DNA from: Akkermansiaceae bacterium
Lineage (GTDB): Bacteria; Verrucomicrobiota; Verrucomicrobiia; Verrucomicrobiales; Akkermansiaceae
Assembly: GCA_029253285.1 (NCBI GenBank)
Contig: JAQWZU010000125.1
Location: 1 to 55,490, forward strand
Reading direction: 5' to 3'
DNA length: 55,490 nt
Part shown: piece by piece, positions 1 through 55,490 of the stretch
How positions within the stretch are numbered: the first letter of the stretch is position 1
Layout: each line of letters opens with the position of its first letter
Notes under the pieces: model-generated
Database searches by the model: none
What the model saw: only the letters and a program-made list of their open reading frames with translations
What the model was told of the DNA's origin: nothing
Made by a program: the position numbers and the translations under genes

Positions 1-2
1 TG

Positions 3-3000
3 GCCTCGGATACCGACGCTGAAAATTATATGGTATTTTATCCTCCGGGAAAAGAGGGGGATGAGAATGCGCGTCGTATCCTACGCAAGCGTTATTTGGT
101 TGAGTTGAAGCCAGGTGCAAGTCTTGAAGAGGTCAGAGAGCGATGTGGGATTCACAAAATGGAGCCTGTCGCACCGGGATCAAAGTTTCTTGTTTGCGAA
201 GAGGAAAGCTCCGGAAAAGTCCTCAAGCAACTGGATATAGTTGCCAACGATCACGGTGTCGAGCGAGTAGAGCCCTTGTTGGCTAGTCCGCGTAAGAAGC
301 ACTTGATTCCAAACGATCCGTTCTTTGAACAAGGAGGAATTCCTTTTGATCCAGATGATCTGTTGGCCGAAGATAGTTATCAGTGGTATCTCAAGAATGA
401 GGGGACGAATGGTTCAATTGCCGGTGTTGATATTAATGTTGAAGGTGCTTGGGATCGGGTAACAGGTGCCGGGGTTGTTATCGGGATCGTGGACGATGGC
501 GTTCTCGTTGGTGATGGGGTCGTCGCTGGGTCTCCGGATTTGGATCCAAATGCGTCAGGACCGCATGAGAATTTTAATGATGGCCCGGGAGGCGCAACTC
601 TTGGTGCGAGTTTTAACGATACTCATGGGACCGCAGTAGCGGGCTTGGCAAGTGCGTCCTTCGAGGATGCATTCGGAATGGCTGGTGCGGCCCCTGGGTC
701 TAATTTTGCTTCGATTCGCTTGGTCGGCGAAGGACAACTCACCGACGATGTGCAAACTGCCGCGGCTCTCACCTCGGGACTGGATCAGATCGATATTTAC
801 AACAATAGCTGGGGACCTGGCGAGTTGGAGGCTATTCTGGTTCAGGAGTCTGGTGTTGTTTTGAGTGCTCTTGAAAGGGGCGTTAACGAAGGGCGTGGAG
901 GAGCGGGAGCGATCTATGTGTTCTCGGCAGGTAATGATGCCGGAATCGAGGACAATTCCAACTTCAGTAGCTTGACATCCTCGCAATTCACAATTGCGGT
1001 GGGCGCTGTCACCAACATCGGTGCTGCTGCCCCCTACTCGGAGCCGGGTGCAAATCTGGTTGTGAGTGCGCCAAGTGGCGGGGGAACCCAGTCGATGCTT
1101 ACCACAACCTATGAAGTGGGGTTTGATATCGATGGAAACATTGTCAGGATCCCAACTCATTTTGATTCGTATACCGGGACCTCGGCTTCAGCCTCTCTCG
1201 TGAGTGGTGTTGTTGCGCTAATGCTGGAGGCCAATCCCAATTTGGGTTGGCGGGATGTTCAGGACATTTTGATTCGGACCGCCACAAAAAATGATCCAAA
1301 CAACACGGACTGGTATACCAACGCAGCCGGCTTGAACTTCCATCACAACTACGGAGCGGGTCTTGTGAATGCAGAGGCCGCAGTGGTAGCTGCCACAACA
1401 CGGATTAACAATCTTCCACCCAGAGATGCTCCAGTGAGCACTCTTTCGTTCACAGGGCAGCAGGATATTCCGGAAGGCGAAAGTATTCAGCGGGTTTTCG
1501 ATTTGTCCGGTGATCCTAACATGAAGATTGAGCATGTTGAGTTGCGGTTGAGAGTCTTTACTGACAGAAAGGGAGATTTGGAAGTTGTTCTGGTCTCTCC
1601 GAGCGGAACGCGGAGTGTCCTTTCTCCGTCTCAAGAGAACAACGATGACGAGCAAAGTATTGTGAACTATGTCTTCATGACTACTCGTAATTGGGGGGAA
1701 GGGAGCGCCGGCTTATGGACGCTGAACATTGCCGACAAATATAGCAACGGGATTGAAGCCACCTATAATGACGCGACCTTGACGGTGCATGGGGTGCAGG
1801 ATGCCAACGCTCCGATCACTCCCGGGCCTGTTCTTATTGGAGCACGGACGATTTTGGCTGATTTGGGGGAGTCGGTTGATTACTCTATCGAGACGATTAA
1901 TGCCACCGACGTCACTGTTGGGGTGTTGCCGTCTGCTCTGGTTTACAATGAGGCTGAAAGCTCGATCACGGGAGTCCCGCAGGAGGCGGGTATTTTTTCC
2001 TTCCCAATCACTCTGACGGGGCCTACCGGGCAATCGATTGTTAATATTACGCTTGTTGTCCGTCCGATTTCCGGAGCTCTTGGAGGGTCTGTTGAGGTGG
2101 ATCTTCCCACTTTTGCGGGTGGCGATATTCCCTGGGATTTGGAGAAAGGGGTGACTTTTGATCAGGAGGACGCCGTTCGAAGCGGGGTTGGATTGGGTGA
2201 CGGTCAGGATTCCATTTTCGGATTTAATGACATTCCGGAGGGCGTAGTTATTTTCAACTGGGCCGTGTCCTCCCAGTCATTTAGTGATGCGAACACCGAC
2301 ATCAATACGGGACTGCCTGTCAGTCCGAGTGATCGTTTATGGTTTAATTTTGGAGGGAATGTCCCGCAAAGTTGGTCAGCCTTTATCGACGGTGAGCGTC
2401 CATTCGGTTCTCCGTTTTTCCCCCGGGGCACCGTTGCGGTTCCAATGCCGGCAAGTTCAAATAACCCTCGGTGGATCTATCGAAAAGATGATGCCTTTTC
2501 TGGTGGTCAAGATGCTGCGTATCTGGACCAGGTTCAGTTCGTTGATACCAAATCATTCATGGACGATGTCCGACGTGCGGGGAATTTGAATTTCGATTTC
2601 GAATTCAGAAGCAGGACCATGTGGCTCCCCTTTGAGTTCCCTTTGGGGAGTGAGCCCACCGATGGCTCAGCGGGCCCGAGGGAATTGATCAGGACATCCT
2701 CAGTTGGAAACGGTCAGACGGTCTCGATGTCAGCATGGCTTGAGGGTCCGGGAACGGTTGATTTCCGGGTTGCGGTCAGTTCTGAAGAAAATGATGTCTT
2801 CGAATTCCTGGTGAATGGCGCTCCACGACGCACACTTTCAGGGACTGTTGCTTTGGGTTCCCCGGAAGGTTTAGTCAGCTATGACCTTCCCGAAGGTTTG
2901 CACTACATCGAATTCAGATACCGCAAGGACTTCACTGTCGATGGCGGGCAAGATTTTGCACTTCTCGATGATGTCATCTTCACACCCACCGGAACCGCAG

Positions 3001-3365
3001 CTTCTATGGCTGCCCGGTTTGGAGTGCATCCTTCAGACATGGATAAGGATTATGACGGAGATGGCTACACTACCCATCAGGAAATGGTCTTTGGTGGTGA
3101 CCCGAATGTCCGGGATATTCCCTCCAACCTTCCCAAGTTTGTTAAAGACGGATCAGGTTCATTCCTGGAATTTGGGGTCAACCTTGAATTGGGTGATGTG
3201 ACTATTACGGCGCAGCATTCCCCAGACCTGGAAAGCTGGGAAGATGCTGACGGTGCTGTGATGGACCGCAGGGAAGGGAATATGGAGTTCTACCGGATTC
3301 CGGTTGAGCCTTCGGCGGCAGATAATCACTTGTATTATCGTGTGATCGCCAAACCCAAGTCGTAA
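3..3365 (+). CDS. Secreted subtilisin-like serine protease (S8, kexin-like with P domain), 5' end cut by window
   Basis: This is a large extracellular protease. Numbering from the Met at 30, the catalytic triad reads Asp155 (GIVDDGV), His199 (DTHGTAVAG) and Ser385 (GTSASAS). The Pro usual after the catalytic Ser motif is Ser here. About residues 490-590 form a proprotein-convertase P domain, followed by Ig-like and beta-sandwich segments, a calcium-type repeat (DKDYDGDGY, near 1005), and a short C-terminal module ending in YYRVIAKPKS. The frame is open from base 3 to the Met at 30 and no signal peptide is visible, so the true start and leader most likely lie upstream of the window. The N-terminal stretch (near residues 20-90) resembles an I9-like propeptide. 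The P domain and triad order are characteristic of the family; secretion and the substrate are inferred. Confidence 0.9.
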   Translation, partial: ASDTDAENYMVFYPPGKEGDENARRILRKRYLVELKPGASLEEVRERCGIHKMEPVAPGSKFLVCEEESSGKVLKQLDIVANDHGVERVEPLLASPRKKHLIPNDPFFEQGGIPFDPDDLLAEDSYQWYLKNEGTNGSIAGVDINVEGAWDRVTGAGVVIGIVDDGVLVGDGVVAGSPDLDPNASGPHENFNDGPGGATLGASFNDTHGTAVAGLASASFEDAFGMAGAAPGSNFASIRLVGEGQLTDDVQTAAALTSGLDQIDIYNNSWGPGELEAILVQESGVVLSALERGVNEGRGGAGAIYVFSAGNDAGIEDNSNFSSLTSSQFTIAVGAVTNIGAAAPYSEPGANLVVSAPSGGGTQSMLTTTYEVGFDIDGNIVRIPTHFDSYTGTSASASLVSGVVALMLEANPNLGWRDVQDILIRTATKNDPNNTDWYTNAAGLNFHHNYGAGLVNAEAAVVAATTRINNLPPRDAPVSTLSFTGQQDIPEGESIQRVFDLSGDPNMKIEHVELRLRVFTDRKGDLEVVLVSPSGTRSVLSPSQENNDDEQSIVNYVFMTTRNWGEGSAGLWTLNIADKYSNGIEATYNDATLTVHGVQDANAPITPGPVLIGARTILADLGESVDYSIETINATDVTVGVLPSALVYNEAESSITGVPQEAGIFSFPITLTGPTGQSIVNITLVVRPISGALGGSVEVDLPTFAGGDIPWDLEKGVTFDQEDAVRSGVGLGDGQDSIFGFNDIPEGVVIFNWAVSSQSFSDANTDINTGLPVSPSDRLWFNFGGNVPQSWSAFIDGERPFGSPFFPRGTVAVPMPASSNNPRWIYRKDDAFSGGQDAAYLDQVQFVDTKSFMDDVRRAGNLNFDFEFRSRTMWLPFEFPLGSEPTDGSAGPRELIRTSSVGNGQTVSMSAWLEGPGTVDFRVAVSSEENDVFEFLVNGAPRRTLSGTVALGSPEGLVSYDLPEGLHYIEFRYRKDFTVDGGQDFALLDDVIFTPTGTAASMAARFGVHPSDMDKDYDGDGYTTHQEMVFGGDPNVRDIPSNLPKFVKDGSGSFLEFGVNLELGDVTITAQHSPDLESWEDADGAVMDRREGNMEFYRIPVEPSAADNHLYYRVIAKPKS

Positions 3366-3420
3366 TTAAGATTTAATCGATTGTTGGCTTGATCTTCACT
3401 TAGGTCTAATAGAATCCAAA

Positions 3421-3450
3421 GGAGTAGGGATCAGCCCCTGCTCCTTTTTT
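3421..3450 (+). terminator. Rho-independent terminator of the S8 protease gene
   Basis: A 9-bp stem (GGAGTAGGG with CCCTGCTCC, one T-G wobble) closes a 6-nt loop and is followed directly by six T residues. It lies 55 nt after the protease stop codon and ends only three bases before the ATG of the next gene. Confidence 0.8.
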
Positions 3451-3453
3451 ATA

Positions 3454-4509
3454 ATGTCTGAAAATCAATACACTTTGGTTCGACCGTTGATGGGCTGTCT
3501 TCCGGATGGAGATGGTTTGGTGGGGCTCGATTTGGAGGCTGATAGTTTGTATCGGTATGCCGAGAGAATTTGCTTGGTGCAGGTTTGTTACGGAGAGAGT
3601 GTTGATCTGGTTGATCCTCTGAACGGGGAAAGTGTGAGCCCCTTGGTTGAGTGGCTGAAAACAGCCCGGATCTGGATGCATGGTGCAGATTACGATATGT
3701 CCTTGATGATTCGTGAGTGGGGAATGGTCCCCCCTGTCCTCTATGATACCCAAATCGCAGCCCAGTTGCTGGGATATGAGCGGTTTGGGTATGCCAGTCT
3801 CGTGGAACAGTTTTTTGGAGTCGAGCTTTCCAAGAGTTCGCAAAAAGCCGATTGGGGTAAGCGGCCACTGAGTGAGACGATGTTGGAGTATGCTAGAAAT
3901 GATGTCCGGTATCTCTTGCCCTTGGCGTCCAAGGTAGAAGAGAAGCTGAAGGAGTTGGGGCGCTATGAATGGTTCGTTGAGTCCTGCCATGCCTCGCGGG
4001 ACCGCGTTCTTGCGAGAGAGGGTGAGGAGAAGGAGTTCTGGCGAATTAATGGCTCGGGGAAACTTCGCCCCCGAGGGATGGTGTTTTTGAAGAGTTTATG
4101 GGAATGGCGGGATGGGGAGGCCGCTTCCTGGAATCGTCCCAGTTTTATGGTCGCCACGAACAAGCAATTGATCGCTTGGTCCGATATCCTATCGAATGAA
4201 GGCGAGATTGAGTTATCTCCCAAGATGCGCCCCGACCGACGGAGGCGACTGCTGCGAGCGATTGAGTTGGCTCAAGAGGTGCCCAAAGAGCAATGGCCTT
4301 TGAGGGTAAAGAGGGAGCGACATCAAAAGGATGAAGCCTTCGAGGAGAAGCTGAAGAGGTTGATGTCGAAGAGGAATGGAATCGCTGAAAAACTCAAAAT
4401 TGATCCCTCGGTAATTGCCTCCCGGCCGGTGCTGGAGCAGATCGTGGGCGAGAGAGTTCAGCCAGAGGAAATCTTGCTGCAGTGGCAGGCTGGTTTACTG
4501 GGATATTAG
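3454..4509 (+). CDS. rnd: RNase D-like 3'-5' exoribonuclease with HRDC domain
   Basis: DEDDy-family exonuclease acting on 3' ends of structured RNA, with tRNA 3' trimming the classical role. The exonuclease motifs are visible: Exo I Asp26-Leu-Glu28 (LDLEADS), Exo II around Asp79-Asp81 with DTQIAAQLLG at 98, and Exo III Tyr146/Asp150 (YARNDVRYLL). An HRDC-like helical region follows at roughly 205-280 (LWEWRDGEAASWNRP). The length of 351 aa is close to E. coli RNase D (about 375). No Shine-Dalgarno sequence precedes the ATG, and a terminator T-run ends three bases upstream, so either the start is Met13 or the message reaches the gene by readthrough. Some relatives are annotated simply as HRDC-domain ribonuclease; the activity itself is not in doubt. 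Confidence 0.9.
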   Translation: MSENQYTLVRPLMGCLPDGDGLVGLDLEADSLYRYAERICLVQVCYGESVDLVDPLNGESVSPLVEWLKTARIWMHGADYDMSLMIREWGMVPPVLYDTQIAAQLLGYERFGYASLVEQFFGVELSKSSQKADWGKRPLSETMLEYARNDVRYLLPLASKVEEKLKELGRYEWFVESCHASRDRVLAREGEEKEFWRINGSGKLRPRGMVFLKSLWEWRDGEAASWNRPSFMVATNKQLIAWSDILSNEGEIELSPKMRPDRRRRLLRAIELAQEVPKEQWPLRVKRERHQKDEAFEEKLKRLMSKRNGIAEKLKIDPSVIASRPVLEQIVGERVQPEEILLQWQAGLLGY

Positions 4510-4632
4510 GTCAAATTGGGTAGCGATTTCATTGAATTGAGCCTGATTTGAGTGAGATATCTCCGCGGTTCATCTCTGGGGCGACGGAGGGTGAAAAAAA
4601 TGTTTAAATATCGCGAAACAATCTTGCGGTAA

Positions 4633-7230
<2,598 letters not shown>

Positions 7231-7267
7231 TCGACTGATTGTCCGAACAGCACTTTAAAATATTTCC

Positions 7268-9904
7268 ATGTCCGACGACACACCAGAACCCGAAGCACCG
7301 CGCGATTATATTGAGTCGATCAATGTCGCTGACGAAATGTCGAAGTCCTTTTTGGACTACTCGATGTCCGTTATTATTTCACGTGCACTTCCCGACGCCC
7401 GCGATGGATTGAAGCCCTCCCAGCGCCGCCTTCTTTACGCGATGCACCACGACCTTTCCTTGTCGGCATCAAAGGCGCATTTGAAGTGCGCACGTATTGT
7501 GGGTGAGACCATGGGTAAGTATCACCCGCATGGTGATGGCGCGATTTATCCGACCTTGGTGAATATGGCCCAACCGTGGACGATGCGTGAAACGCTTGTT
7601 GATGGTCAGGGGAACTTCGGTTCGGTTGAGGGTGATGCCCCGGCTGCGATGCGATATACCGAGGCCCGTCTGACGCACATGGGTTCGGCCATGTTGACTG
7701 ATCTGGAAAAGGAGACAGTCGATCATCAAACAACCTACGATGAAAACTCCACCGAGCCGGTGGTGCTTCCTGCGGCCATTCCAAACCTCCTCGTGAACGG
7801 AGGAACCGGTATCGCGGTCGGTATGGCTACCAATATTCCTTCCCACAACATGGGAGAGGTGATCGATGGCGTCTGTGCTCGAATTGATAATCCTTATATC
7901 ACGGTTGACGAGATGAAGGAATACATCAAGGGGCCTGATTTTGCCTCTGCCTGTGAGATTCGAGGATACAAAGGGATTGATAGTTATTTCAGAACGGGTC
8001 GAGGCAGCATCAAGATGCGCGGGGTCATGGAAGTCACCGAGAGCAAGACCGGCGCTTCCCAAATCATCATCCGTCAGGTTCCTCACGGAGTGAATCGGGC
8101 GACATTACAGGTGCGTATTGCGGAATTGGTTCGTGAAAAAGTCCTTCTCGATATTTCGGGAATGCGGGACCTCTCAGCGGATGATACCTGCATCGAAATT
8201 ACCCTGAAGCGTGACGCTCGCCCACAGGTGGTGGTGAACCAGCTCTTTAAGCTTACCGCCATGGAGACTTCGTTTGGAGTCAACATGCTGGCGATTCACG
8301 AGCGTCGTCCCAAGCAATTGGGGCTGCTCGATGCCCTGGATGCCTTTATTGAGCACCGCCGCGAAGTAATTATTCGCCGGACTCGCTACCTCCTTCGGAA
8401 AGCAGAGGAGAGAGCGGAGAATTTGGAAGCCTACCTCCTGGCTCTGGGGCATCTTGATGACTTCATCAAGATGATTCGAGATTCCAAGAATCGCGATGAA
8501 GCGAGGCAGAAACTGAAGGCCTATCACTTTGAATTACCGGCGGCCGAGATTTTGGGCGTCTTGATTCGGGGCCAACCTAGTGTCGTTGGGGATAAGTATA
8601 TTTTCACTGACCGACAAGTGAACGCCATTCTTGAGTTGCGACTTTACCAGCTCACTGCGATGGAGCAGGATAAGATTAAAGCCGAATATGATGCCATCAT
8701 TGAGGAGATTAAAGACCTTCTCGATATCCTGGCCAAGGAAGAGCGTGTTTTGGCGATCATCAAGGACGAGCTTCTTGAAATTAAAGAGAAATACGCGACA
8801 CCACGTCGTTGCCCGATTCTTCCCGACGAAGGGGAGATTGCCATCGAGGACTTGATTTCCAATGACGGCATGATCGTCACTCTGAGCAATCGTGGATTCA
8901 TCAAGCGCACTGCGGCTAGTGAATATCGTGTTCAGGGGCGTGGAGGGAAGGGTGTCCGTGGGATGGAAACCCGGGCCGCCAATGACGAGGATGAGAATGA
9001 TTTCGTCGAACACCTCTTTACTGCGCAGGCGCATGACTACCTCATGTTCTTTACCAACACCGGGCGTGTTTATGTCGAACGTGTCTATGGCTTGCCCGAA
9101 GGATCCCGTGCCTCGAAGGGGCGGAGCATTAAGAACGTTCTCGATTTGCAGCCCGATGAATCTATTGCGGCCGTGCTCCGATTGGAGTATTGCACGAACG
9201 ACGATGGTGAGGATATCACCTTCAGGGAAGATGGCGGAAACGTCTTCTTTGCGACCCGTTCGGGTAAGGTCAAGAAGACTAGCCTCAATGATTTCCGAAA
9301 TTACCGGAAGGCCGGAACGATCGCGATCAAACTTGATGAAGGAAATGAACTCATCGGAGTTCGGATTACTTCAGGAAAAGACGATGTCATGCTGGTGACA
9401 CATCGAGGAATGAGCACGCGCTTCAACGAAGAGCAAGCACGTGTGATGGGCCGAAATTCCGCCGGAGTCCGGGGTATTAAACCGCGTGAAGGCGACTTTG
9501 TTGTCGGTCTGGCCGTGGTGAGTGACGATGCTCGCCTGCTGGTGGCGTCCGAAAATGGGATCGGTAAGAGAACTCCGTTTGATGATTACACTGCCAAGAA
9601 TCGCGGAGGCCTTGGAATGATTACCATGAAGTGCACCGAGAAGACGGGGCAGGTCATTGGCAGTCTCTCGGTAGAAGAGGAAGATGAATTGATGCTGATG
9701 ACTGATGGAGGTCAGAGTATTCGGATTCGAGTTTCCGATGTGCGGGAGTGCGGACGAAATACCCAGGGGGTGAAATTGGTCACTCTGACGAAAGGGGAAA
9801 AGCTTCAGGCGATTGCCAGAGTAATGCCTGACGATGAGGAGGAGACCGATGAAGAGGGAGGCGCCGAAAATAACGAGCCAAGTTCAGAGGCTGAAGAATC
9901 ATAG
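7268..9904 (+). CDS. gyrA: DNA gyrase subunit A
   Basis: DNA-cleaving subunit of gyrase. The active-site tyrosine is Tyr130 (AMRYTEARLT). The GyrA box, needed for DNA wrapping, reads QGRGGKG in the C-terminal beta-pinwheel (around 558) instead of the usual QRRGGKG; its presence supports gyrase over topoisomerase IV ParC. The quinolone-resistance region reads HPHGDGAIYPTLV. The residues matching E. coli Ser83 and Asp87 are Gly91 and Pro95, two positions often linked to drug resistance. The C-terminus is acidic (EEETDEEGGAEN...), as in many gyrases. It lies 37 nt after gyrB and is followed by a GC-rich hairpin. Confidence 0.97.
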   Translation: MSDDTPEPEAPRDYIESINVADEMSKSFLDYSMSVIISRALPDARDGLKPSQRRLLYAMHHDLSLSASKAHLKCARIVGETMGKYHPHGDGAIYPTLVNMAQPWTMRETLVDGQGNFGSVEGDAPAAMRYTEARLTHMGSAMLTDLEKETVDHQTTYDENSTEPVVLPAAIPNLLVNGGTGIAVGMATNIPSHNMGEVIDGVCARIDNPYITVDEMKEYIKGPDFASACEIRGYKGIDSYFRTGRGSIKMRGVMEVTESKTGASQIIIRQVPHGVNRATLQVRIAELVREKVLLDISGMRDLSADDTCIEITLKRDARPQVVVNQLFKLTAMETSFGVNMLAIHERRPKQLGLLDALDAFIEHRREVIIRRTRYLLRKAEERAENLEAYLLALGHLDDFIKMIRDSKNRDEARQKLKAYHFELPAAEILGVLIRGQPSVVGDKYIFTDRQVNAILELRLYQLTAMEQDKIKAEYDAIIEEIKDLLDILAKEERVLAIIKDELLEIKEKYATPRRCPILPDEGEIAIEDLISNDGMIVTLSNRGFIKRTAASEYRVQGRGGKGVRGMETRAANDEDENDFVEHLFTAQAHDYLMFFTNTGRVYVERVYGLPEGSRASKGRSIKNVLDLQPDESIAAVLRLEYCTNDDGEDITFREDGGNVFFATRSGKVKKTSLNDFRNYRKAGTIAIKLDEGNELIGVRITSGKDDVMLVTHRGMSTRFNEEQARVMGRNSAGVRGIKPREGDFVVGLAVVSDDARLLVASENGIGKRTPFDDYTAKNRGGLGMITMKCTEKTGQVIGSLSVEEEDELMLMTDGGQSIRIRVSDVRECGRNTQGVKLVTLTKGEKLQAIARVMPDDEEETDEEGGAENNEPSSEAEES

Positions 9905-9924
9905 GGATTTCAGCTGAGATTTCA

Positions 9925-9958
9925 CCCCGGGCGGCGTGTTTCGTTGTCCGGGGTTTCT
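9925..9958 (+). terminator. Probable terminator after gyrA
   Basis: CCCCGG at 9925-9930 pairs with CCGGGG at 9948-9953, followed by TTTCTTC. The 17-nt loop is long and the T-run is interrupted, so strength is uncertain. Its position 20 nt after the gyrA stop fits. Confidence 0.55.
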
Positions 9959-9978
9959 TCTCATACGTAGTAATTGAT

Positions 9979-9999
9979 CAAATGAGAGCTTCTCATTTG
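9979..9999. repeat. Perfect 9-bp inverted repeat upstream of the prepilin-like gene
   Basis: CAAATGAGA and TCTCATTTG are separated by GCT. The repeat lies 35 nt before the GTG start of the next gene and overlaps a weak promoter-like pair (TTGCAA at 9997-10002, then 17 nt, TATTCT at 10020-10025). It could be an operator or a mRNA hairpin. There is no T-run, so it is not an intrinsic terminator. Confidence 0.5.
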
Positions 10000-10033
10000 C
10001 AATTCTTGTATGTGCTATGTATTCTAGACTGTT

Positions 10034-13000
10034 GTGATTCGACGGACTAAGCTTGTTTCCACTGTTTTCTGCCAATTGGGTGGAAGACGTGGATTTGCGT
10101 TAGTTGCCACGCTGACCGTGATGATTTTGCTGGGACTCCTGGCAATTGCTTTTCTCAGTCTGGCGACGGTTACCGTGAGAACGTCGAATCAAGATCGGGC
10201 GAAGGAGGAGGCCCGGGCGAATGCCCGGATGGCCTTAATGATTGCCATGGGGCAACTTCAGCGGGAGTTGGGTCCTGATCAGCGGATTTCGGCTTCTGCT
10301 GATATTCTCTCGGGAAAAGAGGGCTTTGTGGCGAATCCTCATTGGACCGGAGTTTGGAGAACCGTTGAAAAAGACGGCCGACCGGTAATCGTTCGAGACG
10401 AGGTGACTGGGGGCCTTGCCGATACCCGGGATCCCAATTCCATGCCCTCGGAAACTCGTATTAGTTACTTGGTCAGTGGGAACGAACAAGGTTTGAGATC
10501 GAGGACAGGGCTGAAATACGAAGCAGAGGACCTTATTCGGGGCCAAGATGTGAAGGTTGTCGGAAATGGATCGGCGGGGAGCGATGAAAGAGCACACGTT
10601 TCTGTTCCCAAGATCGGGGTTTTCAGGGAGAGAAAGAAAACGGGGAGCTATGGATATTGGGTGGGTGATTTAGGAATCCGAGCCAATATGCGCTCTCCGA
10701 ACCCCTATAAAAATTCCCCGGGGCAGACGAAAAATCTCCCCTTGCTTTCAGGCATGAATGTCTCGGTTGAGGTGATGGAGGGGGAGAGCGGGATAAGGCT
10801 GGAACTAGACGAAGATACCAAGAAGAAGCTAATTTCAGATCGTTCCCTCGACCTTGTGGGCAAAAATGGCGAGCAGTGGAGGAAAGATCATTTTCACTCT
10901 TCGACGATCCATTCCCGGGGAGTTCTGGCTGACGTTAGGGATGGAGGATTGAAGGGGAATTTAACCACTTTTTTGAATGAGGATCGTGATCTTGCCTCTC
11001 TGGGAACCGGCGAGAATGAATCTGTTCCGGGATTGGCCGTCGGTGACAATCTGGTGGGATACGCCAATAAAGAGGACGCCGGGCGGCGGGGTGGCGATTG
11101 GGAATCAAGCCGTTTCAAAAAGACCTCGCCGAAGTTCGGCCTTCTTCGGGATTGGGCGCGCCTGGGGAGGGAAATCACTTTGGAGTCTCCTCCGGTGACT
11201 GTCCGCATACCCAAAAGTGAGCCGGATTTTTCGACTCCGGATGTCTTGGTTGGGAGTTCCCAGAACCTAAATCCCGCGACTTTGAGTTCGTATGATCAAG
11301 CGAATCTGGCGCCGGTATTAGTGGAGGGCTCGATGTTCGTCACCCATAGCATTCACCTGAATCCACCGGGAAGTGAGTTCAAATATAATATCCGCTCACA
11401 TACCTTTCCGAGGGTTGTTCTCTGGAACCCTTATAATGTCCCACTGACTTTGGGTGACAGCATGGCGATGATTCAAGTGAATGGCCGCAGGGGGTTTCGA
11501 ACGGATGCCTGGATGCGGACGTCACAGGGAAGAGAAGTCCAAGTGGGATATGCATCCTGGCTTTCCTGGGGAGGGCGGAATCCGGTGGTAGAGGGTGAGA
11601 TTACCACGAGTTCGTCCTACAATGATGCCTATACTGGGAGCTACTATTTTAAATTGAAGGAAACGACAATTGGAGCCGGGAAGTGCCTTGTTTTTCTCCC
11701 CGATCGTGCGGCTGAATACGATAGTGAAGATCTTACCAACAATACTCTTTCGTCATCCGCCAATTACGATCAGGCGCTTAATTATTATCAATCATCGTCC
11801 GAATATGGGGGCGGCATGGACTGGTATCCCAAGCACTTTTGGTATGCCCCATCAGACGCTTTTTTTGATGGTGAGGGACAGACCGTGCAGGGTGACGATT
11901 CCCAGATGATTTTGAAAAGGCTGGGAACTTCATCAACTGTTGCTCCAGAGGATTTCGATGTCCTCGAGCAGGTGGCCGCGGTGTCCTGTTCATTGCAATA
12001 CGGGGCTGGCAAGGAACCGGCAGAGGCCTGGAGTCATGACTTCGCCCCCGCGCAGGGAGTTCGCATGGAGTTTCTTGATCGGGTAAACCCAGTCATCACC
12101 CTCCCGCCGGATCGGCGGACGAGGCAGGGGTATCGGATGCGCTGGTTCCGGGAGCATGATTCCCATCTTTCGATTTTGGGTAATCCTCTCGCGCCGCAGC
12201 CGGAGTTTTGGGAGGAATCGCCCATTGGATCGTGGAATGTAAGAGCTGCTTATGCCGCCCGCTCACCGTTCGACAACCTTGCTGGGAACATAGGAGATAG
12301 CCTGGCAAGCGGGCCATGGTTTTTCGGTCTCTATTCCAAGGATCTTTATGACGAAGCGGTCGGCTGGCAGGACCAGACGCCGATCCGGAAAAGTGGTGAA
12401 AATTTTGGGAATCCATTTGGTCCGCCCAACGAAGGTGCCGACAAGTATGTCCTCTTTGATGTTCCGCGACGGGATTTGGGCGTGATTTCCATGGCTCAAT
12501 TCCAGCACGCCAAACTTTCTGAGTTTGTCTGGCACCCTTCTTACCCGATGGGGAATTCTCTCGTCGATCCTCGATTGAGTTTGGATGGAATGAGTGGAAC
12601 CGTTCCAAAAATGGAAGAAGAGGAAGGGGAGCTAGGTGGATTTATTGGGAAGGCAATTGGTTGGTCCGAGAATAGCGAACGCGGACAGGGTAAGGAAATC
12701 TGGGCCGAACACGGGAGAGGCTTTTTTCTGGAAACTCCAGAAGACGATCATGTGGTCTATGATCTGTCTTATGAACTCAACCATACACTGTGGGATCGTT
12801 ATTTTTTGAGTTCCGGCACGGAGGAGGAGTTACGCTTGATGGCCAGCGAACCGGATAAGTGTCGTCTCCCCAATGCGCGAATGCTGGCTCTCGCAGGATT
12901 TGAGGGTGATGAGTTGGCTGACTTCCATCGCGCCGCCAGCGGATTGATGTTAAATGGTGCTTTCAATGTGAATTCCACCAGTGTGGAAGCCTGGAAAGCG

Positions 13001-13699
13001 GCGCTCTCGGCAAACCGTCGCGAAGAAGGAATGACTCCTTTCCCGCGTGTTCTTGGGGGGAACCAGGAAGAGTCTTACGTCAGTAATTCTGATCAGGATT
13101 TGATCTGGGCTAGTTTGCGGGTTCTGAGTGATGGAGAAATTGCGACCCTCGCCCAAGCCATCGTCCAGCAGGTCAAGCAGAGAGGCCCTTTCCTCTCAAT
13201 GGCGGACTTTGTGAACCGAAGGCTCACCTCCGGAGTGCAGGGAAGAAAAGGAGCTCTTGAGGCCGCCATTGAAAATGCTGGCATCAACGGAGTGCTCGAT
13301 ACCGATTCGTTATATTCTTTGGAGAACCAAACGTCTCTGGCTGATTACGACCACCCTGATAATATCGAGGATTCCACGCGGATGGAGCAGAGGCTTAAGC
13401 CTCAAAGCAAGGCGTGGGGCTCCGCAAATTATCTTACCCAGGCTGATGTTCTCCAGGCAATCGGATCCAGTTTGTCAGCCCGGTCGGATACCTTTGTGAT
13501 TCGGACCTATGGAGAGTCGGTCGCCATGAATGGCAAGGTGCAGGCAAGGGCCTGGTGTGAAGCCGTGGTGCAGCGTATGCCCGTGCCGGTGCGTCCCGAC
13601 GCCTCGGGAATTAATCCGGAGAAAGAATCAGGTCTCCCAAATTTTGGGAGAAGGTTCATTGTGCAAAGCTTCCGTTGGCTCTCTCCTCAAGAAATTTAA
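10034..13699 (+). CDS. Very large prepilin-like protein (Verru_Chthon cassette A-like)
   Basis: A 1221-aa protein with a type IV pilin-like N-terminus: a short positive leader, then GGRRGFALVATLTVMILLG and a hydrophobic helix (about 20-47). The prepilin peptidase site would lie between Gly and Phe, but the Glu5 typical of true pilins is absent. The remainder is a long extracytoplasmic region without a domain I recognise. The architecture matches the uncharacterised Verrucomicrobium/Chthoniobacter 'cassette protein A' family, whose genes often occur as sets of four pseudopilin-like proteins; only this member is seen here. Translation starts at GTG, since an in-frame TAG lies three codons upstream and excludes a longer start. 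It probably shares a transcript with the secreted protein 21 nt downstream. Function unknown; a surface or secretion-related role is inferred. Confidence 0.8.
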   Translation: MIRRTKLVSTVFCQLGGRRGFALVATLTVMILLGLLAIAFLSLATVTVRTSNQDRAKEEARANARMALMIAMGQLQRELGPDQRISASADILSGKEGFVANPHWTGVWRTVEKDGRPVIVRDEVTGGLADTRDPNSMPSETRISYLVSGNEQGLRSRTGLKYEAEDLIRGQDVKVVGNGSAGSDERAHVSVPKIGVFRERKKTGSYGYWVGDLGIRANMRSPNPYKNSPGQTKNLPLLSGMNVSVEVMEGESGIRLELDEDTKKKLISDRSLDLVGKNGEQWRKDHFHSSTIHSRGVLADVRDGGLKGNLTTFLNEDRDLASLGTGENESVPGLAVGDNLVGYANKEDAGRRGGDWESSRFKKTSPKFGLLRDWARLGREITLESPPVTVRIPKSEPDFSTPDVLVGSSQNLNPATLSSYDQANLAPVLVEGSMFVTHSIHLNPPGSEFKYNIRSHTFPRVVLWNPYNVPLTLGDSMAMIQVNGRRGFRTDAWMRTSQGREVQVGYASWLSWGGRNPVVEGEITTSSSYNDAYTGSYYFKLKETTIGAGKCLVFLPDRAAEYDSEDLTNNTLSSSANYDQALNYYQSSSEYGGGMDWYPKHFWYAPSDAFFDGEGQTVQGDDSQMILKRLGTSSTVAPEDFDVLEQVAAVSCSLQYGAGKEPAEAWSHDFAPAQGVRMEFLDRVNPVITLPPDRRTRQGYRMRWFREHDSHLSILGNPLAPQPEFWEESPIGSWNVRAAYAARSPFDNLAGNIGDSLASGPWFFGLYSKDLYDEAVGWQDQTPIRKSGENFGNPFGPPNEGADKYVLFDVPRRDLGVISMAQFQHAKLSEFVWHPSYPMGNSLVDPRLSLDGMSGTVPKMEEEEGELGGFIGKAIGWSENSERGQGKEIWAEHGRGFFLETPEDDHVVYDLSYELNHTLWDRYFLSSGTEEELRLMASEPDKCRLPNARMLALAGFEGDELADFHRAASGLMLNGAFNVNSTSVEAWKAALSANRREEGMTPFPRVLGGNQEESYVSNSDQDLIWASLRVLSDGEIATLAQAIVQQVKQRGPFLSMADFVNRRLTSGVQGRKGALEAAIENAGINGVLDTDSLYSLENQTSLADYDHPDNIEDSTRMEQRLKPQSKAWGSANYLTQADVLQAIGSSLSARSDTFVIRTYGESVAMNGKVQARAWCEAVVQRMPVPVRPDASGINPEKESGLPNFGRRFIVQSFRWLSPQEI

Positions 13700-13720
13700 G
13701 AATCAATTTTTAAACATCCG

Positions 13721-14494
13721 ATGAAACTAGTTGCCCTTGTTTTGTTCAGTCTGTCCTTGCTGGTTTCTGCGCAAGAGGCACCCCGCAAGCATATGCGCTT
13801 TATTCCCCTGGGTGATTTGCCTCCTCACCGGGAAACGATTAGAGATGGAGTGCGAATTCAATTCCCTCCGGCCCCGGGAACCGTTCCTCCCAAGCCGACC
13901 ACTCTGGCCATTGATCTCAGGGAAGGTCGGGATGTCCCTCTTCGGCTCAAGGAATTTACCAAGTGGTCATCCATCAATCCCACGGCAGGAGGAGTGAAGC
14001 TTTTTCAGGGAAAACAGATCGTCGGCAAGCCATGGATTTCTTCACGCTTTGCATCGAAAGCGCAAAGCTTGGGAGTCCTCTATGCGAATCACCAAAATAA
14101 AAATTGGTTTAATCCGAAGATGATGATGGTTCCGGATGATTTGTCGACATTCCCTCTCGGGTCTATTCGTTTTGTGAACGTCTCACACTGCTCTGCTCTG
14201 GTGAGGTTCGGAAATGAAAAGGCGGATGTCATTGCTCCTGGGAAAGTGTTGCTGAAGAAATTGAAACAGGGGAATCACCCTGTTCTTGTGGGGTATCTTG
14301 TTCCCGGCAAAAACAATGTCCGGGAAGTGATTTTTCAGAATGAACTGATGATGAAGCCGAAGCAACGGATTCAGGCATTTTTCTATCAGGCGCAGGGAAA
14401 GAACCCCCGGAAAGCGGTCAAATTTTTCCATCGGGGAGAGTTTTACGTGCCACCACCCAAGCTCAAAAAGGATGCTGCTGTGGCTGGAGGCTAG
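13721..14494 (+). CDS. Secreted protein of unknown function
   Basis: A 257-aa protein with a clear signal peptide (MKLVALVLFSLSLLVSAQ, cleavage expected after about residue 18). The mature part is basic and rich in Pro and Lys, with short beta-like stretches (SIRFVNVSHCSALVRFGN; KVLLKKLKQGNHPVLVGYL) suggestive of an all-beta periplasmic domain. I do not recognise the family. It begins 21 nt after the giant prepilin-like gene and reads the same way, so the two may work together at the envelope. A hairpin with one bulge (GATGCGGA / TCCGCCATC, about 14518-14540) follows, but without a T-run. Confidence 0.75.
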   Translation: MKLVALVLFSLSLLVSAQEAPRKHMRFIPLGDLPPHRETIRDGVRIQFPPAPGTVPPKPTTLAIDLREGRDVPLRLKEFTKWSSINPTAGGVKLFQGKQIVGKPWISSRFASKAQSLGVLYANHQNKNWFNPKMMMVPDDLSTFPLGSIRFVNVSHCSALVRFGNEKADVIAPGKVLLKKLKQGNHPVLVGYLVPGKNNVREVIFQNELMMKPKQRIQAFFYQAQGKNPRKAVKFFHRGEFYVPPPKLKKDAAVAGG

Positions 14495-14541
14495 GTAATT
14501 CCATGAAATCGTAGGGGATGCGGAAACAATCTCCGCCATCC

Positions 14542-14569
14542 TTGACGGGGGACGGCTTCCCTGCATAAT
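14542..14569 (+). promoter_or_regulatory. Sigma70-type promoter of gap
   Basis: TTGACG (14542-14547), a 16-nt spacer and CATAAT (14564-14569) match the consensus at five of six bases in each box. Transcription would start near 14576, leaving a leader of about 58 nt that opens with the hairpin described next. Confidence 0.7.
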
Positions 14570-14577
14570 GCCGCCGT

Positions 14578-14603
14578 TTTCCCAGCCAAGCTGGCTTGGG
14601 AAA
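14578..14603 (+). promoter_or_regulatory. Stem-loop at the 5' end of the gap mRNA
   Basis: TTTCCCA and TGGGAAA form an outer 7-bp stem. GCCA/TGGC extend it by 4 bp, with a single bulged T and a 3-nt AGC loop. It lies within a few bases of the predicted transcription start and 31 nt before the gap ATG. A 5' stem-loop at this place commonly stabilises abundant mRNAs; that role is inferred. Confidence 0.55.
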
Positions 14604-14625
14604 TCACTCACAACCTAATTACTAG

Positions 14626-15636
<1,011 letters not shown>

Positions 15637-15663
15637 GATTTTCCGAGATTTCAAAATTTCAAG

Positions 15664-15696
15664 AAACCCGGCTGAGCAATCAGTCGGGTTTTTTTC
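15664..15696 (+). terminator. Rho-independent terminator of gap
   Basis: A 12-bp stem (AAACCCGGCTGA with TCAGTCGGGTTT, one G-T wobble) closes a GCAA tetraloop, and the T-run ends at 15695. It is 27 nt after the gap stop. Reverse-strand transcription of the small gene downstream would meet it from the other side. Confidence 0.92.
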
Positions 15697-15723
15697 ATTC
15701 TCTATCCCTCTTGTGAGATGGTG

Positions 15724-15981
15724 TTATTTTTTGGTTATCGAGCTTATAGCTTCAGCCAATTTTTCAAATCTAGGAGGGCGCCCGTTGGTTTCCGAAAAAT
15801 AGTAGGATTTTCCATCGATGGTAATCTGGGCTTTAAGAATGTGGCCTTCTCCAGTGAGGCCCGTATTCAGGAAAAATTGAGCCCATTGCTGGAGAGGAGC
15901 TTTTTGAATGGCTTGTTGGAGCAGGGCAGCTTCTATGGGGATAAGTTACTTCGTTGGTTTTTTGCTGCCCCGAGCGATCAT
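15724..15981 (-). pseudogene. Small reverse-strand gene interrupted by an in-frame TAA
   Basis: Reading the minus strand from the ATG at 15981, the frame gives MIARGSKKPTK, a TAA at codon 12 (15948-15946), then 73 further residues to a TAA at 15724. The distal part is convincingly protein-like (WAQFFLNTGLTGEGHI; AQITIDGKSYYFSETNGRPP). There is no ATG, GTG or TTG near the start of that part, so it can be translated only by readthrough, from a rare start, or not at all. The plus-strand ORF over the same bases has poorer composition. I read it as a recently broken small gene or a sequencing difference; the family is not recognised. Confidence 0.5.
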
Positions 15982-16137
15982 TGATTTCCCATCGAAAAAA
16001 TTGACGACTGAGCGGGTAACGGGATCTGGATAGGGTGAAATTGAGTGGGAATCCCGCCCAGACTCTTTTTTTATTGGACAGAACCGTCGATGGGAGATAA
16101 TTCCCGCCCGCGCGCAAGCGTGTCCCTATAGATTTAT

Positions 16138-16212
16138 GGCAGCGTAGCTCAGGGGTAGAGCAGAGGACTCATAAGCCTTTTGTCGGCGGTTCAAATCCGC
16201 CCGCTGCTACCA
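16138..16212 (+). tRNA. tRNA with CAU anticodon (tRNA-Met, elongator type likely)
   Basis: A complete 75-nt cloverleaf: acceptor GGCAGCG/CGCTGCT (16138-16144 and 16202-16208, first pair G-U), D arm GCTC/GAGC, anticodon loop CTCATAA with CAT at 16170-16172, T arm GGCGG/CCGCC with loop TTCAAAT, discriminator A, and CCA encoded at 16210-16212. The top of the anticodon stem has an A-G mismatch. The paired first base argues against initiator tRNA. CAU could also belong to the lysidine-modified tRNA-Ile, which sequence inspection alone cannot exclude. Confidence 0.93.
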
Positions 16213-16219
16213 TTATATT

Positions 16220-16260
16220 GAAAGCCTCAATTCCGTTTTTCGGAGTTGGGGCTTTCTTCT
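16220..16260. terminator. Bidirectional-looking terminator between the tRNA and the secreted-protein gene
   Basis: A 16-bp stem (16220-16235 with 16241-16256, two G-T wobbles) closes a T5 loop, with TTCTTCT after the stem. It lies 8 nt past the tRNA CCA and 4 nt beyond the stop of the minus-strand gene, so it can serve both convergent transcripts. Confidence 0.85.
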
Positions 16261-16676
16261 TAGTTGACGACGCTGAAGCTGAAGCCACGAGCGGCAGGGG
16301 AATAGGTCCCTTCAGCTGTTTTGCTGAGCCACGCGGGGTATTTCCCTCCATTGGCCAGCTTGGGAATGGGACGCGGACCAGGTCCGCGGGATTTCCGGTG
16401 CTGGTAAGTAATGACGATCTTATCGCCGGCTTTGAGGCCCGACTTGCTTCGGGTGACGGACAGAACGGTGGCTTCAAGTCGTTCATTTCGGTCTCTGCTG
16501 AAGTTGAGAAGGCTCAATCGGCTGCTTTTTCGGGCTTTGAGTTGGATTTGCAGGACTTCGGGAGCTTTCGCTTGAAGATTTCGGTAGGACTTTGGAGATA
16601 ATTCCGCTTGAGCCGGGATGAGGAGAAAGGCGAAGAGCGAGATAAAAATGGTGAGAGGGGATTTGTGCAAGGTCAT
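16260..16676 (-). CDS. Small secreted protein of unknown function
   Basis: A 138-aa protein with an N-terminal signal peptide (hydrophobic TIFISLFAFLLIPAQA, cleavage near residue 24). The mature part is strongly basic and contains a beta-type segment (LEATVLSVTRSKSGLKAGDK) that reads like a small OB- or SH3-like barrel, followed by a Pro/Gly-rich stretch. No family is recognised. It is convergent with the tRNA gene and shares its terminator. No Shine-Dalgarno is visible before the ATG. Confidence 0.7.
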   Translation of the reverse strand: MTLHKSPLTIFISLFAFLLIPAQAELSPKSYRNLQAKAPEVLQIQLKARKSSRLSLLNFSRDRNERLEATVLSVTRSKSGLKAGDKIVITYQHRKSRGPGPRPIPKLANGGKYPAWLSKTAEGTYSPAARGFSFSVVN

Positions 16677-16859
16677 GAGGGGAATCTAGGAGGAGAAAGA
16701 GGGGCCCGCAAACAGGGAATTAGGGCTGAGAAGAATTTAGTTAAGATATCTTAAATAAATGAAATGAAGCTGATTGTTGGTGGATGTTGCGGTGAAATCG
16801 TCCTAATTGATTCATTTTGTGTGGATTGAGGTGGCGAAGGGGGAGGGTTGATAGCGATC

Positions 16860-16921
16860 GTGAAAAATTTTCACCTAATTTTGTAAAAACGCCTTGCCAG
16901 ATGCTCTTTTATTCCTAGAGT
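16860..16921 (+). promoter_or_regulatory. Promoter region of the rpsL (str/S10/spc) operon
   Basis: TTGCCA (16894-16899), a 16-nt spacer and TAGAGT (16916-16921) form a plausible promoter, with transcription starting near 16928. The bases just after the -10 box are very GC-rich (CGCGCCCCC), a discriminator type known from stringently controlled promoters. Upstream is an AT-rich stretch that includes the perfect palindrome GTGAAAAATTTTCAC (16860-16874), possibly an UP element or operator. The leader to rpsL would be about 220 nt. I see no gene in the 473-nt gap 16677-17149; the leader could hold an autoregulatory structure, but none is obvious. Confidence 0.6.
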
Positions 16922-17149
16922 CGCGCCCCCAAATCGGGTCTGGAGATAAAAATTCCTTTAAAGAATCAACGATTCAGGCCCTTTATCAGGTTTTTAACTA
17001 TCGGGTGCACACCGGAAAAATGGCTCTTGCGAGGAATCTCGCTGAGTTTCCCGGCGACCCTCCGGTTGAGAATCAGCAACAAACTTTCTTTCCTCAGAAA
17101 ACCTCATTTAAACAAACCCGCTTAACCGCCATCCCAAAACGATCGCATT

Positions 17150-17527
17150 ATGCCTACAATTAACCAACTCGTCCGCAAAGGTCGGAAAAAAGCAGTCACC
17201 AAGTCGAAGTCACCGGCTCTGAACAACTGCCCACAGCGTCGTGGGGTTTGTCTGCAAGTCTACACCCGCACACCTAAGAAGCCGAACTCCGCTCTCCGTA
17301 AGGTGGCCAAGGTTCGTCTCACCAATGGATATGAAGTCATCGCCTACATCGGTGGTGAAGGCCATAACCTCCAGGAGCACTCAATCGTGTTGATTCGCGG
17401 TGGTCGTGTGAAGGATTTGCCAGGTGTCCGTTACCACATCGTTCGTGGATCACTCGATACCCTCGGAGTCACCGGTCGTATGCAAGGTCGTTCCAAGTAT
17501 GGAGCCAAGCGTCCTAAGAAGGGCTAA
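17150..17527 (+). CDS. rpsL: Ribosomal protein uS12
   Basis: Small-subunit protein at the decoding centre. The 125-aa protein begins [14 protein letters not shown]. It keeps the accuracy loop [11 protein letters not shown], with the lysine whose change gives streptomycin resistance, and [14 protein letters not shown], with the second resistance lysine and the Asp that is methylthiolated in many bacteria. Both sites are wild type. It is the first gene of the fused str/S10/spc cluster, with rpsG 35 nt downstream. No Shine-Dalgarno is seen before the ATG. Confidence 0.98.
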
Positions 17528-17562
17528 ACCAACTTTCCCAATAATTTTAAACTAACGAACCC

Positions 17563-18036
17563 ATGGCTCGCAGAAAAAGAGTTTACACCAAGCCTGAGAA
17601 GCGTGATCCGAAATTTGACAGCCCCGTTGTTGGCCGTCTCATCAGTAAGGTCATGAAGGATGGAAAGCGTTCCCTCTCGGAGCGTATCGTTTACGCCGCG
17701 ATTGATCGCGCTAACGAAGGCACCGACACCATCGATCCTCTCGAAATCCTCACTCGTGCGATTGAGAACGCCAAGCCTCGCGTTGAGGTGAAGAGCCGCC
17801 GCGTCGGTGGAGCTACCTACCAGGTGCCTCTCGAAGTGGATGCCGCTCGTTCCGAGTCACTTGGAATGCGTTGGATCATCAATTTTGCCCGTGCCAAGAA
17901 AGGCACTCCAATGCATGTCGCCCTCGCCAACGAGATCAAAGACGCCGCCAACAATACCGGCAACTCCGTTCGTAAGCGTGACGACGTTCACAAGATGGCC
18001 CAGGCCAACCGCGCCTTCGCCCACTTCCGCTTCTAA
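17563..18036 (+). CDS. rpsG: Ribosomal protein uS7
   Basis: Primary 16S rRNA binding protein that nucleates the 30S head and contacts tRNA in the E site. The 157-aa protein has the typical opening (MARRKRVYTKPEKRDPKF), the conserved VGRLISKVMKDGKRSLSER region and VEVKSRRVGGATYQVP in the beta-hairpin. Length and order between rpsL and fusA are canonical. No Shine-Dalgarno is visible. fusA starts 47 nt later. Confidence 0.98.
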   Translation: MARRKRVYTKPEKRDPKFDSPVVGRLISKVMKDGKRSLSERIVYAAIDRANEGTDTIDPLEILTRAIENAKPRVEVKSRRVGGATYQVPLEVDAARSESLGMRWIINFARAKKGTPMHVALANEIKDAANNTGNSVRKRDDVHKMAQANRAFAHFRF

Positions 18037-18083
18037 TTTGATTTTATAAGGTAACTTCCCACCGCCCGAAAGGGTCACTCATC

Positions 18084-20243
18084 ATGTCTAAAGTCGCATC
18101 CATTCCAACTCGTCCCGTCCCGCTTGAGCGGACACGGAACATTGGGATTGCGGCGCATATTGATGCCGGGAAGACCACCTTGACCGAGCGGATTCTTTTC
18201 TACACCGGAATGATCCATCGGATCGGTGAGGTGCACGATGGTGCCACCACCACTGATCATATGGAGCAGGAGCGCGAGCGGGGGATTACCATTACCTCCG
18301 CTGCCGTGACTTGCACCTGGAACCAGCGCTCAGAAGAGGGTGTTTCCAAACTCTTCCCGGAATCCAGCCAGCGCATCAACATCATTGATACTCCTGGTCA
18401 TGTTGATTTTACTGCCGAAGTTGAACGTTCGCTCCGTGTTTTAGACGGAGCGATTGTTGTTTTCTGCGGGGTCGCCGGAGTGCAGCCGCAATCCGAGACT
18501 GTTTGGAGACAAGCCACCAAATACAACGTTCCCCGCATCGTGTTCGTCAATAAGATGGACCGTGTCGGAGCCGACTTTGGCAATGTTGTCGAAGAAGTGC
18601 AGAAGAAACTCGGCGTAAGAACGGTTCGCATTTTGATCCCAATTGGTTCCGAAGAGAATCTCCAGGGCCAGATCGACGTTCTTAATAAAAAGGCCGTTCT
18701 CTACACCGACGACGACGTTCTCGGTTCGACCTACACTCTCGCTGATCTTACCGAAGATCAGCTTTTGATTGCCGAGGACGCTTATTCCGAAATTCTCGAA
18801 GCAGTTGCTGACGTCGATGAACAAGTGGGGGAGCAGTTCCTCATGGAAGAGCCCATCACGGTTACAGATCTCAAAGCCGGTCTTCGCCGCGCGACGATCG
18901 CCAACGACCTCGTGCCCATCGCGGGAGGCTCTGCTTTCAAAAACAAAGGCGTCCAGTATCTCCTCGATGCCGTTGTTGATTACCTTCCCAGCCCGCTCGA
19001 AATTCCGGCCGCTACCGGAATGGACCCCAAGAACGAAGAGAAGGCCGTTGAGGTGAAAACCTCCGACTCCGAAAAGTTCTGCGCTCTCGCGTTTAAACTC
19101 TGGGGAGACAAATATTTTGGCAAACTCGTATTCTTCCGTGTCTACTCTGGCACCGTCTCCAAGGGAGACATGATCTACAACCCACGCACTCAACAAAAGG
19201 AGCGCGTGGGTCGTTTGATTCAAGTCCAGGCAGATAAGCACGAAGAAATCGAAACTTGCTTCGCTGGCGACATCGCCGCTCTCGTTGGTCTCAAGAATGT
19301 CCAGACCGGTGATACTCTTTCGCACCAGCAGGCTGGCATTCTTCTTGAGCCACCAAGTTTCCCCGAGCCCGTCATCTCCATGGCTGTTGAGCCCCGGACC
19401 AAGGCTGACTCGGACAAGATGGTCATCGGACTTGATCGCCTTTCTGATGAGGATCCGACTTTCGTCGTTCATAAGGACGAGGACACCGGACAAACCATCA
19501 TCGCCGGCATGGGTGAGCTTCACCTCGAAGTCATCATTGATCGCCTCAAGCGTGAATTCGGAGTGCAAGCCAATGTTGGTAAGCCTCAGATTGCTTATCG
19601 CGAAACCATCACTTCCAAAGCGGCTGGCGAAGGGAAATTTATTCGCGACGCTGCCACCGGCGGCAAGAGCATGTATGGCCACGTCATTCTCGAAGTGACT
19701 CCCAACGATTCAGGGAAGGGGATTACCACTGAAAACTCGGTAACTGCCGGGGCCATTCCTAAAGAGTATATCGACTCAGTGATGAGCGGAGTTTCCGAAG
19801 CAATGACCAATGGTCAAGTCGCTGGCTTCCCGGTTGTTGACGTTCACGTGAATGTTCAAAACGGCTCCTTCCACGAAGTCGATTCCAACGACAACTCTTT
19901 CAAGATTGCGGCCATCTTCGCAATCAAAGACGCCTTTGAAAAGGCCTCGCCAGTTCTTCTCGAGCCCATCATGGATGTCGAAATTGCGACACCTGACGAG
20001 TTCCAGGGAGACATCATGGGTGACCTGAACCGCCGTCGTGGCCAGATTCAGGAAATCGTCACCAAAGGCCCCGTCGCCAACGTCTCCGCCAACGTCCCAC
20101 TTGCCGAAATGTTCGGCTATTCCACGGACGTTCGCACCCTTTCATCCGGTCGCGCCTCCTACACCATGGAGCCGAGCAGTTTTGAGGAAGTTCCTCGCAA
20201 CATCGTTGAGAAACTCGTCGCCGAACGCGGTGGCGGTTACTAA
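18084..20243 (+). CDS. fusA: Translation elongation factor G
   Basis: GTPase that drives ribosomal translocation. G-domain motifs are complete: AHIDAGKTT (G1), the switch I threonine in the RGITITSAA region, DTPGHVDF (G3), and NKMDR (G4). The 719 aa include all five domains, with domain IV in the second half ([16 protein letters not shown]). Its place after rpsG is canonical, but no tuf gene follows; rpsJ starts 32 nt downstream, fusing the str and S10 operons. A long antisense ORF over this gene is a codon-bias shadow. Confidence 0.98.
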
Positions 20244-20275
20244 GAAAAAATCATCCACCAAGATACCTTTCCATC

Positions 20276-20581
20276 ATGAATCAGAAAATCCGCATCCGCC
20301 TCCGCGCATTCGACCACCGGGCCATCGATCGCTCAACCGTCGAGATTGTCGAGACCGCCAAGCGCACTGGAGCCAAAGTCGCCGGCCCTGTCCCTCTGCC
20401 CACTCGGATTGAGAAGTTCTCGGTCAACAGCTCGGTTCACGTGAGCAAGAAAGCTGCCGACCAGTTCGAAGTCCGTACTCACAAGCGCCTTCTTGATATC
20501 GTCGATCCAACCGCCCGCACCGTGGATGAGCTCAAGAAGCTCAATCTTCCCGCCGGTGTTGATATTCAGATTCACATTTAA
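20276..20581 (+). CDS. rpsJ: Ribosomal protein uS10
   Basis: 30S protein and, as NusE, a partner in antitermination and transcription-translation coupling. The 101-aa protein contains the conserved [12 protein letters not shown] opening, [14 protein letters not shown] and the histidine-containing [14 protein letters not shown]. It is the first S10-operon gene, 32 nt after fusA, with rplC 34 nt downstream. No Shine-Dalgarno is visible. Confidence 0.97.
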
Positions 20582-20615
20582 TTTTTCACTTTAACTTCCA
20601 AACGGAACCAGACCC

Positions 20616-21269
20616 ATGTCACTCGGAATCCTCGGTAAAAAAGTCGGTATGACTCGCGTTTTTGACGCAGAGGCAGGCTGCATGATCCCCGTCACTGTCG
20701 TCGACGTGAACGGAAACGAATTTCTCCAGGTTAAGACCTCAGAGAAGGACGGCTACTCCGCCATTCAGGTCGCCTATGACGACCAGAAAGAGAAGCGCCT
20801 CAACCTTCCTGAGCGCACTCACCAGGCCAAGAACGGCGCCACTGTTGCCAAGAAGCTCGTCAAAGAGTTTCGTTTCGACAGCGACGCAGATATCCCTAGC
20901 AAAGAAGACGGGCATCCCGGTGCCAACATCTTCGAAGCCGGACAGTGGGTCGATGTTATCGGCACCACCAAAGGTAAGGGCTTTCAGGGCAATGTGAAGC
21001 GCCATGGCCACAATGGTCAGCCCGATGGTCACGGTCACATGATGCACCGCAGAACTGGTGCCATTGGTGCTGGCTCAACTCCCGCTCGTGTCTGGAAAAA
21101 CCAGAAGATGCCAGGACACGACGGTGTTCGTCAGCGCACCACACAGAATCTCAAAATCGTACAAGTCCGTCCTGAAGACGGAGTCATCCTCATCTCCGGC
21201 GCCATCCCCGGACCAACGACTGGCTATGTCACCGTTCGTCCTGCCCTTAAAAAGTCGGCCGCCAAGTAA
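20616..21269 (+). CDS. rplC: Ribosomal protein uL3
   Basis: Early-assembling 50S protein whose loop reaches the peptidyl-transferase centre. The 217-aa protein starts MSLGILGKKVGMTRVFD. It has the conserved GKGFQGNVKRH and, in the extended loop, GAIGAGSTPARVWKNQKMPG, the region next to the methylated Gln in E. coli. Order rpsJ-rplC-rplD is canonical. Confidence 0.97.
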   Translation: MSLGILGKKVGMTRVFDAEAGCMIPVTVVDVNGNEFLQVKTSEKDGYSAIQVAYDDQKEKRLNLPERTHQAKNGATVAKKLVKEFRFDSDADIPSKEDGHPGANIFEAGQWVDVIGTTKGKGFQGNVKRHGHNGQPDGHGHMMHRRTGAIGAGSTPARVWKNQKMPGHDGVRQRTTQNLKIVQVRPEDGVILISGAIPGPTTGYVTVRPALKKSAAK

Positions 21270-21300
21270 ACCATTTAGATTGATAGAAAGAACCTGATCC

Positions 21301-21906
21301 ATGTCAGCATTCACAATCCAAGACGCTCAAAGCGCCAATATTCAACTGGTCTCCGACGAGTCCAAGGGAAGCCAGGCTGTGCACGACCTCGTCGTTGCTT
21401 ACCAGGCCAACCGCCGCTCCGGAACCGCTCAAGCCAAGACCCGTGGAGAAGTCAACGGAACCGGCAAGAAGATGTATCGCCAGAAAGGCACCGGTAACGC
21501 CCGTCACGGTGATCGTAAAGCCCCGATCTTTGTTGGTGGTGGTGTCGCCTTCGGCCCTCGCAATCGTTCCTACGCCAAGACCGTTCCCAAGAAAGTCCGC
21601 ACTCTCGCTCTGCAGCGCGTCCTTGGTGACAAGGTTAACGATGGAGCGGTCCTTCGCGCTGCTTCTCTCGATGTAGAGTCCGGCAAGACCAAGGATTTCG
21701 TCGCCGCGCTTAAGGCATTGACCGACGCCAAGAAAGTCCTCGTCATCGGTGGAGAATTCACTGATCGAACCTACTATGCCGCCCGGAACGTCCAGTCCGC
21801 TCTTTTGCAGACCGCCGAGTCCGTCAACGTCGAGCAGATCCTTCATAGTAATGCTATCATTATCCTTGATGACGCTCTTGAAACCCTCGCTAATCGCACC
21901 GCCTAA
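21301..21906 (+). CDS. rplD: Ribosomal protein uL4
   Basis: 50S protein lining the nascent-peptide exit tunnel; in enterobacteria it also represses its own operon. The 201-aa protein contains the tunnel-loop signature GTGNARHGDRKAPIFVGGG and the preceding RRSGTAQAKTRGEV. The distal globular domain is normal (DVESGKTKDFVAALK). It is 31 nt after rplC and 12 nt before rplW. Confidence 0.97.
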   Translation: MSAFTIQDAQSANIQLVSDESKGSQAVHDLVVAYQANRRSGTAQAKTRGEVNGTGKKMYRQKGTGNARHGDRKAPIFVGGGVAFGPRNRSYAKTVPKKVRTLALQRVLGDKVNDGAVLRAASLDVESGKTKDFVAALKALTDAKKVLVIGGEFTDRTYYAARNVQSALLQTAESVNVEQILHSNAIIILDDALETLANRTA

Positions 21907-21918
21907 CCTGACACAGTC

Positions 21919-22203
21919 ATGAGAGACATTTACCAAGTCATCGATACCGTTCGCATGTCCGAGAAGGCTGCCCTTCTCCAGGAGAACGATAACACTTACA
22001 CCTTCAAGGTTGCCCAGGGCGCCAACAAGATCGAGATCAAGCAAGCAGTTGAAAAGCTCTTCAAGGTCAAGGTCCTGGACGTTCGCACCAGCAACTACGC
22101 AGGAAAGGCCAAGCGCCGCCGTCGTGCCGACGCCGGACGCACCGCAAGCTGGAAGAAAGCAATCGTCCGTCTCAAGGATGGCGACTCCCTAGACCTCATT
22201 TAA
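21919..22203 (+). CDS. rplW: Ribosomal protein uL23
   Basis: Exit-tunnel rim protein that provides the docking site for trigger factor and SRP. The 94-aa protein carries the family pattern: VRMSEKAALLQ near the start, YTFKVAQGANKIEIKQAVEK in the middle, and the basic loop GKAKRRRRADAGRTASWKKA. It is 12 nt after rplD and 49 nt before rplB. Confidence 0.96.
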   Translation: MRDIYQVIDTVRMSEKAALLQENDNTYTFKVAQGANKIEIKQAVEKLFKVKVLDVRTSNYAGKAKRRRRADAGRTASWKKAIVRLKDGDSLDLI

Positions 22204-22252
22204 TTTTCAATTCTCCCTTATTTAGGAATCTCAGTCAGAAAGGATCATTCCA

Positions 22253-23098
22253 ATGCCACTGAAAAGTTTTAAGCCCGTTACTCCCGCGAATCGTTACAAG
22301 ATGCTTCCGGGGTTCGACGAAATCACCAAGTCCAAGCCTGAAAAAAGCCTCCTCGAAGTCAAAAAGCGCTCCGGGGGCCGCAATAATCAGGGTCGTATTA
22401 CCTGTCGCCACATTGGGGGGGGACACAAGAAGAAGTATCGTCTCGTCGACTTTAAGCGCACCAAGCGTGACCAGGTTGCTGAAGTTGTCGGTATCGAATA
22501 CGATCCCAACCGGACTTGCCGTATCGCTCTTCTGAAATACGAAGACGGAACCAAGAGCTACATTCTCGCTCCATCCGGTCTTACCGATGGTGACAAGGTC
22601 GTCTCTGGTGAATCTGTCGAGCCCAAGGTTGGTAACGCCATGCCTCTGAAGAACGTTCCTCTCGGAACCGCCATTCACAACATCGAACTCCGCCCCGGAT
22701 CAGGTGGTAAAGTTGCCCGCTCTGCCGGACAGCAAGCCATTCTCCAGTCCCGTGAAGGAGGATACGCCTTCATCAAGATGCCTTCCGGCGAACTGCGCAA
22801 GTTCCACGAAGAAAGTTACGCGACCATCGGAACCGTTGGGAACCGTGACCACATGAAGGAAATTTCCGGTAAGGCCGGCCGCACACGTTGGCAGGGCAAG
22901 CGCCCAAGCGTTCGCGGAATGTGCATGAACCCCGTCGATCACCCGAACGGTGGTGGTGAGGGTAAGTCCAAGTCCGGTGGTGGTCGTCAGCACCTCAAGT
23001 CTCCCTGGGGACACGTCAAGGGTCAGAAGACTCGTAAGAAGCACAATCCTACCGACTCCTTCATCATCGAAGATCGTCGCAAGAACAAGCGGAAGTAG
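22253..23098 (+). CDS. rplB: Ribosomal protein uL2
   Basis: Universal 50S protein needed for subunit association and the peptidyl-transferase centre. The 281-aa protein contains [17 protein letters not shown] near the N-terminus and the C-terminal [12 protein letters not shown] block. In that block the first His (E. coli His229) is kept, while the next His of the common DHPHGGG form is Asn. A weak Shine-Dalgarno (AAAGGA) lies about 14 nt before the ATG, one of few in this cluster. Confidence 0.98.
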
Positions 23099-23134
23099 AC
23101 CTCTTTCCTAACTCATCATTAACCATTCTCCATT

Positions 23135-23404
23135 ATGGCACGTTCACTGAAAAAAGGCCCATACGTTGATCAAAAGCTTCTCGCCAAGATTGATGCCTCT
23201 GTCGAATCCGGCAACAAGAAGCCCATCAAAACCTGGAGCCGTCGCTCCATGATTACTCCTGACTTCGTCGGTCAGACCTTCGCTGTTCACAACGGCAAAA
23301 CCTTCGTCCCTGTTTTCGTTTCTGAAAACATGGTAGGCCACAAGCTGGGTGAGTTTTCTCCCACCCGCATATTCAAGGCCCACGGCGGTATTGGTAAGAA
23401 GTAA
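23135..23404 (+). CDS. rpsS: Ribosomal protein uS19
   Basis: 30S head protein that forms the A-site finger bridge with uL5. The 89-aa protein starts [16 protein letters not shown]. It has the signature [20 protein letters not shown] and [12 protein letters not shown]. It is 36 nt after rplB. Instead of rplV, an exported protein gene follows 33 nt downstream. Confidence 0.97.
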
Positions 23405-23437
23405 TCTCCTTAAGGAATCCTCAACATCTCTCTCCTC

Positions 23438-24160
23438 ATGCCTCTCTTATTCAACAGCGCTCTTGCCAGCGGATTGCTCCTTCTCGGAGTATTCGGCAGC
23501 ACCGCTGTTGCCCAGGATGGGGTGAAGGGGATTGTTGAACTTGAGCGCGAAAATCGCCTCCTGAAGCTTCAGGTCGATAATCTCTCGGTTAGCCTTGGTG
23601 CCGCTCTGGCCCGTGAGGGGACCAAGACCGCATCACTCAAGGACGTTAAGCAACGCCTCGCTCTCTTCGGGAAGGATTTCTTTGAAGATGCCGACACTAA
23701 GTTGCGCCACGCCGTATCCGACTATCAGGTTGCCCGGGAAAATCTCACTGAACTTGAGAATGCTACTTTCGACCTGATTCCAGCGATTAGAAACTACCTT
23801 CGCACCGCCGTTGCTTCGGATCCCGATGCCCGCGCCGATGTAGAGGTGAAAATCCGCGAACTCGAGGTTGCTCTGGGCCAGCGCCAGCAACCCAAGCGTA
23901 AAATCGAGCAGGGGACCGCTCAAGAAGCACGCATAGTAACTATTGACTCCAACACCGGACTCGTCGTAGTGAATGCCGGCCACGATGCGGACCTCAACGT
24001 CGGGATGCGTTTTCGTATCGAACGTTCCGGAACTTATATTGGTGACGCCATCGTCGCCGCCACCCGACCTGACGTCAGCGGATTGCTGATGCAGTCACTG
24101 ACAAATCAAGACAATCAGGTGCGCCCAGGCGACACCGCCAAACTTATTCTCAACAACTGA
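23438..24160 (+). CDS. Exported coiled-coil protein inserted between rpsS and rplV
   Basis: A 240-aa protein of unknown function. A signal peptide occupies the first 25 residues (hydrophobic LASGLLLLGVFGSTAVAQ). Next comes a heptad-rich coiled coil (about 31-150: VELERENRLLKLQVDNLS and later helices). The C-terminal beta domain (NTGLVVVNAGHDADLNVGMR; VRPGDTAKLIL) resembles the FlgT-C/SH3-like fold found in envelope proteins. It lies 33 nt after rpsS and 12 nt before rplV on the same strand, so it must be co-transcribed. rpsS-rplV is one of the most conserved gene pairs in bacteria, and an exported protein here is abnormal. Codon choice looks like its neighbours, arguing against very recent transfer. 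Whether it affects ribosomes or only shares the promoter is unknown. Confidence 0.85.
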   Translation: MPLLFNSALASGLLLLGVFGSTAVAQDGVKGIVELERENRLLKLQVDNLSVSLGAALAREGTKTASLKDVKQRLALFGKDFFEDADTKLRHAVSDYQVARENLTELENATFDLIPAIRNYLRTAVASDPDARADVEVKIRELEVALGQRQQPKRKIEQGTAQEARIVTIDSNTGLVVVNAGHDADLNVGMRFRIERSGTYIGDAIVAATRPDVSGLLMQSLTNQDNQVRPGDTAKLILNN

Positions 24161-24172
24161 ACCGCAAAACTG

Positions 24173-24706
24173 ATGCAAGTTCGCTCGACTACCAAATACG
24201 CTCGGATTTCTCCGAAAAAGATGCGCGACGTCGCTCGTGAAATTCAGGGACTCGCTGTCTCTGAAGCCCTCGATGCTCTGACATACACTCCCCGTAAGGC
24301 GGCACACCTGATCGGGAAAACTCTCAAAAGCGCGATCGCAAACGCCGAGAACAATCACGAGCTCTCCGCTGACGAATTGATCGTCGGAGAAGCCGTCATT
24401 GGGGAGGGTCCAACCCTTAAGCGTTTCAAGCCGCGTGCCCGAGGATCCGCTGGCGCCATTCGCAAGCGCACCAGCCACATTTTTATTACTCTCACCGATG
24501 AGTTCGAAGCTCCCGAGGAGAAGAAGCGTTCCGGCAAAGCCAAGAAGCGTGACACCGCGAAGCCCATGTTTGGACAGGCCAAGGCCGCTCCAGCCAAGGA
24601 AGAGCCCGTCGCCGAAGAGCCCGTCGCCGAAGAGGAAGTTGTCGAAGAAGAAGCCGCTGAAGAAGTGGAAGCCACCGAAGAATCAACCGAGCCTGCCGCC
24701 GAGTAA
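24173..24706 (+). CDS. rplV: Ribosomal protein uL22 with long acidic C-terminal tail
   Basis: 50S protein whose hairpin lines the exit tunnel. The first 110 or so residues are ordinary uL22 (KYARISPKKMRDVAREI; the tunnel loop LKRFKPRARGSAGAIRKRTS). After the normal end near residue 112 the protein continues for about 65 residues: a Lys/Arg segment, then an almost pure Glu/Ala/Val/Pro tail including two copies of EEPVA. The total of 177 aa compares with 110 in E. coli. The tail is in frame and uses the same codons, so it is a real extension. It is the third gene after rplB because of the inserted exported-protein gene. Confidence 0.95.
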   Translation: MQVRSTTKYARISPKKMRDVAREIQGLAVSEALDALTYTPRKAAHLIGKTLKSAIANAENNHELSADELIVGEAVIGEGPTLKRFKPRARGSAGAIRKRTSHIFITLTDEFEAPEEKKRSGKAKKRDTAKPMFGQAKAAPAKEEPVAEEPVAEEEVVEEEAAEEVEATEESTEPAAE

Positions 24707-24736
24707 GCCAATTAATCATTTTACACCTTAAGAATC

Positions 24737-25537
24737 ATGGGACAAAAAGTTAATCCAATCGGGTTTCGCCTCGCAGTCAACAAAGATTGGCGCTCCAAGT
24801 GGTATGCCGAAGGCAAGGACTACACTACCAAGCTTCACGAAGATCTGAAGATCCGTAAGTATATTGCTGGCCGCCTTCAGACCGCTGCTCTTTCCAAGAT
24901 CGTTATTGAACGTGCTTGGAACAGCGTCCGCATCACACTTCACACTTCACGTCCCGGACTCGTTATTGGGCGTAAGGGATCTGAGATCGAGAAGATGACC
25001 AATGACATCGGTAAGATCTGTAACGGATCGCAGGTGAAAATCGACATTATCGAGATTCGTAAGCCTGAGCTTGATGCCCAGCACGTTGCCGAGCAGGTCT
25101 GCATTCAGCTTGAGCGTCGTATCGCTTTTCGTCGCGCCATGAAGCGTTCCATCCAGACGGCCATGGATTTCGGTGCCAACGGCATTCGTATCCGCTGCGC
25201 AGGCCGCCTCGGTGGAGCTGATATCGCTCGCGCCGAATGGTATCGCGAAGGGAAAGTCCCTCTACAGACTCTCCGCGTTCCAATCGATTATGGATTTGCC
25301 GAAGCCAAGACCGTTTACGGAATCATTGGTGTGAAGTGCTGGATCAACAAGAACGAAGATTCTGACAAGGGTTCACGCCCTCCGGGTCATGATCGTCCTC
25401 GTCGCCGCGGCCCCGGAGGCCCTGGTGGTGATCGCCGCGGAGGTGGTGGTGATCGTCGCGGAGGCGGCGGTGGCCAAGCCCGGCCCGATAATAATTCTAA
25501 CACGCCCGCCGACGCTCCAGCGACACCCGCTTCCTAG
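24737..25537 (+). CDS. rpsC: Ribosomal protein uS3 with Gly/Arg-rich C-terminal tail
   Basis: 30S protein at the mRNA entry tunnel, with helicase function. The KH domain is clear (RPGLVIGRKGSEIEKM), and the C-terminal domain keeps RCAGRLGGADIARAEW and PLQTLRVPIDYG. The core ends near residue 212. A tail of about 50 residues then follows, rich in Arg, Gly and Pro with two RRGGGG(D/G)-type repeats, and ends in a Pro/Ala segment. The 266 aa compare with 233 in E. coli. The repeat units also show as a DNA repeat near 25425-25475. Confidence 0.96.
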   Translation: MGQKVNPIGFRLAVNKDWRSKWYAEGKDYTTKLHEDLKIRKYIAGRLQTAALSKIVIERAWNSVRITLHTSRPGLVIGRKGSEIEKMTNDIGKICNGSQVKIDIIEIRKPELDAQHVAEQVCIQLERRIAFRRAMKRSIQTAMDFGANGIRIRCAGRLGGADIARAEWYREGKVPLQTLRVPIDYGFAEAKTVYGIIGVKCWINKNEDSDKGSRPPGHDRPRRRGPGGPGGDRRGGGGDRRGGGGGQARPDNNSNTPADAPATPAS

Positions 25538-25580
25538 TCCGGCACCTTATTTAACCAAAAATTTTTAGGAGGATAGAATC

Positions 25581-25997
25581 ATGCCTTTAATGCCCAAAAG
25601 AACCAAGTTCCGGAAGTCCCATCGTGGGAGCCGGAGTGGTAACGCACAGCGCGGAACGAACGTAAGCTTCGGTGACTTCGGTCTCCAGGCCGTCGGTCGC
25701 GCATGGATGACCAACCGCCAGATCGAGGCTTGTCGTGTCACCATTAACCGTTTTCTCAAACGTAAAGGTAAGACCTGGATCCGGGTTTTCCCTCACAAGT
25801 CCATTACTCGTCGTCCACCTGAAACTCGTATGGGTAAGGGTAAAGGCTCTGTTGATGCCTGGGTCGCCGTGATCCGTCCTGGCGCCATGCTTTTCGAAGT
25901 AGGTGGTGTCCCTGAGTCCCAAGCTCGTGAGGCCATGCGCCTTGCTTCCTACAAGCTTGGATTTGAAACCCGCTTTGTTTCCCGCAGCAAGCACTGA
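25581..25997 (+). CDS. rplP: Ribosomal protein uL16
   Basis: Late-assembly 50S protein near the A site. The 138-aa protein contains [34 protein letters not shown] and the loop [17 protein letters not shown] that approaches the peptidyl-transferase centre. It has a strong Shine-Dalgarno (AGGAGG, 25568-25573), the only perfect one in the ribosomal cluster. Confidence 0.97.
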
Positions 25998-26024
25998 TCC
26001 TAACCAATCGAAAGGAATTCTGTC

Positions 26025-26225
26025 ATGCCACAGCCAAAATTTAAAGAAATCGCAGAGCTCAGCTCTGATGAACTTCAGTCCCGCCTGCAAGAACTTAAGC
26101 AGGAGGCTCTTACTCTCCGTATTCAGCAGGCCACCGGCCAGCTCGAAAACACCGCCCGTCGTCGTATGGTCCGCCGCGAAATTGCTCGCGTTATGACCAC
26201 TCTCAATCAACGCAAGTCTGCCTAG
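26025..26225 (+). CDS. rpmC: Ribosomal protein uL29
   Basis: Small helical protein at the exit-tunnel rim. The 66-aa protein has the family pattern: ELSSDELQSRLQELKQEALT, then RIQQATGQLENTARRRMVRR and EIARVMTTLNQR. A GAAAGGA ribosome-binding site lies about 10 nt before the ATG, and the spacing from rplP is 27 nt. Confidence 0.95.
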   Translation: MPQPKFKEIAELSSDELQSRLQELKQEALTLRIQQATGQLENTARRRMVRREIARVMTTLNQRKSA

Positions 26226-26261
26226 CTCCTGAGCTATCCAACCATTTAACTTATTTCCAAA

Positions 26262-26588
26262 ATGAACGAAGATCAGGAAAATACCGCCGCTGCCGAAGCC
26301 GCTCCTGCTGCCAAAACCGACTTTGTGCCTTCCGAGGCCAAAGAAGGAAAAAACCAGAAGGTCCGTGTGGGCATCGTTAAGTCGACCAGCATGAACAAGA
26401 CAATCGTTGTCGAATACGTCAACCGCGTCCCGCACCCCAAGTTCAAGAAAATCATCAAGCAGTCGAAGAAATTCTACGCACACGATGAGAAGAGCGAAGC
26501 TGCCGTCGGAGACAAGGTCCGGATTCAGGAGACCAAGCCAATTTCAAAACTCAAGCGTTGGGAACTCGTTGAAGTTCTCGTTCATTAA
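26262..26588 (+). CDS. rpsQ: Ribosomal protein uS17 with N-terminal extension
   Basis: Primary 16S rRNA binder with an OB fold. The core (about 33-108) has RVGIVKSTSMNKTIVVEYVN and GDKVRIQETKPISKLKRWEL. It is preceded by about 30 residues rich in Glu and Ala (MNEDQENTAAAEAAPAAKTD), absent from the usual 80-90-aa proteins. There is no internal Met before the core, so the extension is probably translated. It is 36 nt after rpmC. Confidence 0.95.
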   Translation: MNEDQENTAAAEAAPAAKTDFVPSEAKEGKNQKVRVGIVKSTSMNKTIVVEYVNRVPHPKFKKIIKQSKKFYAHDEKSEAAVGDKVRIQETKPISKLKRWELVEVLVH

Positions 26589-26645
26589 TCGAACTGCGGA
26601 ACGCTCCGTAATCATTACCTTTAATCCAACGATACCTATTTAGCC

Positions 26646-27011
26646 ATGATCCAGATGGAATCAAAAATCGAGGTTGCCGATAATACCGGCGCCCGTCAGG
26701 CCAAGATGATCGGTGTCATCGGCAAGCGGACCAAGTCTGCTCGCGTCGGCGACATCATCACTGCTCACATCCGTGAGTCCATACCCACCGCTTCTGTGAA
26801 GAAGGGCAGCGTCGTCAAGGCAGTTGTCGTTCGCACCGCTTATCCTGTTCGTCGTGCCGACGGCTCTGTTCTTCGATTTGATTCGAATGCAGTGGTCATC
26901 ATCGACAAGGACGGCAATCCAAAGGGAACCCGTATTTTCGGACCCGTTGCCCGTGAGCTTCGCGAAAAGAACTTCATGAAGATCGTTTCCCTCGCTCCCG
27001 AGGTGCTCTAA
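26646..27011 (+). CDS. rplN: Ribosomal protein uL14
   Basis: 50S interface protein that contacts 16S helix 14 and binds the RsfS silencing factor in other bacteria. The 121-aa length is standard. It starts [20 protein letters not shown] and contains [20 protein letters not shown] and [13 protein letters not shown]. It follows rpsQ by 57 nt, the usual first gene of the spc operon. No separate promoter is obvious. Confidence 0.97.
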
Positions 27012-27038
27012 CTCCACCAACCCTCAATTTTTCGAGAC

Positions 27039-27266
27039 ATGAAAATCAAGACTCACGTAAAAGCTGGTGACGAAGTCGTCGTCATCTCCGGCAACCACAA
27101 AGGAAAACAGGGAACTGTTACCTCCGTGAATGCCGCCAAAGATCAGGTCATCGTCGAAGGTGTCCGCAAGATCAAGAAGGCCATGCGCCGCACCGAAGAG
27201 AACCAGGATGGGGGAATCGAGGAGCAGGACGGCCCCATTCACATTTCCAATGTAAAAAAAGTCTAG
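27039..27266 (+). CDS. rplX: Ribosomal protein uL24, short form
   Basis: 50S assembly initiator. The KOW motif is intact ([20 protein letters not shown]), with [15 protein letters not shown] and [11 protein letters not shown]. At 75 aa it stops right after the 'HISNV' strand and lacks the C-terminal 25-30 residues of the E. coli protein. A run of seven A residues lies just before the stop, but neither alternative frame yields the missing tail, so a simple frameshift does not explain it. Its stop overlaps a two-stem RNA structure. Confidence 0.94.
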
Positions 27267-27299
27267 GTCAGACTGCCTGACTATGTCAGGAACCCGACC
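27266..27299 (+). promoter_or_regulatory. Two-stem RNA element between rplX and rplE, candidate S8 autoregulatory site
   Basis: Outer stem GGTC/GACC (27266-27269 with 27296-27299) and inner stem CCTGAC/GTCAGG (27276-27281 with 27285-27290, TAT loop) flank an asymmetric internal loop of 6 and 5 nt. It lies in the 82-nt rplX-rplE gap, the widest among neighbouring spc genes. In E. coli the S8 repressor binds mRNA at this same junction. The S8 role here is inferred from position and shape. Confidence 0.45.
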
Positions 27300-27348
27300 A
27301 ACCCGCGCGCTTAAGCACGTTTAACCAAACGCTGACCCGCCAAAAACA

Positions 27349-27918
27349 ATGAAACCAACACTCCAAAGCCGATACGAGGAGACGCTTGCAAAAGCTCTCC
27401 AGGAAGAACTCGGCTTCAAAAACGTTAACGAGGTTCCGCGCCTCGAGAAAATATCGGTCAACAGTCATGTTGGTCACTACGCCAACGAGCGAAAGGCTGC
27501 CGTCGAAGACGCTGTCCAGGAAGTCTCCAAGATTACCGGACAGAAGCCATCCGTCGTATACGCTCGCAAGAGTGTGGCGAACTTCAAAGTTCGTGAAGGC
27601 GAAGCCGTAGGAGCCCGTGTCACTCTTCGCGGTGCACACATGTGGGAATTTCTCGACCGCTTCATCAACATCACCTGCCCGAACATTCGTGACTTCCGCG
27701 GCCTTCCATTCAAGTCCTTTGACGGACGTGGAAACTACGCCGTTGGATTCTCGGACCAGTCGATCTTTCCTGAGATCGAACTCGATCAGATCAAACGCCA
27801 GATTGGCTTCGATTTCATCTTCGTGACTTCCGCGAAGTGTGATGCTGATGCCAAAGCCCTCCTCAAGGCACTTGGGATGCCCTTCCGTGACAACGTGAAG
27901 GAAGAATCCGCTGCCTAA
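27349..27918 (+). CDS. rplE: Ribosomal protein uL5
   Basis: 50S protein that binds 5S rRNA and forms the bridge to uS13. The 189-aa protein has typical segments: NVNEVPRLEKISVN, the TGQKPSVVYARKSVANFKVR loop, GARVTLRGAHMWEFLDR, and the RDFRGLPFKSFDGRGNY block. It is followed directly (26 nt) by rpsH; the rpsN gene that normally lies between them is absent. Confidence 0.97.
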   Translation: MKPTLQSRYEETLAKALQEELGFKNVNEVPRLEKISVNSHVGHYANERKAAVEDAVQEVSKITGQKPSVVYARKSVANFKVREGEAVGARVTLRGAHMWEFLDRFINITCPNIRDFRGLPFKSFDGRGNYAVGFSDQSIFPEIELDQIKRQIGFDFIFVTSAKCDADAKALLKALGMPFRDNVKEESAA

Positions 27919-27944
27919 ACCCACGAACTGGAAAATACAGAATC

Positions 27945-28343
27945 ATGGCAACTCTTACCGACCCTATCGCAGATTTCCTCATTCGCTTGAAGAATGCCTC
28001 GCGTGCGAACAACGACTCGTTCCGCGCACCGCACTCCCGGCTTAAGACAGAAATCGCCCGTATCCTTAAAGAAGAAGGTTACATCTGGAACTATGAAGTC
28101 GACACCACCGGGAAATTCCCCGAGCTCGTGGTGAAGACCAAGTTCGTTGACGGTGTGCCGGCCCTTACTGACCTCAAGCGGGTCTCTAAGTGTGGTCGTC
28201 GCAAGTATACCGGATCCCAGGAAATTCCCCGCGTTCTCAACAACATGGGTATTTCCATCCTCTCCACCTCGAAAGGTGTGATGACCGGGCATCAGGCACG
28301 AAAAGACAAAGTCGGCGGCGAAATTATCGCCTTCGTTTGGTAG
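27945..28343 (+). CDS. rpsH: Ribosomal protein uS8
   Basis: Central-domain 16S rRNA binder and, in enterobacteria, translational repressor of the spc operon. The 132-aa protein starts MATLTDPIADFLIRLKNASR. It contains KRVSKCGRRKYTGSQEIPRV and ends with the RNA-binding STSKGVMTGHQARKDKVGGE. Confidence 0.97.
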   Translation: MATLTDPIADFLIRLKNASRANNDSFRAPHSRLKTEIARILKEEGYIWNYEVDTTGKFPELVVKTKFVDGVPALTDLKRVSKCGRRKYTGSQEIPRVLNNMGISILSTSKGVMTGHQARKDKVGGEIIAFVW

Positions 28344-28369
28344 AAACCCCTAACTCAGAAAACAGAACC

Positions 28370-28906
28370 ATGTCACGAGTAGGACTCAAACCCATCCCCG
28401 TAGTCGATAAGGTCAGCCTTAGCATCGACGGGCAGAACGTTACTGTCGATGGACCCAAGGGAAAACTAGCCATCGAGCTTCCGGAAGGAATCACCATCAA
28501 GCAGGACGAGAAAGAAATCACCGTGGAGCGCTCCAGCGAGTTACGTCATGTGCGTGCTCTTCACGGAACATTCCGCAGCCTCATCAATAATCTCCTTATC
28601 GGCGTTTCCGCAGGATTCGTCAAAGAACTCGAGATCCAAGGTGTTGGTCTCCGTGCTGCTGTCAAGGGCAAGAATCTTGACCTTAGCCTCGGTAAGTCAC
28701 ACCCCATCCTTCATGCCATTCCCGAAGGTCTCAAAGTTGAGGTCACCGAGAATACCAAGATCAAGGTTGAGGGAATTGACAAGCAACTCGTCGGTCAGTT
28801 CGCTGCCGAAGTGCGTGCTTACTATCCACCCGAGCCATACAAGGGCAAAGGTGTCCGCTATGTTGGTGAATACGTCCGCCGCAAAGCCGGTAAGTCCGTT
28901 AAGTAA
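28370..28906 (+). CDS. rplF: Ribosomal protein uL6
   Basis: 50S protein near the GTPase-associated centre. The start is the ATG at 28370 ([16 protein letters not shown]), the family-typical N-terminus; an open frame runs upstream into rpsH but is not coding. The 178-aa protein shows the two repeated domains and the C-terminal signature [20 protein letters not shown]. It lies 26 nt after rpsH. Confidence 0.97.
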
Positions 28907-28938
28907 ATCCTGACGAAACCAAAGAACTTCATACTATA

Positions 28939-29295
28939 ATGAGCACTCTCAATCGAAAGGAACTCCGCCGCAAGGTGCATCGCCGCATTCGGAAAAAGAT
29001 CTCCGGAACTGCCGAGCGTCCCCGCCTTGCTGTTCACTTTTCCAATAAAAACGTCTACGCCCAGATTATCGATGATGTCGCGGGTAAGACTCTCTGTTCC
29101 GCCTCGACTCTTGATAAGGAGATCGAAGCGACCGGAGCCAGCAAAGCAACCGGTGAAGCCGTCGGCAAACTCGTCGCCCAACGCGCCGTTGATGCCAAGA
29201 TCGAAGCAGTTGTCTTCGACCGTGGTGGTCACATATACAACGCCAAGGTGAAATCACTCGCCGATGCCGCCCGCGAAGGTGGTCTTAAATTCTAA
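28939..29295 (+). CDS. rplR: Ribosomal protein uL18
   Basis: 5S rRNA binder of the central protuberance. The 118-aa protein has the basic N-terminus ([19 protein letters not shown]), [20 protein letters not shown] and the C-terminal [20 protein letters not shown] block. Standard order between rplF and rpsE, with gaps of 32 and 18 nt. Confidence 0.97.
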
Positions 29296-29313
29296 TTCTA
29301 CCTCTGACTCAAA

Positions 29314-29979
29314 ATGGCAAATAACGAAACTCCCAAGCCTGCTGACAATGCAGGTGGCGCCAAGCCAGCTGATGCAGCTGCCAATCCTGCTGACGCAGGA
29401 AAGCCTGGTGACTCCCGTCGTGGTGATAACCGTGGCGGTGGCCGCGGTGGCAGTCGCGGACCTCGCAAGGACTTCAGTCCTCCCAAGTATCAGGACAAGG
29501 ATGGTAACGAGCTGACTGAAAAAGTCGTCTTCATTAACCGCTGCTCCAAGGTGGTGAAAGGTGGACGTCGCTTCAGTTTCTCTGCCCTTGTCGTCTCCGG
29601 TAACCAAAAAGGTTCTGTCGGTGTTGGATTTGGTAAGGCTAACGAAGTCGCCGAATGTATTCGCAAGGCTAACGAGACCGCCAGCAAGAGCCTGCAAAAA
29701 ATGCAGCTTAATAACGGCACCATTCCTCACGAAATCTACGCCGAGTCCGGTGGTGGTAAAGTGCTTCTGAAGCCAGCTTCTCCGGGAACGGGGATCATCG
29801 CTGGTGGTGGGGTGCGTGCGGTCTGTGAGGCTGTCGGAATTACTGACGTTCTCGCTAAGTCCATCGGCTCCAACAACCACGCCAACGTGGTCAAGGCTAC
29901 TCTCAAGGCGCTTTCACAGCTCCGCAATCGCGACGAAATTCTTACCCTCCGAGGCAAGAAGAAAGAGAAGGCTATTTAA
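29314..29979 (+). CDS. rpsE: Ribosomal protein uS5 with long N-terminal extension
   Basis: 30S accuracy protein at the mRNA entry site. The core from about residue 60 has [40 protein letters not shown] and [19 protein letters not shown]. It is preceded by about 58 residues: an Ala/Pro/Asp-rich part followed by an Arg/Gly-rich part ([19 protein letters not shown]). The total of 221 aa compares with 167 in E. coli. No alternative Met close to the core supports a shorter start. Confidence 0.96.
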
Positions 29980-30020
29980 TCCTTCTTCCCAGCAACTAAC
30001 TCTAAAGAAACTTCATTCCA

Positions 30021-30464
30021 ATGAATCTCCATAATCTCAAGCCGAATCCCGGAGCCAAGCATCGCCGCAAGCGTCTTGGTTGCGGAGAAAGTTCGGGCCT
30101 TGGTAAGACCTCCGGACGGGGTCACAAGGGTCAAAAGTCTCGTTCCGGTGGTGGTGTTCGCCCTGGATTCGAAGGTGGTCAGATGCCTCTGGCTCGTCGC
30201 CTTCCCAAGCGTGGCTTCAGTAACCTGCAATTCCGCGACACCATCGCGACTGTCAACGTTTCCCAACTCGAGTATTATTTCGAGGCCGGAGACGAGGTCA
30301 ATGAAGCGACTCTTCGTGAGAAGGGACTCGTGAAAGGCCAGATCGACAAGGTGAAAGTGCTCGGACAAGGTGAGCTCAGCAAAGCGCTGAAGATCACTGT
30401 TGACCAAGCAAGTGCTTCTGCCAAAGCGAAGATTGAAAAAGCCGGCGGCACCCTTGAAGTCTAG
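30021..30464 (+). CDS. rplO: Ribosomal protein uL15
   Basis: 50S assembly protein. The 147-aa protein opens with MNLHNLKPNPGAKHRRKRLG. It has the Gly-rich SSGLGKTSGRGHKGQKSRSG, FEGGQMPLARRLPKRGF and the C-terminal LGQGELSKALKI. The gene for L30 (rpmD), usually between rpsE and rplO, is missing; only 41 nt separate them. Confidence 0.97.
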   Translation: MNLHNLKPNPGAKHRRKRLGCGESSGLGKTSGRGHKGQKSRSGGGVRPGFEGGQMPLARRLPKRGFSNLQFRDTIATVNVSQLEYYFEAGDEVNEATLREKGLVKGQIDKVKVLGQGELSKALKITVDQASASAKAKIEKAGGTLEV

Positions 30465-30530
30465 ATCATGAAGAGCGACAGGGGATATCTTGTCCTCTGC
30501 TTCTTTTGATTTAGAGCTTCTTCCCCACCA

Positions 30531-30989
30531 GTGAAAATCTCCTCGCAAACACAGTTTACGTTGAGCCCGGTTCCCCGGGCTGCAGCGTTTTTTGCGTTTT
30601 TGATGACTCTATTCATTTTGCCATCTTGCGGGGAGGAAGACCCCCGGGCGGCAAACATGGAAAAGCAAGCAGCCACTTATCAAGAGTTGGCTGAAATGAT
30701 GAATCAACTTTCCGAAGGGAAGGATGTTCCATCGGCCGCCGACAAAGTGAGCGAATTGGTTGCTCAAATGATGACGCTGAAAGAAAAGAGCAACAGCATG
30801 GTCAAGCCCGAAGGTGATGTCGCATTGGAAGCTCTTCAAAACAACAAGGCCTACAGCGAGGCCGTTAAGGCTTTTTTCGAAGCCCAAAAGAAACTGACCC
30901 AATCGGGAAAGATGACCGCTGAAATTCTCGCAGCCCTTCAGGGCTTTCATCAAGCACCCGAGCCCCAGATGGGGGAGGGTCTTAACTAA
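30531..30989 (+). CDS. Predicted lipoprotein between rplO and secY
   Basis: A 152-aa protein starting at GTG. A hydrophobic leader (AAAFFAFLMTLFILPSCGEE) ends in a lipobox-like LPSC, so it should be a lipid-anchored envelope protein. The mature part is mostly helical and charged, without a family I recognise. It lies 66 nt after rplO and 29 nt before secY on the same strand, at a position normally empty in the spc operon. The 66-nt gap holds an imperfect hairpin and a TTTT run (about 30470-30509) that could lower downstream expression. The next Met (30602) would delete most of the leader, so GTG is preferred. Confidence 0.75.
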   Translation: MKISSQTQFTLSPVPRAAAFFAFLMTLFILPSCGEEDPRAANMEKQAATYQELAEMMNQLSEGKDVPSAADKVSELVAQMMTLKEKSNSMVKPEGDVALEALQNNKAYSEAVKAFFEAQKKLTQSGKMTAEILAALQGFHQAPEPQMGEGLN

Positions 30990-31018
30990 TTTTTAACCGC
31001 TCGTTTGATCATCTCATT

Positions 31019-32524
31019 ATGATTTCTGCATTTGCTAATACCTGGAAAATCCCCGAGCTGAGGGATCGCATTCTTTTCGCCATGGCCATGATCGTGATCG
31101 TGCGTCTCGGTGTCGCCCTGCCACTCCCCGGAGTGAACATGGACGTCATCAAGACCTACCTCGATATGTTGGCGACCGATAGTGCTGACGGAGCCGGTGG
31201 TGGCGTCGGAGCAATTCTGAACGTGTTCTCCGGTGGCGGATTGCAGGCAATGGGCCTCTTTTCTCTGGGAATCATGCCCTATATCTCGGCATCGATTATG
31301 ATGCAGCTCCTCAGTGCGGTGGTGCCAAAACTGGCCCGCATGAAAAAGGAAGACGGAGGTCAGCAGAAGATTAATCAGTATACCCGCTTCGTGACGATTG
31401 CGATTGCCACGGTTCAGGGATTCTTCCTTGCCAAGTCGCTTGAAAATCCACAAAGCAACCCGCTTCTCGGAGGTATTGGAAAAGCGATCGACGCGGTTGG
31501 CTCTGATCTTGTCCCGGATTTCGGTCCTGGCTTCATTGCCCAGACTGTCTTGATTATCGTGGCGGGAACGCTTCTTCTTATGTGGATTGGTGACCAAATC
31601 ACCGAACGTGGAATTGGTAACGGTGTTTCCCTGATCATCTCGGTGAATATTATCTCGGCCCTCCCGGGTGTGATCGTCCAGCTCTGGAATACCTTCGTGA
31701 TTGAGCGCAGCAGTCCGTTTAGCCCGCTCTTAATCGTGCTTCTTCTGGTCTTTTTCCTCTTTGTGGTTGCAGCCATTATTTCAATTACTCAGGCCCAGCG
31801 TCGAATCGCGGTGCAATATGCCCGCCGGGTTGCTGGTCGTCGTGAGATGGCCGGAGGAACCCAATATCTTCCGCTCAAGGTGAATTACGCCGGGGTGATG
31901 CCCGTGATTTTCGCGACTGCTATTCTGCAGCTGCCAACCCAGCTGTTGGGCCAGATTTTCCCAACCAGCCCTTGGGTAGGCACGGTCCGTGATTTCCTCG
32001 ATCCCAATGCTCCTTGGTTCTATGTGATTTCGGGTGCGATGATTTTCTTCTTCAGTTTCTTCTGGGTGGCCACGATGTTCCAGCCGAGTGAGATTGCCGA
32101 AAACCTCAAGCGTAGCGGGGGATACATTCCCGGAGTGCGTCCCGGTAAGCCGACTTCGGACTTCCTTGACTTCACCATGACCCGTCTGACTTTTGCAGGC
32201 GCGGCCTTCTTGACGCTCATCTTCATGTTGCCAAACTTTGTGGCCCTGCCACTTAATCTGCCGCCCAACGGGTTGATTACCTCCTTCTTCGGGGGAACCA
32301 GTCTTCTGATTTTGGTCGGGGTGCTCCTAGATATGATGCGACAGATCGAGACCCACCTGCTCCAGCGTCAATACGATGGCTTCCTTCGCAAAGGGAAGAT
32401 CAAAGGACGTCAGCAGCGGATGGCCTCCGGCGCGCAGGCCTCAGGTTCTTCGATCCTCTATATTTGGGTGGTTCTGGCCGTAATCGTCCTTGTGGCAATT
32501 GTTGCGCTGATTCTTAACAAGTAA
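31019..32524 (+). CDS. secY: Preprotein translocase subunit SecY
   Basis: Channel subunit of the Sec translocon in the inner membrane. The 501-aa protein shows the pattern of ten membrane segments. It has the conserved periplasmic plug region after TM1 (GVALPLPGVNMD), SLGIMPYISASIMMQLL in TM2, and cytoplasmic loops with the SecA/ribosome-binding KVNYAGVMPVIFA and the PSEIAENLKRSGGYIPGVRPG signature. At 501 aa it is longer than E. coli (443), mainly in the loop after TM3 (QSNPLLGGIGKAIDAVG...) and the C-terminus. adk begins 7 nt after its stop. Confidence 0.97.
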   Translation: MISAFANTWKIPELRDRILFAMAMIVIVRLGVALPLPGVNMDVIKTYLDMLATDSADGAGGGVGAILNVFSGGGLQAMGLFSLGIMPYISASIMMQLLSAVVPKLARMKKEDGGQQKINQYTRFVTIAIATVQGFFLAKSLENPQSNPLLGGIGKAIDAVGSDLVPDFGPGFIAQTVLIIVAGTLLLMWIGDQITERGIGNGVSLIISVNIISALPGVIVQLWNTFVIERSSPFSPLLIVLLLVFFLFVVAAIISITQAQRRIAVQYARRVAGRREMAGGTQYLPLKVNYAGVMPVIFATAILQLPTQLLGQIFPTSPWVGTVRDFLDPNAPWFYVISGAMIFFFSFFWVATMFQPSEIAENLKRSGGYIPGVRPGKPTSDFLDFTMTRLTFAGAAFLTLIFMLPNFVALPLNLPPNGLITSFFGGTSLLILVGVLLDMMRQIETHLLQRQYDGFLRKGKIKGRQQRMASGAQASGSSILYIWVVLAVIVLVAIVALILNK

Positions 32525-32531
32525 TCATTCG

Positions 32532-33155
32532 GTGGCCTTTGCCTCCCATTCGTTCGTTTTTCTGGGTCCGCCGGCCTCGGGAAAAGGGACCCAGGGACGA
32601 AGGCTTTCTGATGAAAAGGGCTGGGCTTATCTTTCTACCGGCGCGCTTCTTAGAGGAGCCCTGCGGGATGACACTGAATTAGGGCGACTGGCCAAAACTT
32701 ACCTCGACCGGGGCGAGTATGTGCCTGATGATATTATGCTGCCAGGCGTGCTTGATTGGGTGAAATCCCAGGGCGGTGGCTGGGTGTTGGATGGCTTCCC
32801 CCGTACTGTTCCTCAGGCTGAAGCATTGGATGCTGCCTTGGAGGAAATTGGACTTCCTCTTCCAAAAGCGATGATTCTTCATGTCCCTGACGACGAACTT
32901 CGTCGCCGCATCACCTGTCGTCTGGAATGTGAATCCTGTCACCGGGTGGCCAAAGATGGCGAGGGTGAGAATTGCCCAAAGTGTGGCGGACCTCTGGCTC
33001 CGAGAGCTGATGATGCCTCGGGAGCCTTTGAAAGTCGGCTCGCGGAATTCCATCGATTGGTAGTGCCTACAATCCAGTATTACACGGACCGAATGCGGGG
33101 GAGGATTATTAATGGGACAGGATCTCCGGATGAGGTTTGGGTTCGAATTTCATGA
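32532..33155 (+). CDS. adk: Adenylate kinase
   Basis: Interconverts ATP + AMP and 2 ADP. The GTG start lies 7 nt after secY, implying tight coupling. The P-loop GPPASGKGTQ is at 12-21, the AMP-binding STGALLR follows, and DGFPRT is near 87-92. The LID carries a zinc-finger-type set of cysteines (Cys133, Cys136, Cys148, Cys151), as in many non-enterobacterial enzymes. The 207 aa is normal. secY-adk-map is the classical arrangement. Confidence 0.95.
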   Translation: MAFASHSFVFLGPPASGKGTQGRRLSDEKGWAYLSTGALLRGALRDDTELGRLAKTYLDRGEYVPDDIMLPGVLDWVKSQGGGWVLDGFPRTVPQAEALDAALEEIGLPLPKAMILHVPDDELRRRITCRLECESCHRVAKDGEGENCPKCGGPLAPRADDASGAFESRLAEFHRLVVPTIQYYTDRMRGRIINGTGSPDEVWVRIS

Positions 33156-33224
33156 GGAAATGATCCCGTCTGATCCGACACTGCCTTGACCTCCCCCTGA
33201 TAAGTCTTTACCCAAGTTCTTCAG

Positions 33225-34034
33225 ATGGGCAAGAGATCGAGGATTCCAATCAAATCGAAGCAAGAGATCGAGAAGATGCGTGCTGCTGGCGCTCTGGCGA
33301 GCGAAGTATTGCAGGCGACAGCGGCGTTTATCGCAGCCGGGAAGACGACCGGCGAAGTGGATCAGTTTGCTAAGGACCTGATGGAGGAGAAGAAGTGCAA
33401 GAGCGCCTTCTATATGTATCGCGATTTCCCCGGCTATACCTGTATCTCGATGAATGAAGAGGTAGTACATGGCATCGGCGGAGATCGTGTCATTGTTGAC
33501 GGAGATTTGGTAAAGCTGGATGTGGGGATCAAGTTACAGGGGTGGATTGGGGATAATGCCCTGACTGTCCCGGTTGGAAAAATCAACGGAGAGCAAAAGC
33601 GCCTCCTCGCTGTTACTGAGGAGTCGTTGTTCGTGGCGATCTCCCACGCCCGCGCTGGGGCACCACTGCATGATCTTTGCGCTTCGGTGGAAGATTATGT
33701 GACCAAGTTTGGCTTCACTGTTGTTCGTGATCTTGTCGGTCACGGAGTAGGACGGCAATTGCACGAAGAGCCACAAGTGCCCAACTACAGACCGTCGGGA
33801 AAATCTCCGGTCTTGAAAGCGGGAATGATTCTGGCGATCGAACCAATGATCAACGCTGGAGTGGGGACGGTTGATTGGCTGGATGATGGCTGGACCGTGG
33901 TGACCTCTGATCGTCGTCCTTCGTCACATTTTGAACACACTGTTTTGGTGACCGATGGTGATCCTGAGATTCTCACCTGGAGACCACGGACGGCACAGCC
34001 TGATCAGCTGGGGATTCCTCCACTTCCCGCTTAA
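33225..34034 (+). CDS. map: Methionine aminopeptidase, type I
   Basis: Removes N-terminal Met from nascent proteins. The five metal ligands can be placed at Asp99, Asp110, His173, Glu206 and Glu237, in KLDVGIKLQGWIGDNA, GHGVGRQLHEEP, AIEPMIN and HFEHTVLV; the substrate His is His82 (EEVVHGIGG). At 269 aa it is close to E. coli MAP. It ends the str/S10/spc cluster: infA, rpmJ and the alpha operon (rpsM-rpsK-rpsD-rpoA-rplQ) do not follow. The next gene starts after 14 nt. Confidence 0.96.
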   Translation: MGKRSRIPIKSKQEIEKMRAAGALASEVLQATAAFIAAGKTTGEVDQFAKDLMEEKKCKSAFYMYRDFPGYTCISMNEEVVHGIGGDRVIVDGDLVKLDVGIKLQGWIGDNALTVPVGKINGEQKRLLAVTEESLFVAISHARAGAPLHDLCASVEDYVTKFGFTVVRDLVGHGVGRQLHEEPQVPNYRPSGKSPVLKAGMILAIEPMINAGVGTVDWLDDGWTVVTSDRRPSSHFEHTVLVTDGDPEILTWRPRTAQPDQLGIPPLPA

Positions 34035-34048
34035 AGAAATCCCATTTT

Positions 34049-34678
34049 GTGAAGGCTCTTTCTGCGGTGATTATTCTTCTGCTGACTTTGCTCGGTGAGG
34101 GGCAGATTCGGATAAAGTTGGTGGATGGATTTGATTACCCGGTTGGGAAGCCGAATGCAGCAGGATATTATAAGGCGCGTGGCCTGCGATTGACCCGGCC
34201 GGTGCATTTTGGTGAGGATTGGAATGGAAAAGGAGGCGGGGATACCGATCTTCACGATCCAATATATGCCTGTGGGGATGGGGTTGTCACCTTTGCCGCT
34301 GATGTACGCGGCGGATGGGGGCGGGTTGTTTTGATTCGTCATGCCTACCGGGATCCCGGGACCGGGAAAGTAAAGTATGTCGACTCGCAATATGGTCATT
34401 TGCGAACTATTTTGGTGAAAAAGGGAAATGTGGTGAAGCGGGGTCAGAAGATTGGAACCATGGGGAACAACCGGGGGATGTATGCCGCGCATTTGCATTT
34501 TGAAATCCGCCACAATATCAATATCGGGATGCAGCGGGAGAGTTTTTCCAAGAGTGATGCCAATTGGGCTGATCCGACGGCTTTTATTAAGAAGTATCGT
34601 CGTTTAAAGAAAGAATGGCGTCCTGTCGTTGTGCCGACAGGGACGTATAAAGTCTACCGAGGACACACCGGGCTCTGA
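34049..34678 (+). CDS. LytM/M23-type peptidoglycan metallopeptidase
   Basis: A 209-aa exported protein starting at GTG, with a short signal peptide (VIILLLTLLGEG). The M23 zinc motifs are present: HxxxD (His53-Asp57, HFGEDWN) and HLHFE with His148 and His150; His117 (YGHL) is the usual catalytic neighbour. The layout suggests an active endopeptidase cutting peptide cross-links in peptidoglycan, not a degenerate activator. The stop codon overlaps the next ATG (TGATG), so the two are translationally coupled. It lies 14 nt after map. Confidence 0.88.
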   Translation: MKALSAVIILLLTLLGEGQIRIKLVDGFDYPVGKPNAAGYYKARGLRLTRPVHFGEDWNGKGGGDTDLHDPIYACGDGVVTFAADVRGGWGRVVLIRHAYRDPGTGKVKYVDSQYGHLRTILVKKGNVVKRGQKIGTMGNNRGMYAAHLHFEIRHNINIGMQRESFSKSDANWADPTAFIKKYRRLKKEWRPVVVPTGTYKVYRGHTGL

Positions 34679-34962
34679 TGGAATTGAAAGGGGAAACGAG
34701 GTCGATCCCGGTCACGATTTTGCTCGTCTTCCTGTTAGCGGCGAAGCTGTTCCAAAGCTGGAAGGGGCATGGTGCTCCAGAGCGGGAGAGATCCATTCTG
34801 TTTCCAGAGGTCAGTGAAGTATTAAAAATACTCACCTCGGTGACGACTGGCCCATGGTCTGGCGAGGGAGCACACATGGGGTGCGGATTTGCCCGGCGGC
34901 CGGGGTTGGAAGAAACAGAAGTCCTATCTGGAAAAATGGGAAAAGGAAGTTGCTGCCAATAA
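34678..34962 (+). CDS. Small one-pass membrane protein, probably frameshifted at its 3' end
   Basis: A 94-aa ORF whose ATG overlaps the M23 stop (TGATG). One membrane helix is near the N-terminus (IPVTILLVFLLAAKLFQSW). The last third in this frame (SGKMGKGSCCQ) looks unnatural, while the +1 frame over the same bases reads GWKKQKSYLEKWEKEVAANK and continues to a TAG at 34985-34987, 12 nt before hisF. One base fewer in the GGGG run near 34912-34915 would join the two parts. So the gene is either frameshifted, uses a programmed shift, or contains a sequencing indel. Function unknown. Confidence 0.5.
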   Translation: MELKGETRSIPVTILLVFLLAAKLFQSWKGHGAPERERSILFPEVSEVLKILTSVTTGPWSGEGAHMGCGFARRPGLEETEVLSGKMGKGSCCQ

Positions 34963-34999
34963 GCTTGGCGCATGGGGGCTCGAGTAGATAGAAAGCGTC

Positions 35000-35770
35000 A
35001 TGCTCGCCAAGCGAATTATTCCTTGTCTCGACGTCACCAATGGCCGCGTGGTCAAGGGGACCAATTTTGTCGATCTTCGTGATGCCGGAGACCCGGTGGA
35101 ATGTGCGGTGGCATACAATGAGCAGCAAGCGGATGAGATTGTCTTTCTTGATATCACGGCTTCTTCAGACGGACGGGATACTATGGTGGATGTGGTCAGG
35201 GAGACGGCATCAAAGTGCTTCGTCCCGCTCACAGTGGGTGGAGGAATTCGAACTGTCGATGATATGAGCCGGATGCTTCTGGCGGGTGCGGACAAGGTGG
35301 GAGTGAATACGGCGGCGATTACCCGTCCGGAGGTTGTTGACGAAGGGGCAAAGGCATTCGGAAATCAATGCATCGTAGTAGCGATCGATGCCAAGCGGCA
35401 AGGTCCCGGAAAGTGGGGTGTCTATACTCACGGTGGGAGGAATCCTGTCGAAGGATTGGATGCCATCGAGTGGGCCAAGGAAGTCTATAACCGGGGAGCA
35501 GGTGAGATATTGCTGACTAGTATGGATGCCGATGGCACTAAAGATGGTTATGACATTGAGCTTACGAAAGCCATTAGCGAGGCGGTCGGTATCCCAGTGA
35601 TTGCGAGTGGTGGAGCGGGTAATTTGGGGCACATGGTGGATGTTCTCGAGCACGGGAAAGCAGATGCTGTTCTCGCAGCGAGTATCTTCCACTTCGGGCA
35701 ACATACCGTGCCGGAAGCGAAGGAATTTTTTAAGGGACGGGGCGTCCCTGTTCGTCCCATGGTAAGCTAA
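35000..35770 (+). CDS. hisF: Imidazole glycerol phosphate synthase, cyclase subunit
   Basis: Histidine biosynthesis: it uses ammonia supplied by HisH to convert PRFAR to imidazole glycerol phosphate and AICAR. TIM-barrel protein of 256 aa with the catalytic aspartates Asp11 (IIPCLDV) and Asp130 (VVAIDAK), and phosphate-binding loops PLTVGGGIR and IASGGAGN. No other his gene is adjacent. It converges with a secreted-protein gene whose stop lies only 4 nt away, with no terminator between them. Confidence 0.97.
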
Positions 35771-35774
35771 AGAC

Positions 35775-37133
35775 TTACCTGATGATGACCCGGTAAAAGA
35801 CCTTGTTCCCTGAACCGAAAACATTGCTGGTGTTGGTTCCGGTGCCGCTTGGGGAGATGTCACTCGGAAAGACATCGGTCCAATTGTCACTTTCCATGCT
35901 TGGGCTGGATTGGATCTGGTATGTTTCACCCGCCTTGGAAGGCCAGGAGATATCATAGCGTCCGGGAGTGGTAGCCGGGCTGATGGTTGCAAGGAAGGGT
36001 GGTTCAAAAGGAACCACCACGCCGTCTCCGCCAAGGGCCCAGATTCTCATGTTGAAAGCCATGTCGGAACTTCCTCCGGATTGATTGTGCATGCTCACTG
36101 AAATTTCCACGGGGACGCCGGCGGGCAGAACGACGTCGGGGGCAGTGGCGTACTGGATGACCTCCTCGGTGTCTCCGGCGGCTCCGGGCAGAGCTGTTGC
36201 TTGGGCCACGGTTTGCCAATTTAGGGCGTCGGCAGCCGGATCGACGTTGGATCGGGCGACCTCTACTCCATTTACATAGAAAATGGCACCATCATCAAAG
36301 AGCCCTTCGAATCCCAGTCCATCGATTTGATTGTCGGGAGTGAAGGTGGCACGAAGATAGGCAGTGTATCGATTTCCCGATGGCGGTTGTTGGCTCGGAT
36401 CTGCTGTATTCCAGAGCCCGGTTGCGATATCGAGTCCATTGATGTTGCCGTAGCCCATGGGGGTGGGGGAGGGAACAGTGAAACCCAGTGTGGTCAGGTT
36501 TGCGGAAAGATGCCACTTGTCGAAGAATTCGTCATCGATAGTGAGTGGATCAACCGGGACGCCACTGTCGCGGGCAATGAGAGCCCTCCAGTCTGAATCC
36601 GGGGTGATCATTTCCGCAGTGGGGTTATGTGGGTCGCGAGAAGGTTTTAGATTGAGGCGATAGGGGCCTTTATTTCCCTCTCCATCGACGGCGATGTAGT
36701 AGGTTGTTCCGGGCACGGCATCGAAGTTGAGTCTGGCAAATTCTCCGAAGGGTTCGTGAAGCCTTCTGCTGAAGGCTGAAAAATTAGTGTCAGAATACCG
36801 ACTGAGAAGGTTGAGATTCTGGACGTCGGTACCCGTGTAGACGGCGACGACAGCGTCAAGGCCGGAAGGGACACCTTCGTAGTCGACGAGGACCTCGATG
36901 CGGTGGGCTTCGGTGACAGTCACAGCGTACCATTGTGAGGCGACGGCTGGCCTGAGAAGGTCGTCGAGAGCGCCGTGGTTTGGTTCTCCGACTTCGCGGG
37001 AAGCATTAGTGGTGTTTCCCATGAAGTCGCGATCAGTTCCGGTGTAGGCAATAGGCTCTGCATCGACAAAGTTGTCGTTGGCGATGAGAGGAGAAATCAT
37101 TAGGACTGAAGTCAATATGGCGTTCAGTTTCAT
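35775..37133 (-). CDS. Secreted PPC-domain protein with C-terminal anchoring-type domain
   Basis: A 452-aa protein with a signal peptide (MKLNAILTSVLMISPLIA). Residues about 25-165 look like a bacterial pre-peptidase C-terminal (PPC) beta-sandwich (SQWYAVTVTEAHRIEVLVDY; AVPGTTYYIAVDGEGNKG). The middle (about 195-365) is a galactose-binding-like beta domain (LFDDGAIFYVNGVEVARS). The last 70 residues (YDISWPSKAGETYQIQSS... FYRVIIR) are the kind of C-terminal module seen on many exported Verrucomicrobia proteins, including the protease at the window start. No catalytic motif is visible. A carbohydrate- or surface-related role is only inferred. Confidence 0.8.
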   Translation of the reverse strand: MKLNAILTSVLMISPLIANDNFVDAEPIAYTGTDRDFMGNTTNASREVGEPNHGALDDLLRPAVASQWYAVTVTEAHRIEVLVDYEGVPSGLDAVVAVYTGTDVQNLNLLSRYSDTNFSAFSRRLHEPFGEFARLNFDAVPGTTYYIAVDGEGNKGPYRLNLKPSRDPHNPTAEMITPDSDWRALIARDSGVPVDPLTIDDEFFDKWHLSANLTTLGFTVPSPTPMGYGNINGLDIATGLWNTADPSQQPPSGNRYTAYLRATFTPDNQIDGLGFEGLFDDGAIFYVNGVEVARSNVDPAADALNWQTVAQATALPGAAGDTEEVIQYATAPDVVLPAGVPVEISVSMHNQSGGSSDMAFNMRIWALGGDGVVVPFEPPFLATISPATTPGRYDISWPSKAGETYQIQSSPSMESDNWTDVFPSDISPSGTGTNTSNVFGSGNKVFYRVIIR

Positions 37134-37409
37134 GGCATATTTTTAGTTTTTGATTTCATTCATCTTGTTGTTGTCTGCAGGCAGGATGCGGTAATGGGAT
37201 AGGCTCCCCCTGGGTAGATGGAGTCGGCAGAGTCGCCGTTCTTGGGACCTTTCGTATCACCAAGAGAGGGTAAAGTTACCCAAAGAAGGATAGGTGTCTT
37301 CATGAGAGTATTTTTTAAAATTGGCAAACTCGTCGCCTTAAAATAATGCAATGGGAGGAACTCAAGTCAAGATTCCTCGTAATTTACTCTCCCCACCGGC
37401 GGAAAGAGG

Positions 37410-37604
37410 GTGTTGAATCCGGACATGGTAATGATTGGTGACCTCCTTGCTTCATCGGCGGAAAAAGTGCATCTTTGTGACTCTGGCGAAGTAGGAAAGG
37501 AGGTCGTGTCAGAACTGCAACGAAATGGTGTCGAAGTGATTGAAAAGGCCCAGGAGGAGGCACGGTGTGATCGGGGCACTGGAAACCACGCTTTGAGGAT
37601 ATGA
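37410..37604 (+). CDS. Small ORF upstream of the FAD oxidoreductase, uncertain
   Basis: A 64-aa frame opening at GTG (ATG alternatives at 37425 and 37431). Its TGA overlaps the ATG of the oxidoreductase (ATGA at 37601-37604), a sign of real coupling. The sequence (VHLCDSGEVGKEVVSELQRN) looks protein-like, but the last dozen residues less so. A second frame starting with ATG at 37346 (MQWEELKSRFLVIYSPHRRK) runs into it one base out of register, so both may be pieces of one frameshifted gene. No family recognised. Confidence 0.35.
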   Translation: MLNPDMVMIGDLLASSAEKVHLCDSGEVGKEVVSELQRNGVEVIEKAQEEARCDRGTGNHALRI

Positions 37605-38491
37605 CCGAGGTGGTGGGGTTTGGGCTCGCGGGTGCCTGTGTGGCTTTGCAGTTGCAGGCGCACGGGAAGAAGGTCCGGGTGGTTGATGATGGCCGTGGCG
37701 GAAGTAGCGCGGTGGCTGCGGGATTGGTGAACCCGGTGGCGGGTCCGAATTTTGAACCCAGCTGGGAAGTGGCGGAGGCCTGGGCGGTGGCCTTGCCATT
37801 TTATCGGGAGCTGGAAAAGCTCACGGGGCAATCCTTTTATCACGATGTCCCCATTTTAAGATTGTGGCGCGATGAAAAAGATCGAGCCAAGTTCGTTCGG
37901 AAGCAGGAGCGGCTTGAGCCGTGGATTGATCAGGTGACGAATGAGGGGGTGACCTGGACGGGGGGGGGATGGATGGATACGCGGTCCTTTCTCAAGGTCG
38001 CTAAAGACGTTTTCCTTGGTCGAGGCGGTGAGTGGAGCAGGAACACAGAAGGAGGAACCCAAATTCGATGCACCGGCGCGGCGGGATTGATTGCTCGGGA
38101 ATTTCCAGAAGTGGAACATCGGAGTGCCAAAGGAGAAATTCTTACCGTTCATGTTCCGGGTTGGCATGAATCGCGAATTTTGAACCGGAGTGGCTGGGTC
38201 ATTCCGATCCGGGAAGACCGGTATCGCGTTGGGGCAACCTACGAATGGGATAATTTGGAAAGCGGCCCGACTCCAGAGGGAAGAGAAAAGATCGAGCGGC
38301 TTTTGGGGACGTTTACGGCTAGGGATTTTCAGGTGATCGATCATCAGGCGGGAATTCGCCCGATCATCAATCGCAGTAAGCCGGTGGTGAAGTATCATCC
38401 TGAGATGGGATGGATGGTTAATGGCTTGGGTTCCAAAGGTGTGATTTACGCTCCCCGGGTGGGGCTGGAGATGGTGGCACGGGAAGTTTGA
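37601..38491 (+). CDS. FAD-dependent oxidoreductase, DAO family
   Basis: A 296-aa flavoprotein. The N-terminal dinucleotide-binding motif VGFGLAGACVALQL is followed by the acidic end of strand two (VVDDG). Further DAO-type elements are SSAVAAGLVNPVAGP, GAAGLIAREFP and, near the C-terminus, GIRPIINRSKPVV and GLGSKGVIYAPRVG. The sequence resembles the C-terminal oxidase domain of MnmC and glycine-oxidase-like proteins, but at 296 aa it is shorter than ThiO (about 370). The substrate is probably an amine or amino acid; which one cannot be told. It lies 35 nt before lpxK. Confidence 0.82.
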   Translation: MTEVVGFGLAGACVALQLQAHGKKVRVVDDGRGGSSAVAAGLVNPVAGPNFEPSWEVAEAWAVALPFYRELEKLTGQSFYHDVPILRLWRDEKDRAKFVRKQERLEPWIDQVTNEGVTWTGGGWMDTRSFLKVAKDVFLGRGGEWSRNTEGGTQIRCTGAAGLIAREFPEVEHRSAKGEILTVHVPGWHESRILNRSGWVIPIREDRYRVGATYEWDNLESGPTPEGREKIERLLGTFTARDFQVIDHQAGIRPIINRSKPVVKYHPEMGWMVNGLGSKGVIYAPRVGLEMVAREV

Positions 38492-38526
38492 TTTATCGGC
38501 TCGGTTAGTATTAGCTGGGTGGGACG

Positions 38527-39738
38527 ATGGCCGGAAGTAAGAGTGAGTTGGAGCAATGGGCGACCGATGTGATTTTCGGGAGGATCCGGGGCTTCTTTCC
38601 GTCGATGATGAGGCTTGTTTTGCGCGGCTTATCCTGGGTGTATCGTTTTGGAGTCAAAGTGCGGCTTCGTTTGTTTCGGAAGGGGTGGAAAGAACAAACC
38701 AATCTCGGAACGATGGTGGTTAGTATTGGAAACCTGACCGTAGGAGGAACCGGGAAGACCCCGGTCGTGGAAAGATTTGCCCGCGAACTTACGGCAAGAG
38801 GGCGGACGGTCGCTATTCTCAGCCGGGGTTATAAGAGTGCTGATTTAAAAAAACCACAGCGGTGGACCAATCCTGTGAGCGGAGAGCAGGTTACCAGTCC
38901 GCCCAAGATCGTTAGTGATGGTCGGGAGGTTTTGCTGGATGCAAAATATGCCGGGGATGAGCCCTTCATGCTGGCGAAAAATCTTCCGGGTGTTGCTGTA
39001 GTGGTGGATCGAAACCGGGTGAGAGCAGGCCGATTTGCGGTGAAGGAATTAGGAGCTGATACCTTATTGCTGGATGATGGTCTGCAGTATCTTGATCTGG
39101 CTCATAGCCTTGATGTGGTCTTGGTTGATCAGGATGCACCATTTGGAAATGAATATATTCTACCGCGCGGAACATTGCGCGAACCTCCACGCAATTTGAA
39201 AAGAGCGGACTACGTATTCATCACGAAGTGTGACGGGGAACCCAAGGACGCCCTGATCAAAAGAATCAGGCGATACAATAAGAATGCCGAGATAATGCAG
39301 TGCACCCACGGTCCGAAACATTTGCATGGCGTCTTCCATGATGATGAGCAGTCGTTGGACTTTCTGAAGGGGAAATATATCGGCGCTATTTCGGGGATCG
39401 CTCGTCCGGAAAGTTTTGACGGCTTGTTAAAGAAGCTCGGCGGAAAGGTTCTCTTTCACACGACTTTTGCGGATCATCATGCGTTCACTTCCAAGGAAAT
39501 CGAGCCCTTCATGTATCGTTGCCTGACCCGTGGCGTGGATATGATTGTCACTACGGAAAAAGACGCGGTGCGTTTTCCCCGTCCGGAGGAATTGGATATC
39601 CCGATCTATTATCTGCGGATTGAGGTGAAAATCCTTGAAGGAGAAGAAGTATGGGAGCGCTGTCTGGAACGCATTTGCGAGAAGGTTGAACGGGCTCCGG
39701 AGGACTGGGCGGAGGAGCGCCTTTTACGGGCGGAGTAG
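38527..39738 (+). CDS. lpxK: Tetraacyldisaccharide 4'-kinase
   Basis: Inner-membrane enzyme that phosphorylates the 4' position of the lipid A precursor. After an amphipathic N-terminal helix come the Walker [18 protein letters not shown] and the DD box [12 protein letters not shown], followed by the LpxK-typical [23 protein letters not shown]-terminal motifs [10 protein letters not shown] and TTEKDAVRF are intact. At 403 aa it is longer than E. coli LpxK (328), with an N-terminal extension of about 40 residues; an internal start at Met27 is possible. Its presence indicates that the organism makes lipid A. Confidence 0.93.
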
Positions 39739-39780
39739 ATTTTGGTGGAGTGATGGAATGATCCGTGGTCCATTGCTTCT

Positions 39781-40773
39781 GTGCTTGATCAACTCTCAAG
39801 ACCGCTTCGCGATCTTCGTCTGTCATTGACAGATCGATGCAATTTTCGATGCCGCTATTGTATGCCCGTCGAGGTTTTTGGGCCGGGTTATGCCTTTCTT
39901 CCCAAGTCGGAAGTGCTGACATTCGGAGAAATGGTCCGAACAGTGCAAGCGTCAGTTGAGTTGGGTGTGAAGAAAGTGAGATTAACGGGGGGTGAACCCC
40001 TCATGAGGCGGGGTGTCGAAGATTTGGTGGCCCGTATCGCGGCGGTGGCCGGAGTAGAGGATGTTGCGATGACGACGAATGGAATTCTACTCAATCATCA
40101 TGCTGGGAATTTAAAATTGGCGGGATTGAATCGGGTGACGGTGAGTCTGGATGCGCTCGACAGTGGGATTTTTTCTACGATGAATGGAGTCGGGGCGAAA
40201 GTTGAGCGGGTCTTGGCGGGTATCGAAACAGCCCTGCATCATGGTTTGCAGGTGAAGGTGAACATGGTGGTGCAGCGGGGAGTGAACGAGACGGAGATTT
40301 TGCCCTTACTGAAGTGGTGTCGAGAGAAGAAGGTGACCTTGCGATTTATCGAATTCATGGATGTGGGTGAATCAAATGGCTGGGTGAAGGATCAGGTTGT
40401 GCCTGCTGCTGAGATTTTGAACATTGTTTCCTCGGAGTTCCCCAGCGAAGTGGTTGCTCCCGAATATCCAGGGGAGGTTGCCAGACGATGGTGCTTTGAG
40501 GATGGCGAAGGTGAATTCGGAATTATCTCCTCGGTGACCCAGCCATTTTGCAGCGGTTGTACGCGCTTGAGAGTGTCGGCTGAGGGGAAGGCTTTTACCT
40601 GTTTGTTTTCCGCTCAAGGTGCTGACTTAAAGAAGGTGCTCCGTGAATGCGGAAACGAGAGTGAGGTTGTTGATTTCTTGCGTGGGCTTTGGACCAGCAG
40701 GAAGGATCGATATTCCGAGGAGAGGGGACTGGTGGATCGGCCGAAAGCCGAGATGAGTTATCTTGGGGGATAA
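39781..40773 (+). CDS. moaA: GTP 3',8-cyclase (molybdenum cofactor biosynthesis MoaA)
   Basis: Radical SAM enzyme for the first step of molybdopterin synthesis. The SAM cluster cysteines are Cys20, Cys24 and Cys27 (DRCNFRCRYCMPV). The second cluster ligands are Cys257, Cys260 and Cys274 (FCSGCTRLRVSAEGKAFTC). The protein ends in the Gly-Gly tail needed for MoaA activity (MSYLGG). The start is GTG, just ahead of the usual N-terminal strand. The 330-aa length is standard. No other moa/mog gene is nearby. It lies 42 nt after lpxK. Confidence 0.93.
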   Translation: MLDQLSRPLRDLRLSLTDRCNFRCRYCMPVEVFGPGYAFLPKSEVLTFGEMVRTVQASVELGVKKVRLTGGEPLMRRGVEDLVARIAAVAGVEDVAMTTNGILLNHHAGNLKLAGLNRVTVSLDALDSGIFSTMNGVGAKVERVLAGIETALHHGLQVKVNMVVQRGVNETEILPLLKWCREKKVTLRFIEFMDVGESNGWVKDQVVPAAEILNIVSSEFPSEVVAPEYPGEVARRWCFEDGEGEFGIISSVTQPFCSGCTRLRVSAEGKAFTCLFSAQGADLKKVLRECGNESEVVDFLRGLWTSRKDRYSEERGLVDRPKAEMSYLGG

Positions 40774-40827
40774 AAAAACTTTAGGGAGTGGGAGCTTCTT
40801 GAAATGCGGCTGTAAAAAGAGTCCGGC

Positions 40828-41148
40828 TTACAGTTTGGCTTTCACCTGCTTGTAGCGTTTCCGGAGGTCGTCGAGTTTTACTTCGGTGGATGCAATTTCG
40901 TTGAGGAGTTTTTCGAGCTCGTGAACGGTTTTGAGTTCTTTCGAACCACCTTTGAATGTCGTAGGGGCGGAAGCGCCGCCGACTTTCTTTTTCCATGCGA
41001 CGATTGTGGCGGCGGTTACCTTAAACTTTTTTACAGCTTTGGTTTGTCCACCACGACCTTGGGCGACGATGTAATCAAGAATCTCTTTCTTCTTCTCGTC
41101 GGTGTAGCGCTTTGCTTTTGCTTTCGATTTTGCTTTAGCCATCTCCAA
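40828..41148 (-). CDS. Small basic HTH protein resembling a transposase OrfA DNA-binding domain
   Basis: A 106-aa protein; MEMAKAKSK and the second Met two codons later are both possible starts. After a Lys/Ala-rich N-terminus comes a helix-turn-helix like that of IS3-type OrfA proteins (YTDEKKKEILDYIVAQGRGG; AVKKFKVTAATIVAWKKKVG), then a short coiled coil (LEKLLNEIASTEVKLDDLRK). No OrfB or terminal repeats are nearby, so it is more likely a stand-alone DNA-binding protein, possibly domesticated, than a working insertion sequence. It is convergent with moaA. Confidence 0.7.
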   Translation of the reverse strand: MEMAKAKSKAKAKRYTDEKKKEILDYIVAQGRGGQTKAVKKFKVTAATIVAWKKKVGGASAPTTFKGGSKELKTVHELEKLLNEIASTEVKLDDLRKRYKQVKAKL

Positions 41149-41250
41149 CGGTTAGATTTAGGGCGTTGATGGTCAATGTTAAAAACGGGATTACTATTGC
41201 TTAATCCCTCTATTAAAGGAGATTTCTTTTAGTTCTAAGTTACTTTAAAT

Positions 41251-42627
41251 TTATTGTTCGGCTCGCATGTCGTAACAGATAAGTCTGCGATTACTTTCGT
41301 CGAAGCCCGGGGTGTTTTGTACGATATAGAGAAGGCCCCGGTGAATTACGGGTGGGGTCCAGGTTTCTCGGGCATAAAAGAAACGCGTTCTTTGGAGGAT
41401 TTCAGGCTTTTCAGGTGTGAGTGAGAGTTCGGCGAAACTTCCGTCTTCTCCGAGCGCGAAGGTCCGTTTTCCACATTGTAAAAAGGAACCACGGAAAAGC
41501 CCGGTGACACGGTTATTCTCTTTCCACCGCATGTCATCTTCCCAGGTAATTTTTCCTGTCTCTAAGTTGATGGCCTTGAATTGGGTGTCAGGAATATTTC
41601 GGCCCGCGAATCCATACAGGTGTCCATCGATCAATTGAGGGGTCATCATGTGCATGCCAAAGTATCGCTCCGTCCAAATGGGTTTAGCTTGAAACTTTTC
41701 ATCTATTTGCAAAAGGACACCTCCCTTTTGATAGCAGTCGGAAATGAAGATTTTATTGTTGGGGAGCACCAGTGGCGTGGAGGCGAGAACCGATTCATAT
41801 ATGTCCGCCCGCCACGGGAATCGGCAATGAAGTTTTCCGGTTTTTGGGTCAAGTAGAAGGAGTCCGCCATGAGTCGGCTTGCTTTCTCCCGCCGCGATGA
41901 CGATGGCGACATCCTTGCCGTGGAGTTTTGCCATGATTGGTGAAGCGTAGGATGCTCCCCAGGAATCTTCGTGAGTCCAAACCGTTTTGCCGTTTTTTAA
42001 ACTCACGCCAATTACGGAACTTCCGGAAGATTCCTTCTCTTTCCCCCCGGTATTCAGTATGAGTAGATCGCCGTGGATCATGGGGTTGGGTCCATAGCCA
42101 AAGAAGTATTGCGGAATGGAAAGTTCGGTTTTGAGATCGCGTTTCCAGATGACTTTTCCTGAATCGAGGTCAAGGCAATGGAGTTTGGCGGTCACACCAA
42201 TGAGGTAGATTTTTCCTTTGTGTATTACCGGGCTGGAACGAGGGCCGGAAGAGAATCCGTAGCGGTCCCGGTATTTGATAGGATAAGAGAAGGTCCAAAG
42301 TCGTTTCCCGGTTTCAGGGTGATGGCAGTCGAGGGTTTCTGCCGATTTGACAGCGTGAAAGTGGAGGAGCTTCCCGTCCGCAAGAATGGGGGATGCGTAG
42401 GATTCGCCGCGTGCCAGCTCAAAGACTGGTTTCAGTCCGGTTTCCGGGAACTTCTTGAGGAGTGGCCCTTCCGGAGATGTGCAATTGTCGTTGGGGCCAA
42501 ATACGCGGGGCCATTCGGAGACTTTGGCGTCTTTGGAGAGGGGCCTCGGTGCAGCGTGAAATTTCTCAGGAAACTCCTTGGCTGTGAGAGCCAAAGGAAG
42601 GATTGCCAGCGCGATTGATTTCATCAT
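41251..42627 (-). CDS. Exported PQQ-like beta-propeller repeat protein
   Basis: A 458-aa protein with a short signal peptide (MMKSIALAILPLALTAK). It consists of repeated propeller blades, each with a pattern like LYLIG..LHCLDLDSGKVIWKR: GKIYLIGVTAKLHCLD, GVSLKNGKTVWTHED, LLLLDPKTGKLHCRF, INLETGKITWEDD. The WP..FGPN opening near residue 40 is typical of Planctomycetes-Verrucomicrobia PQQ-like proteins. No dehydrogenase catalytic residues are seen, so a scaffold or binding role is more likely than a quinoprotein enzyme. It is divergent from the ThuA-like gene, with about 128 nt between starts. Confidence 0.85.
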   Translation of the reverse strand: MMKSIALAILPLALTAKEFPEKFHAAPRPLSKDAKVSEWPRVFGPNDNCTSPEGPLLKKFPETGLKPVFELARGESYASPILADGKLLHFHAVKSAETLDCHHPETGKRLWTFSYPIKYRDRYGFSSGPRSSPVIHKGKIYLIGVTAKLHCLDLDSGKVIWKRDLKTELSIPQYFFGYGPNPMIHGDLLILNTGGKEKESSGSSVIGVSLKNGKTVWTHEDSWGASYASPIMAKLHGKDVAIVIAAGESKPTHGGLLLLDPKTGKLHCRFPWRADIYESVLASTPLVLPNNKIFISDCYQKGGVLLQIDEKFQAKPIWTERYFGMHMMTPQLIDGHLYGFAGRNIPDTQFKAINLETGKITWEDDMRWKENNRVTGLFRGSFLQCGKRTFALGEDGSFAELSLTPEKPEILQRTRFFYARETWTPPVIHRGLLYIVQNTPGFDESNRRLICYDMRAEQ

Positions 42628-42755
42628 GGCCGGAGTCTAGCCGATGAGGGGGGGCTTGGTCTCTCAAAAAGTATCGTTCTGCTATCGGGGGAAACCCGGT
42701 CGGAACTGAGCTTTCGTGCTTCCCTCACAGGGGAATCCCATTTTTATTGGCGGGG

Positions 42756-43808
42756 ATGAGACTATTTTTGACAATCGCGATTGGGGCGTTGACTGCTTGT
42801 GCAGCGGCGGCAGAAGAAAAGTGGCTTTCTTTCAAGGGAAATGAAGGACCGGGAAAAGGGAAGCACATCGTGTTGGTTTCGGGTGACGAGGAGTATCGCT
42901 CCGAAGAGACGATGCCGATGTTGGCCAAGATTCTATCCCATCGCCACGGCTTTGATTGCACCGTGCTGTTTTCCTGGAGCAAGGATGGGAAATACATTGA
43001 TCCTAATAATGCCGGTGGCGTTCGTGGATGGGATCAGTTGGCTAAGGCTGATCTGATGATCATTGGAACGCGTATGCGGACCGTCACTCCGGAAGATGCC
43101 AAGTACATGACCGATTTCTTGAACACCGGGAAGCCGGTCGTGGGATACCGGACCTCGACTCATGCCTTCAAAGGGAGCTGGAAATTTGACACTATTTCAG
43201 GAAATGATTGGGGGATTAAGATTGTCGGTGAAAGATGGGTGAATCATCACGGAAAACACAAAGGGCAGGGCGCGCGTGGCGTGATCGAGCCTGCGAACAA
43301 GGATCACGCGATCTTGAATTCGGTGAAGGACGTTTTCGGTCCCAGTGATGTTTATGGGGTGAAGAATCTTATCGATGCGGATACCGTTCTTCTTCGTGGA
43401 GCAGTGACGGAAACACTCGATCCGGCGTCCAAGAATGTCAGCGGCAAGCAAAACGAACCTATGATGGCTTTGGCCTGGTTGCATCCATATACGGCTCCAA
43501 ATGGCACGACCAAGGGGCAGGCTTTCTGCACTACAATGGGAGCGTCAGTGGATTTTCTTAGCGAAGACCTTCGTCGTATCGTCGTGAATGCGTCTTATCA
43601 CCTCCTCGGCTTGAAGGTGCTTGATAAAGCGGACGTCGATTACGTGGATCCTTTCTTTCCGAGCTTTTACGGTTTTTGGAATGGTAAGAATGCTAAAATC
43701 TGGAGTGAGCGGAAGATGGTTCCTGCTGACTTTGGCTTGGGGAAAACTCCGCACGTGACTTCTCCTCCGGGGACTCCTGATTGGCCCCATATGCCAATAA
43801 AAAAGTAG
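42756..43808 (+). CDS. Secreted ThuA-like (class I amidotransferase fold) protein
   Basis: A 350-aa protein; an in-frame TTG exists at 42747, but the ATG at 42756 gives the better signal peptide (MRLFLTIAIGALTACAAAAE). The mature part follows the ThuA fold: HIVLVSGDEEYRSEETMPML, ADLMIIGTRMRTVTPEDAKY, GKPVVGYRTSTHAF and HAILNSVKDVFGPSDVY. Such proteins are frequent in planctomycetes and verrucomicrobia near sugar-degradation genes, but their reaction is not established. The next gene begins 2 nt after the stop, so the two are co-transcribed. Confidence 0.82.
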   Translation: MRLFLTIAIGALTACAAAAEEKWLSFKGNEGPGKGKHIVLVSGDEEYRSEETMPMLAKILSHRHGFDCTVLFSWSKDGKYIDPNNAGGVRGWDQLAKADLMIIGTRMRTVTPEDAKYMTDFLNTGKPVVGYRTSTHAFKGSWKFDTISGNDWGIKIVGERWVNHHGKHKGQGARGVIEPANKDHAILNSVKDVFGPSDVYGVKNLIDADTVLLRGAVTETLDPASKNVSGKQNEPMMALAWLHPYTAPNGTTKGQAFCTTMGASVDFLSEDLRRIVVNASYHLLGLKVLDKADVDYVDPFFPSFYGFWNGKNAKIWSERKMVPADFGLGKTPHVTSPPGTPDWPHMPIKK

Positions 43809-43810
43809 GG

Positions 43811-44539
43811 ATGATGGATTGGCAGGCCTACCTCTCGGACTGGAAGAACATTGCGGAGGAGCAGGGTTTTAAGACCCGTAAATTGATCGAGGTAGGCGGT
43901 TGCTCGGTGTGGGCCTCTGAGAAAGGGGATCCCTCGCTTCCGACGGTTTATCTTTCCTCGGGCGTCCATGGAGATGAGCCATCCGGGCCGCAGGCTTTGT
44001 TGAATTTGCTGAGGGACGGTTTTTTCGGTGAAGAGTATCACTGGTTGATTTGCCCCGCGTTGAATCCGACGGGATTGCAAGTAGGGACAAGGGAAAATGC
44101 CGAAGGCGTGGATCTCAATCGCGACTATTTGATGTGTGAGGCTGAAGAGGTTTGTGCGCACATCGAGTGGTTGAAGAGTCAAAAAGTACCCGATTTATTT
44201 CTATCGCTTCACGAAGACTGGGAGAGCAGTGGATTCTATTATTACGAAATCAATTGCGGAGGAAAGGGAGCAGGTTATCAGGATATTCTGTCGGCGGCAT
44301 CGGCCTATTTTTCGCCGGAGCCTGAATTGATGATCGATGATCATCTTGTGACCGAGAGAGGATGGATTTTTCATTCCGAGGATCCGGATCTTCCGGAAGG
44401 ATGGCCCGAGGCGATCTATCTCGCCAAGATGGGGTGCCCGGTTTCGCTGACTTTTGAGACGCCGAGTAGCGCTGATTTGAGTGATCGCATGGCTTGTCAC
44501 CAGGCGGTGGTGAAGGAAGCGATTGTCAGAATTCCGTAG
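43811..44539 (+). CDS. M14-family zinc carboxypeptidase-like protein
   Basis: A 242-aa protein read from the ATG at 43811, two bases after the upstream stop; an in-frame ATG inside the preceding gene is less likely. M14 features can be placed: the zinc pair His53 and Glu56 (SSGVHGDEPSG), the NR motif (VDLNRDY, Arg104), the third zinc ligand His134 (LSLHEDWE), and the catalytic Glu216 in SLTFETPSS. It resembles succinylglutamate-desuccinylase/aspartoacylase-like and peptidoglycan-peptide (MpaA-like) peptidases. No signal peptide, so a cytoplasmic deacylase or murein-peptide peptidase role is inferred. Confidence 0.8.
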   Translation: MMDWQAYLSDWKNIAEEQGFKTRKLIEVGGCSVWASEKGDPSLPTVYLSSGVHGDEPSGPQALLNLLRDGFFGEEYHWLICPALNPTGLQVGTRENAEGVDLNRDYLMCEAEEVCAHIEWLKSQKVPDLFLSLHEDWESSGFYYYEINCGGKGAGYQDILSAASAYFSPEPELMIDDHLVTERGWIFHSEDPDLPEGWPEAIYLAKMGCPVSLTFETPSSADLSDRMACHQAVVKEAIVRIP

Positions 44540-44601
44540 GGTTATAATTTCTGAGCACTTCTGCACTTGCGGGGGAAAGGGATTCTCGTAATTCTAGCGG
44601 C

Positions 44602-45117
44602 ATGTCATCCGAAGAAAATGTTGTCTGGAAAGGTCGTTCTAATCAGGTTGTGAATTTTTGGCCTCTTGTGACCGGTGCTCTGATTGCGATCGCTTTAATC
44701 GTAGGCGCTTTTTACAGCAGCGGTTGGGTCGCGGCGGGCGCGATCATTCCTTTGGTTTATTGCGGATGGATTTGGCTGCAAACCAAGTGCAAGGTGTTCG
44801 AATTGACCAGTGAGCGGATTCGTATTTATCAGGGTGTTTTCAATCAGGATATTGATGAGGTGGAACTGTATCGCGTTAAGGATACCCGAATTATCAAGCC
44901 ATTCTGGTTTCGGATTTTCGGCCTCTCTACGATTGTGTTGAATACCTCCGACCGCACTTGTCCGATAGTTGAAATCAAGGCCGTCAAAGATGGACCTGGA
45001 ATTCGGGAGAAGCTGCGGAAGCAAGTCGAGATGCTACGAGACAAGAAGCGCGTCCGCGAAGTCGACTTCGAAGGAAGCGACGGAGACGAGATGGAATTCG
45101 AAGGAGACGAGATGTAA
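44602..45117 (+). CDS. Membrane protein with bacterial PH domain (bPH2, YdbS/YdbT-like)
   Basis: A 171-aa protein. Two adjacent membrane helices (about 20-60: LVTGALIAIALIVGAFYSSG and AAGAIIPLVYCGWIWL) precede a PH-like domain (FELTSERIRIYQGVFNQDID; VELYRVKDTRIIKPFWFRIF). It ends in an acidic tail with a repeated (E)GDEM unit. The family is common and its function is poorly known. It is convergent with the small gene at 45129, with 11 nt between the stops. Confidence 0.82.
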   Translation: MSSEENVVWKGRSNQVVNFWPLVTGALIAIALIVGAFYSSGWVAAGAIIPLVYCGWIWLQTKCKVFELTSERIRIYQGVFNQDIDEVELYRVKDTRIIKPFWFRIFGLSTIVLNTSDRTCPIVEIKAVKDGPGIREKLRKQVEMLRDKKRVREVDFEGSDGDEMEFEGDEM

Positions 45118-45128
45118 CCCCGTCCTGG

Positions 45129-45389
45129 TTAAGCGTTCGGCAGGGTGAAGCCCTTGCGGCAGTGCTCACGGTCCAACTGATTGGCTGCTGCCGAAAATTC
45201 ACCGGTGAGCTTTTTGTCATCGCTGGTCAATGAGACGCCGAGCATAGGTATGGCGTCACTCAGGCCGTTGACGGCGAGGTGCTCGGACATACGCTGGATG
45301 GCGTCCCTGACGTCGGAGTTTGTTTGCAGGGCGCCTTTGATTTTTTCCTGAGAGAAGGGTTTGCCGAGAGTTAGGGCGTGAGTTCCCAT
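45129..45389 (-). CDS. Small hypothetical protein
   Basis: An 86-aa, mostly helical protein without signal peptide or membrane segment (FSQEKIKGALQTNSDVRDAI; SAAANQLDREHCRKGFTLP). I do not recognise a family. Composition and position between two independent genes make it plausible. A 30-codon lipoprotein-like frame lies directly upstream on the same strand. Confidence 0.55.
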   Translation of the reverse strand: MGTHALTLGKPFSQEKIKGALQTNSDVRDAIQRMSEHLAVNGLSDAIPMLGVSLTSDDKKLTGEFSAAANQLDREHCRKGFTLPNA

Positions 45390-45413
45390 GTGAGCGATGG
45401 CTGATGAATAGTG

Positions 45414-45506
45414 TCAATTTTTTGCCGTGTGTAGCTGGCTCTGTTTTCCACTGAGGCAGGCAGACGCGATAATCGCGATCGAGACAAGAAGGGAACGTCG
45501 GTGCAT
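45414..45506 (-). CDS. Possible 30-aa lipoprotein
   Basis: ATG at 45506, TGA at 45414: a basic start (MHRRS), a hydrophobic run (LLVSIAIIASAC) that forms a lipobox, and a polar tail of about 12 residues. This is the shape of the tiny lipoproteins seen elsewhere in the window, although there is no clear ribosome-binding site. It lies 24 nt upstream of the 86-aa gene. Confidence 0.35.
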   Translation of the reverse strand: MHRRSLLVSIAIIASACLSGKQSQLHTAKN

Positions 45507-45606
45507 GTTAAGCGAGGACCCGCTTGGGATCATTCTTCCGCACGTGGTCTCAGGTGGTTCTGTCGTCTCTGTTCTCGCAGAAAAGATGAAGTCTTGATTT
45601 AACCAA

Positions 45607-45963
45607 TCAGGCTGAGGGGAGGATTCTAAGATCCGCTACGATCTGTCCGCCAATGAGGTCTTCCTGAATGATGCGCTCTAGATTCTGCGGGGTGCATGAG
45701 TGATACCAGGTGGCCTCGGGGTAGATCACAGCGACTGGGCCCTGCATACAGATGCGGAGGCAGTCGGCTTTCGAGCGGTGGATCAAGGGTTGTGGGCCGC
45801 AGAGTTTGAGTTCCTTGAGCCGGTTTTTGAGAAATTGCCAGGAAGCCATGCCTTCATCAGCGGCGCAGCACTTCGCTTCGGTGGGAGTGGCGCACAGGAA
45901 AATATGACGTTTGTATTTTCCGAGGTTGAGTGCCTTGGCAGTCGATACGAGCAGATCACTCAT
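45607..45963 (-). CDS. Thioredoxin-like [2Fe-2S] ferredoxin
   Basis: A 118-aa protein of the NuoE-like/thioredoxin-fold ferredoxin family. The cluster ligands fit Cys24 plus Cys32 or Cys33 ([14 protein letters not shown]) and Cys68/Cys72 ([17 protein letters not shown]), matching the C-x(n)-C ... C-x3-C pattern, with [13 protein letters not shown] as the family signature. It is a small electron carrier; the partner is unknown. Its ATG overlaps the last 8 nt of the kinase gene, so the two are translated from one message. Confidence 0.85.
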
Positions 45964-48640
45964 TTTTCTTGGGTTTTTCTTTAGCCTTGTTTTTTTCGCC
46001 TTCCTTCGGCTTTTCTTCCTCTTTCTTTTTCTCGGTGGGCAGGGGAACCTTTACTCCATTGAGAATCTTGTGAAGAAGAATGTCGTCTTCGGCTAGGGAT
46101 GCGGTTTCAAGTTTGAAGGCGAGGCCAAGAACTTGGTTGCCTTTTTTGAAGGCTTGGCGTGATGCCTCGTCAAGGAGTTCAGAATAATCACGAACAGCTT
46201 CCTCAAAATCTTCTTCGTAGGATTCCCAAAGGTCATTTGCGTCGGTCTGGGCATCATCAAAGTAACGTTTGATTTTTTTCGGAGTTTTCGCGGGGATTTC
46301 TTCGGGGAGCCAATACTCTCCCTCCATTGCCTTGAGCTGTGCGATCAGGAATTGTTGTTGATCCGGAGTGAGTCGATCATCGAGGTTGATGACTTCCGAG
46401 TTCGATTTTTTGACGAAGTCATCTATGATATCGTCATACTTTTTCCGAAAGCGACCATAGTGTTTTCCGTGTTTGTTGATGATGTCCATCCGGACTTCCG
46501 CAAAGGCTTTTTCGAGAGCGGTGGGTTCATCTTCGGGGGCTTTGGCGACGGCGGAGAAGTTGCGTTGAGACGGGTGGGACCATTCGATAAGGAGGAAATT
46601 GACCGGCTTCTGAGTCCCACTTTCGTCATTAGCGCCGACTTCTCCGTCCATTTTTCTGATTACCAAGAATTCTTCTCCCTCGCCAAAGTTGTCTGGCTGT
46701 CCAGGTAGCCAGTTGAGAAAGTCGAAGCTTTCTCTGGTGACGTTCTCCCATTCGTCCTCGCTATTTTTGCGACCACCAATCCAGCACGATTTTTGCTTCT
46801 TGAGGACTCCCTGAAGGAGTCTGTGGGTATAGGCCATCTCTTTTTCATTGGACATGACAGCGAGGTGTCCCCCGCCTGAAATTGCAAGGTTCGACGCTTC
46901 GCCCCATTTCATGGCTCTGCGAACAAGGAGAAACCGGGAGCCTCCGACATTGGCAGTGCCAGCTGGGAAGATAGGAGCGCGTTTTTCGTTCAGGGCGGCG
47001 GCGGTTCGAGCGAGTTGGGATTCGAGGGAGGAGGGGGTCGTTCCGTCGAGTTTCCATTCGAGAATGAAGGGGAGTTTGAGCGAAGCCGGGTGGTCTTCGA
47101 GGAGGGGAGCGCTCTCCGAGAGCGCGGCGAAATTCTCGCCATCAGGGGTGGTGGTTGTTTTGTTATCCGGCCCTCCTTCGGTCCATACAGAAGGGGCGAC
47201 CGCTGTGCCATCCTGCCAGTGCCATTTCCCTTCAGTTCCCGAATCAGAGGCCCCTACCCAGATGGCCGATTGTTCTTTGAATGATTCGCGAGCCCACTTG
47301 AGGGTTTCGGGATTGGGGAAGAGGGCGAGGCTGGCTCCAAAGGTGGATGAGAGTTTGTTTGCTTCGTGCCAGGTAACCGGGAGCTCGGTGTAGAAGTAAG
47401 CCGAGCCATTGTGCTTTTGAGTAAAGGGTGGGAATTCTCCCCGCTTACCGGCAAGGAGGTCTTCCTTGAGGCGCTGGAGAGCTTGTAGAGGTGTTTCTTT
47501 AACGACGACTTTCTCAGGTTTCTTCGGAGCATCCTTTTTGGGCCGCTTCGGCTTCACCTTGGGTGGGTCAGGCGTAGGTTTTGGGGGTGTCTTGGCGACG
47601 ACCTTTTTGGGAGTGTCTTTCTCTTTTTTCTTCGAGTTATCAATGACGGGAATGTTAGGGTCCCCGGCTTTGTTGAAAAAGGTGAAGTAGGCGAAGGTTC
47701 CTCCTCCGCCCAGAATAAGGAGGGTGAGGAGGAGAGGGAGGAAGGAAGATTTCTTGGCGCTGGCGAGGCTGGGGTTTGCCATGATCGGCCTTGGACCGTT
47801 ATCAGTGGGAGCAGCAAAGCGCGGGCCGGAAAGCTTTGGCGCCAGCTTGTCCAAGGAATCGGCAAGATCCTGGGCATCGTGATACCGAGTTGACGGGTCG
47901 GCGTGGGTGGCTTTTTTAAGGATGGCATCGATCCGAGGATCGTTGCCAATGGTCATGCCAGTGGAATCCGCTGCAGGCGGTTGTCCGCTGAGGAGTTCGT
48001 AGAGTAAGGCTCCAATTGAGAAGATATCCGATCGTTGGTCGACGGGGTGGTCGTTTTTGTAGACTTCCGGGGCGGTGTAGCCGGGGGTGCCGAAGACAAC
48101 GCCTCCCGATCGGTCCTGATCCAAGGGGCGGGCGAGTCCGAAATCCCCAATCTTCGGATTGGCTTCGAGATCGAGGAGAATGTTGGCCGGTTTGATGTCC
48201 CGGTGGATGATGCCGCCGGCATGTGCATGAGCGAGACCACGGGAGATGGTCGAGACCATTTCAAAAGCCACGAGCGGATCGATGGCCTTTTTGTGAACGG
48301 AGTAGTAAAGGGCCTTTCCCTCTACGAATTCCATGACGATGAAGAGCATTCCATCGATGTCACCAAAGTCATACACCCCGATGAGGTTGGGGTGGTTCAG
48401 CTTGGCCATGGCCTTGGCCTCGGCTTCGAAGGAGGCCCGGAAGTTTTCATCTTCGCCAAATTCCCGGGGGAGAATTTTAATGGCGACAAGTCGATCGAGT
48501 GATCGTTGGGTTGCGCGATACACGGCACCCATTCCTCCTTGCGCAATGAATGCTTCGATCTCGTAGGCCGGAAAAAGGGGAGCCAGCTCCTCGGGAGAGG
48601 GAGCGACGAACTCGGCCGGATTGTGAGATGGATCTGACAT
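45956..48640 (-). CDS. Membrane Ser/Thr protein kinase with two C-type-lectin-like domains
   Basis: An 894-aa transmembrane Hanks-type kinase. Catalytic elements are complete: Gly loop AQGGMGAVY (33-41), Lys55 (VAIKI), HRD at 146-148 ([14 protein letters not shown]), DFG at 166-168 and a GTPGYTAPE activation segment. One membrane helix lies at 299-321, then a Pro/Lys-rich linker to about 385. The extracytoplasmic side has two C-type-lectin-like or sulfatase-modifying-like folds at about 408-530 and 565-690 ([18 protein letters not shown] is typical), then a helical region and a very Lys/Glu-rich tail. The domains could sense a glycan or other ligand; this is inferred. The stop overlaps the ferredoxin ATG by 8 nt. 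Confidence 0.92.
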
Positions 48641-48751
48641 TTTCAGGAAAGCTTCTACCCGAAAGCGGCGCGATGCGGCCTATTTAGGATAGAATTATGC
48701 TATTATTATTAAGACGGGGAAATAGTCTGAATCCTTGCAGAGTTCTTGAAA

Positions 48752-49753
48752 TTAGAGAATTTCGGCGATTTGAACAGCGTTGAGTGCGGCTCCTTTCTTA
48801 ACTTGATCTCCGACGACCCAGAGGGCGAGAGCGTTGGAGAGGACCTGATCTTCGCGAACCCGTCCAACGAGGCAGTCGTCTTTCCCGGTGGTGTCGAGTG
48901 GGACTGGGTAGAGTGACCGGAATGGATCGTCGACGAGTCGTAGTCCGGGGCAGTTTGAGAGTGCTGCGTGGGCCTCGCTGACCGTGGGTTTTTTTTCGAA
49001 AATCGCGGTGAGGGAGATCGAGTGTGATCTCATGACGGGGACACGGACGCAGGTGCAGGTTACTTTGAGCCCCGGGAGATCGAGAATCTTACGCCCTTCA
49101 TGCAGCATTTTTTGCTCTTCTTTTGTGTAGCCACTGTCCTCGAAGGCGTCGACATGGGGGATGACATTGTGGGCAATTTGGTGGGGATAGACCTTCTTTT
49201 CTATGGGATTCCCATTGGTGAGAGCCTTGATTTGAGCATCGAGCTCCGCGATTCCCTGGGCGCCACTGCCAGAGACTGCTTGATAGGTGGAGGCGATAAT
49301 CCCCCTGAGGCCAAAGGCTTTGTGGAGTGGGGCGAGCCCCATTAGCGTGATGATAGTGCTGCAATTCGGGTTGGCGATGATGTTACGCGGATGATTTCGG
49401 GCGGCATCGGGATTGATCTCGGGAATGACGAGGGGCACACCTTCGTCCATTCTGAAGGCGGAGGAGTTGTCGATGACGACGCATCCTGCCTTTGCCGCGA
49501 TGGGGCCGTATTTAAGGGAAATTTCTCCTCCAGCAGAGAAGAGAGCAATGTCGATACCCGCGAAGCTGTCGGCGGTTAGCTCTTTGATAGTGATCTCTTC
49601 CCCTCGAAAGGTGAGATTCTGTCCGGCTGATCTGGCTGAGGCTAGAAGAGTAAGATGGGAGAGGGGAAAGTTCCGTTCTTCGAGGCATACAAGCATTTCG
49701 CGGCCTACTGCTCCGGTAGCTCCAACGATGGAGACATGAGGCTGGTTGGTCAT
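48752..49753 (-). CDS. asd: Aspartate-semialdehyde dehydrogenase
   Basis: NADPH-dependent conversion of aspartyl phosphate to aspartate semialdehyde, feeding lysine, diaminopimelate, threonine and methionine. The coenzyme motif SIVGATGAVGREML is near the start. The catalytic Cys131 lies in ANPNCSTII, and the family's TYQAVSGSGAQG and RVPVMRSHSISL follow. I chose the ATG at 49753 (MTNQPHVSIV); an in-frame ATG at 49768 adds five residues. Length about 333 aa is normal. A 6-bp hairpin (GAAATT/AATTTC) spans the stop codon. Confidence 0.95.
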   Translation of the reverse strand: MTNQPHVSIVGATGAVGREMLVCLEERNFPLSHLTLLASARSAGQNLTFRGEEITIKELTADSFAGIDIALFSAGGEISLKYGPIAAKAGCVVIDNSSAFRMDEGVPLVIPEINPDAARNHPRNIIANPNCSTIITLMGLAPLHKAFGLRGIIASTYQAVSGSGAQGIAELDAQIKALTNGNPIEKKVYPHQIAHNVIPHVDAFEDSGYTKEEQKMLHEGRKILDLPGLKVTCTCVRVPVMRSHSISLTAIFEKKPTVSEAHAALSNCPGLRLVDDPFRSLYPVPLDTTGKDDCLVGRVREDQVLSNALALWVVGDQVKKGAALNAVQIAEIL

Positions 49754-49849
49754 GGGAAGCGGGAACATAGCGGGACTTTGTCACGATGCAATACTGGGTT
49801 CATTGGAACCACGCTTCCTGAAAAAGTAAGAAAAACCTTACTTAACCAC

Positions 49850-49877
49850 TTGCAAGCCCTTAGGACTTTAGTATTCT
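49850..49877 (+). promoter_or_regulatory. Probable promoter of the first small lipoprotein
   Basis: TTGCAA (49850-49855), a 16-nt spacer and TATTCT (49872-49877), followed by a GC-rich discriminator. Just upstream is an AAGTAAG/CTTACTT inverted repeat (49824-49843). The transcript would carry a leader of roughly 120 nt before the ATG at 50003; I see no ORF in it. Confidence 0.5.
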
Positions 49878-50002
49878 CGCCTCCAAGTTGGACGGAAAGC
49901 GTTTGTGCTTTCTGAGCCCTTCTTCGAGTTTTGCGGTGATTTGCTCCTTCGGAGGTAATTGGCTGTAGATCTCAAAAACCAACCAAAACAGAAAAAGAAA
50001 AT

Positions 50003-50122
50003 ATGAAAATTGCAACCGTCCTCGGTCTCGTCGCAGCTCTTGCTGGTTTCTCACTGTCCTCTTGCGGCAGCACTCCTGAGCCAGCACCAGTGCCTGCTCC
50101 CGTTGAAATTCCTGCTAAGTAA
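50003..50122 (+). CDS. Tiny lipoprotein (39 aa)
   Basis: Starts MKIATVLGLVAALAGFSLSS and continues CGSTPEPAPVPAPVEIPAK. The lipobox is LSSC, giving a mature peptide of only about 19 residues, nearly all Pro, Ala and Glu. This resembles entericidin-like or other very small lipoproteins in size and layout, but shows no specific similarity I can name. The stop is followed by an independent intergenic region and a second lipoprotein of the same design. Confidence 0.7.
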   Translation: MKIATVLGLVAALAGFSLSSCGSTPEPAPVPAPVEIPAK

Positions 50123-50218
50123 TTTCGACAGACCTGAAAAAAGGTTTCGCTCGGAGAGTTCGACTTGACGTTGTCTCTCCGGGCCAATTCTGTTCACAGT
50201 CACACCAAATTCTATACT

Positions 50219-50386
50219 ATGAAATTTTTTAAGTTTATTGCTCTTTCCGCTTTCGCGATTGGATCACTCGGTCTCAGCTCATGTGGATGTGCCACTGGTG
50301 AAGAGGCTGTTCCTTCTCTCCAGTCTCTTCCCAAGTTCAAGGAGCTACCTGTGCTCAAGGAGCTTCCTGTTACTGACGAGAAGTAA
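50219..50386 (+). CDS. Small lipoprotein (55 aa)
   Basis: ATG at 50219. The signal peptide KFIALSAFAIGSLGLSSCG ends in lipobox LSSC, and a second Cys follows two residues later. The mature part of about 33 residues carries a repeat of the form K(F/L)KELPV. A longer frame beginning at 50165 has no plausible leader, so the downstream ATG is chosen. A strong terminator follows 31 nt after the stop. With the 39-aa neighbour it forms a pair of tiny, probably abundant lipoproteins. Confidence 0.7.
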   Translation: MKFFKFIALSAFAIGSLGLSSCGCATGEEAVPSLQSLPKFKELPVLKELPVTDEK

Positions 50387-50417
50387 TTGGACACCTCAGG
50401 GGCGAAATTATTTTCCA

Positions 50418-50450
50418 AGAGCCGCGATTTCGATCGCGGCTCTTTTTTTT
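50418..50450 (+). terminator. Strong Rho-independent terminator after the small lipoprotein
   Basis: An 11-bp perfect stem (AGAGCCGCGAT with ATCGCGGCTCT) with a TTCG tetraloop is followed by eight T residues. It is textbook in form and ends the lipoprotein transcription unit. Confidence 0.95.
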
Positions 50451-50506
50451 GAGTGCAAAGAGAACTTCCCATTGAATTCATTCGGGCCTAGATTGTTGGA
50501 TAACAG

Positions 50507-51190
50507 ATGAATAAGAAATTTTTAATCCACATGATGATCTTGTTGGTCATGATCATAGTCACCATTGGCTCGTGGGCCCGAGCAAATGCCAAGGCTGAAC
50601 AGGCAAAGAAGGATGCGGAAGAGGTCTTTGTGAATGACGATTATGCCGAGACCTACATCGGTGATGAGGCTGACCGGACGGGGAATGTCATGATCGCGAC
50701 AGCATTACCCTTCATGATCACAGTGCTGTATGCCGGTATCTTAGGGGTGACCTATTTTTTGCCTGCAGCAGTAGAAAAGGTCTCGGAAGAAGTATACGGT
50801 TCGACGGAAGAGATCGACGAGGATGGGATGCATGATGCGCGGGCCGCATTTGCGAAAGGAGAATATACCGAAGCCATCCGGCTTTATCGGGAGGTCTGGG
50901 AGCAGGATAAGGCTAATCGGTTTCCCATCGTGGAAGTCGCCAAGATTCAGCACGATAATTTGGAGAGTCCGTCTCTGGCAGTTGATACCTTGAGAGAAGC
51001 TCTTGAGTCGAATGATTGGCGTGAGAATGATGCTGCTTTCTTCATGTTCCGGATTGCCGATATTTACGAACATGATTTGGAGCAGCATGAGGGGGCGATT
51101 CAAATTCTTCGGCAGGTGATCGAAGAATTACCCGGTGGAAGGCATGCCGCCAATGCTACTCATAAGCTAAGGGAACTGGGTGCGATTTAG
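50507..51190 (+). CDS. Membrane protein with TPR-like domain
   Basis: A 227-aa protein with two membrane helices (about 5-24, IHMMILLVMIIVTIGSW, and 65-90, MIATALPFMITVLYAGILGV) flanking a small periplasmic loop. The cytoplasmic C-terminal half has TPR-like helix pairs (HDARAAFAKGEYTEAIRLYR; EHDLEQHEGAIQILRQVIEE). It is likely a scaffold for protein contacts. It lies 11 nt before comEC in the same direction, so a link to DNA uptake is possible but unproven. Confidence 0.75.
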   Translation: MNKKFLIHMMILLVMIIVTIGSWARANAKAEQAKKDAEEVFVNDDYAETYIGDEADRTGNVMIATALPFMITVLYAGILGVTYFLPAAVEKVSEEVYGSTEEIDEDGMHDARAAFAKGEYTEAIRLYREVWEQDKANRFPIVEVAKIQHDNLESPSLAVDTLREALESNDWRENDAAFFMFRIADIYEHDLEQHEGAIQILRQVIEELPGGRHAANATHKLRELGAI

Positions 51191-51201
51191 AGCGAGAACC
51201 G

Positions 51202-53430
51202 GTGTCTTGGTTATTGAAAAAATGGCAGAACTTTATTGTTCTGGCTCCTTTGGCCTCTCTGGCATTTGCCTCGCTCTCAGGTGTGCTTTTTTCCGAATCA
51301 GTGGTGTGGGCACTCGGGCTTCTTGGGCTAGCCCTGTTGCTTTCCCGACCTGATTGGAAATGGAGGATGCTGGTAGTTTGTCTGGTTGTTTGTGTGGCGT
51401 GGCGAACCGAAGTGATTGAATCTCGGCTGGCAGAAAGTCACGGGCAATCGGGAAGCGAGTTTGTTGAGGGAACTCTCACCTTGGGGCGGGTCGACGCTGT
51501 CTTTGAAAGCCAACGGTCCGGGCGGCTTGAGATGAATAGTGGTGAGGTCCGCAAAGTGATGGTGATGCGTGCCTCGGAGTATCGTGCAGGCGAGATTCTT
51601 GAGGTGAGAGGGAAGATGTTCTCTCCCGGAACTCCCAGAAATCCAGGTGAGTTTTCCATGTTGGATTACTGGAAAAACAGATCGATTGAGCGGGGCTTGT
51701 CCATCGTCGTTGCTGAGTCCCGGGGGCTCCGTTGGCAATCGGCTCCCGTCCAGTGGGCGGAGAGGTTGAAGTTAAGACTGCAAGAGGGCGTCAGTGCCGG
51801 TCTGGAAAATGACTTGGTGGGTCAATCGGTAATTCAAGCGATGGTGTTGGGTGAAAAGCCACCTGCCGATTCCGAAATCAGCGTGGCCTTTCGGGAGAGC
51901 GGAGCAATGCATGTTTTTGCCGTGAGTGGTTTGCATGTCACCTTGGTGGGAGCGATCGCCTGGATGGTGTTGATGAATCTCCCCGTTCCCCGGCGGGTGG
52001 GGGTAGTTGTGGTGCTTTTGGCGATGGTGTCCTATGCCATGGTCACGGGAGCCCGACCGCCCGCAGTGCGAGCGACCTTGATGGCAATTTGTTTCCTTGG
52101 AGCCTTTGTGTTGCGTCGGCGACCTTCTTTGTTCAACGCGCTGGCCTTGAGTTTTGTGTTGGCGGTGATTTGGGATCCAACGCAAGTGAAGCAAATCGGG
52201 TTTCAATTGTCGTATGGGGTTCTGATGGCGATTGGGGCAGGTGTTGGGGTGGCTTACCGTTTTACGGGGAAGTTCGCCGAGGTGGATTCCTTTTTTCCAC
52301 TGCGGCTTCTCGATGTTTGGCAGCGGAGGTGGCTGGCAGTGAGGAGATATTTCGCGGCTCTTGGTGCGACTTCGATTGTGGCCTGGCTGGGGTCGTTTCC
52401 CTTTATGCTTTGGCATTTTGGAATTGTTACTCCGGTCTCGGTGCTCGCGAGTCTTGCCTTAATCCCTCTCACCACCGTGATTCTGGGGTTGGCTTTTACG
52501 GGTTCTTTTCTGGGTGTGTTTTGGCCGGAGTTGGGAATGCTCTCGAATCGACTTAATGGCGCGATTGCTCGTACGGCATACTATACGGCGGATGGTTTTG
52601 CTTCCGTGCCCATGGGGCATTGGAAGGCAAGGCGGGGGAGCGGTGCGGATTGGGTGGTGTTGGATCCGGCGGATGGCGGAGCGGCGTCCTATCTGGATGT
52701 GGGGGGAGGCGTGATGATCGATGTCGGAAGTGAGAAATTCTATCGCCATACTCTGCGGTCGATTTTAAGAAAATGGGGTGCGGAGGTGGAGGTGCTAGCC
52801 TTGAGTCATCCTGATGGAAATCACGTTGGAGGAGCTCATCTCTTGATGCAACAGGGGGACTTGAGGAACGCGATTATTCCAACGATGAAAGCTCAAAGTC
52901 CCAGCTACCGGGATTTCACCTCAGGAGCTGAAGACCATGGTTGTGAGATTCTTGTGGGGACCCGCGGCGAGCGCTACCAATTGGGTGGGGATGTTTGGCT
53001 GGAGGTGATTCGAGAGGGGTTGTCGCAAGATCGTGGGATTGCAGACAACCGCACCATGGTGATGCGGGTGCATTGGAAAGGCTGGCGTGTCCTGCTGCTA
53101 GGGGACTTGGGTTTGGAAGATGAATTGGCGTTGTTGGAGGGAGAATATGATTTGGCAGCCGATGTCATTCTTCTTGGGAGGCATCATCATGGAAATTCGA
53201 TCAATATGCCTTTTTTGAAAGCAACTGGTGCTAAAGCGGTCATCACGAGTGCGGCGAACTATCCGCCTTTTGAAAAGCCTCCCCAGAATTGGATTCAAAC
53301 GATGGAGCGGAACGGAATAGAGATCTTCAATCAGGCCGAGACGGGTGCTGTCTTAATGGATTTTGGAGAGAATGATTTGGAACTCAGAGCCTTCCTTGAG
53401 GAAGAGAAAAAGCTGATTCTCGAGCGTTAA
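51202..53430 (+). CDS. comEC: ComEC/Rec2-type DNA uptake channel
   Basis: Polytopic inner-membrane protein that passes single-stranded DNA into the cytoplasm during natural transformation. The 742-aa protein starts at GTG. It has an N-terminal membrane part, the Competence signature (RESGAMHVFAVSGLHVTLVG; TGARPPAVRATLMA; QIGFQLSYGVLMAIG), and a C-terminal metallo-beta-lactamase-like domain (LSHPDGNHVGGAHLL, VLLLGDLGLEDE, GRHHHGNSINMPFL). In the metal motif the usual HxDxDH reads HPDGNH, an Asp-to-Asn change that may affect nuclease activity. It converges with alr, and the stops share a TTAA. Confidence 0.88.
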   Translation: MSWLLKKWQNFIVLAPLASLAFASLSGVLFSESVVWALGLLGLALLLSRPDWKWRMLVVCLVVCVAWRTEVIESRLAESHGQSGSEFVEGTLTLGRVDAVFESQRSGRLEMNSGEVRKVMVMRASEYRAGEILEVRGKMFSPGTPRNPGEFSMLDYWKNRSIERGLSIVVAESRGLRWQSAPVQWAERLKLRLQEGVSAGLENDLVGQSVIQAMVLGEKPPADSEISVAFRESGAMHVFAVSGLHVTLVGAIAWMVLMNLPVPRRVGVVVVLLAMVSYAMVTGARPPAVRATLMAICFLGAFVLRRRPSLFNALALSFVLAVIWDPTQVKQIGFQLSYGVLMAIGAGVGVAYRFTGKFAEVDSFFPLRLLDVWQRRWLAVRRYFAALGATSIVAWLGSFPFMLWHFGIVTPVSVLASLALIPLTTVILGLAFTGSFLGVFWPELGMLSNRLNGAIARTAYYTADGFASVPMGHWKARRGSGADWVVLDPADGGAASYLDVGGGVMIDVGSEKFYRHTLRSILRKWGAEVEVLALSHPDGNHVGGAHLLMQQGDLRNAIIPTMKAQSPSYRDFTSGAEDHGCEILVGTRGERYQLGGDVWLEVIREGLSQDRGIADNRTMVMRVHWKGWRVLLLGDLGLEDELALLEGEYDLAADVILLGRHHHGNSINMPFLKATGAKAVITSAANYPPFEKPPQNWIQTMERNGIEIFNQAETGAVLMDFGENDLELRAFLEEEKKLILER

Positions 53431-54512
53431 AGATAACGTCGTTCGACCCGTGGCGTGATTTGGGTGAGAAGCTCCCAGGGAATGGATCCAGCTTTGAACG
53501 CGAGATCTGACACGAGAAGGTCGGCACCAAAGAGGATCGCTTCATCGCCGGGTTGGCATTCGGAAAGTTCGGTAACATCGACGATGATTTGGTCCATCGT
53601 CACTCGGCCGAGAAGTGGACAGAGCGTCCCGTTTATGAGGACCTTGGTTCCTTTTTCGGAGAGTGAGCGAGGGTAGCCATCGCCATACCCGATCCCAAGA
53701 ACAGCCGCCTTGGTGTCGCGGGTGAGCAAGGTTCGCCCGTACGAGACACCATGACCTTTGGGGAGTTCGTTGATCACCGAGATGCGTGTTTTGAGCGACA
53801 TCACGGGCTTGAGTTGTTCTTGCTCATCCGGAAAGGGCGAGATTCCATAGAGCAGTAGGCCGGGGCGCACGAGGTTGCTTGTTGTGCTGCGGTATTTCAT
53901 CAGCCCGGCGGAATTGCTGATGTGGATGTGAAAAGGGGAATGATCCTGTGGGATGGTGGCAGCAATTTTATCGTAGAGAGCGATCTGTTGACGCGTGAAG
54001 GTTTCGTCTTCATCTGCGACCGGAAGATGGGAGCCGATGCCGGTGAGCTTGATTCCGGGGGATGATTTTATGGCGACAAGGGCTTCTGGGATTTGGTCGG
54101 GCAAAAAGCCGCCCCGGCCCATTCCGGTATCCAAAGCAAGGTGGGCGGAAATTGGTTTTGCCCTCCCGAGTTGATTAAAGTGGGCGATTTCGTCGAGAGA
54201 GCAGAGGCAGGGTGTCCATCCGTTTTCGGCAATTTCAGCGCGTTCTGCCGGGAGGGTCGCGCCGAGGATATAAGGCGTGGTTTTGATGCCTGCGCGGGCG
54301 AGTCGGCGGGCCTCGCCGGCATTGGCGACGCCGAGAAATGGCAGGCCGCAACCGTCGAGAGTGCGGGCGGTTTCCTCCAGACCGTGGCCGTAGGCGCCGG
54401 CTTTGATCACCGCCATGACCTCCTTGCCACAGAGCTTGCGGGCAACGGCGAGATTGTGAAGGAGGGCGCTCAGGTCGATTTCGGCCCAAGCGCGTGGTGG
54501 TGATTCGGTCAC
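53427..54512 (-). CDS. alr: Alanine racemase
   Basis: PLP enzyme that makes D-alanine for peptidoglycan. The PLP lysine is Lys37 in VIKAGAYGHG, where the more usual form is KADAYGHG. The second catalytic base is Tyr258 (GHGVSYGRT). RVTMDQIIVDVT and GIGYGDGYPR confirm the family. The 361 aa is typical. Its stop overlaps comEC's by three bases. Confidence 0.95.
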   Translation of the reverse strand: MTESPPRAWAEIDLSALLHNLAVARKLCGKEVMAVIKAGAYGHGLEETARTLDGCGLPFLGVANAGEARRLARAGIKTTPYILGATLPAERAEIAENGWTPCLCSLDEIAHFNQLGRAKPISAHLALDTGMGRGGFLPDQIPEALVAIKSSPGIKLTGIGSHLPVADEDETFTRQQIALYDKIAATIPQDHSPFHIHISNSAGLMKYRSTTSNLVRPGLLLYGISPFPDEQEQLKPVMSLKTRISVINELPKGHGVSYGRTLLTRDTKAAVLGIGYGDGYPRSLSEKGTKVLINGTLCPLLGRVTMDQIIVDVTELSECQPGDEAILFGADLLVSDLAFKAGSIPWELLTQITPRVERRYL

Positions 54513-54568
54513 GGGGAGAGAATATAGGGAATTTTGGATTTAGAAATTCCGAATTCCTCCGTTCTTCC

Positions 54569-55224
54569 ATGGTCGGGCAAGTAGGTGGATACGAAAAATT
54601 AGGGTCTTTTTACCTGGGCAAGGAAGATGACACCGAGAAAAGCGAGGTCACGGAAGATTTGCTTCTCTGCGACTCAAAGGACCTCGTTACGCAAGGGGGT
54701 GGTGCTGGGAATGACCGGTTCAGGAGAGACCGGGCTATGTATCGGTCTGCCCGAAGAGGCGATTATGGATAATATTCCGGCGATTGTGGTCGATCCCAAG
54801 GGGGGTATTTCCAATCTCCAACTGACTTTTCCGGAGTTTCGGGGGAGGGTTTTCGCCCATAGACCAATGAAGGCGATGTGTGGAAGAAGGGGGCGACGGA
54901 TTCGCTGAGAAGACAGCGAAGATATGGGAGTGGATGCCGATCCAATTCAATCTCCCGAAGCGTCCGATCAACAGCGCGACGCGCGCGATGAAACAGCGGC
55001 GGCTTGTGATGATTGCCAGGAATAAGGTGGAAAATTACGAGCGTGATTTGCAAGAGTTGGAAGATGAATCGGGGCAAGAGATTTTCTAGTTAGAAGAGAA
55101 GTTAGACGCTACACGAATAGCCCTTGAACCGGAACCCATCAAGCCCTACAAAAAAGACGTCGACGTTCGCGCGATGTCATTGCTTTGGCTTCCCTACAAC
55201 GATAACGGTCAACCTGTTTGGTAA
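54569..55224 (+). pseudogene. Degenerate HerA/DUF853-like P-loop ATPase remnant
   Basis: The ATG at 54569 opens [20 protein letters not shown] through [11 protein letters not shown] one-base shift in the GGGGG run near 54692-54696 then moves the homology to the next frame: [20 protein letters not shown] and [21 protein letters not shown]. The Walker A reads GMTGSGETG, with Glu where an active ATPase needs Lys. After another shift (about 54880) comes [11 protein letters not shown], and then a jump to the family's C-terminal coiled-coil part (RNKVENYERDLQELEDESGQ). A TAG lies at 55087-55089, with the same frame resuming as LEEKLDATRIALEPEPIKPY and ending LLWLPYNDNGQPVW before TAA at 55222-55224. 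The normal middle (several hundred residues) is missing. I infer a large deletion plus decay. Confidence 0.75.
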
Positions 55225-55227
55225 ACA

Positions 55228-55490
55228 ATGAGTCTTGCTGAGTTAAATTACACCACCGAGGAGGAGGTCATGTTTTTCGATACCGACTGTGGTGGCGTAG
55301 TTCACAATATCGCCTACTTGCGCATGATTGAAACCTGTCGCACCAAATTGGCAGGCCTGATGGGGATGGACCTTCCTACAATGGCGGAGACGCAATTGTA
55401 TCCGGTGGTTGTTCGGACTGAGATTGATTACCGCGCTTCGGCGAAGCTGGGTGATCAATTGGAAATCAACGGCCACGTAACGGAATTCGA
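55228..55490 (+). CDS. YbgC-like acyl-CoA thioesterase (hotdog fold), 3' end cut by window
   Basis: ATG at 55228, 4 nt after the pseudogene stop; 87 codons are visible and the frame is open at the window end. The 4HBT signature is clear: MFFDTDCGGVVHNIAYLRMI, with the Asp of the DTD.GGVVH motif that acts in catalysis, and VVVRTEIDYRASAKLGDQLE as the central strand. Such enzymes hydrolyse short acyl-CoA esters, and YbgC in enterobacteria is linked to the Tol-Pal locus. The substrate and neighbours downstream are unknown here. Confidence 0.85.
   Translation, partial: MSLAELNYTTEEEVMFFDTDCGGVVHNIAYLRMIETCRTKLAGLMGMDLPTMAETQLYPVVVRTEIDYRASAKLGDQLEINGHVTEF

Follow-up and report, generated by a model that had tools for sequence, protein, structure and literature searches.

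An old gene for a probably exported protein lies between rpsS and rplV in an Akkermansiaceae bacterium and beside rplV in related lineages

The window analysed here, a stretch of 55,490 nucleotides from an Akkermansiaceae bacterium, carries on its + strand a gene, here called X (23438..24160), whose predicted product of 240 amino acids combines a signal peptide, a helical region and a C-terminal beta domain. The gene is placed between rpsS and rplV, the genes of the ribosomal proteins S19 and L22, whose adjacency is among the most conserved in bacteria. Homology searches and gene order in separate assemblies confirmed that the linked gene is old, and neither recent nor an assembly error. X is uncharacterised: no Pfam or NCBIfam model covers the window protein at its cut-off, and no description of the gene was found in the titles and opening lines of abstracts listed by searches of open-licence literature. 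On balance, we consider it probable that X is a periplasmic scaffold or adaptor that is needed in proportion to growth and is expressed from the S10 transcript.

The gene rpsS (23135..23404, + strand; Pfam PF00203, E 2.8e-37) is separated from X by 33 nt (23405..23437, + strand), and rplV (24173..24706, + strand; Pfam PF00237, E 5.7e-37) follows X after a gap of 12 nt (24161..24172, + strand). The coordinates and the Pfam assignments agree in this with the preliminary description of the window, made from the letters of the DNA, which had placed the gene between these two neighbours with the same gaps. Among 92 loci the gaps have medians of 23 nt on the 5' side of X and about 14 nt on its 3' side, with the rplV starts extrapolated. 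The surrounding str-S10-spc cluster runs from rpsL to secY (17150..32524, + strand), and its genes other than those of S19 and L22 were identified by sequence and order instead of by family search. A consensus scan, which is a weak test, revealed no sigma-70-like promoter and no terminator-like site on the + strand from rpsS to rplV, the 33-nt gap included, in line with the earlier expectation that X has no promoter of its own and would be read together with the ribosomal protein genes. Rfam gave one tRNA and nothing else over positions 16000-34000. No Pfam family was found in X at E <= 1, and the NCBIfam matches all stayed far below their cut-offs; the best of them scored 20.3 bits over residues 47-122 with a hydroxymethylphosphonate dioxygenase model whose cut-off is 300, and is taken for a chance match of the helical region. 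In the window's own genome, one match was obtained with X in a single-protein search and one with the family profile.

Other features of the cluster were read by eye. A clear Shine-Dalgarno sequence is absent 5' of rpsS, X and rplV (23123-24172), L22 has an acidic Ala/Glu low-complexity tail (24500-24706), and S3 has a Gly/Arg low-complexity tail (25350-25537). An ORF of 152 aa between rplO and secY (30531-30989, + strand) bears a lipoprotein-like signal (LPSCGEED) and may encode a second exported protein of the cluster; homologues of this ORF occur in 21 of 38 genomes, all 21 being among the 24 genomes of the window's genus, which include its own, and none among the 14 order-level genomes.

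The occurrence of X was followed in a set of 58 genomes, composed of the window's own and its relatives, and in an even draw of 113 genomes of the class that includes the window's own; the phylum of the sampled genomes inside and outside the class was taken to be Verrucomicrobiota. A homologue of X was found in 55 of the 58 genomes, and the search of this set gave no match in G011, G015 and G051. X stands between rpsS and rplV at all 30 best-hit loci (own included). Another 25 loci with rplV were available at the family and order level, not counting again loci L031-L041, which apparently come from the same assemblies as other sampled relatives; both neighbours are present at 24 of them, each time with an ORF of this kind between the two, and at the remaining one, on the edge of a contig, X precedes rplV. 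Counts for the class refer to the 111 genomes with S19 and L22, leaving out G106 and G116, which have neither. Among these 111, a homologue of X occupies the locus in 68, in a long form in 59 and in a short form in nine (G064, G088, G095, G101, G119, G141, G146, G155 and G163). The S19 and L22 domains are more than 500 nt apart in 60 class genomes, 59 of which have a strong profile match (E <= 6e-49) and the 60th of which is G107, the strong matches having been equated with the long-spacer genomes by eye, name by name. The short forms, eight of which were read and measure 111-130 aa, consist of a signal peptide and the beta domain without the helical region, and a profile-profile comparison joined them to the long forms with a probability of 98.7 and an E of 4.5e-16 over 80 columns. 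The other 43 of the 111 genomes have no X at the locus: in 40 of them fewer than 200 nt separate the S19 and L22 domains, which is too short for the beta domain, and the spacers of G107, G115 and G082, of 261-604 nt, contain no homologous ORF.

Outside the class, a homologue lies directly 5' of rplV in at least 39 of the 81 genomes with rplV, and in 42 none was found beside rplV among the matches listed. In 14 of these at least 39 carriers rpsS closely precedes X, as it does in the window; in 25 it is on another contig or strand, far off or, in one case, not found. Contig breaks could mimic some of these split loci; the assemblies of G168, G219, G242 and G245 consist of 1-5 contigs. When outgroup spacers were fetched, 13 of 14 held a homologue (E 4e-14 to 2e-30, small set), its position 5' of rplV was confirmed in G168, G245, G165, G173, G197, G199, G219, G240 and G242, and no homologue was found in the stretch 5' of rplV in G195. 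As X adjoins rplV even where rpsS is elsewhere, the shared neighbour is rplV and not rpsS. In several outgroup lineages (G168, G219, G242 and G245), rpsS and rplV are far apart and the S10 operon is broken 5' of the X-rplV pair. The best explanation of this distribution is that the gene was placed 5' of rplV before the class arose and was inherited mostly vertically. The suggestion in the preliminary description that the arrangement may be old was thus borne out by homology search and synteny, within the class and beyond it. That X might be a recent insertion or a product of misassembly, the outcome which would have overturned that suggestion, has a negligible probability and is refuted by the same order in many separate assemblies, among them the single-contig G075, G083, G102, G143, G094 and G040.

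X also has relatives away from the ribosomal genes, since one or more additional matches lie at other places in the genomes of 63 of the 68 class carriers. Some of these are helical proteins with an N-terminal anchor, arranged in tandem pairs (L066, L067 and L073); they share with X a helical region and the same C-terminal domain but differ from it by their separate clade, by a weaker charge bias around the N-terminal stretch and by having no linkage to rplV. In L067 an M23 peptidase (Pfam E 4e-19) is encoded close to the pair, and the C-terminal domain has a homologue at L063:1242-2336 that forms the end of a protein encoded next to ORFs that, by eye, are sigma-factor-like and pilin-like. A quick, low-resolution tree was made for the C-terminal domain from 109 rows and 87 columns, and 54 of its 106 inner branches are open. 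It gathers 16 unlinked proteins in a single clade (SH-aLRT 93), and the rplV-linked proteins cluster largely by family. L176, L178 and L179, which are unlinked and come from one genus, sit among rplV-linked relatives and are read as relocated. The unlinked matches of five class genomes without X at the locus (G069, G070, G128, G139 and G152) belong to the paralogue clade, which speaks for X being absent or lost in those genomes and against its relocation. Two placements blur the picture: the short forms group with the paralogues, though weakly supported (51), and L138, an outgroup row, is placed on a long branch inside a family of the class.

Against three near relatives, the dN/dS of X is 0.057, 0.078 and 0.115, compared with 0 to 0.108 for four ribosomal proteins in the same pairs; against four more distant relatives it is 0.13-0.26 for X and 0.03-0.14 for the ribosomal proteins, and one of the comparisons yielded no dS. 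These low values indicate that X is constrained, but less so than the ribosomal proteins. Measured with a codon table derived from the cluster's translation genes, X has a codon adaptation of 0.618, whereas the 22 translation genes (21 ribosomal proteins and EF-G, leave-one-out) range from 0.664 to 0.780; X exceeds secY (0.567) and, set against 113 background ORFs (mean 0.572), lies at their 65th percentile. Its bias being under that of every ribosomal protein tested, X lacks the codon optimisation of a ribosomal protein, and this argues against an output at the level of ribosomal proteins. The claim that its codon choice resembles that of the neighbours therefore stands for composition, as the GC3 of X is the same as theirs, and fails for translational optimisation.

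A codon bias so near the background agrees with a scenario in which an envelope gene entered a strong operon once, found the exit hard and has no functional tie to the ribosome. The relocated orthologues L176, L178 and L179, together with the absence of X from many families, point in the same direction because they indicate that the link is dispensable. However, the linkage to rplV persists without rpsS upstream in 25 of the at least 39 carriers outside the class, and we retain this chance origin as a tentative alternative. Selection could also act on the place instead of the protein: X might serve as a translational spacer, either coupling ribosomes into rplV or setting the ratio of S19 to L22. 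Both the short gaps and the fact that X stays beside rplV where rpsS is elsewhere would suit a spacer, but the purifying selection is seen at the protein level, the hydrophobic N-terminus and residues of the domain are conserved, and 43 of the 111 class genomes manage without X at the locus, all of which makes a spacer very unlikely.

The signal peptide predicted for X comprises residues 1-25 (23438..23512, + strand), with a hydrophobic core and the motif AVA before Q26, the cleavage site having been placed by eye. By simple heuristics, 94 of 98 rplV-linked homologues have a strongly hydrophobic N-terminal stretch, 48 have an AxA motif within reach, eight have a lipobox-like motif and 11 have a later hydrophobic stretch. 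This set omits 20 loci of the window's genus, L031-L041, the non-homologous L093, L095 and L103, and L096 and L110, whose starts were mis-picked. The charge is more positive before the first hydrophobic stretch than after it in 101 of 111 linked proteins, against eight of 13 anchored paralogues. From the 111 proteins were left out L093, L095, L103, L096, L110, L002-L004 and L031-L041, as well as the outgroup rows L141, L142, L151 and L181, which have uncertain starts; the paralogue comparison omits L063, L073 and the relocated L176, L178 and L179, and near-copies are present in both the 98- and the 111-protein sets. The charge bias favours an exported protein over a cytoplasmic, membrane-tethered form. 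Export of X by the predicted signal peptide, already proposed in the preliminary description, is well supported by these sequence features. A ribosomal protein is expected to be cytoplasmic and to have no export signal, and the hydrophobic N-terminus and charge bias found by these heuristics set the X family apart from that expectation.

The same charge bias speaks against the earlier idea of a factor tying ribosomes to the membrane, as it puts X outside the cytoplasm, and the sequence contains no hint of ribosome binding; that idea finds no support. A different kind of tie would be transertion, in which the co-translational export of X pulls the polysomes of the S10 operon to the membrane. 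Both the short forms, in which the stalk is lost but signal peptide and beta domain are retained, and the linkage to rplV without rpsS are compatible with it, and we give it very little credence. If it were true, the synthesis of ribosomal proteins would be sited at the export machinery and throttled by it, and X would report the capacity of the envelope.

After the signal peptide comes a helical, probably coiled-coil region of residues 28-145 (23519..23872, + strand), proposed from an AlphaFold model and from hydrophobic periodicity. The full-length model (12 sequences) has helices at 28-124 and 129-145 and is poor (pLDDT 62.7, pTM 0.31). A hydrophobic periodicity of 3.5 residues over residues 30-146 is above that of shuffled sequences (p = 0.006); it stems mainly from residues 90-146 (p = 0.015), and residues 30-90 alone are not above the shuffles (p = 0.39). 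A coiled coil is likely from this pattern, though not necessarily along the whole helical stretch; the long coiled coil of the preliminary description was upheld by the periodicity of the entire stretch but not by that of its first half. Because the full-length model was too poor for a search, the C-terminal domain, residues 158-240 (23909..24157, + strand), was modelled and searched alone. The model is all-beta (pLDDT 75.4, pTM 0.65), as had been foreseen for this part of the protein. The domain forms the conserved core of the family: apart from M1, the positions that vary little or not at all among 55 diverse members are G78 in the helical region and G181, G189, R196, R210, G231 and D232 in the beta domain.

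When the profile of the 55 members was compared with the PDB, the top match was the C-terminal part of TsaP (3jc8), the type IV pilus secretin-associated protein, with a whole-sequence E of 2.8e-4 that comes from two stretches (298-356 and 367-401), each weak singly (i-E 0.2 and 53). FlgT_C (PF16538) matched 14 of the 55 members at E <= 0.1, with a best value of 2.9e-4, and did not match the window protein itself. Foldseek gave no match at E <= 0.001 for the domain model; rank 1 was 8z5n chain 0 of the LPHT ring (E 0.051), presumably FlgT by its length, and rank 3 was FlgT 3w1e (E 0.057), with N-terminal barrels of the F1-ATPase interspersed. The VIA Z of 9.7 to 8z5n is tied with values of up to 10.4 for the F1-ATPase barrels. 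The C-terminal domain of X thus bears a weak resemblance to FlgT and TsaP, both of them components of outer-membrane rings, which is the likeness that the preliminary description had proposed to look for in FlgT-C. FlgT has further N and M domains, and no other FlgT domain was found in X (Pfam, E <= 1) or, for the 55 members, among the best 25 of 106 families; the order of the parts and the locus of FlgT differ from those of X as well. FlgT is described as forming part of the flagellar H ring of Vibrio (PMC7693769). TsaP is described as a peptidoglycan-binding LysM-domain protein that interacts peripherally with secretin rings and without which pilus fibres stay behind in the periplasm (PMC4471445). 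Unlike TsaP, X has no LysM domain (no Pfam match at E <= 1), and has instead the helical stalk and its location in the S10 operon.

This resemblance suggests that X could be the counterpart of TsaP in the phylum, its beta domain binding the periplasmic ring of PilQ or GspD and its stalk bracing the ring, such that new secretins are equipped during growth. Besides the profile match to the C-terminal part of TsaP, the co-occurrence of the genes speaks for such an anchor: in cross-tables of secretins and MreC compiled by eye for the 111 class genomes, a secretin-domain match is present in all 68 carriers of X, and the 10 genomes without secretins, all of family f12 (10 of 11 sampled; G063, G070, G079, G087 and others), are also without X. 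PilQ is described as the most abundant outer-membrane protein of Akkermansia muciniphila (PMC4960237), and an abundant PilQ would fit the need for a steadily supplied secretin partner, although it is a guess that X is this partner and that it is present in A. muciniphila. Nevertheless, 33 of the 43 genomes without X keep their secretins, so that X is not required for a secretin, and the joint absence in one family counts as a single event. Given also the weakness of the single TsaP stretches, the missing LysM domain and the fact that such a role does not need a linkage to the S10 operon, we hold the secretin anchor, as a full account of X, to be doubtful.

In having a helical region ahead of its beta domain, and in lying outside the cytoplasm, X also resembles MreC, whose order is membrane anchor, coiled coil and beta barrels, and X could act like MreC or alongside it in the elongation of the cell wall. 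Apart from this order of parts and the envelope location, the evidence is contrary: X has no match to MreC (PF04085; Pfam, E <= 1), 17 of the 68 carriers have no MreC match (16 genomes of genus g3 in family f1, and G103), and 42 of the 43 genomes without X have MreC. We regard such a role as highly improbable, and a partnership with MreC or a dependence of X on it is disfavoured, as the 17 carriers indicate that X is independent of MreC. As a separate observation on the genus, all 16 sampled g3 genomes (G028, G075, G083 and 13 more) are without an MreC match, and G000 and G032, the two other sampled members of f1, have one.

The scaffold or adaptor that we favour would work as follows. X would be read with the S10 operon, and its supply would then track the synthesis of ribosomes, so that the growth-rate-linked production suggested in the preliminary description would follow from this presumed co-transcription; the signal peptide would take it out of the cytoplasm, where the helical stalk may space or oligomerise it, and the FlgT_C-like beta domain, by analogy with FlgT and TsaP, may dock on a structure of the envelope. 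An outer-membrane secretin of the PilQ or GspD type would be the first candidate partner.

For Verrucomicrobium spinosum, transposon essentiality data and targeted mutagenesis are described (PMC12283558), and X is a defined gene that could be tested there, provided that this species carries it. An exported protein kept beside rplV in many lineages, even with the operon broken upstream, hints at a link between the supply of ribosomes and the growth of the envelope.
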